Positions 1 to 51,657 of a stretch of 51,657 nucleotides of DNA are shown piece after piece. The notes below the pieces were generated by a model. That model had not been told where the DNA came from. It ran no database searches and worked only from the letters and a program-made list of their open reading frames with translations. Location: positions 11,814 through 63,470 of the forward strand of contig PDIM01010341.1 of NCBI GenBank assembly GCA_002811675.1, given 5' to 3'. Made by a program: the position numbers and the translations under genes. Origin of the DNA: Ichthyosporea sp. XGB-2017a. Taxonomy: Eukaryota; Opisthokonta; Ichthyosporea. Position 1 is the stretch's first letter, and each line of letters opens with the position of its first letter.

Positions 1-48
1 GTGTGGTGTGTGTATCTGTCTCTGTCTGTGTAGATCTATGCAGGTGGT

Positions 49-51
<3 letters not shown>

Positions 52-97
<46 letters not shown>
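52..97. repeat. (CT)n microsatellite
   Basis: An uninterrupted CT dinucleotide run of about 46 bp lies upstream of the first gene. A short GT/CTGT-rich stretch precedes it. It has no coding content. Confidence 0.95.
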
Positions 98-99
<2 letters not shown>

Positions 100-137
100 A
101 GCTGTACCTGTTACATAACCCTAATCCCTGCATGGAG

Positions 138-147
138 CTATAAATAG
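138..147 (+). promoter_or_regulatory. Probable TATA box of the saposin-like gene
   Basis: A textbook CTATAAATAG element stands about 130 bp upstream of the ATG at 272. A CCAAT motif lies between them (about 186-190), which is an unusual order. The TATA call rests on the match and the position only; no transcription start is known. Confidence 0.4.
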
Positions 148-271
148 CTGGGAGCAGCCAATTTAATTTGTTTATTTTATCATTGACCAATAACAGCCAC
201 CCCTTCACCAAGACAGCCTGAGGGATGGACGAGATTTGTGTATCTGCGCCTCTCAAGTCATCCACTCGAAT

Positions 272-1003
272 ATGACCAAGGGGGCGAAGAGAGGCTTGGT
301 GCTGGCCCTCTGTGTGGGGCTGCTCATGATGCAGGCAGTGGACGGGAAGAAACAAGTGTACAAACATGATACGGAGACATTCAAGAAGGTAAGGGAAGGT
401 TCATGTCTGGGTGTGGTGGGTGATTGTGTACTGATATGTGTATTTAGAACTATGATGTGAATGATATCGAGGGACACATCCAAGGGGCACAGATGGCTTG
501 CGGGTTCTGTGGGGTGATGGCTAAAGTGGCCGAGGAGTTTGTCAAGCAACGAGTAGCTGAAGATATGATACAGACATACTTTTACCTCACGTGTGATAAT
601 CTCCCGGCCAGGGACTGGAAAGAGAAGTACAACCTCCAGGACCGAATATCCCTGGTAAGTGTTTATTAACTGCTGTGTACAAGCATACCGATAGGCGCGA
701 ATACTCATGGATGTCATTGTAATGCTCGAATAGTGCAATTCAGTGGTGGAGGAGTACTCGGAGGAGATTCTGTCGGGTATTTCAGTGGGAGACTCCCCAG
801 AGGAGGTGTGCAAAGAGTTGGATTGCTGCCAAAGTGCCCATGTGAGCAGGGAGGAACTCATGCAGCAGGCGCGTAACATGATGGAGACTCGCGAGAAGAC
901 AGAGGAGGAGCGGGAACAGCTTCGTCAGTTTTACGAGAGGATCCCAGAAGACAAGAAGCATCGTTTCCCTGCGCATCTGTTGAATAAACCGGGTGAGTTG
1001 TGA
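272..1003 (+). CDS. Secreted saposin-B-like protein (3 exons)
   Basis: Exons 272-388, 448-654 and 734-1003 join in phase 0 with gtaagg/gtaagt donors, giving about 197 aa. Residues 1-25 are a signal peptide (basic start, Leu/Val core, ending VDG). The mature part shows a saposin-B cysteine order: CGFC near residue 60, a Cys in the LTCDNL region, a Cys opening exon 3 (CNSVVEEY), then PEEVCKELDCC. The C-terminal tail of about 60 aa is charged and probably helical. Saposin-like proteins bind or disturb lipids; Canopy-type ER chaperones share the C..(I/V)VEEY pattern, so that family is the alternative. No KDEL-type retention signal is present. The ATG at 272 was chosen because it opens directly into the signal peptide. 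A poly(A) signal follows at 1074. Confidence 0.75.
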
Positions 1004-1268
1004 AGCAAAGCTATCCCCCCGTCCCTCCCTTGTGCACGATACAGCCTGTAGCAGGGTTGTAACTTATAGCGTCAATAAACTGCCCTGCAATATACACTCT
1101 CTGGTCCTCCAAGATACACCTCGGTACCTTAGAGGAGGGGGGGGTTACGTCATATGATCATCTAGAGCTATGATACTCAGCCATGTTGTGGTTGATAGTC
1201 CTGGCACAGGGAGAAGCTGGATGGACGGACGGAGCCGATGGAAATCTACCAGGGAGGGGTGAGGGAAG

Positions 1269-1300
<32 letters not shown>

Positions 1301-1308
1301 GTGAGAGA

Positions 1309-1370
<62 letters not shown>

Positions 1371-1508
1371 GTGTTGGAGTGTGCCTGCCTTTTTTGCCGT
1401 TGTTTTGTTTATTGAAGTAAACAGTGATTTAAATTGTTGGTGTTTTTGAGTTACTCATTGATCTTCTTACAACTGAGTGTGTGTGTGTGTGTGTGTCCTT
1501 TGGTAATT
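1004..1508. repeat. Intergenic region with (GA)n and (GT)n microsatellites
   Basis: Between the saposin-like and POLDIP2 genes lie a poly(A) signal (AATAAA, 1074-1079), a long GA tract in two blocks (about 1270-1298 and 1313-1367) and a GT tract (about 1477-1496) directly before the POLDIP2 start. Open frames through these tracts give only Arg-Glu or Val-Cys runs and are not credible proteins. Confidence 0.9.
1074..1079 (+). terminator. Poly(A) signal AATAAA, saposin-like gene
   Basis: A perfect AATAAA lies about 70 nt after the stop codon. Confidence 0.6.
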
Positions 1509-3038
1509 ATGGTTATGGGAATGGTAATGGCCTCTAATTGGGGGGTAGTTAATTGTGGGGTGCAGCGGAATCAGTGTGTTCGGCTGTGGCGTGCACTTGG
1601 GGCCTGTGTGCCAGTGAAGGAGGGATCCTTTGGACGCTTTGTGCAAGCTAGGGGGGGTGCACCAGGGGGTATTTCTGTGCAAGGGTCCAGGAGACGCTTA
1701 TCAACACTGGTTGGTGCTGCAACAAAGCACTGCCCAACTTTGATGGGGAAGCGAAGTAAGGAGCTCTTAGTGGAGCGTCGGGGCTTGACGAGATGCTACT
1801 CGCAGCAGCCCGAGCTTGTGGAGGTTGGGCAGTTTGTGTCTGTGGCAGGGGCTGGAGACGAGGATTGCTCCTCGTTTGAAGGGGAAACGTCGGTGGGGGA
1901 TTTAGAGAGGGGTGTGGATGGTGGCAATGCGTCCTCTCGGGGCAGTGGGGCTACTGTCCCGGAGGCTTTGGCGCCCGGGACTTTCTTTGTGCACAAATTA
2001 TTCGGATACAGAGGGGTGATCCTCGACTCTTGGTTGGCGGAAATATACACTGGACATGGGCATGGTAATCCCTTTGAGCTTACCAAAGGCTACTCTACCC
2101 CAACACCACCTCGAGCACAGGATAGGGCCGGTACATTGGACTCGACTCCTTCCCCTACTGCCACCACGGCTGATCGATCGGGAAGTCAGGCTGGTAGTGG
2201 AGTGCAAGAGCGGCCGTACTATGTGGCCTTGGTGGATAGCAGAGACCAAGCGGAGCAAGGTACCTCTTTTGCTTATGTGTCTCATTCACACGCATTGCCA
2301 TATCACACAGACACACCACAGCCTCTGGACAATTACCTCTTTACCACCTTCCTGCTGGAGAGCAAGGGAGAGATGCTGGGCCGACCGCAGCCGTGGCACG
2401 GAAGTGCCCCTTCCTACCCCGAAGGAGGGCATACAGGTACAGGAGAAGCGGGACCTGAGTCAAGAGAAAGTTCCGGGACTCCGCCCCCATCGTCTGTTAT
2501 GTTTCCAAGGACGTTTTATTCACCTACAAAGAATCTCACCTACCTACAGACACGTCACCAGCAGGTACTACAGTATTCCAAGGTATTCCGCCAAGTCACC
2601 GCGGGTATTGAGATTACAGTTATTCCCTTTTACATGGAGTTCAATTCACACCCAGTGCACAACTTCTTCATGTGGGCATACGTCATTACAATGCAAAATA
2701 TTGGTAGCACTCCTGTGCGCCTGCTTAACCGACACTGGCACATTGTAGACGGAGCGGGGAAGAGTGACGAGGTAGTAGGTCCGGGTGTGATTGGCAAGTA
2801 TCCAGTGCTTCATCCAGGCCAACCCGCCTTTGAATACACTTCTCATGTTAACATGTCAACGCCCCACGGAAGGATGTTTGGCTGGTATGAGATGGAGGAA
2901 ACAACTGCTGTGACCCCCGGAGCAACGCTGCCCAATCCAGCAACGTCATCGCGACCTCCTAACAGGAATTCATTCAAGGTGTGTGTACCAACGTTTATTC
3001 TTGATAGCCCGCACCGCCACAGGTTTGGGGTAGAGTAG
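1509..3038 (+). CDS. POLDIP2: POLDIP2-like protein (YccV-like + ApaG domains)
   Basis: About 509 aa in a single exon. A basic, Ser/Arg-rich N-terminus (MVMGMVMASN onward, with RRRLS) looks like a mitochondrial presequence. A YccV/hemimethylated-DNA-binding-like domain starts at about residue 156 (HKLFGYRGVILDSW) and resumes with YYVALVDSRDQ and a YVSHSHALPY segment. An ApaG/DUF525 domain occupies about 355-505 (GIEITVIPFYMEFNSHP, RLLNRHWHIVDG, HVNMSTPHGRMFGWYEM). This order defines POLDIP2/PDIP38, a mitochondrial and nuclear partner of DNA polymerases and of the CLPX protease in animals. The protein is longer than the human one (368 aa) because of a Ser/Thr/Pro-rich insert of about 60 aa inside the YccV domain and a long linker. 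The frame is open upstream to 1434, but that stretch is a GT repeat, so I start at 1509. Confidence 0.85.
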   Translation: MVMGMVMASNWGVVNCGVQRNQCVRLWRALGACVPVKEGSFGRFVQARGGAPGGISVQGSRRRLSTLVGAATKHCPTLMGKRSKELLVERRGLTRCYSQQPELVEVGQFVSVAGAGDEDCSSFEGETSVGDLERGVDGGNASSRGSGATVPEALAPGTFFVHKLFGYRGVILDSWLAEIYTGHGHGNPFELTKGYSTPTPPRAQDRAGTLDSTPSPTATTADRSGSQAGSGVQERPYYVALVDSRDQAEQGTSFAYVSHSHALPYHTDTPQPLDNYLFTTFLLESKGEMLGRPQPWHGSAPSYPEGGHTGTGEAGPESRESSGTPPPSSVMFPRTFYSPTKNLTYLQTRHQQVLQYSKVFRQVTAGIEITVIPFYMEFNSHPVHNFFMWAYVITMQNIGSTPVRLLNRHWHIVDGAGKSDEVVGPGVIGKYPVLHPGQPAFEYTSHVNMSTPHGRMFGWYEMEETTAVTPGATLPNPATSSRPPNRNSFKVCVPTFILDSPHRHRFGVE

Positions 3039-3266
3039 TTCCCGAGAAAAGCCTACGGTGTTCTGGGAGGATATGTTTGGTTGACTTGCAATTGCTTATA
3101 GAAAAACCGCCGGGTGGGTTCGCGGAGTGAATGCACGGGATGATTGCTTGTACGTACTGTGCAGGTTGAAGGCAATTATTTTGGTTTGAAAAGAAAGTAA
3201 AAATTGCGTTTTTTTTTTCTTGTTTACGCTTGCTATTTGCAAATAATAGCTGTAAAATATGAAGGT

Positions 3267-3272
3267 AATAAA
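3267..3272 (+). terminator. Poly(A) signal AATAAA, POLDIP2
   Basis: A perfect AATAAA lies 229 nt after the POLDIP2 stop, in the 288-bp space between this gene and the convergent ankyrin gene. Confidence 0.45.
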
Positions 3273-3326
3273 CAAAACTTAAAAGGACAATAGTAACAGG
3301 GAAGGGAGGATACTTTGGATAAGGCG

Positions 3327-5207
3327 CTATGCCCAGTTGCTACTGCCTGTGAATAAGTTATTTGTCTTGTTGGGTCCACATGAATCATATTCAGACGTAT
3401 CAGCAGCATTATCCTCAGTCTCAGTAGCCCCAGTGTAGCGCAAATTGAGAAACTCTCGTACCTCCTCCGGCACGTGCTCTAATGCACTAGCAAGTGATTC
3501 CGAAATTTCGCTATCGCCCCCATTGTATGTGGGGCGGAACGGAGTTTTCTTATCACCGTCGCTTTTAAGTAATTTTGAAAGAGATGTTTTGATTTTGTCC
3601 TCGTTCTTAAGCGGGAATATTGTATGGAGGCCCTGGCGGATGCACATGCGGCAGATTGTCTTTAGTGAAGGTGGAATTGAAGCAGCAGCGGATAGCATTT
3701 GCACACACCCAGTATCATCTTCAATCCCATCAATGTCTTCACTCTCACTATCTGTGGTGGCCTCTATTACTGTTTCCGACGACGTTATGTCACCAGTACC
3801 GCTAGTAACTGACGGAGGTGCAGTTGTAGACGCAGATACTTGGTTCAGCAGCCGTCTTTTTCTCCTGTTTCTTCTTGCGCGCCGCCACACTTTCATTGCA
3901 GGACAGAGGTCCAAAGGCCGCTTTCCGTGTTGGTTCACCAGGGTAGAATTGGCACCGGCTTCTACGAGCAGACCTACACACGTTGCGCTTCCATAGCTAG
4001 CCGCCAGATGTAAAGCAGTGTCTCCGTACGCATTTCGTATATTAAGGGCCGCACCACTCATGATTAGTAGTCGTAGTCCCGTATATTCTTCATTGTCCAC
4101 ACAAGACATCAAGGCAGTTCCCCCATTCCTATCCTGCTTGTCAATATCATACCCTCGCGAAACAAGGACAGCAAGGCATTCTGAGCTTCCGATTTCTGCA
4201 GAGAGATGAACAAGGCCAAAATGATCACGTTGCGCATTTGCTGCGACATCTTCCAGGTCCGCAAAAGTGCACATGGTGGAAGACTGGCTAGAAACAGCAG
4301 GGGACGAAGTGGACACATTCCCCGCAAGAGGACGATGAGGCGGAGGCAGCCTTATTGAAGGAGAGGGTGTCATTTTCATCCGTTTGCTTCTGTTCGTCTG
4401 AACTGGGGTCGAAGCAATAGAGGCGGGCTGGTAGTCCAGAAGAGCAGCCATACACTCCGCTTTGCCACTCTCTGCAGCGGTCATTGCTGGGTTAAAGCCC
4501 TGAGAGTTTACGGTGGCTTCAATGGGGATTCCCTTCTGCTTCATGCGGCGCAATAACAGTCGGACACAGTCAACATGGCCCTTCCTGCAGGCGGTGTGAA
4601 TGAGTTGGTGGTGCAGACCATTCTCCACGAGCATATTCGCCCCCGAGTCCAGTAGCAGTCCTAGAAGGGTCGCATACCCAGCTCGGGCAGCATAATGTGC
4701 GGGGGTGCACATATCACTGTCCTGCGCGTTAATATCGCTTCCGTACTGGATGAGAACTCTGGCACACTCCAGCACACCATTTTGCGCTGCAATGTGCAGA
4801 CACATGGTGCGGTCCACATCAACCAAATTCACATCAAGCCCGGCACCGCCTTCGGCCCGGGGCTGTACCAGCAGACGCAGACACTGAACACTGTTGTGCT
4901 CGACGGCGAGATGTGCAAACGTGGACATATCGCCCTCAAACTGGACCAGGACGGGGTCCAGGGAGGCCGATATCGCCTCCTGGAGCCCTTCGAGGTCGTC
5001 ACGTATGACCATCCCAATAAGTGGGTCTGTCTTCACAAAGGGGATTGACTTCATTGGGGTGCGGGGTAGCTGTAAGGGGGAGGGGGGGGCTTTGTTGGTG
5101 GCCCTCATGGCTTGGTGTACTTGTGATTGTCCCTGAGTAGGGGAAAGGGAGGAGGAAGGGTCCGTGTCGCGGGCGTGGCAGGGGGGCGCGGCGTCAGAAG
5201 GGCGCAT
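3327..5207 (-). CDS. Ankyrin-repeat protein
   Basis: 626 aa, single exon. The N-terminal 55 residues are Ser/Pro-rich. Ankyrin repeats fill about residues 60-260 (for example TMCLHIAAQNGVLECARVLI and TPAHYAARAGYATLLGLLL). A Ser/Pro-rich spacer of about 60 aa follows, then a second ankyrin block at about 315-440 (GGTALMSC..., GDTALHLAASYG). Next come a strongly basic cluster near residue 450 (WRRARRNRRKRR), which could be a nuclear localisation signal, and an acidic Ser/Thr-rich C-terminus. No catalytic domain is seen. Ankyrin stacks mediate protein binding, so the partner and role cannot be read from sequence. It is convergent with POLDIP2. Confidence 0.85.
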   Translation of the reverse strand: MRPSDAAPPCHARDTDPSSSLSPTQGQSQVHQAMRATNKAPPSPLQLPRTPMKSIPFVKTDPLIGMVIRDDLEGLQEAISASLDPVLVQFEGDMSTFAHLAVEHNSVQCLRLLVQPRAEGGAGLDVNLVDVDRTMCLHIAAQNGVLECARVLIQYGSDINAQDSDMCTPAHYAARAGYATLLGLLLDSGANMLVENGLHHQLIHTACRKGHVDCVRLLLRRMKQKGIPIEATVNSQGFNPAMTAAESGKAECMAALLDYQPASIASTPVQTNRSKRMKMTPSPSIRLPPPHRPLAGNVSTSSPAVSSQSSTMCTFADLEDVAANAQRDHFGLVHLSAEIGSSECLAVLVSRGYDIDKQDRNGGTALMSCVDNEEYTGLRLLIMSGAALNIRNAYGDTALHLAASYGSATCVGLLVEAGANSTLVNQHGKRPLDLCPAMKVWRRARRNRRKRRLLNQVSASTTAPPSVTSGTGDITSSETVIEATTDSESEDIDGIEDDTGCVQMLSAAASIPPSLKTICRMCIRQGLHTIFPLKNEDKIKTSLSKLLKSDGDKKTPFRPTYNGGDSEISESLASALEHVPEEVREFLNLRYTGATETEDNAADTSEYDSCGPNKTNNLFTGSSNWA

Positions 5208-5773
5208 CTAGTCGATGGGAAGAGGGATCAAAGGAGTCGAGTCACTGTTAAACACAACAAAATGCCTCACAGAGAGACAAAGCAGCACAGAGTTGAGCGG
5301 GGGAGAGTGACTTTTCTTGGTAGGTAATTTTTTCTGTAATATTTCCTTCTAAACAGGCACCTCGGCACAGATTGAAGCAAAAAAGAAATCCCCAAACACC
5401 AGCCACCGGAAAGGTAAGAAACGCAGGAGCAAATTTGAATCCACACAAAACTCAAATTTAAAATTTAAAAACCCCAAAATAGAAGAAGCCGCGAAGAAAG
5501 AAAAAGAAGAATCCGGGCCCGGATATATTATTTCTGTTTCAATGTTTTTGGTTTAGCCGCCTTTTATTTTCCCTTTTTTTTCTTGTAATAATTTGTTGGG
5601 TAATTGAACAATAAGGGCTGCACTGGAATTGACACTGGCCACTGAACACTCCAGCAGGGGAACATGAAAAGGGGGCAGGAGAAGAAGGAGCACTTGAATA
5701 ACGGGGCTCCTTTGCGGTGCATCCCTTTGTCCCTGTACACTGTTTGTTGTTCACCACTGCCTCCTTCCCCTCC
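5208..5773. other. Intergenic: ankyrin promoter side and thiolase 3' flank
   Basis: 566 bp with no credible gene. It contains a minus-strand poly(A) signal (TTTATT on the plus strand, 5563-5568) about 206 nt past the thiolase stop. The part nearer 5207 must hold the 5' UTR and promoter of the ankyrin gene, where I see no clear motif. Confidence 0.6.
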
Positions 5774-6967
5774 CTACACGTTGCAGTTCTCCAGCACAAT
5801 GGCAATCCCTTGTCCTCCACCGATACAGGCACTTCCAACCGCATATTTGATCTTCCTGCGCTGCATTTCGTGTGTGAGGGTGGTCATGATACGGGAGCCA
5901 CTGGCCCCCAAGGGATGTCCAAGGGCGATGGCACCGCCGTTGGGGTTGAACACATCGTCAGGGATGCCGAGTTCTTTCTGCACACTCAGGGCCTGTGCCG
6001 CAAAGGCCTCGTTAACCTCCACAATGCCCATGTCCTTGAGGGAAAGACCACCCGACTTGGCAAGGGCCCCTTGGATGGCCATAACGGGCCCAATGCCCAT
6101 CTCAGTGGGTTCGCAGCCCTCCACGTGGTAGGAGACAATCTTGACAAGTGGAGTAAGACCGTGCTTCTGCACTGCTTCATCACCGGCCAGCACCAGCGCC
6201 CCTGCACCATCGCAGATACCGCTTGAGGAACCAGCAGTCACTGTACCGTTCTTCTTGAACACTGTGGGCAATTTAGCAAGGCCACTCATCTCTGTCTGGG
6301 GGCGTGGGTGCTCGTCAACGGCAAACTCTACGGGGCCTTTGCGGGACTTGAGGGTGATTGGGGCAGTTTCTGCCTTGAACACTCCTGCGTCACTGGCCTT
6401 CTTCCACAGCTGCTGGGAGCGGAGGGAAAAGGCATCACACTCCTCCCTGGAGATTCCGTACTTGGCTGCAAGGTTCTCTGCTGTGATACCCATAGGGCTG
6501 GAGTACAGCGAGTCAGTAAGTCCTGCCCACAGCGTATCCTCCAACACTGGGTCTTGGCCCAGCTTTGTACCAAAGCGGATGTTGCGCACAGCATATGGGC
6601 ATTGACTCATGCTCTCTGTGCCCCCAGCTAGCACTATCTGTGACTCCCCGAGCATAATTTCATGGGCCCCATTGATCAGAGTCTGAAAACCAGACCCACA
6701 CAGACGGTTGATTCCCAAACAAGGGGTGTTGATCTGGACCCCAAGCTTAAGTCCAACATGGCGAGACAAATAGGCGGCGTCAGCCTGGGACTGGATCACA
6801 TTACCGACAATAACAGAGTCCACATTCTTGGCATCAACTTTGGCATGGGCCAGAGCCCCGGCAGCAGCAGCCACCTGCATATCCGTGGCTGACATCCCTT
6901 TCAGGGCCCCTCCAAAAGTCCCAAAGGCGGTACGCTTCGCCCCAACAATAAAGACAGACTTGGACAT
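5774..6967 (-). CDS. ACAA2: 3-ketoacyl-CoA thiolase, mitochondrial ACAA2 type
   Basis: 397 aa, full family length. This enzyme performs the last step of fatty-acid beta-oxidation, cleaving 3-ketoacyl-CoA with CoA to acetyl-CoA and a shortened acyl-CoA. Visible catalytic residues are the nucleophile Cys90 (NRLCGSGFQ), His351 in GGAIALGHPLGASG and Cys381 in GSACIGGGQG. The NEAFA motif (about 319-323) and the GGTESMSQ loop are intact. Sequence character (HVGLKLG, NVIQSQAD, VRNIRFGTKLGQD) is closer to ACAA2 than to ACAT1. Like mammalian ACAA2, it has no obvious cleavable presequence; the start MSKSVFIVGAKRTAFG sits at the usual family position. Single exon. Confidence 0.93.
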   Translation of the reverse strand: MSKSVFIVGAKRTAFGTFGGALKGMSATDMQVAAAAGALAHAKVDAKNVDSVIVGNVIQSQADAAYLSRHVGLKLGVQINTPCLGINRLCGSGFQTLINGAHEIMLGESQIVLAGGTESMSQCPYAVRNIRFGTKLGQDPVLEDTLWAGLTDSLYSSPMGITAENLAAKYGISREECDAFSLRSQQLWKKASDAGVFKAETAPITLKSRKGPVEFAVDEHPRPQTEMSGLAKLPTVFKKNGTVTAGSSSGICDGAGALVLAGDEAVQKHGLTPLVKIVSYHVEGCEPTEMGIGPVMAIQGALAKSGGLSLKDMGIVEVNEAFAAQALSVQKELGIPDDVFNPNGGAIALGHPLGASGSRIMTTLTHEMQRRKIKYAVGSACIGGGQGIAIVLENCNV

Positions 6968-7605
6968 GATTGCTTTAGTTCAACTTTCAAAGACACAACA
7001 GGAAGGGGTTGTGATGGACACTACTCTACACTATTCTCAACTATACGTGACCGCGGTTACAGATTCACAGTCAGCTTCAATTAATAACTTCCCCGGGAAC
7101 AGTCTACACAGTTACTACACAGTACAATTAGCTAAATAGTGCATGTACACGGTAATCCCATAGTGGAGGTACTCGATCTGTGGTGTGTAGATGGGCCTTT
7201 TAGGGGACCATTGACTATTTAGTCTTGCATGTTAGCAAGGAACTAGGTCTGGATCTTTATCGGTTATTAGAAAGATAATTAGATTGTCTTGGCTTTCAAA
7301 GAAAAAGAAAGAGGATCAATTCGAACAAAGGGCCAACAGTACTACCCAACACAGACTTTAGTTCCTTTACTTTTCAGTCGATGTTGGAAGCTTAGCAATG
7401 TTGTTTGCGTTATTTATCTAAAAATATTATTTATTACCATTAGCTTACACAGCAAACAAATGCTGTGCTTAATTTGATACTTCTGAAAAATACTACAGTC
7501 GCCTCCTGGCGGACGTGGAAAAGTAACACAGTCAAGTTTGTATAGAGCCCAGTAGTTCCTTTTTCTCCACAATCACAACACTTACAATAAAAATTTCAAA
7601 GCAGC
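6968..7605. other. Intergenic between thiolase and ZnT genes
   Basis: 638 bp with no supported gene. A minus-strand poly(A) signal for the ZnT gene is at 7430-7435 (TTTATT on plus), about 170 nt past its stop. The remaining sequence contains the thiolase promoter. No repeat or RNA gene was recognised. Confidence 0.6.
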
Positions 7606-8751
7606 TTACTCGGTGACACATCCAAAACAGTGACTGTTTCTGTTACTGGAAACCGAAAATTCCAATTGAATGGTCGTGTGATGGACACCGAATCGCTCAC
7701 AAAGAAGCTTCTCTGCTTCTTCCATGATGGCCGCCTGGGACTGAATGGCACCATCCCTGAGGTTGACTTCCAAATGAAGGGCCACTGCGGGAATGGATGT
7801 AGTCAAGGACCAGCAATGGAAGTCGTGGACACTAACAACTCCGGGGATTTTCAGGAGCTCTTGCTGGACAAGGGCGGAATTGACAGAAGGAGGAGTTCCC
7901 TCCATGAGGACATGAAGAGCATCCTTCAGAATACCAATAGTAGTCATCACAACAAGGATGGAGAACAGAAAGGTGCAGATAGGATCCACAACCTTCCACT
8001 CGGGCTTTACCCAAATGACAATGGCAGCAATCATCACCCCGATACTCTGCACCAAATCACCCAAGACGTGGATGTAGGCAGCTCGCACGTTAATGTTCTC
8101 AATATCATCTCCCTCGTCTCCTCCGTGGCTGTGACCGTGACCATGACTATGGCCATGACCATGGCCCTCCTCCATGTGCACCTCCGACACTGCACCCCCA
8201 TGCGAGTGTCCGTGTGCGCCCAAGGTCAAGCCCATTACAATATTTACAGTCACTCCAGCTGCCGCTGTCACAAACATAATACGTCCGTCAATCTCCTCTG
8301 GATTGAAAAGTCGCTCAAACGCCTCCTTGATAAGCAATAACGTAAGAACCCAGATAAGCAACACAGAGAGCAATGCTCCCACAATTTCAGCGCGGTGGAA
8401 GCCAAAGCTCATTTTACCTGTGGCGGGTTTGGTAGCTATCCAAATAGAAAAGAGAGAGATCATGAACCCAGCCAAATCACTGGCCATGTGAGCGGCATCT
8501 GTCATAATGGCCAAACTATGGGCATAGTATCCACCAATCAGCTCGGCAATCATAAACACAAGGCAGAGAATAGAGGCTGTGATCAACTTACTGCGCGCCT
8601 TCAAAGCCTTCTCCTGGTTCTTTGCTTGTCTTCCTCCAACCCCCCCACAACTCACATCCTCCTTATCGCCCTGATTCCTCACACCCGCAGGCCCGTGCTG
8701 ATACGACAGCAGTGGCTGCTCGTCGCTATTTCTGTTCCCGTTGGCACCCAT
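7606..8751 (-). CDS. ZnT-family (SLC30/CDF) zinc transporter
   Basis: 381 aa from the preferred ATG. It is a six-helix cation diffusion facilitator that moves Zn2+ out of the cytosol into vesicles or out of the cell in exchange for protons. The tetrahedral zinc site is visible as two HxxxD pairs: His88/Asp92 in helix 2 (TDAAHMASD) and His228/Asp232 in helix 5 (IHVLGD). Between helices 4 and 5 is a His-rich loop (about 180-210, GHGHGHSHGHGHSH). A cytosolic C-terminal domain follows (DFHCWSLT, VHHTTIQLE). These features match the ZnT2/3/4/8 branch. The frame is open to an ATG at 8877, adding 42 residues. I prefer 8751 because the protein then begins like other ZnTs and the upstream residues look like translated 5' UTR. 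Confidence 0.92.
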   Translation of the reverse strand: MGANGNRNSDEQPLLSYQHGPAGVRNQGDKEDVSCGGVGGRQAKNQEKALKARSKLITASILCLVFMIAELIGGYYAHSLAIMTDAAHMASDLAGFMISLFSIWIATKPATGKMSFGFHRAEIVGALLSVLLIWVLTLLLIKEAFERLFNPEEIDGRIMFVTAAAGVTVNIVMGLTLGAHGHSHGGAVSEVHMEEGHGHGHSHGHGHSHGGDEGDDIENINVRAAYIHVLGDLVQSIGVMIAAIVIWVKPEWKVVDPICTFLFSILVVMTTIGILKDALHVLMEGTPPSVNSALVQQELLKIPGVVSVHDFHCWSLTTSIPAVALHLEVNLRDGAIQSQAAIMEEAEKLLCERFGVHHTTIQLEFSVSSNRNSHCFGCVTE

Positions 8752-10249
8752 TTGCGACTGTTTGTATAGTTTCGCTATATGAAATGATATATGACACTCA
8801 CTCTGCGGTGGGATGTCTCTTTGATTGTCAACACTGCTATGCAACACCACCAAAATCCACAATATATACCCTGACACGTAACACAGAGCACACCACAGCT
8901 AATCTATATTCTATCCACAAATCCGAAATATACCTCCATCCACACAATACTGCAGTGTTGACCAATTATAATAAAATATCTCCCCTCCCTCTCCAAATGG
9001 GCCGGTGATCGATCGTTTCCTGCACACGATTATTTCACGGACCTGCACACGTGACACGGTGCCTGGCTGCCCTCATGAGTACAAGGGACTATGGTATTAG
9101 AATGCCTTGCTTATTACAGTCAAGCAGTAAAGCTATGGCCCTAGCTGACCGTGAAAACGTGGGTATTAGGAATTGATTGGATCTATAGTACCTCACGGCG
9201 CGCGAGATTGACTCATGCAATGATGCAGCATCAAGCTGCATCATGTACTGCCTACATGAATATTTGTGCATGTGCATCACTTGCATTTCTACTGGAAGTC
9301 ACTTGCAAGTGAAACACGTAACAGTTGAATGCAGGTCCGGAGTGCAGGTCACTCATAGAGTGAAAGTTTGGAATATGTCAACCATTTGCTACCTCAGCTG
9401 ATTGACGTATACGCCTCTAAAGGCCACCGGATGACGAATGTCAGCAGTTCTAAGCTGTTTTGAACCGACATTCAAGCAAGTCCTCCGTTTTTGCCTTGCT
9501 TGCTTTCACTTGTGGTGCTGCAGATGAGGAGTTTCAATTTCCATTTCATAATTTAAGCTGGAATATCAGTGTAACGAATAAATAAATGGGTATTTTAAAT
9601 GTCCCTGTGAACTGCCTCAGATATTGCAATGAGTAGGGCGCACGACGCTATACTTTGTGAAAGATGGATGATATAAGCCGGGCTTAGCTCATGGAAGCCG
9701 GTAAGCGGCCCAAGTACTGGGTGGCCCAGGCTCCTGAGAGAAGGCGGTCGAAGGAAAGTGGATGTTCTGTTATAAATTAACCAGGGAAACCCGTCACGGT
9801 TGACTAGAAGAGCTTTATATAGCTGCCCAATAGGCGGGGGGTTAGTAGTCGCAGGGAGGATGATAGAGATAGATGGTGATGGTGATATAGGGTTAGGGGA
9901 GGGGGTTATAATAATAATAATTGGGAGTGTACTATAGTAATATGTAATAGATAGGGCCCCTCCCCCATGATCATCCATAGATAGTCCATATAGAGTGGAT
10001 ACACGCCCCCGCTACCCCCCCTCCTCCACTTATAACTGTCACTCATTCTTCACTGCAGGGAAGAAAGTAGGTGTTAGCCAGATTAGCAAATAGAATCCCA
10101 GTCACACACACACACACAAACACCCATTCCTGTCCTAGCTATACAAGACCAACAAGGGCCTGGAATTGTCTGTCTGTCTGTGTTTGATCGTATTGTGTAG
10201 TTGTAATCTATAGTATCCACGTATATATATATATTCACTTGTGTTAGTT
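8752..10249. other. Long intergenic region between ZnT and V-ATPase c''
   Basis: About 1.5 kb between two divergent genes, so it must hold both promoters. There is no credible ORF. Contents: a perfect 10-bp-stem hairpin (9220-9244), a 12-bp palindrome CACTTGCAAGTG (9300-9311), purine-rich low-complexity sequence (about 9850-9930), a C-rich stretch near 10000-10025, a CA repeat near 10104-10117, and an alternating TA tract (about 10221-10234) just upstream of the V-ATPase ATG. Confidence 0.6.
9220..9244. repeat. Perfect inverted repeat (10-bp stem, 5-nt loop)
   Basis: ATGATGCAGC is followed by a 5-nt spacer and its exact reverse complement GCTGCATCAT. It is in the middle of the divergent ZnT/V-ATPase intergenic region, so it may be a regulatory site. 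Function unknown. Confidence 0.6.
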
Positions 10250-10924
10250 ATGGCATCTACGGGGTATAAGAGCAGTTCCTGGAAGTGCCAGGCATGTGTG
10301 GGATTTTCTATCCTTTTCACCCTTATCTGGTTGACTGCCCTGTATCTTCTTCTGACGGGCCAGGGCGAGTGGTTTAATCCAGGGAAGTTTATCCTTTCCA
10401 TCTCCCCTTATATGTATGCTAGTATGGGGATCGCAATTGCCATATCCTTCTCTGTTATTGGGGCGGCATGGGGTATCTTTATTACTGGGTCCAGTATTGT
10501 TGGAGGAGGGGTCAAGGCTCCAAGGATCAAGACAAAGAATCTCGTGTCCATTATCTTTTGTGAAGCCGTCGCTATTTATGGGATTATTATGGCAATTGTG
10601 TTTTCAAACGATGTCCACTCTTATAGTCAAGTGTGGGATCCGTTCAGCAGTGATCTTCCCGCCGAACAATACAGCGAAATGCTCAAAAACTACTTTGGAG
10701 GTTTTGCAGTATTTGCTGCTGGGCTGACTGTAGGCTTTTCGAATCTCTTTTGTGGGATCTGTGTAGGGATTGTTGGAAGCGGAGCCGCATTGGCTGATGC
10801 ACAGAATGGTGCTCTGTTTGTGAAGATTCTTGTTGTTGAGATTTTCGGCTCTGCTATTGGATTGTTTGGTGTTATTATTGCCATCATCCAAGTGTCTTCG
10901 GTGAAGATGGGAGACGCTGTGTAA
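10250..10924 (+). CDS. ATP6V0B: V-type ATPase subunit c'' (Vo proteolipid)
   Basis: 224 aa, single exon. This proteolipid of the membrane Vo rotor carries protons in acidification of vacuoles, endosomes and lysosomes. Five hydrophobic helices are visible, with an N-terminal extra helix (about 16-36) that distinguishes c'' (yeast Vma16) from c. The two homologous hairpins carry buried glutamates at Glu105 ([11 protein letters not shown]) and Glu197 ([12 protein letters not shown]). Glycine-rich helices ([23 protein letters not shown]) are typical of the family. The start at 10250 gives [10 protein letters not shown] and matches usual length. No clear AATAAA is close behind the stop. Confidence 0.95.
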
Positions 10925-11665
10925 AGAGAAGAAGCGTGAATCTACCCGAGTACGACTTTGGCCTTTCGTGTTATTTCTATTATTTTCCTGTATTTCTTCG
11001 TTAGTTCTTTCTTGGTTTTGTATTGTTTGTTGTGGAATTGGGAAGGACCTCGCAGTGGTGGTAAAGATCATTTTGGGGGATAGAAGTGAAAATGGTTCGT
11101 TCACCACATGCACTTAAGAGTATAATTTAATAACAAGCTGAAGGACTAATTTATTGAAGCGAATTCCGCTTTGTGAAGGTGAAAAGAGTGGACTCTGACG
11201 CATGCGTTGGTTTTTCATTGCTGGAACGGGCTTCCCTATGAAAACCAAAGTGTATATTAAGAGTCTTTATTCTTTTCGCTCTGTCTTTAAGTTGCTTATT
11301 CTTTGACGCTGTGCTGTGTGGCTTTTTGCTGGTTCTGTTAGCTGGGATGAAGGAGCGGTTTAGTTGTATATTTTATGGACACATGGAGGGCAAGGTGACC
11401 TTGGTAAATGGTTCCCTTGGAAGAAAGAAGGACGGAAATATAGAAGGAAAAAAAAAGGAGGAAAAGCAAAGTATTGGAAGAGGTCGCTTTGAAGAAAGAA
11501 CAAGTGTAAAACCAGAAAATAATATAAAACGAAAGATTTATTAAAGAAAAAATGCCAAAAAAAAAAAACAAATAAAAAGACAAATTTGCTGCAAATTGTA
11601 TTAAACATATTCATCGTTTATAGTTGCAATAGTTTCAAAGTTGCTCAAGTTTCATTTGCCTGTAT
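10925..11665. other. Convergent intergenic region, V-ATPase / ACAD10
   Basis: 741 bp between two converging genes, A/T-rich with an A-run near 11557-11568. A plus-strand AATAAA sits at 11571-11576, rather far to serve the V-ATPase gene. A minus-strand signal (TTTATT on plus, 11537-11542) lies about 124 nt past the ACAD10 stop. Small ORFs here are compositional. Confidence 0.6.
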
Positions 11666-14600
11666 TTACGCAACTGAACGCAGAGTTGCTCTTTTCAGCT
11701 CCATTTTTGCCACAGCCTCACGATGGACCTCATCTGGGCCATCCGCTAGGCGAAGAGTCCTGGCCATTGTCCAGAAGAAGGCCAAAGGAACATCATCAGA
11801 CACCCCCCCTCCACCATGAGCCTGGATTGCTCGATCCACCACCTGTTGGACCACTCGAGGAGTGGCTAGCTTTATGAGGGCAATCTCCTCCTTTGCGTTC
11901 TTGTTTCCCACTGTATCCATTTTGTATCCCGCATCTAATACCATCAGACGAAGACTGTGAATGTCCAGTCGACTCTCACCAATGTCCCTCAGCATTGAAC
12001 CATGCTCTGCCAAAGGCCGGCCAAAAGCCTCTCGAGCCTTGACGCGAGCAACCATGAGCTCTAAGGAGCGTTCAGCCATACCTATCAATCGCATACAGTG
12101 ATGGATGCGTCCAGGTCCAAGGCGCCCTTGCGCGATTTCAAAGCCTCGGCCTTCTCCAAGAATAACATGATTTGCAGGAACACGGACATCGGTGAAAGAT
12201 ACTTCTGCATGTCCGTGGGGGGCGTCCATATATCCAAAGACACTCAGGGGTCGCTTTACTTCTACTCCTTGGGTATCCATGGGCACTAGAATCATTGTAT
12301 GCTGCTTATGCTTGGGTGCTGAGAGATCGGTCTTGCCCATAAAAATAGCAAACTTGCACCGAGGGTCACACGCACCACTGGTCCACCACTTGGTTCCATT
12401 CAAAACATATTCATTAGTAGAGCTGTCCAGAATAACCGATGCTTCAATATTGGTAGCATCAGATGATGCCACGGCTGGCTCTGTCATGGCAAAGCATGAG
12501 CGCCATTCACCAGATAAAAGGGGCTTCAAGAAATGACCCTTTTGAAAGTCTGTTCCGTATCTTGCAAGAACTTCCATGTTGCCCGTATCAGGTGCCGAGC
12601 AATTGAAGACTTCGGGTGCGAATACAGATCGTCCCATAATTTCACACAGGGGCGCATATTCGGCATTAGTTAGCCCCATACCGGCCCCCACATTAGCTCC
12701 TACATACTTGTTTGAGTCCACGGGAAGAAAAAGATTCCATAAACCAGCGTCCTTGGCCTTTACTTTTAATTCTTCCATTAATGGGCATATCTCCCAACAA
12801 TTTTCAGACTTGGAATGCTCAATAAACACACGCTCGCAAGGATAGATATACTCTTCCATAAAATTCGTTAACTTTTCTCTAAGCTCAACTACGTATTCTG
12901 AGGGCTTCATGGCATATGAGGGACCATACGAAGTCTCGGGAGAATCAGAAGAGAATGCCGAATCAGGGCGGAATGCAAGCGAGCTGGAATGATAACCACG
13001 CACGCCGCTTGAAGTTTTACTGTATTGATATGGGGCTGAAGAATTTTGTGAATTCGTGCTTATTTTCCCTTCAATAATGGCAAGGCCTTGCTTTGCCAGA
13101 TGGTCCACCAATAATCCCATTTTTTCGCTTTGAGGGGAACTATCTTGGCCTGCCATTGATCTTCGAAGAACGCCCTGACAGATTGCAGCAGCACGAAATA
13201 GAGAAAAGCTCAGATAAAAGGGCCAATGAGGATTTGGCTCCTGCCCAGCACGTTCCAGGTACATTCCATAGAATTCATTAAGAGTAGGGATTCCTTTGCC
13301 TTCACGCACACCACCCAAGCTGGGTAATAAAGGAAAGTCCTTTGGCAAGAAATAGCCAAGGCAGCTGGTTGCTACATCACACCAGGGATCACCTATAGTT
13401 GCCAATTCCCAATCAAGCACAGCAAGAACTTCACTCTTTTGTGGGTGAAATATTAGCTGGTCCATTCGGTAATCCCCATGAACAAGACATGCCCGCTCTT
13501 GCTCAGGCACATTATCAGTCAGCCATTGGTGCAGAAGGGTCATCGACTTTACATCTTGAGTTTTGCTCGCTTCATATTGTTTCCACCAAGTACGTATCTG
13601 CCTGGAGCAGTAGTTAAGTTCAGTGCTTCCCAGTTTTTCGAGTGGAGTGCCCAATACTGGAACGTCCTGATGAATGCGCGCAAGAATGTCAACACATGAT
13701 TCGTACAAGGCCCGTTTGTCTTTCACACTTCCTACTTCACGTAGTAGCGGATCTCGAAAAACCCGACCTTTAACATAGTCCATAAAGTAGAACGGGGTTC
13801 CTACCACATTGGTATCTTCACAGTACACGTGAAGCTTTGGCACCGGCAATATATCCTGCACGGCGTCCATGATGAGATATTCACGGTCCACGGCATGTGC
13901 GCCTTTCAGTAGCTTCCCCGGGGGTTGCTTGCGCAATACATATTCGGCGTTCGTCTCCACACTTGGTGATACTGGTCCTTGACGACGGACATAAAAGGTC
14001 GGGTTACTTCTGCCATGGTTGAACTGCCTCACATCGGCAATACGACCTTCTGCATTCGGACTCTGTACATCCTGAAATCCATCCACGCCTTGTGCGTTCA
14101 AGTAAGAAGCAAGCACATCAATGTCAAGGCGGCGATCTGCGCGTACACGGATGGTGCCAGGGATATAATGTGAAAGTTGAATTCCTTCCCCAAGAATTCC
14201 CTCCATCTCGCGGAGAGCTTGGATTGGCTCTTCTACTTTGATCGTCTGAAAACCCATGTCACGGGCTGCCTTTACATTCACCCCCAGGTCATCCAGAAAG
14301 AGCACCTGGTGCGGCTCAATGCCCGGGCCCAGCCTGTCCAACAATATGGAGAAGATACGCGGGTCGGGCTTGCGGACCCCCTCCACACAGGACTCCACCA
14401 TGCAGTGGAAGAGTGGGCCCAGGGTTGTTGCCATTTCCTGGGAAGCGGGCCTTCCTACAGGGGTGGTCAGTTTCCAATTATTAGTGAGGGCAGCTACCTT
14501 AAAGCCGTCCTGCCGCAGAATCTTAATGGCAGTCACGTATTCCTTATTGACACGAAGTTCGCTATGGATTTTGTCAAAAAGTCTTTCTGTGTTGATACTA

Positions 14601-14684
14601 GCCCTCTCTTCCTTCTCATACTGTGCACCAAAACACTTATAAAATTCCTCCAGTTCCATCTCGCCACGCTCCAGGGAGGCAAAT
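11666..14684 (-). CDS. ACAD10: ACAD10-type HAD / aminoglycoside-kinase-like / acyl-CoA dehydrogenase fusion, 5' end missing
   Basis: At least 1,000 aa, open into the assembly gap. The frame continues upstream of the ATG at 14659 as [14 protein letters not shown], so that ATG is internal and the start is in the gap. Domains, numbered from that Met: the C-terminal half of a HAD hydrolase (ALTNNW about 57-62; [17 protein letters not shown] about 121-128); an APH-like kinase fold (about 210-480, HGDYRMDQ at 394-401 and [11 protein letters not shown] at 415-425); and a full acyl-CoA dehydrogenase (about 590-997, [47 protein letters not shown]). This three-part fusion is characteristic of ACAD10; ACAD11 lacks the HAD part. 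The family acts in catabolism of unusual (4-hydroxy) fatty acids. The HAD nucleophile motif would be in the gap. Single exon as far as visible. Confidence 0.9.
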
Positions 14685-15444
14685 NNNNNNNNNNNNNNNN
14701 NNNNNNNNNNNNNNNNNNNNNNNNNNNNNNNNNNNNNNNNNNNNNNNNNNNNNNNNNNNNNNNNNNNNNNNNNNNNNNNNNNNNNNNNNNNNNNNNNNNN
14801 NNNNNNNNNNNNNNNNNNNNNNNNNNNNNNNNNNNNNNNNNNNNNNNNNNNNNNNNNNNNNNNNNNNNNNNNNNNNNNNNNNNNNNNNNNNNNNNNNNNN
14901 NNNNNNNNNNNNNNNNNNNNNNNNNNNNNNNNNNNNNNNNNNNNNNNNNNNNNNNNNNNNNNNNNNNNNNNNNNNNNNNNNNNNNNNNNNNNNNNNNNNN
15001 NNNNNNNNNNNNNNNNNNNNNNNNNNNNNNNNNNNNNNNNNNNNNNNNNNNNNNNNNNNNNNNNNNNNNNNNNNNNNNNNNNNNNNNNNNNNNNNNNNNN
15101 NNNNNNNNNNNNNNNNNNNNNNNNNNNNNNNNNNNNNNNNNNNNNNNNNNNNNNNNNNNNNNNNNNNNNNNNNNNNNNNNNNNNNNNNNNNNNNNNNNNN
15201 NNNNNNNNNNNNNNNNNNNNNNNNNNNNNNNNNNNNNNNNNNNNNNNNNNNNNNNNNNNNNNNNNNNNNNNNNNNNNNNNNNNNNNNNNNNNNNNNNNNN
15301 NNNNNNNNNNNNNNNNNNNNNNNNNNNNNNNNNNNNNNNNNNNNNNNNNNNNNNNNNNNNNNNNNNNNNNNNNNNNNNNNNNNNNNNNNNNNNNNNNNNN
15401 NNNNNNNNNNNNNNNNNNNNNNNNNNNNNNNNNNNNNNNNNNNN
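14685..15444. other. Assembly gap (run of N)
   Basis: 760 unknown bases. The gap removes the 5' end of the ACAD10-type gene and the rest of the Tnp2-like gene, so the boundary between them cannot be placed. A transposon insertion breaking the ACAD10 5' region cannot be excluded. Confidence 1.
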
Positions 15445-16562
15445 ATGTACTTCTTCAGCCTTAAATTGGCTGGGAAGTTCATGATGGCCAACATCATTGG
15501 CCACACTGAAACGTTTATGAGCTTTTTAAGCTTCACCCCATCAAGGGTGAAGAGAAAAGCAATATTTCGGGGTTCCGTGAAGAACCCAGTTTTCTTCAGA
15601 GAGCCCCATACTGTCCCATCGACAAGGTCCTCCAAGTGACCCGACGGGGGCTGCTTTCTGGTCGCGTGCGCAGTGACCAGCGAGCAGAAAGTTTTGGACA
15701 GGAAAAGTTTTTGAAGCTTCTCTCGGACGGAGGTGAACAGAAACCCATGCCGCCCTCGGTTCACGGATGCACACTTGGGGCAGCGGTGGACCTCTGTCCC
15801 AAGTTCTTTAAATCCCTCGGCCACGTCCTTCTGCGCCCAAATGACCCCGCATCCCTCGGCGCAGGTTACACGCCTGTATATATGGCAGGGATAATGCCGC
15901 AGCAGGGTCTTCATGCTGCGGAATTGTTTCAGGTACTTGCACTCCTCGGACTGCAAGCCACACTCCCTAATGAAGCAAGCTGTGATCTTTACGAAAAGGT
16001 CACAACTTGCGGCGGACACCCCACGGGTGAGCTTCACAAACATCACCTTCATGGCAAAGCGCAGGCCCGGGGTGGCCGGATCTTCGCCACGCCCGAAAAG
16101 CGTACCCCAGAGCTCGTGCGATCTCAGTGCTTGCGCCCTGGAGTACGCAGCTGGGGTGTAGTATTTATCCCCCGTGGAAAAAGTACCCGGGGGTACGCTG
16201 CTTTGCTCATCTTGCGAAGCAGTCTCCGAAGAAGGGTTCCAAGCGTCCCAATCATAATCTTCCCCTCCCCATGACTCATGATCCTCCTCCTCCTCCTCCT
16301 CCTCCTCCTCCGCATCTCGCCGCACTTGCTCCTCCTGAACTCTTAGTAGACGGAATGGATTCGCGTCTTGTAAGAGTAAAGGTTTTGGAGAGAGCAAGGG
16401 GATCCTCGAAGTCGTCTTGTGTACATGACAAGAGGATGCCCTGTCGTACCGAAAGCCAGGGGGCGTAGCAAGAGCCACTTTCCCTGGCGTAATAGTGGAT
16501 GAGTCCAACCTCCAAGTGGCCCTTGGAGATTGGAGAAGCTGAATAGCTTTATGATTCGACAT
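15445..16562 (-). CDS. Tnp2-like (CACTA/En-Spm type) transposase, N-terminal part, truncated by gap
   Basis: About 372 codons are visible before the gap; the start is MSNHKAIQLL. An upstream in-frame Met exists at 16586. A poly-Glu run encoded by a GAG repeat (16281-16312) and an acidic Trp/Tyr-rich stretch are followed by a treble-clef-like Cys pattern (CAEGC and CPKC), then LVDGTVWGSLKK, NIAFLFTLDGVKLKK and SVWPMMLAIMNFPANLR. The order zinc site, 'DG..y' and 'DGv...s.WP..l.i..lP...R' is the signature of the Transposase_21/Tnp2 family of DNA transposons. The catalytic core beyond the WP block is hidden. It may be a live element, a relic or a domesticated gene. The assignment rests on motif recognition. 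Confidence 0.6.
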
Positions 16563-16578
16563 TCCGGTTAAAATATCA

Positions 16579-16740
16579 ATGCGCAAGAAAGCAGCAAAGG
16601 GCCAGCTAAAGTCGATATCGAAAAATTTGCAACAGACAGGCCAAGCTACTGCTGCTGCTGCGAAGAAGAAAGCCGGGGGGCGGAAAAAACGAGGCTCAAC
16701 AAGTTATGGTTACGGCCCTGACAAGCCCTTTAAGGGCTGA
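16579..16740 (+). CDS. Possible small basic protein (53 aa)
   Basis: An ATG-to-TGA frame starting 17 bp from the divergent Tnp2-like start. It has two lysine/arginine-rich patches (MRKKAAKGQLK, KKKAGGRKKRG), a poly-Ala run and a Gly/Tyr tail, ending PDKPFKG. A perfect AATAAA follows 63 nt after the stop (16804-16809), which raises the chance that it is expressed. If the Tnp2-like protein starts at 16586, the two frames overlap by 8 bp. I recognise no homologue; it may be spurious. Confidence 0.3.
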   Translation: MRKKAAKGQLKSISKNLQQTGQATAAAAKKKAGGRKKRGSTSYGYGPDKPFKG

Positions 16741-16803
16741 GGTTCTTTCTTCAACGTCTAAACTGAGTTTATAAATGAACGAATATAAATCTATATCAAT
16801 GGT

Positions 16804-16809
16804 AATAAA
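16804..16809 (+). terminator. Poly(A) signal AATAAA, small ORF
   Basis: A perfect plus-strand AATAAA lies 63 nt after the 53-codon ORF stop. It is the main support that the small ORF is a gene. Confidence 0.4.
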
Positions 16810-16941
16810 CTGATTCTATACTTGCTAGTTGCTTTATCTGTATGATCCATATTTTTACAAAAACTACTGCAATGTTTATTTCCTTCACGTCGGGAATTGG
16901 TTTTTGCGAACACTCTTTTAACTTTGCTTTTGGTCCCTTGC

Positions 16942-17517
16942 TTACATCCATAGATTCTTATCATTGTCCAACCCCATTGAGAGAGTCGGAAGTGTCAACG
17001 TCTGAATAAATTTCTTCACCCCTTTGTCTGCTTTGACCAACCTATTTACTTCACTTCGCATGTAAGAAAGCATTTGGCACATCAATTTTCCAATTTGCGT
17101 CTTATTCAGACATACTTCTACGTCCCCGAAGAACAATAATCTTATTGATTCCCCATCAACCACACGAAACTCAACATCCTTCACTTCTCTTGATCTGGCG
17201 TTTTCAACTACCTTCTTCAACATTTCCCGCTTCTTCTCAGTTGTTAACATGTCAAATGTAGGGCAAACAAAAAGCTTGAAACGTTCGAGGTGATCAAGGG
17301 TGGCAGCGACGTCTTCTGTGTTACATTTTTTCAACTCAATCCATACTTCTTCTCTGTCAAATAAACTTCTCATAACGCTCTTACAGATTTCACGAAAATA
17401 TTTCGCCACAAAATGTACATCGCTTTCGCGAATTGCTCTTTTGCTTGGATTACTGTCCTTTACAATACTTCTGATCCAAGATTTGTTACTTCTATTACGC
17501 GACGTCATCCCATGCAC
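16942..17517 (-). CDS. Unrecognised protein, 191 aa
   Basis: Open frame of 191 codons in one exon, mostly charged and helical in character (Lys/Glu/Arg-rich, with KKREMLKKVVENAR near the middle and VEFRVVDGESIRLLFFGDVE as a likely strand pair). No signal peptide or membrane segment is visible. A second Met at residue 4 is an equally possible start. I recognise no family. It lies between the Tnp2-like gene and the 3' end of the giant gene, on the same strand as both, so it could belong to the mobile element or be a lineage-specific gene. Confidence 0.5.
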   Translation of the reverse strand: MHGMTSRNRSNKSWIRSIVKDSNPSKRAIRESDVHFVAKYFREICKSVMRSLFDREEVWIELKKCNTEDVAATLDHLERFKLFVCPTFDMLTTEKKREMLKKVVENARSREVKDVEFRVVDGESIRLLFFGDVEVCLNKTQIGKLMCQMLSYMRSEVNRLVKADKGVKKFIQTLTLPTLSMGLDNDKNLWM

Positions 17518-17826
17518 TATTCACTTGGTACTCTCAGTACGTAGAGGGTCTACTGTTGAAGAGTTTATACTTAAACTGCCTCTAAAATAGTTTGTCCCAT
17601 ATAACCTCTTAAACACAGCGCTTCGCTGCCGAACCAACTAGCACACATCTATTCCACCAACTAAGATTTTATATTTGTAACCAGCTAAGGGCAAACGTTG
17701 AGCTCTATCCTCGCTAAAGGAATAACGTATATAAGCACTGCCGATCACAGTAACGCTTTCAAAACAACAAATATTCCCAATCCAAGTGATCGTATACATG
17801 TAGTAAAGTGACAAATATAAATCAGT

Positions 17827-17851
17827 AAAAAAAAAAATAAAATGAAAAAAA

Positions 17852-17893
<42 letters not shown>
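17827..17893. repeat. Poly(A)/poly(T) tract
   Basis: 67 bp almost pure A on the plus strand with a few interruptions (TAAAATG near the start). It could be the tail of a retroposed copy or simple low-complexity sequence. No LINE 3'-end motif like that at 44-47 kb precedes it. Confidence 0.9.
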
Positions 17894-17894
<1 letters not shown>

Positions 17895-18055
17895 AAAAAT
17901 GAAACACTAAAAAAAAAAAAAACAGAAATCAAATCACAATAAAACAATTGAAAGACAAATAAAAAGAGTCCAAACACAAACAAAACCCACAAAAAGGCGA
18001 GGGGCTTGATTCTTAATAGGCAGATGTCACTAATTGTCACATCTCATATCTCTGG

Positions 18056-18061
18056 TTTATT
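18056..18061 (-). terminator. Poly(A) signal of the giant gene
   Basis: TTTATT on plus (AATAAA on minus) lies 94 nt past the giant gene's stop codon. Confidence 0.6.
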
Positions 18062-18154
18062 GTTTACACTTTACTGTGTTTGTTACCCCCCCCCCCGAGG
18101 GCAACAGTTTTCTTTTAGGTTCTCGGGAAAACCATCTGCACCTTTGAATTTCTT

Positions 18155-21100
18155 TTATGTGCCATTGCCAGATTCCTCCTTCTTGTGATTTGTAGGGGCT
18201 GGAGTTTCTGCATCGGCAAATTCCTCATTAAGTTTCTGTTTGTATATTACAGTGTACTCTTCGCACACACGTGCATTGCACTTTCGCTGGCAATATTCAT
18301 ATTTTTCATGATCTTCTGCCGGTCGTTGAAATGTTAATTGAATACCACTTGGGTCAGGTTCTTCCGAGTATACGGGAATGCAACAAATTCTATATGGGCA
18401 ATTTTCCCAATCACTCGATGTGCCATTCATCATAAGCCGTTCAGCTCCTTCAGCCTTGCGAAGCACCTGGGAGTGACTTGCTTCTTCTACCTGTGCAAGA
18501 ACATCCCTAAGCTTATCGTGCGATCCTTTTTCGTCTGTGTGAGCAGTAAAAAACTCTTTTCCTGTTACCGGTTTGGCTGCGATGCCAAACAGGGCCTTTT
18601 GCCAATCTTCATCTACTACGGGTTGAAGAAGTGTGAAGTCTCTTCGTTCAGCTTCCTCCGTTAGAGAGCACTTGGTTGACTTTCCGTCATCCCCTCCACT
18701 ATCCACGGTCAAGCACTTCTGGTTTGGATCCGTCGGCTCCCACACTCCTTGACCTTCGTTAGAAAGAACACACCGAAACTTCACAAGTCCTTTGAAATAC
18801 ATGGAGCTTTCCGGCCCTTCTTTTGTATTGAAAGTAATGTCCCCACAGTCTTCATAATGAACGTGGTTGATGTATGACTTGGGGGTCATTATAGAGCCGT
18901 AAACTTCAGATACATCGGTAAGCACTTTGTCGATCTTTAATGGGTCGCACAAGATAGGCTGGCATATTTTGGCATAATGAGGAGCATCTCTTTCTACCCA
19001 CAAAGGATCAACCTCATCCTCTTCTATTTGAGAACAACCTCTGCTGGCATAATAGAACCCATCAGCTACACGTGTGCCTACAGGGCAATCAATGTGTGAC
19101 ATCCGTTTGAAAGGGGTGTCTGGCCACTGAAGTTTAGCGGAGAATTTCCCATGTATGGCTTCATTGTTGGAAAATTGGGGCCAAATTTCGTGATAGTTAA
19201 TGGTGACAATACTTTCTCGTGAACGGCAAATCAGTGGAATACACGCTTCCAGAAGCTGAAGAGGCTGGGGATCATCCCAAGATGGAACCAACAAGTCATC
19301 ATTATCCTTGCTTTCTTCATCGCATCCTTTGCATGAGCACAGACGGATCACGGCAATCTTTTGATTATCTAAATGCTCTTGCAAAAACTCTGAGCAATCC
19401 ACATATTTGCCTTTGTCAAAATTGGAAGCTATTACTCTAACAGCCCCCCCCTCAAATCCCTCACTACACGTATCTCCTGTAGCACTCGCTATTGTTTCAA
19501 TAAATTCCTCATCCTCACTTAGCAATGCACTGCCATCTTTTCCGTTCCTTATTCTGGGATCTGCTAACCAATTTAAGTCAAAGACCTCCATTAGTTTTTC
19601 TCTCAAAGTATGCCTGCGCCTTGGATTAGGCCTATAGCTACTCTTACACCTCAATGTAGAGTAACTGAATACCGAAGTTGCACTAAACTCTTTTTCCGCC
19701 ACTCCCAGGGAGCCTGAAGAGGAACCAAGAAAGTTTAAAATACTTTCGGGTTCGCAGCTAGTTTTACCACACCCTTTTGTTACTTCAAATTGTGGTCTAG
19801 CCAGCTCGCGATCCTCTTGGTCGATTTTTAAGATGCACTTAACAGAGAGCATATTATTGAGCAATGTTTGGGATGTTTTACTTATTCTCTTTTCATCTAT
19901 GAACAACTTTTGGGTCACTTCATCCTGTGGACAGGGTAGTTGGATTGTATTGGTGGCATCCACAGGCCTTGGAATTAATATTCTTTCTCCTTCCTGAATG
20001 TCCTCATATGAGCTTCGATAAATCATTTCTTTCAACTCTGTTCCAGTTAGAAGTTTGGGATAGCCTTTCTTAGCGGCGTCAATGCTATTAATATTTGTAG
20101 CGCTTGTCGAAACACCAATGTTCCTTCCATAAAATAACCGAACTGCTTTGACATCAAGGGGACCATCGGCATTCAACATATTGCTATTGGATTCGGGCCT
20201 AACGTTAGTATCCGCTGTGTTCGTCATATACCCAATCTGCTCAAAGTAGTTTTCCGGAATTGGTGTGGTGCCGCCCGTTAATGTCATGAACTCTTTAATT
20301 GGTTCAAAGCATTTGGGAATGACGCATTTACCATCTGCTTTCTGCCACTCCCCATTACATCCACATCGGACGAAAATATTTTGCTTCGTTGGAGAAATAA
20401 AAACCCGCTTAATGTAACGGTCATTTCGCAAAAATTTTACCTCCTTTAGCTTATCACCCTCACAAGGAACCACTGCAAAAACCCCTCCGTGTGTCTCTGG
20501 CAAAACAAGTCCATCAATTGTTGACTCTGTACACTTACGAGGATAAACAGTTTCTACCTCTTTCTCAGTTTGGTTGAGCTTATACGTGACAAAGTAATCG
20601 TGAAGTGCCTGCTCATATATTGGTATGAGCTTTTTATATGGCAATGCCTTCATACCGGATCGTTCCATGGCTCGATAATGTTCGATCACTTTGTTTATGA
20701 ATGCAGTATCGTTTGCCTGGGCTAGTCGAATCGCCGTGCGCCCGTTCAGATTGCCCATCGTTGGAGGTGAAGCCTCATCTTCAAGGAAGAAAGATCGCCC
20801 ATAAGCAGGGATTTTCTTATCATGTCGACATCCATCATCTATAATTTCAAACTGTCCACTAGGAACCTGATCCTCCCATCCTTTGGGAAGACAAAATCTG
20901 TGAACAAAACCTTTAAGACCACAATTATCTCCTTTTGTAGCGTCAATAATTGAAACACGATCTGCAAGAACAGGAGCATGAGGATCCCTTGTTCGATGAA
21001 AGCCTTTTGGATATGGACCTACGTAGGAGCTGGTAAATGATATTGGATTGTACTTCATTGCCCAACCTTTTGTAATGGCCTCTTCTTCACAATACTTGAT

Positions 21101-24100
21101 CGGGCACGTTTCAACTATTCGAGGTGTCCCATCAGCAGTTTTGCTTAAGGTTAACGCACCAATCTGTTTCCATCTTCCAATGATATCGCCAGGGTTTCCT
21201 GAGACACATTGACGATAGACAATTCCGCTGTGACTGATTCTATGCGAAGCCCCAAAGCCATCTACTCTATTACAATAGTCTTTAATTTTTTCTCCAAATG
21301 CGACCCTGCGAAATGGCATTTTTACCTGGATTAGAAGTAAAGTTTAAGGAAGGCTAATTAGACTTTATCGATCAAACAGGCTAGCACCTTGCACGTCACC
21401 ACTAATGAATCTTAAACTGTACTTACAATATGTTTTTGCCTGTCATAAAATTCAATTATCTATAATTAAAACATAGTTACAAAAAGCATTGTTAGAAACT
21501 ATTGAGGCAGATGAATACTTCAATCCTAAAAATTATACTTTACCGAGCGGCCGAAGGAGTCTTTTGGGGGCATTATGTCCTGATTATTCCCATCGTAAAT
21601 CTTCAGATTGCGGGCAATAGCGTATGTTTCTAGATCGTGAGCAACTGTAAAGATGTCCAGTGACCTAGTTTTTAACCAGCTCTTCCAGGTCAGTTTTTCT
21701 CCATTATTAGGGTCTACAACCACATCGGTTCCTATTACGTAGTCTTCTTCTTCTTGATTATTTCCAGTTAATGGAAAATAATCGAAACCAAGCTAAATTT
21801 TTCAATAATCAAGTATATGTGTTCAACGTATGTTAAAAAAACAAAATCCGTGAGTACGAGTTATGCATTTTACATCTCAAACCTTTAAATGCTTTAAACG
21901 TACCTCCTTGTTAACCTTGAAATAGAGTGCATACCATGAGCGTAATAAGTTGTTCACCGCGAGCTTTGGAGGTTCTTCGTATTCCCATTTGCTTATGGGA
22001 TCCCCTGCCTGGTTATTTTCATAATTAATACGCTTATTAGAATAAAGATACTCTGCAGGGCATTTTGGAATGCCTTTTCCACTTTCTCCACTCGTTTTTG
22101 GATCCAACCCCCCATTATTTTGATCATTATCTTTAGAGCTCGCATTCTGGTAGCCATCCTCGATGTTCTCTTGGACTTCTTCAGACCCTTCAAAAAATAT
22201 TGCAGGGCAAATCTGTTTACGGCACCCTGCTGTAAGCACTGGTGACCATTTGGCTTCGCCCACGCTTTTAGGGCCCTTGGAGGGAAAAACTACATTTTCA
22301 TTAAAAGTATAACAAAACAAACATATTAGAACAAAACAAACAAAAGAGAAATATTAAAGTGAGTGTTGTTGCGCTAAGTATAATAACACGTACTTGTATC
22401 ATAGAAGCATGTGAATTTCAAAGATCCAAAATATCCTGAAGGACACTCTTTGACTGTCTGCTTTCCTAATGCCATAGGTTGAAGCTAAAGAGGCAGAAAG
22501 TGAGAAGGTTTAGTATTTGATCTTCTGTACGCTTTTGCATTTAAAGCCCAAGTCAGTTTAACAACTTACCACATCGCCTTTGTATTCTCCCAAAAATATA
22601 TACTTTTTCGGACTCCCTTCTGGGTCCAATGCAGATTTGATTCTGTTCCATAACGAATCCGGTTCATTCCTGTTCACCGGAGTTCTTGATACTTCGTCGC
22701 CCATGTCCAATACTAAGCTTGGATCCTGAAGCTCATCGGTGTTCAAAAATGGTAAAGAATACCAGTCAATATAAAGGCCTGTATATCCATTCAATTTGAG
22801 AAACCTCTTTGGCTGATTTGGAGTTGCTGGAATTGATTGAACATCTTCAGGTGTCTTAATTATCATGTTTTTAAACCAATCATTAACATCTTCCGCTCGC
22901 CGGGAACGACTTAAATCCTGTTTACTACTTGACATTTGTTTACCACTGATTTTGGATTTAAAGGGAAAGGCCTCTACGTACCAATCATTCTCCGTAATCT
23001 TATCCTTTAAAAACTGTTCTGTGAAAAAGGGACAGTCTTCTGTATTCGTTTTCGAAATAGCTTTACAGGCAAAGTACTTACTTAAATCGAAGTACCAGTA
23101 TTTTAATATAGACTTTTTATCACATGTAGCGATGCCACACATTGATTGATACTCAAAATAGTTCGAATTTGTCACACAAGATCGACTACATGTTCCACTC
23201 AGCATAGGCGATATTTCCTTGCAATCAATAACATGTCCATTAATGCTATTTGCATTTTCGGCAGTTTCTTTTGCGTCGCCTAAATGTTTTTTTCTCAAGC
23301 GCAAAGCTAAGCTTTCTGCGTGAGTCATTTTATAAACCTCAACATACTTCGAAGAGTTATCGTCTTGGGACGGGATTTTAGCTTGAAAAGGATATTCAAC
23401 AGTTTTGGGATTCTCATAGTCAATTCCATACTGTTTAAAGGCTTCTATGCGGTCCGCCTGATTTTGTACGCCTAATGGAACGCATCCATCATATACCGAT
23501 CGCAATTTCTTCACCAATTCCTCATCTTTGTCAATTTTGTACGATTTGCTTTCAATAGATGCTTTTGAAATATCATCACTGCACGTTCTTAGTTTACAAG
23601 AAGGAGGCATGGGTGCCATTGACTTTCCTATGCTTGAGTATACAAACCTCCATATAGTTAATGTATTTTTAACATTTTTTGTTGCAAGATGATGGGCTTG
23701 ATTCTTCTCCTTATACATATCAAATAATTGCCGATCAGGTTCGTATGGAGAGCCTCTCAGAGGCTCGTCTGGGTGTATAAATGCACTCTCCCTTGACTCT
23801 TTGTCTGGGAAAAGCAATTTTTCATTAAGGTCCTTCTCATTTTCAACCAGCTTACATGAAGGTGTAAAAGTTTCCTTTTCTGCAAAAACGGAATCCGCAT
23901 CTTCTCTTTCCAGTCCCATTGAAGGAATCTCCGGAAAGGAACACTGATATTCATAGTCCGATGTTGCATCAATATTCAAGGTCTCAAATGAGGTTTTGAA
24001 CGTCTTCTGATCAGTAACGTATATGCCGTTCGGCTCATCTGAAGCTGTGTTTGACATTCGGTAGAAACTGTACTTCGTCATTTCGGTCAGCTCCTTGAGG

Positions 24101-27100
24101 TGAGGATCCAAGTTGGCCAGCTCAGGGCACTCGTTGTGCACACATCCATGACCCGCGACCAGTATCTCCTCGGCTCCACTATTTTTGCGATATAAAAGTT
24201 GATGTCCTTTTCGAAAGTCATACGATGGCAACACTGAGGAATGTTGCGCTTCATTGTAGCCTTTAGCATATATTGGCGCGGTAAGCTCTTTGCACTTTTT
24301 CTCCACACACTTTCCATAATACGACTTAGTCGAAACCCCCATGGAAAAAAACGGGGGTGTAGCTAAGCTTTTAGAATACATTCCCGGTTCAATATGCTCA
24401 ATTTCACCACGCCTGGCTTTAGTACTTGTCACAGTCCCTGCCTTACCTTGACAGCCAAGCTTGCCACTCTGAAGTAAATGCACAATAAGGGAAGTTTTGC
24501 AATTCTTTTGATTTTCGGCCTCCAGGCCATCATCAACCCATACGGTTTTCGCTCTTTTCGAAGGCATGGCTTGCTCAGAGACCCTTTTTGCTCCCCCGAC
24601 GTCAGAGGTTTTATCACACGATATATCTTCTGAAACAGCCACTGTTCGCTTGCCCAAAAGCCCATAAAACTCTTTCACGATCCCCCCTCGACACGCTGTT
24701 TTTTCCTTATCTCCGTCAACATCTTTTAAGGTAATAGTGACACATTCTTCCACAAATTTGTGTAATAAGCGCATGTGGTTTGCAGGTGTCAATTCAATTG
24801 CAACTCTGTGCTTACAGCCTGGATCTACGACAATATCTAAGTGCTCGTAGTATGTGGTACCGGATTCACCTAATATGTTTTGAAATACGGATTGCCAAAA
24901 CAACTCTAGATTAAAGAACTGAGTGCTATCGAGAGCTAAGACGCCGCCATTTCCATTTAAACCAGTGACACACGGGAAAGGATTGTTCACACAGAGCATA
25001 TACGGCTCATCTTTCTCCTCCAATGGGTCAAACACGTGTTTGTTAACACATGCGCAAGGAACCTTAACTGGTGCATAAGACCCAAGATCTCCATAGCTAC
25101 CTCTAGGATTCTCAGGTTGTAACATATCGAGAATTCTTTTGGATGATTCTATTTCCGCATATAAGTCTATGGGTTTGGAAACCATTGGCATTGCCTCCAA
25201 GTCTTCCACAATATCTGTACCAGGAATGCAACTCTTCCAGAGCTTTGAAGACACTGTTTTTACGTTAAAGGCAGCACATTGCTTCCTTTTGTATTCCCCC
25301 ACAGGATAGTTAGTTTTGAAGTCAGTGGCATCCCCAATTGGTGAACGATTCTTGAAATCCATATAAAGCCCTAGGTCCATTCTTAACTCGAATCCCCTTT
25401 TAAAATTGTGTTTCATTATATTAAACTTGCTCTTGAAGTTGCTATTCGTAGGCTGAATAAAATAATCCATACCATAGACATTACGAAAAAATATCTTTAG
25501 TAATTTAACTTTCCATTCAAACTTCCCACTTAAGATCTCTGTATCGGTCTTGTACCTTCCCGACTCTTTCTGCACTGAAGTTACTCTATTGGTCACTAAA
25601 TTTGAATCGAAACTTAGCAACCGCACTTTTTTTTTGAATTCTTCTTGATCTTTGGGTTTGCTGGGGCACACATAATGTGGGAAGGATATAAAATGTTTCC
25701 ATTCCCCTACGTTGGGTGTACTATTGTGAGTGGTAAACCATGTATGTGAATCATAAAGATGGTCACTTGATGAAAGTACATACCATCCATGCGCAACCGA
25801 GGGGGGGAGGGCAAATGAAGTCATGTCATAGTCAACGTCAGGGAATCGATACACAAATCTGTCCATTGGGGGGGTTTCATATCCGTAGTCCTGGCCGAGC
25901 TCAATAGTGACTTCTTCGTTGTTTTCTTTAGCAAATGCTGAATTCAGAGCATCAGAGTCAAACGGTGCAATTACTGTGCGCCCAAGACAGTGTAGCTTTT
26001 GAGGGTACCAACACATATCCGGACTGATCCCGTTCCAGTGAGAGAAAGGCTCGTATTCTGAGCCATCATCATCTGTGATTTTTAACGATATTCCATCATA
26101 CACTTCTTTTTCAGGAACAGCGGCGATCTTCGTGTCGTTCACAGAGAATTGTATTTTGGATAATAATAAATCGATATCTTTGTCTGAAACCATCCTAAGG
26201 CCGTTTTCGTCAAACGAATATGGGAGCGCAAACATTTCGTAGAAGGAACATGCCGGGTGGGGAAAGCCAACTCCTTTATCGTCCAGTTCTCTTACCATAG
26301 CCAAACAATAGTCCTCCACCCATTCAAGGAGTCCACTGAAACGCTTATTCTTGGAATCCAAGCACCTCCCATCGATTTCCTCGCTCCTTCTAACCATTTC
26401 TACTGAACGATGCTCTGCCATAGGAGTGTCAAGGTAATGTGATTGCAATCTCACCTTTTTCTCCCCATAAACCGTAAAGAATTCTTCTTTCAATGGAATC
26501 TCCAAGGGAGCCCCCTCACTGAATATTTTGTATTGGTTCTTTTCTTTCTCCTCGGAACATTGTATGGCCGATGATTGATCGCACTGCAGTTTAAGAAGAT
26601 ATTTATCTTTGAAGGCTTGTGATATAACAAAGGGAAGTGGGATAACTTTTTCGCAGGAGGTCATTGTCATTCGACCCGTGGTCATGGAGCATGTTCTGGT
26701 TGTGGATACAGAGCTTTTCCCCTGATTGACAAGCTTCAGGCTTCCCTCAACGCCCGGACAAGGAATGGTTTGGGATCCATAGACGAGGTTACTATTATAC
26801 TAAACATAGTAAAAACAACCACAAAACCGGGTATGCGCGGGGTAAATATAAAGAGAATAAATACAACACAAGATAACATTAGAAGATTAAAAAGGCTGCA
26901 CAAACTTACCGTGTCAAAAAGAGTTTCCCATTCCACTCTCTGCATTGAATCTGGGCATTCCTCTCCACTCCTTTTTACAAGCTGCCCCAATCTCTCTTCA
27001 TAATTGAAGTCTTTAGCAGGCACTGGCTCAGATCGTAAGCAAAAATCATCTGCAGGAACAAAGTACTCATCGGCCTTTGAAGAAAGCCCTTCGAGAATTT

Positions 27101-30100
27101 TTTGTTTGGCATTACTCCATATTGAGTCTGTAGAGCGAGTGATCAAAATAGTGTTGGTGAAGAACATTTGATTAGTGTTGTAATTCACTCGCGAGCGTAC
27201 ATCTTTTGCACTAAATAGCGCAGTATCATCATCAAAAGCCCTTTGGATATCTTCTAGCATCGCCTGAAAATCCTGGTTCACATATGGGTCACTGGTCGGG
27301 AATGAGTAGCGATACTTTGGAGTTTCTTTTTTGTTCGAATGTGGCGGTATAAGCACTACTGCGTTATAAAGATCAGCCAGTGGATTATTTCCCCGAGGTC
27401 TAAAAGGTTCTGCGAGAAAAGAAGATTTCGTCCCAGGACAAAAAGGAGGCACAAAATAAAAGTCAATTTTGTTAACCGGGATAAGCTCAAAACTGTGCTC
27501 TTTTAGGGCCCCTGGCAATTGAATTCCTTTGACATATCCAAAGCTTTGGACCATTTGTCGTATAGCCATACCATTGCCACTCTCTACCTTCACCGTCTTT
27601 TGATTGTCTTCATGCTTGACACGCACCATCCACTCTGGAGTTAGGCTTCTGTATTCAGCCGATTTGCCGAACTGCTGTTTGGACCATTCGCTTCTAATAT
27701 TATCCTTTCTTTGACGCTGAATAGTCGAGCTAAAAGCTGTTGTTTCACCCAAGACAGTTCCTGAAAATCCACACACTACTCCAATGGATTTAGCAGGAGT
27801 GATGCTATTATCAGCTCCGTAAAATGTTTTCTCCACAAAGTGAATTGCATGAAAGTCATTTCTTGAATTTCTGAAGGCACCCTTTAGGTACGCATCAATA
27901 TCTCCCGAGAGACTCAGATGCACAAGAGTGTTCACCACTACAGGATTTTCGATATATCCTTTACGATTTTTAAAGTTACTATGTGCGCACCCTGTTACTT
28001 CGTATTCAACTTTTTCACTTCTTTTGCACATTGTGTGAAAGTGACATGGCCCAGTGTTTTGGGTTTGGTCAGTGAAAACACTTTGCTCCGGGGAAATGGT
28101 CGCCGGTGTGTATAGAACTCCTAATGTTGCTGTTTCCATTGGATTCCAAGTGAATGCCATTTCATCTCTGTTTGTATCTGCATTATTTCCGTTGAACGAG
28201 AACATGTTTTTAACCTTAATAAGTTTCGTCTCAATATGTTCGCCGGCTAGAGTGTCTAAATCTAATTTACTTCCCCCAGATTTTGATTCTTTCCATTTTT
28301 TATGAGCACCACGTGCCCATGTGCACTCGTTTTCTCCTTCTCCATCTGGCTTCATTGCACAGCTCCTGAAGTCCTTCTTGTAGGCACTTTTTGCGTTTTC
28401 AAACGTGTCTTCCAAACCCCCTTCCATTGGTTTGCTCCATATCATAAAGATATCCTTAAGTGGTGGACAGAAAGAAATTCCTTGGCACTTATCCACAATA
28501 ATACGCGTCAGCTTTCCATTTACAGCCCTGCATCTATGCCATACATAGTTATCCGCACCTGTTCGAAACTGCGGTTTACAGGGAATTTTAAAAATGGCAT
28601 CTCCTTTGTCGATGTCTACACTGTCCAAAGGCAGGGATTCGTGCAGTATCTCACGCAAAATGGGGTCTACCCGGTCGTGGTACGCCATTTTTTTAGTTTT
28701 GGGGATGGCCGGACACCTCGGGATCTGGCATGTGTTGATTGTCTGCCCCCAAAACCCCGAGCCTGAACAATACTGGCAAATGGAAATTGTATCTTCAGGA
28801 CCCACAGGCTGGTCCTCTTCTTCACTGGCAGGCGGTGAAGCTTCACATGCAATAGACTGAACTTCTCCAACCTCCACTGATTGGACCTCAGTAAGCTTCC
28901 CTTTCATGAGAACTTTCCGTCCAGGACACATTCGAGGTAAACATTCGCCTGTCAGGTTAGGCATTTCCCCGGGAGGACAAGCTGTTTGAACTGGAGGGCT
29001 ATCCGTCAGAGCACTAAGGTCAATCATAGATACACTATCAGTTTGATCGGCTCGTTTTTCTCGAAATGTAACCCGTTTAAGTGGCAGTGGGGCGTTTTGG
29101 CTCCCACACACTGAATTCTGTGCATGAAATTCTGAGCAGGCCATGCAGATACTACTGGTGCCATCATTTACCAGAGCGTGCCCGACAGCACATTTAGAGC
29201 ACACGGCCCCAGATGGACCCTTACTGCATGTCTGACATGGATTTACCAAGTCCATTGTTGTTTCAAGTGTGAAACTATAGGCTGGGCCATCCCCCTTTAG
29301 TCCTATTCGCTTGGCGTAAAAAAGGGATATCTTGTGGGCTATCTGCTTGCTTCTTTCAGGCATACGTTTTGTTGCATCCAATGTTCCGGATGGGGGTGTA
29401 TTATCTTGCTCACTCGAAGCGTAATTGAATTTTGCGAACCGTATATGTTCAGTTGCTGGGGATCTAACCTTCTGTGTGTATTGGAAAGAGTCTGCATTGT
29501 CAATATCACATACATTTTCGTTACCCTTGTTCATTAACTCACAGCACTGCTTCATTTTCTTCTCTGCCCATTTTTCAGTAGCAAGTATATCATTGTTCGA
29601 ATTGAGAAACGCTGTAAGTGCCTCTTTCGTAAAGGTATAATCACATACATCGGGCGACTCGCCTTTAGATTCTTCGTCCCATTCAAATGAATAATGAAAC
29701 GCAGTAAAGGTATAGTCATCTTCTTTTTCTTCATACGCTCCATCGTCAAAGTTGAGAGGATTGGGGGGCCTAATAACGACAATGGCATAACTGCACTTCA
29801 AGTATTTTTCATTGGTCTTGCGAATACCTCCTAGATCGATGATTTTGTAGTGATCAAAGTAAACCCACGCATCATCAACGCTACATACCTTGAAAACTCC
29901 AACTTCTCGCACCTTAGGGTCTTTGTTCTCTGGGTAGTAGCCGGTTGCAAAAAGTGTAGTTCGAGCGGTAAAAACTTCCTCATCATGGTTTCCTCCTTCT
30001 TCAAATTTCCATCCCAGTTTACCAATCTTCGATACACTGGCAGTTTCCATGAATTTGCCAGGTTTTGAAAGTTCCACCCTATTTTTCTTAGCTTGCTTTG

Positions 30101-33100
30101 AAGTTGGATGAAACCACAAGTGGTAAGTGTACTCAGTAAAGATGCTGTGTCGATCACTTTGTTCCTGATTGTTTGAATACAAGCAAGGCACATTCTAAGT
30201 TGCCGAACAAAAGAAAAGCGAAAAACAAACAAATGGTGCCACGTCTCTGTCACAATACTTACATCTTCTCCATTTCTGATCAACGGTCGAACTCTGTACA
30301 CTGGTAATCCTTCTGCAGAGAGCAAGTCTTCGAGCTCATTCGTAGACCAGCCAACTCTGCTCGAGCAATACTCACTCGAAATGGCGTCACATCCACGAGG
30401 AAGCAAGTAGGAAATCCTTTGTTGTGACTCGGTTAATTCATTTGAAGCTCGACGTCTTCTTCCCTGTGAATGATCAGCGAAAACTCCTATTTCGCGATAA
30501 AAGCATTGATAGAAAACAGAAGAGACACAGCAAACACAAGTTAATAAACATCCAAATATTCGTTTTTCTTCGAGAAGCAAACGTTTAAAACAAAATCTTA
30601 CTTTTCAATGCCTGTTCATAGGTATAGCTATTCTCTCCAGCAACATCTTCTAACTGTTCAAAGAAGTCAGGGTGGAGCTGAAATTCCTTCCTGTTTCCAC
30701 CCTTACTGGGGTTAAAAAAGTTGTAATATATAGGAACATCTATAGGTACTTCTGTCTCACACTGAGGCGTGCATCTGGTACGCTTGAGTTCGTCATTGTT
30801 TGCAAATTCCAAATCATATTTGTTCTTTTGATGCTCGCCACATTTTCCACGATGTGTCTCTGCTAGACGAAAGAACAAATCAGGACAGTAGAACATGCCA
30901 GCCCTGCTACCTTCTTTGCCTTTACCATTATTTTTCACTGAAACTGATCTGGCCGATTGAAGAGTAGGAAATGACATAAACTTCAAGTTTTCGTTGCTCT
31001 TTACTTGAAAGTTACAGCTTATTTTCGCCAATAAAGGAAAACCGTCGATGGCCTGATATTCTCCTATGTTCCTAACAACGAAGTTATTTAAGACCTCTCG
31101 TAATTTTGGAAACCCGGACAGGACAAAATCAGCATCAACAGTGTTACTTCCAGGGACAACATAGTCAAGGTAACCCCCGCTAGCACCAGCACCGCTCCCC
31201 GTAAATGCAAATAATTCTGGTGGTGTTTTGTCTTCCGTTTCTCTATTAGGGCCTTCCAATGGGGCATACTCATGGCAATTATTTTCAAATAAAAAATCAA
31301 CAACCCCTTCGAGACTTTCAAAGCCAGTCATTCTACACAGATGGGCATTATTTGTTATACTGAGAGTTCCATCGATGCGTTGTAGGAAAGGGAATGCATT
31401 CATGCTTCTTAAGTTATTGTTAGTGGCAATAGATAGTGAACTTGTTCGCATATCTCTTAACTGTCCAAGGATTGTGTTAGACAAATGCACGACTTGACTA
31501 TCTTTGTCGCTTGTCGCGCTCATTTCTCCGCATGAGGTCAAAATAACATCACAATTTTCAATAACTTCCACATCATCCAGCATTCTTGGGTCTGCAATAC
31601 GAATGCTCGAATCCGTATGGACAGCGACCGTCCAGGTCTCCAAGCACACTTTTAGGTTTGATTTGCTAGAGCACTTGATCTTTTCGCAATTTGTTTTCTT
31701 ATTCATAATATCTTGCTCATTGCATTCAAGCAGTTCTCTGGTGTCTCCTTGTTTTAGATCTTGAACCTCAAAGCTGAAGTCAAGAACCACACTTTCCGAT
31801 TGCTTTTTAAACAGAGTTGGCTCTTGAATATATTGATACCTAATTTACACAAAAACCACCAAAGGAAAGCAAACATTGTAGTTGATTAGAAAAAGAATAC
31901 TCTGGTTCACAAAGCAATACAAGAACCACGTCTGGTCATATTGCCCCCTAGCGGGAGCCATCCACAAGCGATACTTACGAGATCGTCAATGGGAGACTGA
32001 CAGTAACAGTGCCTTGGTCTTTTACACCACTGAAGAGTCCAAATGCAGCAGCTAGCCCCTCGTTAAGAAAGACACATGCCTGTGCCCTGGAAGATCCTAC
32101 ACCGTGCTCCTTACAGCTACGTATCTCCACCAAGGAAGCGTAAGCTACGAAAGAAAGTACATCACAAAAGTAAAGGGAAAAAAGCAACAAGAAAAGAAAG
32201 ATTCAGACTCAATAACGATTAACAAACAAGAAGATATAAACAAAATACGCAACACAATTAATGTTTCTAATAAATGGTTCCTTACATATTGATTCGTAAT
32301 TTTTAAACTCCTCTTGATATTCTTCACCTATGCTATTCTTCTGTAAGAAAGCTTGGGTAGAGTAGTCCGCGTCCGGAGTAAGTGGCTGCCCTTTGGGAAG
32401 TCTCAATTCTTTGTTTTGCTTGTTTACTATAGGCTGACCATAGTGAATCTCAAAGGTGGAGCTCTCTGTGTTCAACGGCATATTGTCATATGTGGATTCT
32501 TCGCATCCATTCAATTTGAGGACCCCCAGGTTGTGCATTCTCTGGAAGGCCTTGATACGCGCTCGCACAACAGTCCTACTCCACTGACTGGGAGTGTCAG
32601 ATGGGTTAGGCGCTGTATCGCTGAGCACCAGGGGGGATTCAAAATCCACATAGGGCCTATACAGACGTCCAAGCTTAGCGTGGGTGTCACACTCCCCCTC
32701 GGCATCACCACCACACCGAAGGGCAAGGCCGCACTTGGTGACCGAAGATATTTTGGCGTTGTTGATGCGTTCTGCCAACTGTGCCTCTGTCAGTGCAGTC
32801 GCACCGCTGCCAGTGCCATCTCCGTACTTCCAATCGTACTCAATGAAGGCACCCTTAAGTTTCAAAGAAAAGGACACTGGGGCAGAATACGTGTAGTCGG
32901 AGATGTGCCGTGTGTTAGAGAGGTCAGAGGATTTCATGACTAGCACCATCTCAATCTTAAATGGCTCGTCCTCTTTGGGGTAGACCTTGTTTTTCTTCAG
33001 TTCGGGAGGAGTAAAGTAAGGGAATTCGGGATCCACCCATCGGGCATACACCTTACCCGTCTTGTGGTCTACCCTGATCATGGGTCCGTAGTCATAAGCA

Positions 33101-36100
33101 TGCGCGTGAGACCGTGATGTTGGTACGGGGTTGTGTTTGAGGTTCCTGTAGTCAAACACGTTGTGCACAATGATATTGTCAATATTGTACTTTTCCCCAA
33201 GCTTTTGCCACTCAGCCTGGTAGTCACGCATTGAGGAGGAGGGCGAGTTTAACGTCCCAATTAAAGATTGCTTCGTAAAGGGATTATTGTGAGTGAACAT
33301 ATAGTTCCTCATCATTTCCTCATAGTTGTGCAACTGTGTAGACTCGTATCTTCCTAGATGTAGAGCAAGCTGGCCCAACTCTACGTACCAGTCTTCATCA
33401 TCCGGGAAGTATCGGAAAGTCTGTACGTAGCGATCATTGGACTCGCTTTCTAAGGAACCATTCTTTTCGGTAACAAGCTCATAATTAAGGAAGCTCAGCT
33501 TTACCTCCACCAATTTTGTTTGATCGTTGGACTTTGGTACAGCTTCACGAAGTTTTCGTACTCTGTCTGTATCTATGTACACCAAATGATAGTCAAGATT
33601 CCCCACCTTCTTCTCATCTGCCATTCTAACATGAAATTCCATGACTTTTTGTGTTAATGGGGCACATTGATTAGTTGATTGATTGATTTAACACCAAATA
33701 ATAACAAAAATGGCCATTGAATAAGTAAATAGCTTAAAAGTATAAAAGTAATATAGAAGCGTCCATCTTATCTTCTCCTCCTTACCTGAGTGTGTGGAAA
33801 TTGACATTGCATTCATCAACATATCCCTGTCCTTCTTTTCCCCTCTATAAAGCCGGTTTAAATCAGCTGGAGAAACATCGTCCGTGATAGCGACATTGCA
33901 CAAAAATCCTTTCATAAAAGTAGCTACTTCTTCATTGCCCATGAGTTCATTACACAGACCAGGATCTACCATCAAGCCAGTAGTAGTGAAAATCACACAA
34001 TTACAGTAGAAGGTTTGTTAGACGAAAAAAGCGCGCATTCTCAATTTACGCTAACAAATACTTACGGCCCTGTACATAGCAGTATGGGTACTCTGTCCTT
34101 GTAATTGCATTCCGAAATGGAATGTGAACCTGGGATGGATCATAGTCAAGGATTTCGCTATTGGCAATCTTGCTGTTATCTTTGGAACCGCTACCATTGT
34201 CCACAAACTCTCGACGCCTTCGCAATCGCCCAAGTTGTTCATTTGTGTTGGCATTGGCTAAGCGCTCAATTTTTAACAATTTTGCAATGGCTTGATCTTC
34301 CATGTACGAGCGCCGAACGGAGTCATCTAGAGTAGCACCATGTCGCTCGCGAAATATATGCCCGTTCTGAACCCCTCGTTCAATATACTAGGGTAATGCA
34401 TAAGCGCAACAAAGAATTAGACGAACAATCTTTCAAAATTACACCCATTCGTAAATACTACTTACCTCTGATCTACGATGCAAATCGCTCGGGGCGCCAG
34501 CGTAGAAAAGTTTAGCATAACTGTGCTGCTTTACTGGGAAGTTTATGTTATAGTAGCTCTCAACTCCGATTCCATGCTCCTCTACAAAGCTTTGCCATCT
34601 CTCATCAACAGATCTTCTTCTTCTGCACCAAAAGCAAAATATCTTTTTGAGCACTTTAACAGTTTTTTGCACCCCTTTAACAATTAGTCGTGCAGCAGCG
34701 CTTTGAGCGATTGCATTAAAGGTATCCGCCAGGGCTAAGGCAGCACCTTTACAGATGCTAGAACTTCCGCAGACTCCTGTTGTGGATCCCGGAAGATCCT
34801 CTATAGGCTTTACTGTACACTCATAAATAGTATGCTGAGGCAAAGAAAATCCACTTGAACCGTAATGCCCCTTAAAGTATCTTACCAGAGGCGTCCACAC
34901 GAGCTTCTTCACAGCAGCAACCATTTTTTCAAACAAATTACGGTCATCAGTCTCTTTGAAGTCATCGTAGAACATAAATTGGTCAAAATGGTCATTCATT
35001 TCGATTGTAAACTGTTTTGAACCGCTGAGGTCATATATTTTCAAAAGCTTTTCTCGGCACTGGTCATTCATATTCGGCCATCCATCTAGACGGCCTTTAC
35101 CCCTCAGCATTGTATACTCAAATAGGTTATCAAATACCTTCTGAAACTCGATCGGGTGTCGTTGTTTTGCGTAAATTCCCGCTGCAAAGTCGTTAGCTTT
35201 CTTGAGAAGATCCGGATCTTCTGAAATCCAGTAAGGGCTCTTCATTCTCGATTCTACTTCTTCTCGTACTCCGTACGTAAGCTTGAAATCAATACCACTG
35301 TTTTTGAAAATGAATTCCTTTGTACCACAATAAGTGGAGGGAAACGTGTGCTTCCATCGTACCTCTTTGAGAAGTCGCATTGCTATTTCGTCACACTTGC
35401 TAACTCCACAATGCGACGTACACTTATCATAGTTAAACGCAGAGGTTAAAGTTTCCGTTATCCTCTTCACTTGGTCATTGTTAAAGCTAAAAGCACCTGC
35501 CACTATTTTAATGACCCCTTCAACTCCAGGACCATAAACCATATCATGTAGTTTGGTACGCAAATGCTCCTTATCGGCATCACAGTAAAAACTGTCTAGA
35601 ACGACGCGCAGTTCCCCTGTCAGGTAACTGGCACACTTTTTGCACAATTTGCTCATGCATCCCTCTGCAGTGACCCTGGCACACCCCGCTCTTCCATCGT
35701 GGGCCAAGCGACACTCTTCTGGCTCGCCTTCAGAACACGATTGTTTTTCTTCCCACTCACCATGCATATTGCAATTCTGGAATTCCTTATCACCAATGCA
35801 CTTCCCTTTTCCCGGCACACATTCTACGCACATTGCAACGCGCTCATAGGGAGATGAAAACTTTGGAGCAACCTCGCTGCATAGAGGTGTTTTCTCTCCA
35901 CAGCGATGTTTCTCCTTTTCACTCCATAGTCCACGCTGACAATTAACAAGATATTCTATGCCCCCATGCCCCTCCTCCTTAAGACATTTGGTCTGCCCTG
36001 TAGCGCATTCTCTTTCAATGCACGTTCCAAATGCACAGATTTTGTTGATTAAACTGCAGTCAAAGCTGTGCTGGTACACTGGTTTATAGTCTTTACCGTC

Positions 36101-39100
36101 TAGTTTAATATTATATTCCCTCTTGGGACCCACACAAAATTGAAGTAAATTCTCGTTAAGACATTGTTTTGAGCAGTTGTCTGTTGGCAAGGCTGCGTTA
36201 GTTCCACAAGAATAGCTCTTCAAGTTTGTTGTTTGCAAACCTTTGATATTTGGTTTGGGGCACTGGTACTCCACATACTCCCCCTTCCCATTACACTCCT
36301 TGTATGTTTCAGAAGTAACCTCTATACGTGATCCAGGTACGCATCCACAAACCGACTCTCCCTCCTTCATGTGGCAGTATTGATTGCCATACGTTCGCTC
36401 AATAGGGTGGCCATTAATATCTTTTCCAGATGTGCATGATTCCTCTTTTTTTACATTATTTATGCACATAATTCGGGTGTTTTCGTGACACAGCGGCTCC
36501 ATTTGATTCCTGCACTCAACACACTTTCCCTTTTCACAATAATTGTCACATTCCTCAATATATTCTTTATCTTCTTGAACGTCCATGCTGGGCCACAGCA
36601 GGTTGCTTTTACATACAATTCTGTGTTTATCGCCATGGCACATAGCATCGCCATCGTGACATTGTGATTTTTTGCATTCGTTGTTATCACACACTTCGTC
36701 CTCACCACACTGCTCTTTAACAACATATCTAGTGCCTTTACCGAACATGTTAGGGCATCTGTAGATATGATTTGATACTTTGTCTTCCACGCTCGGCTCG
36801 CATATGGGGAACTGTTTCTCAGTGCATTCAGTGCAGTGCGTTTGACAATATGGATCTATTTCAGGGCAAGCTTTCACCACCCATCGCTCAGACTCACAAA
36901 GTTCATATTGGCTTTTACTATTCAATGTATGGCATCGACGCTCACCATTTTCACATATTCTCCGGGACACGGCACCAACTGGGTTAGCCCGTGAGCCAAT
37001 GTGAAGATTTCCAGCCCGAGCTACATGAGAGTTGCAATTGAAAGAAAAAGTGTTAGTTTCAAGTAAAAAGCGTTTTTAGTACAGCAGTTTGTTCATCCAG
37101 ACCAAGAGTATACTTACTTATTGGGCCTCGAAGTAAATAAGCCTCCACATCAAAGCTTCCATAAGGATCAATTTCTATTTTGACACCATCTACGAACAAA
37201 CTAATTACTTGGTCAATCATTTCTTTCTCCCAATTTTCACCATCCAACTGAAAGATATCTTCTTTTAAGCTTTTTATCCACTCCTCACGGTTTTTTATGG
37301 TTTTCATTTTTGCAATAGCCATTTTATGTTGAGCGTCTGAGGCCGGTTTGTATGCAAAGGTGATGGTATGATGCTTACCATCGCTGATTTGAGGGGCGTA
37401 GATATTTTCTAGGAACATGGACACACAGAAGCAGAGTCAAGTCAATGCCAATTATTGTTAAAGTTATTTTTTTTTGCGCGGTACTTCAGCATTACTTACC
37501 AAATACTACACTCGTCGACGGGAAGTTAATTCCACGATAAAGAAAAGCACTTTTTGGTAACTTTCCTTGCTTGTTTTCGCTCGATTTAATGTTCTTTGTG
37601 TGTGAATCATACAACTCATGGATATCTATGTTGCAGGTCATATCATCACCTTGCTCGTCCTTGCGATAGTGACCTCCGTGGGGGTTGCTCCCAGTAAACA
37701 TCTGGGTGGCCGTGTCCTTAACAACAAATCCCTTTTGAAGATGATTGTAGTAAAGTAACAACTCGGAGCTGTATAGTTCAAAATCAACGTTTTGGTTATA
37801 GTCTGATAAATCTCCACAACACATTTGTTCAGTATATGAATAAGACAAAAGAGGACTTCCTTTAGCATATGAATAACTTGATTTCTCGCATTCCCTCTCA
37901 GCATCGTCATCTGACAATATCTTTCCCTCGTTATCAGGCAAAAAACAGATACTTTGCGTTGTTGGCTCTACCGTCACTTCGAAGGATGCATACAGAGACG
38001 GAAGAAACATGCCACTCAATGTTGATGTTACTCTTTCAATATTATTCCAACGAGTAGAGCATGTTTGATAGGTATAGTCTTTAAAAAATAACCTGGAAAC
38101 ATGTGCTCCAGGGGTAACATAGTCCGGTTTGGCAACAGGGTTAAAATATTCATCTTCATTAGCCTCTTCTTCCATTGAGTGACTGGACATATCTGTTTGG
38201 AATCTTCTTTGCTTTTTGGAAAACGCGATCGGATTTTCATTATCATCAAGCTCTGGAGACAAACGTGAGTAGGTAGAACTCTCATTGTTGGTGCTGGTAG
38301 TCCTTTTAAAATTGTAATTCCCAGGGGGTTTAGTGCTCGTACTATTTCTTTTGTTTTTCCAGGGTACTTCATTAGAAGCACCTTCTTCTTGATTACTCCT
38401 TCTACGCCTCTCCGACCTCTTTTCGTTCGCTAGTTTTTTTGTTTCTGAAGCTGTTTTAATCATCTGCAACCCAACTTCAGAGCTTGCAGCTTCAAGCTCT
38501 TTTCTCATTGATGATCCTATTCGCAGGCATACAGAGGCTCCAGAGAAGCGATGGTCTTTGCCAGGGTTCTCATAATTCACATTATATATAATTTCTGCAT
38601 CATCAGATATATAGAAAAGATCGTGATTTTTAAATTTCTTTTCCAAAATTGGATAGGTATCTTTGAGGCTGTAGTCATAGTCGATGTTGGGTGCTTGAAA
38701 GAAAACAGTAAGCTCACTTTCTAAAAAACGAGTTGGTGAAGAAACATAAATGTCAAACTCTTTTCTTGATTTGGCATTATACTCAGTCATTGTAAGGCGT
38801 CCCCAATTACTCTGGGCATTGACCGAGTAGTGACTTCCCGAGGAAGAGCCCTGATCAAAATGTATTTTTGTAGGATTCGCAAAGTCGAACAGAAGCTTTG
38901 GATAAAGGAGACTGTCCACTAGTGATTGCTCGTTCGTACTTGCAATTGTTTTTGAACTAGTAGATAAAAGTACAGGAAGCCACCTGATGGGTCGCGGAAC
39001 AACGCTCCCCGCGTAAGGATTAAAGTATTTACTTGTAGAATGCTTGGACATATCCAGCATGCATTGCCAGTAAAACCGATACCAAACCTCCAAAATATTG

Positions 39101-40180
39101 TCATAGAACTGAACTGCTCTTTCTTTCTCTGAAGGAGGCTTGGGATATTCTCTATATATATCAAAATCAGCCCCGAATTGAATTTTACCAAGTGGCGCGT
39201 CTTCGATAGCCTCTCGCGTTTGCCCATCGATACCAGGGGTACTAAAGAAATGCCTCCACAAATCTAAAATAAAGCCCAGCAGAAAATGTTGTTTTAGGCA
39301 ATCTTGTCAAAAGTCTAGCGCATTTGCACACCATTTTACATACTTACCGTAAGCATTATCATACACATCTACCACCTTCTTTTCACTTCCCTCCATTTTA
39401 GCCAAAATTGCTTCCTGTCTTTCTTTGAAGATGGTGTCGTATTTGTGGTCGACATAGGGGGATTTCGGTTTTGATAGGCCAATATCATTATAGACCTTGT
39501 GATATTCGCTGTCAAAATCCTGTCTTTGTCGAGTGTATTCGAAGATGTATCGCCCCACACAGGAACTCTACACCGTACACAGGGTGGTAGTGTTTGTTTT
39601 TGTTATACATTTTAGTAAAGGGACAACAAACAAAAAAAAAGTCTATGCTATTGACGTTTTTTTCATTACTTACTGGGCTATCTATATAATCCTTTGGGGT
39701 ATTCTTGAACACTTGTGTTCCCTCGCTCTACAAGAAGTCAAAAGAAACACAGACAGTGAATAAACAAAGAGGTTAGTCAGGTACGCGTGTAAAACAAGAT
39801 AACACTCAGGACATGGAGGTGCTTACAATTTGAGGATAATAGTCTTTCAAGGAAGAATCCCATCTCTTGTTATAGTTATCATCGACCTTTCTTAGCTCAT
39901 CGGCAGTGCTCTGTTTTGTTTTCTTCTCGTCCCGTGTCACTAAACGGGATCCATTCTCCGCATGATTCGCCTCCTCCTCCGTCTCTTCATCACTCAAAAA
40001 ACCGCGGGCAATCAGGTGACCCTGTACAGATTCGTAAACGCTGTTGAGGGCGTCCGCAAAGGGCCACGAGGACGATTCTGTTTCCACGGACTGTGTGGAG
40101 AAAGATGCGGTGCTTGGGGCAATGAAGAGACAGGAGCAAAGGCAGAAAAAGAGCAAGCAGAGGAAAGTTGGACTTTTCAT
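18155..40180 (-). CDS. Giant secreted modular protein, 18 exons, about 6,712 aa
   Basis: Exons (high to low): 40180-39827, 39727-39674, 39567-39348, 39263-37500, 37408-37118, 37020-34466, 34387-34066, 33965-33786, 33644-32286, 32144-31979, 31839-30602, 30486-30263, 30194-26910, 26799-22570, 22484-22394, 22289-21904, 21792-21544, 21325-18155. All 17 introns are GT-AG. Exon lengths sum to 20,139 nt (6,713 codons with stop) and every phase matches, the main evidence for a single gene. Signal peptide at residues 1-26 (hydrophobic Leu/Phe/Cys core); no clear membrane anchor and no lipid-anchor signal. Modules in order: a Tyr-rich N-terminal part (about 200-900); a Cys-rich block (900-1360); a receptor-L-like block (2520-2740); a fibro-slime/PA14-like domain (about 2780-3030); a Cys-rich motif near 3230; Sushi-like junctions in the C-terminal half. 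I recognise no full-length relative. An extracellular matrix, cell-coat or adhesive role is inference. Least certain boundary: exon 9 acceptor (AAAAAG, no pyrimidine tract). Confidence 0.8.
29830..30750 (-). other. Fibro-slime/PA14-like domain in giant protein (end of exon 11 to exon 13)
   Basis: Hallmarks appear in family order: an opening strand with a 'hpDF' motif (VPIYYNFFNPS, then FQLHPDFFEQLED), an 'EGLPVYRV' segment in exon 12 matching the family's 'GkPvy', then in exon 13 the DD-containing beta hairpin (FKVCSVDDAWVYFDHYKIID followed by LGG). The last motif matches the fibro-slime 'DDDvWVFI.gklv.DLGG' core, with one Asp fewer. Such domains occur in Dictyostelium PSI-type proteins and bacterial surface proteins, often binding carbohydrate. 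The domain spans two introns, which also supports the exon joining. Confidence 0.55.
30880..31500 (-). other. Receptor-L-like block in giant protein (exon 11)
   Basis: Successive units of roughly 20-25 residues read like receptor L-domain/Ecm33-type beta-helix coils: SLSIATNNNLRSMNAFPFLQ, then GTLSITNNAHLCRMTGFESL, later NFVVRNIGEYQAIDGFPLL and NFQVKSNENLKFMSFPTL. The pattern (L.I..N..L..+..F..L..I.G) is known from the insulin-receptor L domains and fungal cell-wall proteins. This is motif recognition only. Confidence 0.5.
35630..36990 (-). other. Cysteine-rich module block in giant protein (exon 6)
   Basis: About 450 residues carry dozens of cysteines in loosely repeating units of the form C..G...C......C....W......C......C (examples CHDGDAMCHGDKHRIVC, CVPGKGKCIGDKEFQNC, CATGQTKCLKEEG). 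Each unit probably forms two or three disulfides. The pattern resembles repeat modules of secreted eukaryotic and myxobacterial proteins, but I cannot match it to a named family. The rest of exon 6 is Cys-poor and helical. Confidence 0.7.
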
Positions 40181-40867
40181 GGCTGCGTAGGGCTCCTCTT
40201 GCCTTGTAATCGGAAACCCAAAAAATGAGAACTAACTCAAACAGATAAAAGGAAAAAGAATTAAAGCAAAAACAAACTTAGATAAACGTAAGAAACAAAA
40301 AACAAATGGGAACAGTGGGGGGAACAATAAGATCCCCTTTTGTCAAATGCGCCTGTTAAGCTTAAACAGGAGAACTAGAGTCCATTGATTTAAATGCTCT
40401 CAAATATGATCAAAGCAACGCAAAAGTGTAGAAAGTCAAAAATCGAAATGATTTGTTCTTTGCAATAACATAATAAAAGAGAATGAGAAAAAAAGTGAAA
40501 AATTATTGGCTCACAGATATATAAATATTTCAAATAATTAATGGCCAATGAGGTGTCGCTAGGGAGTGGGGATATAGTCGTATGAGGGAATCTGCGTGTT
40601 TATTCTGGATGGAGAATGGGGCCAGAGGATTGACTAAAAGGACCTATATAAGGACTCGTGTGAAGCACCCTTATTGGGATAGGCGGGTGCAGCTATTTAT
40701 AGTACAGTGCCAAAGTGAAACATTGGTGTCCATGTGAGTTGTGACATCCCTCCCCCTCATGCTGAAGAGTGGTGTATGGGAAAGGGAAGGCAGGGGTGTG
40801 TGTGGTGTGCTAGGTAAATTATGTTTTCACTCATACAGGAACAATGGGTTAAGTTGATAACTGATCT
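40181..40867. other. 5' flank of giant gene / 3' flank of TRMT13
   Basis: 687 bp without a credible gene. It must hold the giant gene's promoter. A near-palindromic TATATA element (about 40517-40523) and CTATATAAGG (40644-40653) are present; the second reads as a TATA box on plus, though no plus-strand gene follows. The stretch nearest the ATG is A-rich. Confidence 0.5.
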
Positions 40868-40872
40868 TTATT
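40867..40872 (-). terminator. Poly(A) signal overlapping the TRMT13 stop codon
   Basis: Minus-strand GAATAAAG: the TAA stop (40868-40870) lies inside the AATAAA hexamer (TTTATT on plus). Confidence 0.55.
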
Positions 40873-41902
40873 CGTGAATATTGGCACACAATAGAGTGTC
40901 TTCTACGCTCTCTGTGGTATATCGGGAGAGTATCCACCACGGGGATGTGGAGGACTTAGGAGAAGAACAAATACCATGCACAAATATATCACATGGCTGT
41001 GTTTCCTGTTGTGTTGATGTATTGGTAATAAAGTATCCCCGTCCAATGTCAAGAAGACGCTTGGCACACCACCCCATTATTTTACGCGCGGCTCGTTCTG
41101 TGCAGGCAGTTATCGGGTCTTTCAGGGACATACTAGCCCAGCTCGTCATGGCACACATTAGATTGAACTCTTCTTTGTTCATATCCAGCACCTCCGTCAC
41201 AAAGGTTCGATTGCAATACGTCTCCCAGTCGCAAAGGTGGTGGCAGCAGGTAGCAATGACCACTCCACACTGCTGCTTGGCCCCTCGAAGCCCCGCCACC
41301 GCTTGCAAGGAACTATCTGTTGCAGGGCCACACAGATGCTTCCCCACAACAGCAGCAACGATAGGCGCTTTCCCCTTTTTCTGTGCCAACAACCTGACCA
41401 GTTCTACCTCTCCCACATCACCCTGAATCCTCTCCACGCTCCCCTCCCCTCCTTCCTCCTTCCTCACCCTCTTCTTCTCCTGGCCCCGGATCAGCCGGTC
41501 TGCTTTATTACTTCCTCGGAAGTCCATCCTGTCCACAAGTACATGATGCGATATTGCATCCCTTGAAACACACGCGGCGTGGATGAACCGCGACAGGTGC
41601 CCCGTGCCTGCCCCCATCTCCACATAAACACCCTCCTTGGCCGCCTCACCGCCCCCAGCCAGCAGCCCCAGCTCATCCATGTGCTGCACAATGCTTCCGT
41701 GCTGCTGCAACTGCTTGGATCTCCGGCCTTGTCCCAGCGTCTGCAGCATGGAAGCATGTACCTGCCCCATACACGGCCAAGCCTCCTCGCTAAGCCATCG
41801 TTTGCGTGCTCCATCCCCGTCACGTATGGCAAGTCTCTCTGCTGCCTTTCGCACCTTTTCACACACGGCTTCCAAATCTTTCTCACAGCTTCTTCCAAGA
41901 AG

Positions 41903-41953
<51 letters not shown>

Positions 41954-42261
41954 TTATCTTCTTCGTCCCTCTCCCCTTTCTGCTTCTCCTTCTCCTTCCA
42001 GTGGTGTCTGCACAAGCCATCCCCTCCCTCCGCTGCCAGCAGCTTGCAGTATTTGGTGCGTTGCTTCGTTGGATGGAATACTGAAAACACGCAGCGTTTC
42101 TGTCCGCTCGTCTCTGTTTTTCGTGATTGTTTACTCAGGCCCAATCCTTGCCCCTTTCGCATCTCCTCATACCCCCTCGCTTTCTCTTTACGTATCTTGC
42201 CCTCCTTTCGGCCCTTCTTGGCCGGACAATCGATACCACCTGCCCCTCCACCACTACTCAT
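40868..42261 (-). CDS. TRMT13: tRNA:m4X modification enzyme TRMT13, frame broken at a homopolymer
   Basis: Trm13 2'-O-methylates position 4 of the acceptor stem of some cytosolic tRNAs using SAM. The N-terminal frame (start MSSGGGAGGIDCP; an upstream in-frame Met lies at 42309) has a CCCH zinc motif (CVF..., TKYCKLL, GLCRHH) of the zf-TRM13 type. It then enters a run of 51 G. Beyond the run, the conserved protein resumes in another frame: SAM motif VEMGAGTGHLS, then KHLCGPATD, CCHHLCDWETY and a C-terminal 'RLLDIGRGYF' block, all Trm13 hallmarks. As assembled, the run is one base short (mod 3) of joining the frames. Homopolymer sequencing error is likeliest; a real disruption or an undetected intron are alternatives. 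No good splice pair was seen. Confidence 0.88.
41903..41953. repeat. Poly(C)/poly(G) homopolymer, 51 nt, inside TRMT13
   Basis: 51 consecutive C on plus, encoding poly-Gly in TRMT13 between the zinc motif and the methyltransferase domain. Its length sets the reading frame. Homopolymers this long are prone to assembly error and to replication slippage. Confidence 0.98.
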
Positions 42262-42309
42262 CGCTCTCTTCAAGCCCCAAAGTAGCAAAAAAGAAAAGTA
42301 GTCATCCAA

Positions 42310-42660
42310 GGCAATTCAATTCAGCGAGGAGACAAACAAATCATGCCCTGTCCATCCGTCCAATTCTTTGGCTAAAGGGAAAGAAACACAAATAAAGAAG
42401 AGTTCCCTAATAATTTCATAGAGAACTTCATCTTTTTTTAATTATTTTCCCACGTGGGCCGTGGCCAAGAACGTAGAGAAAAATACAGTACTCTATGCCA
42501 AGAAAAAAAGAATACAGTTCTCCTTGGCCAAGTAACCTATGCGCCGAGCCGCCGCCGCCGCCCGCCAGATTTGTCCTTTTATTTTTCTTTTCTTCTTGGG
42601 GGTTTATTCACTCTTGACAAAAGTGTTGTTCCAGCTCTTTGTTTTAAAATCTTGTCTCTA
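42310..42660. other. TRMT13 5' flank
   Basis: No gene. Contains a 10-bp palindrome CCCACGTGGG (42449-42458, E-box core), a short imperfect tandem repeat with 'AATACAG..CTC...CCAAG' units (about 42480-42533) and a GCC-rich patch (42550-42566). These are candidate promoter elements of TRMT13. Confidence 0.45.
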
Positions 42661-42666
42661 CTTGCT

Positions 42667-43960
42667 TCATGAAGTACTCTTCATCACTCTCCTCGCGCTG
42701 ATCACATATGCTGACAGGTCCTCCAAATGGAAGAATCTCTCCTCATCTTCGTTGTACCATCCTTCCACTCTGTCAAATTTTAGCCTTTCCCACTTCCTGT
42801 GCCACTCATTGATTTTTACTAGGGGCCTCTTTCTTTCTTTCCGCTCTTTTCTGTTACGGGGTTCATCTCTTGGGAAAGCGCTTCTGTGACCCAATACCAG
42901 ACCGGTCGGCGAAGGATTTCCTTCTTGTTGCATTCCTCCAGTTCTTTTGGTTGGACCCCTCTGCCCAGTAGGGCATCTTTATAGCGTCTCGGGAGGGATG
43001 AAAGGTTCTTCCCAGATACATCCATGTTCCAAACTTGTGCTGTAACTCCTTCTTTTTCGTCCATGTCCCTCCTTATAACATGTTTCCAAACTTGCATCCA
43101 GAAATTGATAACCACCCCACTTCGCCGGAAATATCAGTGCTTCCCCTGCAACAATCTTATAGTCAATGAGCAGTTTTAACTTCTGTTTCATCTTGGCGAT
43201 GACTTTTGTGCCATCTCCCGTTGCGACGATCCAGTACCAGAGTTTAGAAGCCATTAGAAAGGTGAAGACTGCACTCTTCCCCTTCCAGCTCAGACATTTG
43301 AGTTGCCAACGAGTTATCGGATGATGAATTTCAACGAGTTTCTCATCTATCAGCCTTATTGTTTACCAATTTCTGATTCAACCCAATGTAGTGCCCAAGG
43401 TATTTTGTGCATTGTGAATTGTTCAGCCATTGCATGCCATCGCTACCTTCATCTGTAGTTCAACGTACTGATTTCTGAAGGGTATCACAATGCATTTCCT
43501 ATAATTGAGCTCCGTTCCTGAAATTCTACGGAAAGCTTCAACGGCGTAGACTGTTTTTCTCCTGTCGTGCTCATCCTTTGACATAATAGCAGTGTCATCC
43601 GCATAGTCACTTTGTTTTATCCTAAATTCCTGGTTTCTTATTTTCCTCACTATCCCTTTACATCTTTAAGGCCTAATATGAGAGGAAGGGTGGTTGTGGC
43701 AAATAGTAGACCACTAACAATTAGGTCACCCTGCCTGACCCCCATGTCGATTCCAAAGGAAGCTTCAGAGCATAAGCCGAGTATGGCACCACTTGAGGAA
43801 GGGCCGACGGATAGGGCCCGAGTATGATACCAACTAGAACTGTCCAACGGGTCAGCAGTCTTCCCGCAGATAAGACAGCGAATGCGGGCTGAAATTCTTT
43901 TCAGGTCGCCACCGAGGGTCGCCACCGAGTTCACCTCAAAAGGCCCGCGTTGGTGAGGAC
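42667..43960 (-). mobile_element. LINE (non-LTR retrotransposon) fragment, RT core, decayed
   Basis: Reading 43.9 to 42.7 kb on the minus strand, pieces of one polyprotein appear in shifting frames. First comes a 'GVRQGDLI' block (RT domain 4), then SDYADDTAI (catalytic YADD, domain 5) near 43590, followed by a 'GTELNYRKC' block (domain 6). Next is a 'PAKWGGYQFLD' thumb-like segment near 43120, and finally the segment with EWHRKWERLKFDR near 42800. At least three frame changes and several stops show it is dead. The upstream endonuclease part and the 3' end are absent here. Confidence 0.8.
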
Positions 43961-44039
43961 GTTCTGCTCACGTCCATGATTAAATGAAAGGCCATAATAA
44001 TACTCGATGAACAGAGTTAGTTATTGATAGTTGTAACTT

Positions 44040-44095
44040 GTAAGATAGACAAGGGAATAAACGCGTCCATGATTGAGAAAAAAAAAGTTATATTT
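44040..44095 (+). mobile_element. LINE 3'-end remnant
   Basis: Carries the family 3' terminus GGGAATAAACGCGTCCATGA followed by TTGAG and an A run. The same terminus ends the copies at 46.0 and 46.7 kb. Little recognisable LINE sequence precedes it, as expected for extreme 5' truncation. Confidence 0.65.
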
Positions 44096-44686
44096 TTCGT
44101 TTCTCCTATTTTGGGACCACCCTCTGGCCTTCTTTATTGGCTGCATGTTAGGAGTTATGTAATTAAATTAGGAAATGTATTTGAAATACTCAACTTTTCA
44201 GTGCTATTTCAACACCCATGTCCTTTTCCTAAACTATCGTTTTCGCCACACTTCGATTGGCTGCATGTTGTATATTTGAAGTACTCCACTTTTCAGCGCT
44301 ATTTCAACACAAGTGGACAACGAGTAGTAAGAGTGGAGCATCTACAAGTAAGAAATATCAGTACAAGCAGAAAGAAACACAGAGATGGAAAGTAGAAAAT
44401 AACATGTCCTGTTAGGCGTTCGACGATATTCTTTACAAGTAGAAGGGAAGTAAGAAACATTATTTATTTTTCGGTTGCTTTCTTATTTTTTTCGTTATAC
44501 CATCGGCCCTCTGTCGAGCTCTGTTTAGGCTCTGTTTCCTTGGGGGTAGCAAATTGCCTGAGACAATTCATGCATATACATAAAGCGCAAATGAGATACA
44601 GGGTGATGTCACTGGCAAGGAAAGCAAAAAAAGTTTTGATCTTAAAATAAGTAATATCTCGAAAGTAGTAAAAGCAGTGTAAAATC
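44096..44686. repeat. Upstream region with imperfect direct repeat (44136-44215 / 44255-44310)
   Basis: Two copies begin with ATTGGCTGCATGTT and end with a CTTTTCAG(T/C)GCTATTTCAACAC segment. The second copy lacks about 24 bp in the middle. They lie 370-550 bp upstream of the small Cys-rich gene. A minus-strand frame (44464-44688) with one hydrophobic stretch is probably not a gene. Confidence 0.7.
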
Positions 44687-45112
44687 ATGACCTTTAGAAC
44701 AAAGAATTCGAAATGTATTCACATAACAGTCCTGGCACTTGTTCTTGTTGGCTTTGCGCACATTGCCATCGTCACTGCTATAGAGGGCAAAGAGGAAGTC
44801 TCCATGATAGGAGGAAAGGGCCTTCCAGAAGAGGTTTACAAAGGTCCCTTCTTCAAAAGATGCGCGAGACTTTGTGGGACAGGCTATGAAGAAATAGTTG
44901 GGGATGCTGAGGATGAAAAAATAGATTTCGAATACGACCTATTTTGCCTTCGCGCTACTCAACTAATTTGCCGTGACTGGTGCACCATATGTGGCAACGA
45001 AGTTCTTACGCAGTATCACATACCGGCGGCGACAGTACATATACACCATCTCCACAACGGTTCTTCATGTCATTGCAAATTGAGAATTCCTATAAAGGAA
45101 AAGCTGGACTAG
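44687..45112 (+). CDS. Small secreted cysteine-rich protein, 141 aa
   Basis: Signal peptide at about residues 1-31 (basic start, then ITVLALVLVGFAHIAIVTA). The mature chain of about 110 aa has eight cysteines arranged RCARLC, then FC, IC, WCTIC, and near the end SSCHC, an even number that suggests four disulfides. His-rich HIHHLHN precedes the last pair. No family recognised; small Cys-rich secreted proteins include effectors, inhibitors and matrix components. A perfect donor-like AAG/GTACGT follows the stop, so a 3'-UTR intron is possible. It sits between LINE fragments and appears intact. Confidence 0.65.
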   Translation: MTFRTKNSKCIHITVLALVLVGFAHIAIVTAIEGKEEVSMIGGKGLPEEVYKGPFFKRCARLCGTGYEEIVGDAEDEKIDFEYDLFCLRATQLICRDWCTICGNEVLTQYHIPAATVHIHHLHNGSSCHCKLRIPIKEKLD

Positions 45113-46012
45113 GAAGGTACGTAGCTGAAAATGATATCCAAGTGACTAAAAAATAAAACACATTTCTTAGCTTCATTTTTTCAAGACGCACGAACAGACC
45201 AACACAGGCGGTCCACCACCTTCTCTACCGCCTGGTCGCAAATGAAGCCGTCCGCACCTTCCAGGAGCTGTCTCTGTTCACATACACCTCTGTAATCGCT
45301 CTAGAGCTAGTTTATGCGGAGCTCAAATATCCTAATCGTGGGTTAAAGGTGAATGTGTGTGTTAGTCCAGGGAAGGCGGTTTTTCGGACATTTGAACTTG
45401 AGGTAATCGCCGCAGGCTTTTATGTTATGTTTGTGGATCGAAAGGTCCTTGTTCCGGCTTTTTTTGTTGGCTGAAATGAATACTATGGAGCCAAGATAAT
45501 GATAGTATTTGTTGGTAATTGGTTTATTTTAAATTTATTCGATTAATTGATTTAGTTATCGTGTTTGTGGGTTGATTACGTGGCGTTGTCCTATGTGCAA
45601 TGAAAACATAATCATTCATTTGTACCCGATGAAGCTCTTTAAATCTAGACTGCACGGCCACCAAGGGCTTGGGGGCTGGTTTTATTATCAAACAGTTCAA
45701 AAACCAATCCCATAATACCAGGCATAATACTATTGGGCATACCCTTCATCCATGTAAATTCCTGACAGGATTCCTGATCCCTCTTATTATTGTTATTGTT
45801 AAGATTATACTACTGTAAAAACGAATTTCCTTTATTTGCCAAGTCTCGCTCACCACACTTGCTGTTTTATACGTCGGGATCCCATGCAAAACCAATTAGC
45901 CATTGACATTTCTCCAGGAGTACTGTGCTTTACAGATAAAGGGCAACTGATAGTATTTGACTCTGTCACCACAATGCATCTATGGTCCCACTTTTTGTGA
46001 CGGCGAGTTATT
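45113..46012. other. Intergenic with an unexplained GC-rich open block
   Basis: 45181-45474 on plus is an open 97-codon frame without ATG (contains VHHLLYRLVANEAVRTFQEL and ends VPAFFVG). The same GC-rich core (about 45181-45320) is also open on minus, ending at a TGA near 45184 with LLEGADGFICDQAVEKVV. One of the two is probably a decayed exon; I cannot choose. The remainder (45480-46012) is A/T-rich with no feature except the start of the next LINE tail. Confidence 0.4.
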
Positions 46013-46515
46013 TTGTTTTTTTTTGATCCACAATCATGGACGCGTTTATTCCCTTTTAAATTTCACATATCTACATCTCTGCCTTAGCGTCAACCTCAGG
46101 TGCCAGGGCTAATCAAATACTGTCATCTTCTTCCTGAGCTTTCGGCCGAGCGTTCCATTCCCATTGAACGATTTGAATAAGTTGCTCCAAGGTCGGTATA
46201 TCCTCGTCCCGGTAAAAGAATCCCTTTCGCGCTTTCCAGGCGGTGGCAAAGCAGTTTACTGTCCATCTGGGGCGATTCAGAAAGGAGTCCATAACTGTAC
46301 CCGGTCTATCATTGACCCCTAGCGAGATTATGTTAAGGATCATTGGACAAACATTTAGATGATCAATCGTCTCATCCCTTTGATTACTACAGAGAGGGCA
46401 TTTGAGCGATTTGCCCCTGTCCTCGAACTTTGTTCCATATAACTTCTTCTGTCGATCTCTCGCCCACAGTTTCCTTTGAACAAAGAGCCAAGGGAGCCCG
46501 AGGATTGTCACAAAG
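46013..46515 (-). mobile_element. LINE 3' fragment with zf-RVT domain
   Basis: A minus-strand frame of 132 codons (46511-46113) begins inside a LINE C-terminus and carries the reverse-transcriptase-associated zinc motif KCPLCSNQRDETIDHLNVC (C..C..H....C). The stop is followed by a short 3' UTR with GATGTAGATATGTGAAATTT, then the family terminus GGGAATAAACGCGTCCATGA, TTGTGGATC and an A run ending at about 46013. It is 5'-truncated. Confidence 0.8.
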
Positions 46516-46529
46516 AAGACTTACTCAGA

Positions 46530-46755
46530 ACTCCAATCTGGCAATGGGTAAAAAGAGCACTATAGAGAGACTGAACTTGCTGAAAGGAATGTCCTAGACA
46601 AACAAGTTAAAGGCTGGCACAGGAAATGGGAAAAGATCAAATGTGACAGACTGGATCCATGGTTTAATGAGAGATGTAGAGATGTAGATATGTGAACTTT
46701 AAAAGGGAATAAACGCGTTCATGATTGTGGATGAAAGAAAAAAAAAAAAGTTCTC
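46530..46755 (+). mobile_element. LINE 3' fragment, head-to-head with the preceding copy
   Basis: Encodes GWHRKWEKIKCDRLDPWFNE, matching EWHRKWERLKFDR of the fragment at 42.8 kb. It then runs through GATGTAGATATGTGAACTTT into the family 3' end (CGCGTTCATGATTGTGGAT) and an A-rich tail. The zinc-domain segment is missing between these parts, so this copy carries an internal deletion. Confidence 0.75.
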
Positions 46756-47086
46756 ATCCAACGAAGCCAACGAAATTAGCAAGTCCTATGCGACCACAAC
46801 AATGTAACGGTTTTGTAACTTCCAACCATTCCAGCTGTAACGGTGCTCGCTAGCTAGGTGTTGGTGTGGTCTCGTGAGTCGTGGAGTGTGTTGCAGTTGG
46901 TTTGCTTTTCTTGTTTCTCTTCCTGCTTTCAACGGTTCCAGCCCCTATTCGTCATATTGCATTCTTTCTTTTTTTGCAAAGAGGGGTCTTAAGAATAGGA
47001 GAAAGAAAACACTGTGCGAAGGGCGTTAGGATTTGCGACATAAAGGATAAATCAATACAGTGGTCCACTTTGCAGTAATTGCAACA
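46756..47086. other. 5' flank of the LRR gene
   Basis: 331 bp with no LINE sequence. It must hold the LRR promoter. No strong TATA element seen. A 65-codon hydrophobic frame at 46881-47078 lacks an ATG start and is probably 5' UTR. Confidence 0.5.
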
Positions 47087-50000
47087 ATGCGTGTGTGTGT
47101 GGCGCTTCTTAACGCTGTTGTTTTTGCCCTTGGCCTAATTCATGGCGTTGATGGTGTTGAAGTACCTCCCGAAGAAAATGCTGGAGGAACAGACGATCCC
47201 TCAAACCACGTAAATATGAAGAATTACAATTCAAAGACCTCTGTACATGTATTTTATGACTACGAAGTTGATCCAGATTTTGATTGTGGGGATAAGAATG
47301 GGGATAGCTCTTTCACATGTGCTGGGAATGTTATGTCTAGGATAATTACATATTCAATTTCTCATTGCAGATTTAAAGACAACAAGCTGTATATTAACAT
47401 TAAAAGCATAGATTTATATACTGGTTCTTATGAAACAACGACAAATGGACCAAGGATAAGAATTCCATATTTGTCTGATTTAAGTCACGTTATACTGGAT
47501 TTCTCTCTCCCTTCTTCATTTCTGAACTACTCTTATGCCCTAGGAAAGGTTGACTTTCCTCCACATCTTTCTCCACCATCTCAACATAATTACAATAATT
47601 GGACTGTAGTTGTGGAGAGTATACATGTTAATCTGAAGTCATTTGACTCCATTGGATCCTTTATATCACAAAATTTTGCACAAGTTTCAGATATCCTAAT
47701 ATTTGTGGAAGACAGCCGTATTCATAATCGAGTAACTGCGGTTGATGAAGATCTCTTTAAGGGTCTTCCTTATTTGACAAATGTTGTATTTTCTCACAAT
47801 ATTAGATCTAGAAACGGCCAGGCGAGTCTGCCTCAATTTGATGATCTAACGTTATTTCCCTCCTATCCAAACATCTTAGTTGGAATAGAATCTTTAGTGT
47901 TAGAGAATGTGACCGTTAGTGTCCCCGCGTGGAGTACTGCTCACTGGAACTTCAGCAGCCCTTCAATGCGGACATTAAAGTTTATCGCTATCGAAGCAGC
48001 CTCGCTTCCACTCCCAGATGTGACAGCTGACGAATTCCAGTGCACAAGCGATCATGCAAAGGATAGGTGTGAATATTTAGATGCGCATGTTACGATACGT
48101 GGATGCTCGGCTTCTCAATCGACCCCTCTGTACCTAGAAGCATTGTGTGATGGACAATTTGCACAAAGGAATGTGAGTAAGGTTCGCTATAATAATTCTT
48201 CGTTATGGGGCATCATATTTGGTAGGGCGTGTCTAGATTTAACAGTAGCATCCGCGTGTCCCGTTCCACTGAGAATACGAAATGGGTGCCCTCTGCTGAA
48301 AGACCTTGTCTTTGGCAAACGATACACCGACAATGCAGGAAGATTTGAACTGAACGGATTCGTTATAGATGACAATCTTATATCGTTGGTAAACCAGCTC
48401 AAACGATATAGAATTCCAAAGTTTGATTTCGAAAATGTTCTATGGGATGCTACAGAAACGCTGGATATCGCAACTAATTCTTTTACAATTAATCTACACC
48501 ACAGCCACGTTGATATTCTGCCTGTGTCGTCCCCTCCCGTATTCAATATAAATGTTCTTTGTGGCAAGTGCCCATGCCAGTATTTTACAGTAGATGGAGG
48601 TGAAAGTAATTCGAATCCTCCGATAGTTACTTCCAACTATACCGGACATTTGGCGTCTAATGGAAATGATGGAAAACAGCCATGCCATTATGGAGCAATT
48701 TCTTTGAGCCATGTTTATGTAGATGATAGTGTGTGGAATCTTCTATCAACTCCAAATTATCCTGTTCGAAAGCTGTACCTGTACGAAGTAAGTAATGTGA
48801 ATTTTAGGGCCCTCTTTCCATGCGCCGTTCCAATAGATAGATCTACGAATGAAGCCATGTCACAACTTGTCTCACGTGGTACTTGTGGAGCCAACAATTC
48901 TATACGCTTTAATACAACTCAACTTTCAATTCAAACTCGGGAAAACAGTCAATTTCCGTTTTGCTTTGACAAAAGGATGCTTCGTTCCTATCCCGAGCTT
49001 CACATTCTTAAGCTTGTAAACGTACAGATTAATGAATTTGATTTTTCGAAGGGCGATGAACGAGTTTGGGCTCAACTAAAATCGTTGTCTATTGTGAATG
49101 CGGTTGTTCCAGCGCCCCTACAAACATTAAATTTCAACGATATTCATGTGACTCCCAATGTGCTAGAGACGCTCCCTGTCCTCCTGAACGGCTCCGAAAT
49201 GGTACATTTAAATATTTCGTATAACAATATTTCTAGTTTTGACTTTGACGATGTTACGGTGTCAAATAGACATGCACCTTTAGCTCTTGGCCTTCACACA
49301 ATTGATATATCTCACAATCTTTTGCCAACTCTCAAGATAGCCCTTTTTCGCGTTTTGAATTATATGGCATGTTTTAACTGTCATCCAGATCCAAGCGTGA
49401 CTGTCAGAAGCAAATTGATTAATCTGTCATACAACAAGTTAGAGTCTTTTAACATCTCTGATGAATTGCCCCCGCGTGGGTATACGGGTGTGCGAAACCT
49501 CACGTCCCCATCCATGCTTTTTGTTGGCAACAAAACCTATGCTGATTATAAGTTCAATTTTAATATGTACCAGCAACTTTATATAGACATTTCTCACAAT
49601 AATCTAAAGGGTCTGGCAAAGGGCGTATTAAAGAACCTGGGATCTCTTGCATTTCTTAACGTGCAGTACAATAATATATCAAGTATCGCGAACGGGTTTT
49701 TGGATTCCTCGAACGCTTACCACAGCTGTTTAGTGGACTTATCGCACAACAGTTTGGGCCTTAGGGATTCCTTGAAATTGGACAATGCTTTTAAGGCACC
49801 AGTGTATTTTTTGAATTTATCTCACAACGGCTTGAGGTACCTTCCTGGAGGGCTGAGACAAATATCACTAAACTATGTCTCGAGGTCTAAACGTCCAAGC
49901 TGGTTCATTAATGCCCCTGAGCGGTTTGCATATCCTGTTATCGATTTATCGCACAATAATATACAAAGTGTGCACTCCTCCATTTGTGGTGGTAGGTCGA

Positions 50001-51040
50001 GCCGTTGGGGACTTCGTGGAGCGAACAAGCAATTAAATTTGAGAGATGACAAACAATATATTTACGTCGATTTGTCGCATAACGACCTCAAATATTTATC
50101 TGCAGATTCTCTGGATTGTGGAGATGTATATCTGCTCTTGAATATTAACCATAATCCTATATCGAGACTTCCCGAACTTCCAAAGAAACAAAGAAGACTG
50201 TTACTTCTTAGTGCCGCCAACACATCGATTATGCACATACCCAACTCCTATTCTGCTGTGGATAATTTGTTTGCACTTCGTTCGATTTTCATTGGTAATA
50301 GTTATGATGGAATGTCATCGAACGACAACGGGGTCGCCAATAGCAATATTCTCTGGGGCTGTTGCGAAATTGCTCCCCTCACTCACAGAGTCGAAGACAG
50401 TACTTTAAAGTGTATAAATGTGGATACGGTTAGTGAAGGAATAGATCTGGTTGCTTCGTCCAATCTTCTAGAGAGATATAACGTTCAAAATCAGAAATGT
50501 GTTTTCAAAGGAGAAATCATTACGTACAAAGACTTTGTCGACAATACCCTGAATATCTTTAGGGAAAATGCTTGTGGGTCTCGTTCTGTTATGTATTCAA
50601 AAGATAGCAGCCTTTCCTTTGCCCTTGTCGTTACTCTGCTGCTCGTACTTCTCTATTGCACAGCTTTCCTTCTCGCTAAGTTGGTGACATCTACATTTCA
50701 GAGCCATTTGGGAAGTCAACCCCTTCGTTGGCCAATGCTTCTGGAAAAGATTGACTTCCATCCTTCAGATAGTGAAGGGTACGTAATATTTTTTAATGAA
50801 GACTCGCGGGAGGGAATTGGAAACTACTATTGTGCCTTTGGCCTGAATGAAGAACACTGCTACGACACGCCCACCGACGCCTTATGGAACTCCGACAATG
50901 ATGGCTCCGCATATGCAGACGTAGAAGTCACACCTCATAGTGGCACATCTTACCATCTAGAGCTCAATTCAGCATCATCAGCTTATTCTTTCAGTATCCC
51001 AAGTAATATGGATAAATCCACATTCCACCACCAAAAATAA
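47087..51040 (+). CDS. Type I membrane leucine-rich-repeat protein, 1,317 aa
   Basis: Single exon. Signal peptide at about residues 1-23 (MRVCVALLNAVVFALGLIHG). A long ectodomain follows; its C-terminal half carries LRRs of the xLxLSxNxL type with 'DLSHN' cores, recurring irregularly: LNISYNNISSF, IDISHNLLPTL, INLSYNKLESF, DISHNNLKGL, LNVQYNNISSI, DLSHNSLGL, LNLSHNGLRYL, DLSHNNIQSV, DLSHNDLKYL, then NINHNPISRL. Many Asn-X-Ser/Thr sites suggest N-glycosylation. One membrane helix is near 1177-1199 (LVVTLLLVLLYCTAFLLAKL). The cytosolic tail of about 117 aa has no TIR, kinase or death fold; YADV and YSFSI are possible sorting or tyrosine motifs. The architecture resembles Toll-like ectodomains without a TIR, so recognition or adhesion is plausible. 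The ATG at 47087 directly opens the signal peptide. A poly(A) signal is at 51190. Confidence 0.85.
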   Translation: MRVCVALLNAVVFALGLIHGVDGVEVPPEENAGGTDDPSNHVNMKNYNSKTSVHVFYDYEVDPDFDCGDKNGDSSFTCAGNVMSRIITYSISHCRFKDNKLYINIKSIDLYTGSYETTTNGPRIRIPYLSDLSHVILDFSLPSSFLNYSYALGKVDFPPHLSPPSQHNYNNWTVVVESIHVNLKSFDSIGSFISQNFAQVSDILIFVEDSRIHNRVTAVDEDLFKGLPYLTNVVFSHNIRSRNGQASLPQFDDLTLFPSYPNILVGIESLVLENVTVSVPAWSTAHWNFSSPSMRTLKFIAIEAASLPLPDVTADEFQCTSDHAKDRCEYLDAHVTIRGCSASQSTPLYLEALCDGQFAQRNVSKVRYNNSSLWGIIFGRACLDLTVASACPVPLRIRNGCPLLKDLVFGKRYTDNAGRFELNGFVIDDNLISLVNQLKRYRIPKFDFENVLWDATETLDIATNSFTINLHHSHVDILPVSSPPVFNINVLCGKCPCQYFTVDGGESNSNPPIVTSNYTGHLASNGNDGKQPCHYGAISLSHVYVDDSVWNLLSTPNYPVRKLYLYEVSNVNFRALFPCAVPIDRSTNEAMSQLVSRGTCGANNSIRFNTTQLSIQTRENSQFPFCFDKRMLRSYPELHILKLVNVQINEFDFSKGDERVWAQLKSLSIVNAVVPAPLQTLNFNDIHVTPNVLETLPVLLNGSEMVHLNISYNNISSFDFDDVTVSNRHAPLALGLHTIDISHNLLPTLKIALFRVLNYMACFNCHPDPSVTVRSKLINLSYNKLESFNISDELPPRGYTGVRNLTSPSMLFVGNKTYADYKFNFNMYQQLYIDISHNNLKGLAKGVLKNLGSLAFLNVQYNNISSIANGFLDSSNAYHSCLVDLSHNSLGLRDSLKLDNAFKAPVYFLNLSHNGLRYLPGGLRQISLNYVSRSKRPSWFINAPERFAYPVIDLSHNNIQSVHSSICGGRSSRWGLRGANKQLNLRDDKQYIYVDLSHNDLKYLSADSLDCGDVYLLLNINHNPISRLPELPKKQRRLLLLSAANTSIMHIPNSYSAVDNLFALRSIFIGNSYDGMSSNDNGVANSNILWGCCEIAPLTHRVEDSTLKCINVDTVSEGIDLVASSNLLERYNVQNQKCVFKGEIITYKDFVDNTLNIFRENACGSRSVMYSKDSSLSFALVVTLLLVLLYCTAFLLAKLVTSTFQSHLGSQPLRWPMLLEKIDFHPSDSEGYVIFFNEDSREGIGNYYCAFGLNEEHCYDTPTDALWNSDNDGSAYADVEVTPHSGTSYHLELNSASSAYSFSIPSNMDKSTFHHQK

Positions 51041-51657
51041 ATTGTATAGAAAAAAGAACCCTTTTTGGCTTTCCGATGATTTATGGGAAAAAAGTACCGG
51101 AGTCTCTATAGTGTAGGTACCCCCGATGTACTAAAACCTAATACACCCCCGCCTGCGCCTTCCCCATACAAAATCCCATAGAAAAAAAAAATAAATAAAT
51201 TTTATTTACGCAATTGACTAATTTTTATAAAATAAACTGCACAGCAAGTGTGGACGAGCGAAGCTTGTGTAAGTGATCCAGTTTTGAGAAGCATAATTTT
51301 GAGGGGATGGGGGTTTTATCCAATCAGAGGGCTGCATTTTCCATATATCCTCGAAAAAATTGACCGTCAAAAGGGCCTGAGCTGATGAGAGAAAAACGCT
51401 ACGCTGCGCTTCGCTCAATAAATTCAGCGGAAAGCCAAAGGGCTAGGGTGACGTATTTTGTAGTTTTTATAACGGTTTATTTCAGTTTCCCGCCTTTTTC
51501 TTTTTGCGGACAAATTTTTTTCCCATTATCGTCAATGTCTGGACTCATACTTGAGTATTTTAGTAAAAATTTCACACCTATAGTGTAGACTGTAGTACGT
51601 ACATGCTGTTACTTCTTGCTTCTTGGGAGTTGTTGTTTCTGTGCTGGATGTTCCTGC
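51041..51657. other. 3' flank of the LRR gene to window end
   Basis: 617 bp. AATAAA at 51190-51195, 150 nt past the LRR stop, is the likely poly(A) signal. An 11-bp direct repeat CTATAGTGTAG occurs at 51106 and 51578. No credible gene. Confidence 0.55.
51190..51195 (+). terminator. Poly(A) signal AATAAA, LRR gene
   Basis: A perfect AATAAA within AATAAATAAAT, 150 nt after the stop. Confidence 0.5.

Follow-up and report, generated by a model that had tools for sequence, protein, structure and literature searches.

Does the 22-kb series of open segments on the minus strand of the window, by which we mean the entire 51,657-nucleotide stretch analyzed, constitute one gene and, if so, what would its outsized product do?

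A single gene of 19 exons

The segments form one minus-strand gene, the giant gene, of the ichthyosporean Chromosphaera perkinsii, a single-celled organism closely related to animals. Its ATG begins at position 40180 and its stop codon has its last base at 18155 (22 kb). The public model Nk52_evm15s235 (EukProt; P0003), with 6,713 aa, maps to 40180-18155 (-), and the window spliced in silico is identical to it in every letter. The gene is real, as the first-pass annotation had observed, and the 6,713 codons given there are exact. The short GT-AG introns reported there also stand, with the counts amended from 18 exons and 17 introns to 19 and 18: all introns are GT-AG and 78-141 bp long, and intron 18 is a single intron of 101 bp (Table 1). 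A second model made by dynamic programming without sight of the annotation, with codon scores trained on the gene's own long open frames, has the same start and stop as P0003 and 14 of its 19 exons, for a length of 6741 aa. The junction set keeps the frame only with all introns removed, as retention of any of the 18 causes a stop or frame shift. On the coding strand, 11 of the 13 GTAAGT hexamers are donors, as are 15 of the 28 GTAAG, the other 13 lying inside exons; the T content is 0.40 in introns and 0.26 in exons.

The exon number had been thought to stand out. It does not: 0.89 introns per CDS kb compares with the 0.7 that a study of conserved orthologues reported for C. perkinsii (PMC5560861), and the density is ordinary for this species. 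Its published annotation pipeline drew on RNA-seq in general (PMC5560861).

That two or more adjacent genes were fused by annotation would explain why residues 1-2,420 have other relations than the stretch that a paralogue shares (see below). Yet all 18 inter-exon gaps are of intron size with GT-AG ends, their removal is needed for an open frame, the donor hexamers are mostly accounted for, and both models share one start and one stop. Moreover, the exon 14 query did not return its own product among proteins of ~777-2,472 aa, as expected for a longer model. We regard such a merger as very improbable.

Table 1. Features of the giant gene (positions in the window; aa, protein residues)
Feature	Position	Strand	Residues	Remarks
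exon 1	39827..40180	-	aa 1-118	start codon 40180-40178; exact P0003 match
exon 2	39674..39727	-	aa 119-136	P0003 match
exon 3	39348..39567	-	aa 137-209	P0003 match
exon 4	37500..39263	-	aa 210-797	P0003 match
exon 5	37118..37408	-	aa 798-894	P0003 match
exon 6	34466..37020	-	aa 895-1746	P0003 match
exon 7	34066..34387	-	aa 1747-1853	P0003 match
exon 8	33786..33965	-	aa 1854-1913	P0003 match
exon 9	32286..33644	-	aa 1914-2366	P0003 match
exon 10	31979..32144	-	aa 2367-2421	P0003 match
exon 11	30602..31839	-	aa 2422-2834	P0003 match
exon 12	30263..30486	-	aa 2835-2909	P0003 match
exon 13	26910..30164	-	aa 2910-3994	P0003 match
exon 14	22570..26799	-	aa 3995-5404	P0003 match
exon 15	22394..22484	-	aa 5405-5434	P0003 match
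exon 16	21904..22289	-	aa 5435-5563	P0003 match
exon 17	21544..21792	-	aa 5564-5646	P0003 match
exon 18, 33-nt micro-exon	21427..21459	-	aa 5647-5657	P0003 match; also in dynamic-programming model
exon 19	18155..21325	-	aa 5658-6713 + stop	P0003 match
Cys-rich block	35633..36955	-	aa 917-1357	with four C-G-C-C-W-C units; 49 Cys in all
receptor-L-like region	30825..31667	-	about aa 2480-2760	PF01030; P0001 alignment z 9.2
fibro-slime core motif	29799..29897	-	aa 2999-3031	P0001 alignment z 8.0
tail with 15 C-x4-C module junctions	18263..28943	-	aa 3317-6678	span includes introns 13-18
RRRR before S	38398..38409	-	aa 495-498	
RRRR before S	34613..34624	-	aa 1694-1697	
RLRRRR before E	34211..34228	-	aa 1800-1805	
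RRRR before A	30449..30460	-	aa 2844-2847	inside stretch aligned to fibro-slime region of P0001
REKR before A	29052..29063	-	aa 3277-3280	
RSRR before A	22897..22908	-	aa 5292-5295	

A central core shared with a paralogue

The precomputed Pfam record of P0003 lists no domains. About 950 residues of the giant protein (aa ~2450-3390) are collinear with P0001 (Nk52_evm36s343, 2,219 aa), encoded on another contig (C250) of the same genome. Both proteins present a receptor-L-like region, a fibro-slime-like region, a Cys-rich stretch and an HRM/Sushi-like array in the same order, the common core taking in the first HRM-like module, and successive blocks align with z of 9.2, 8.0, 4.3 and 3.9. Profile evidence for the individual regions lies close to or below the cut-offs. 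In hmmscan of exon 11, PF01030 scored 22.3 bits (E 1.5e-4), just over its cut-off of 21.8, but the giant was not among the 4 matches of a PF01030 profile search of the whole genome. The fibro-slime family TIGR02148 (NCBIfam) reached E 0.0064 and 16.9 bits, and in a second search E 0.017 and 20 bits, against a cut-off of 45; P0001 likewise stays under it (25.3 and 29.3 bits). The region of the giant is fibro-slime-like in sequence, short of TIGR02148 membership. Fibro-slime domain proteins occur in slime moulds and bacteria, and the core motif D-x-W-V-[YF]-x-D ... K-I-I-D-L-G-G is common to them and the giant. The mix of modules proposed in the first-pass annotation was right in kind as regards the Cys-rich block, the receptor-L-like region, the Sushi-like junctions and, below cut-off, the fibro-slime core.

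The same annotation had described the protein as having no recognized full-length relative. This holds within the reach of the protein searches, which require identical 5-residue words in query and target and have a length limit, so that a diverged orthologue could escape them; on the other hand, the gene had already been annotated and its core has a paralogue. Protein searches against the own genome covered exons 4, 6, 13, 14 and 19. Exons 6, 14 and 19 retrieved only themselves, exon 4 itself and one match at E 0.99, and exon 13 itself and the fibro-slime core of the P0001 locus at E 0.1; in the other direction, tblastn with P0001 as query gave no better than E 2.2 and 8.2 for the giant.

The two proteins part ways outside the core. 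Like the giant, P0001 has a signal peptide (judged by eye), but its N-terminus carries three PAN domains where the giant has about 2,400 unrelated residues. Alignment of this N-terminal part to P0001 gave a z of -0.1, and no relation emerged for residues 1-2,420. Pfam gives exon 4 no match at E 1 or below, and a by-eye resemblance to LamG at about aa 780-935, around exon 5, was set aside, as no LamG family appears in Pfam up to E 10. The Cys-rich block of this part has C-G-C-C-W-C four times (shuffle mean 0.20; 0/2000 shuffles), a pattern picked after reading the sequence. C-x4-C is enriched in this part as well (8 vs 2.6, 3/500 shuffles), with six of the eight in the Cys-rich block, which tells against our reading of the tail (see below).

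Further candidates were discarded. LRR_9 of Pfam (0.01 and 0.0036) overlaps the receptor-L region and was dropped; TPR_16, FXa_inhibition (twice), Cep192_D4, Trm5_N, CATSPERG, TOPRIM_C, HP0268, HexPS-like, Zn_Tnp_IS91, SlipAM, Glyco_hydro_7 and PilZNR (E 0.014 to 0.36) were taken as chance, as were solved-structure matches to ComZ (0.042), prefoldin (0.47 and 0.68) and beta-glucanase (0.049). Five further searches against solved structures found nothing, and Rfam has no match in the window. A viral origin was rejected on the 18 GT-AG introns and the lack of a relative of exon 19 or 14 in viral contigs, and a bacterial one on the lack of a relative of alignment A1 or exon 6 in genome contigs, these scans being weak tests with few short exact patterns.

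The tail as a proposed inflated array

The last 3,480 residues of the giant contain 15 C-x4-C junctions against 3.4 expected (0/500 shuffles), with no enrichment of cysteine spacings of 2, 3 or 5. The same junctions mark the array of P0001 (12 vs 3.5) and that of P0002 (2,238 aa), which, with an ORF of 2,053 aa (C189), has HRM/Sushi arrays of W-x-x-T ... C-P ... G ... C ... W ... C modules. In the compact P0002 array the modules are linked by C-x4-C at a median pitch of 50 aa; the pitch is 73 aa in P0001 and 167.5 aa in the giant, where one gap between junctions spans 1,437 aa. Because this pitch is more than twice that of the P0001 array, single tail modules fall under profile cut-offs. HRM (PF02793), recognized by Pfam at 1.2e-40 in P0001, scores 18.0 bits in exon 19 against a cut-off of 26.2; Sushi (PF00084) has no match in nine large open segments of the gene, and the giant is not among the 11 matches of an HRM profile search of the whole genome. 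However, an HRM profile built with the giant left out scores up to 5.7 bits in the tail (0/200 shuffles reach this) versus -1.5 bits in the head (19/200). We read the tail as an inflated HRM/Sushi-like array, which would have grown through large insertions within its modules; the weakness of the single modules, 5.7 bits at best, and the gap of 1,437 aa count against this.

Both P0002 and the C189 ORF have compact modules and, by eye, a hydrophobic segment with a charged tail behind it, type I membrane-like and unlike the giant; neither L nor fibro-slime is listed for the C189 ORF in whole-genome profile searches or for P0002 in precomputed domains.

Secretion, basic sites and role

A signal peptide within about aa 1-25, with a hydropathy peak at aa 3-21, agrees with the earlier proposal. 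Only one further peak exceeds the threshold, a weak one at aa 2389, and the hydropathy scan shows no other clear membrane segment. With a signal peptide and no clear second anchor, the protein is predicted to be secreted. N-glycosylation sequons number 16 against 44.4 expected (0/1000 shuffles as low), whereas the mirror motif occurs 41 times. P0001 is mildly low (8 vs 13.5, 65/1000), and the seven other window ORFs all stay at 204/1000 or above. The depletion, computed on the whole chain, is compatible with passage through the secretory route, and as a whole-chain figure it speaks against merged genes. The low count is also unlike a heavily N-glycosylated matrix protein and to that extent goes against assigning the protein to the matrix.

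Our best reading is nonetheless a lineage-specific matrix, wall or envelope scaffold. We consider it reasonably probable that the giant is secreted and soluble and forms a modular scaffold, rich in disulphides, at the C. perkinsii surface, wall or envelope. It would go to the matrix or wall, where its L and fibro-slime regions may bind glycans or partner proteins and its array and Cys-rich block would serve as spacer and disulphide cross-linker. The same gene might instead encode a protein that is released and serves in adhesion or recognition. Regions of the receptor-L and fibro-slime types occur in surface and secreted proteins. The related Sphaerothecum destruens, also a dermocystid, lives as a parasite (PMC11153136), while C. 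perkinsii has been called putatively free-living (PMC5560861). Adhesive and structural roles are not discriminated by the sequence evidence and no membrane anchor is seen beyond the signal peptide; we hold the adhesin to be unlikely.

Six clusters of furin/kexin-type sites punctuate the giant protein. RRRR occurs four times against 0.037 expected (0/1000 shuffles) and R-x-[KR]-R seven times against 1.9 (1/1000), motifs chosen after the sequence was read; [KR]{4} runs are not enriched (4 vs 1.6, 93/1000). R-x-[KR]-R is absent from P0001 and from four multidomain comparison proteins and present in two of seven other window ORFs (5 and 1). Of the four RRRR runs, three use mixed Arg codons, so that the runs are not one simple repeat. 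An ORF with Peptidase_S8 and a P-domain represents a convertase-type gene in the same genome; R-x-[KR]-R beyond chance and a convertase, the sequence marks of a convertase substrate, thus occur together. This suggests cutting of the giant by a kexin/furin-type convertase at putative sites. Should the sites, which precede S twice, E once and A three times, with their mixed codons and the available convertase, mark a proprotein, its products would be separately released chains instead of one scaffold. However, the predicted chains (~108 to 2,015 aa) are not copies of one product, and mixed basic runs lack enrichment; we think this improbable. In a scaffold, cutting would take place at some of the six clusters, and the chains may remain held together.

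SVEP1/polydom and similar animal matrix proteins are very large secreted mosaics with a Sushi-type array. The likeness of the giant to them lies in size and in a mosaic with a putative array of this type, and no homology is claimed; by way of difference, Pfam matches to EGF, VWA and Sushi are missing from the nine large open segments scanned, save for an EGF-like one at E 0.12.

C. perkinsii is a dermocystid ichthyosporean dividing by palintomic cleavage, as the inferred animal ancestor did (PMC11153136), and the giant protein is a concrete candidate for a layer that encloses or holds palintomic cell groups. A fuller scenario, doubtful as a whole, is that in the dermocystid line a convertase-processed matrix protein had its array modules inflated, gained ~2,400 N-terminal residues and shed N-glycosylation sites, and would help build the envelope around palintomic stages; a large matrix scaffold of several chains would then have been invented independently in a lineage neighbouring the animals. 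More generally, the protein looks like an assembly of known extracellular building blocks in much larger form. It is an example of how familiar modules can grow until each one drops under profile cut-offs, and domain counts may therefore undercount extracellular proteins in animal relatives.

Gene model and source genome

A protein search admitting lengths of ~2,475-7,875 aa returned a single match among 1,535 candidates, Nk52_evm15s235 of 6,713 aa (hereafter the giant), which carries no precomputed Pfam domain. It is reproduced letter for letter by splicing the window DNA in 19 exons, so that the one minus-strand gene of 6,713 codons proposed in the first-pass annotation is exact in its length, while the 18 exons and 17 introns counted there become 19 and 18. 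A dynamic-programming gene model over GT-AG introns, built before the annotation was consulted, recovered the same start and stop with 19 exons and 6,741 residues, 14 of the 19 exons being identical to those of the public model; since the codon scoring had been derived from long open frames of this very gene, the agreement shows consistency and is no blind proof. The 18 introns all have GT-AG ends and lengths of 78-141 bp, with nine in phase 0, eight in phase 1, and one in phase 2, and retention of any of them yields a stop or a broken frame. Compatible phases alone are weak evidence, as searching will generally turn some up; the enrichment of donors is stronger evidence for the junctions, with 11 of the 13 GTAAGT and 15 of the 28 GTAAG occurrences on the coding strand of the gene being donors. 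Nor does the exon number stand out as first thought: at 0.89 introns per CDS kb, against the 0.7 reported for Chromosphaera perkinsii from conserved orthologues (PMC5560861), it follows from the length of the gene.

The Nk52_evm identifiers belong to this species (PMC6981761), described as a dermocystid ichthyosporean that is putatively free-living and undergoes palintomic cleavage (PMC5560861, PMC11153136). Own-genome searches used a 25.06-Mb assembly of 291 contigs, in which the window is contig C179, 11814-63470; the published assembly is larger, at 34.6 Mb (PMC5560861). Two proteins of EukProt are matched exactly by the searched assembly: the giant and Nk52_evm36s343 (P0001, 2,219 aa), the latter with 100% identity to an open frame on contig C250.

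Coordinates of the giant gene, its window neighbours, and other open frames of the genome
Location	Strand	Feature	Content
Window 40180-18155	-	Gene of the giant	
Window 11669-14683	-	Single ORF	HAD hydrolase, APH phosphotransferase, and acyl-CoA dehydrogenase domains; an ACAD10-like fusion
Window 14685-15444		760-base N run	At start of neighbouring minus-strand open frame; either a gap in the assembly or sequence withheld
Window 47051-51037	+	Open frame of 1,329 codons	Leucine-rich repeat match (3.1e-7)
C10:111426-112667		800-aa open frame	Repeats resembling the PAN region of P0001 (identities 35% and 31%; lowest E 2.7e-24)
C189:34855-41013		2,053-aa non-GPCR ORF	HRM matches; Cys-rich repeats and hydrophobic stretch (by eye)
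C195:17404-20850		1,149-aa ORF, candidate for another surface protein	PA14-like repeats and LamG-like stretch (by eye)
C201:15109-17349		ORF	Receptor-L region (4.5e-6) joined to alpha/beta-hydrolase-like part (0.0022, below cut-off)
C250:88564-88680		Further HRM match	Just past where the annotated model of P0001 stops; that model may be too short

Modules and a partial relative

The exon 14 protein search gave no match at E <=1 among 3,975 candidates of ~777-2,472 aa, a length filter that left out even the annotated giant. Against their own genome, exons 6, 14, and 19 matched only themselves, exon 4 had one match besides itself (E 0.99), and exon 13 matched the fibro-slime core on C250 (E 0.1). 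The Recep_L family search of the same genome, by which C250 was found, had four matches spread over three other contigs, the giant itself being absent. In P0001, three PAN domains accompany a receptor-L region scoring 21.5 bits by hmmscan and 28.2 bits genome-wide (cut-off 21.8), together with a fibro-slime-like core that stays below cut-off and an HRM/Sushi array. In pairwise alignment, residues ~2450-3390 of the giant are collinear with residues 396-1160 of P0001, with z scores of 9.2 for the L region, 8.0 for the fibro-slime region, and 4.3 for the next stretch (200 residue shuffles each); the tail of the giant (its last ~3,480 residues) against the HRM array gives 3.9, and the N-terminal parts give -0.1 (100 shuffles each). 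With P0001 as the tblastn query, the giant appears only at E 2.2 and 8.2; the evidence for the relation is therefore the conserved order and the shuffle statistics, with no single strong match.

Among individual modules of the giant, PF01030 in exon 11 scores 22.3 bits against the Pfam cut-off of 21.8, HRM in exon 19 reaches 18.0 bits, under the Pfam cut-off of 26.2, and fibro-slime 16.9 bits, under the NCBIfam cut-off of 45; a genome-wide HRM profile search gave 11 matches, from which the giant was absent. An HRM-like repeat profile built from P0001, P0002 (a 2,238-aa HRM/Sushi-array protein), and the C189 ORF, with the giant left out, scores at best 5.7 bits in the tail (0 of 200 shuffles as high) and -1.5 bits in the head, the first ~2,420 residues (19 of 200). 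In the tail, 15 C-x4-C spacings are present where 3.4 are expected (0 of 500 shuffles), with no enrichment of spacings of 2, 3, and 5; the P0001 array has 12 where 3.5 are expected. The head of the giant has eight where 2.6 are expected (3 of 500), six of these inside the Cys-rich block. Exon 6 holds 49 Cys within ~aa 917-1357 and four C-G-C-C-W-C units, a pattern picked by eye (0 of 2000 shuffles). The median junction distance is 50 aa in P0002, 73 aa in P0001, and 167.5 aa in the giant, where a single gap spans 1,437 aa; the tail modules may be read as enlarged by insertions.

A 2025 survey places HRM largely within the holozoans and describes it in GPCRs and Fonticula membrane proteins (PMC12716839). 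P0001 (PF02793, 1.2e-40) presents HRM-type modules in a secreted ichthyosporean non-GPCR. In P0002 the HRM/Sushi-like repeat profile matches 18 times at a 50-residue pitch, and the taxon of this protein would be relevant to the view of HRM as mostly holozoan.

Evidence for secretion, candidate processing sites, and probable role

The giant begins with a hydrophobic stretch of signal-peptide type, and hydropathy shows one further, weak peak at aa 2389. The whole protein has 16 Asn-X-Ser/Thr sequons where shuffles give 44.4 and none of 1000 goes as low, an almost threefold depletion, while their mirror motif occurs 41 times. This is far beyond any of 13 comparison proteins, the lowest being P0001 with 8 against 13.5 (65 of 1000). 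Since sequon avoidance is expected only where oligosaccharyltransferase acts, the depletion supports passage through the endoplasmic reticulum, and the few sequons indicate a protein that would not be heavily N-glycosylated.

RRRR is found four times in the giant (shuffle mean 0.037; 0 of 1000) and R-x-[KR]-R seven times (mean 1.9; 1 of 1000), whereas [KR]{4} runs are not enriched (4 against 1.6; 93 of 1000), the motifs having been picked after reading its sequence. Mixed codons encode three of the RRRR runs, and the basic sites group into six clusters, the residues next to them being, in order, S, S, E, A, A, and A. R-x-[KR]-R is absent from P0001, P0002, and the C189 and C195 ORFs; two of the seven other window ORFs have it, five times and once. 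Furin and kexin prefer such basic sites, and one ORF of the genome carries Peptidase_S8 (4.5e-46) with P_proprotein (3.4e-17). Those of the giant are candidate furin/kexin cleavage sites.

Among the titles and abstract openings listed on Chromosphaera, fibro-slime/receptor-L, giant proteins, and palintomy, in a literature set with few subscription journals, none describes the giant. The sequon depletion favours secretion, and both the [KR]{4} control and the family searches across the genome call for caution. Secretion is supported by the signal peptide, the absence of a second clear membrane segment, the sequon avoidance, and the module make-up. The likeliest reading is a secreted protein that would serve as a scaffold of the wall, envelope, or matrix.
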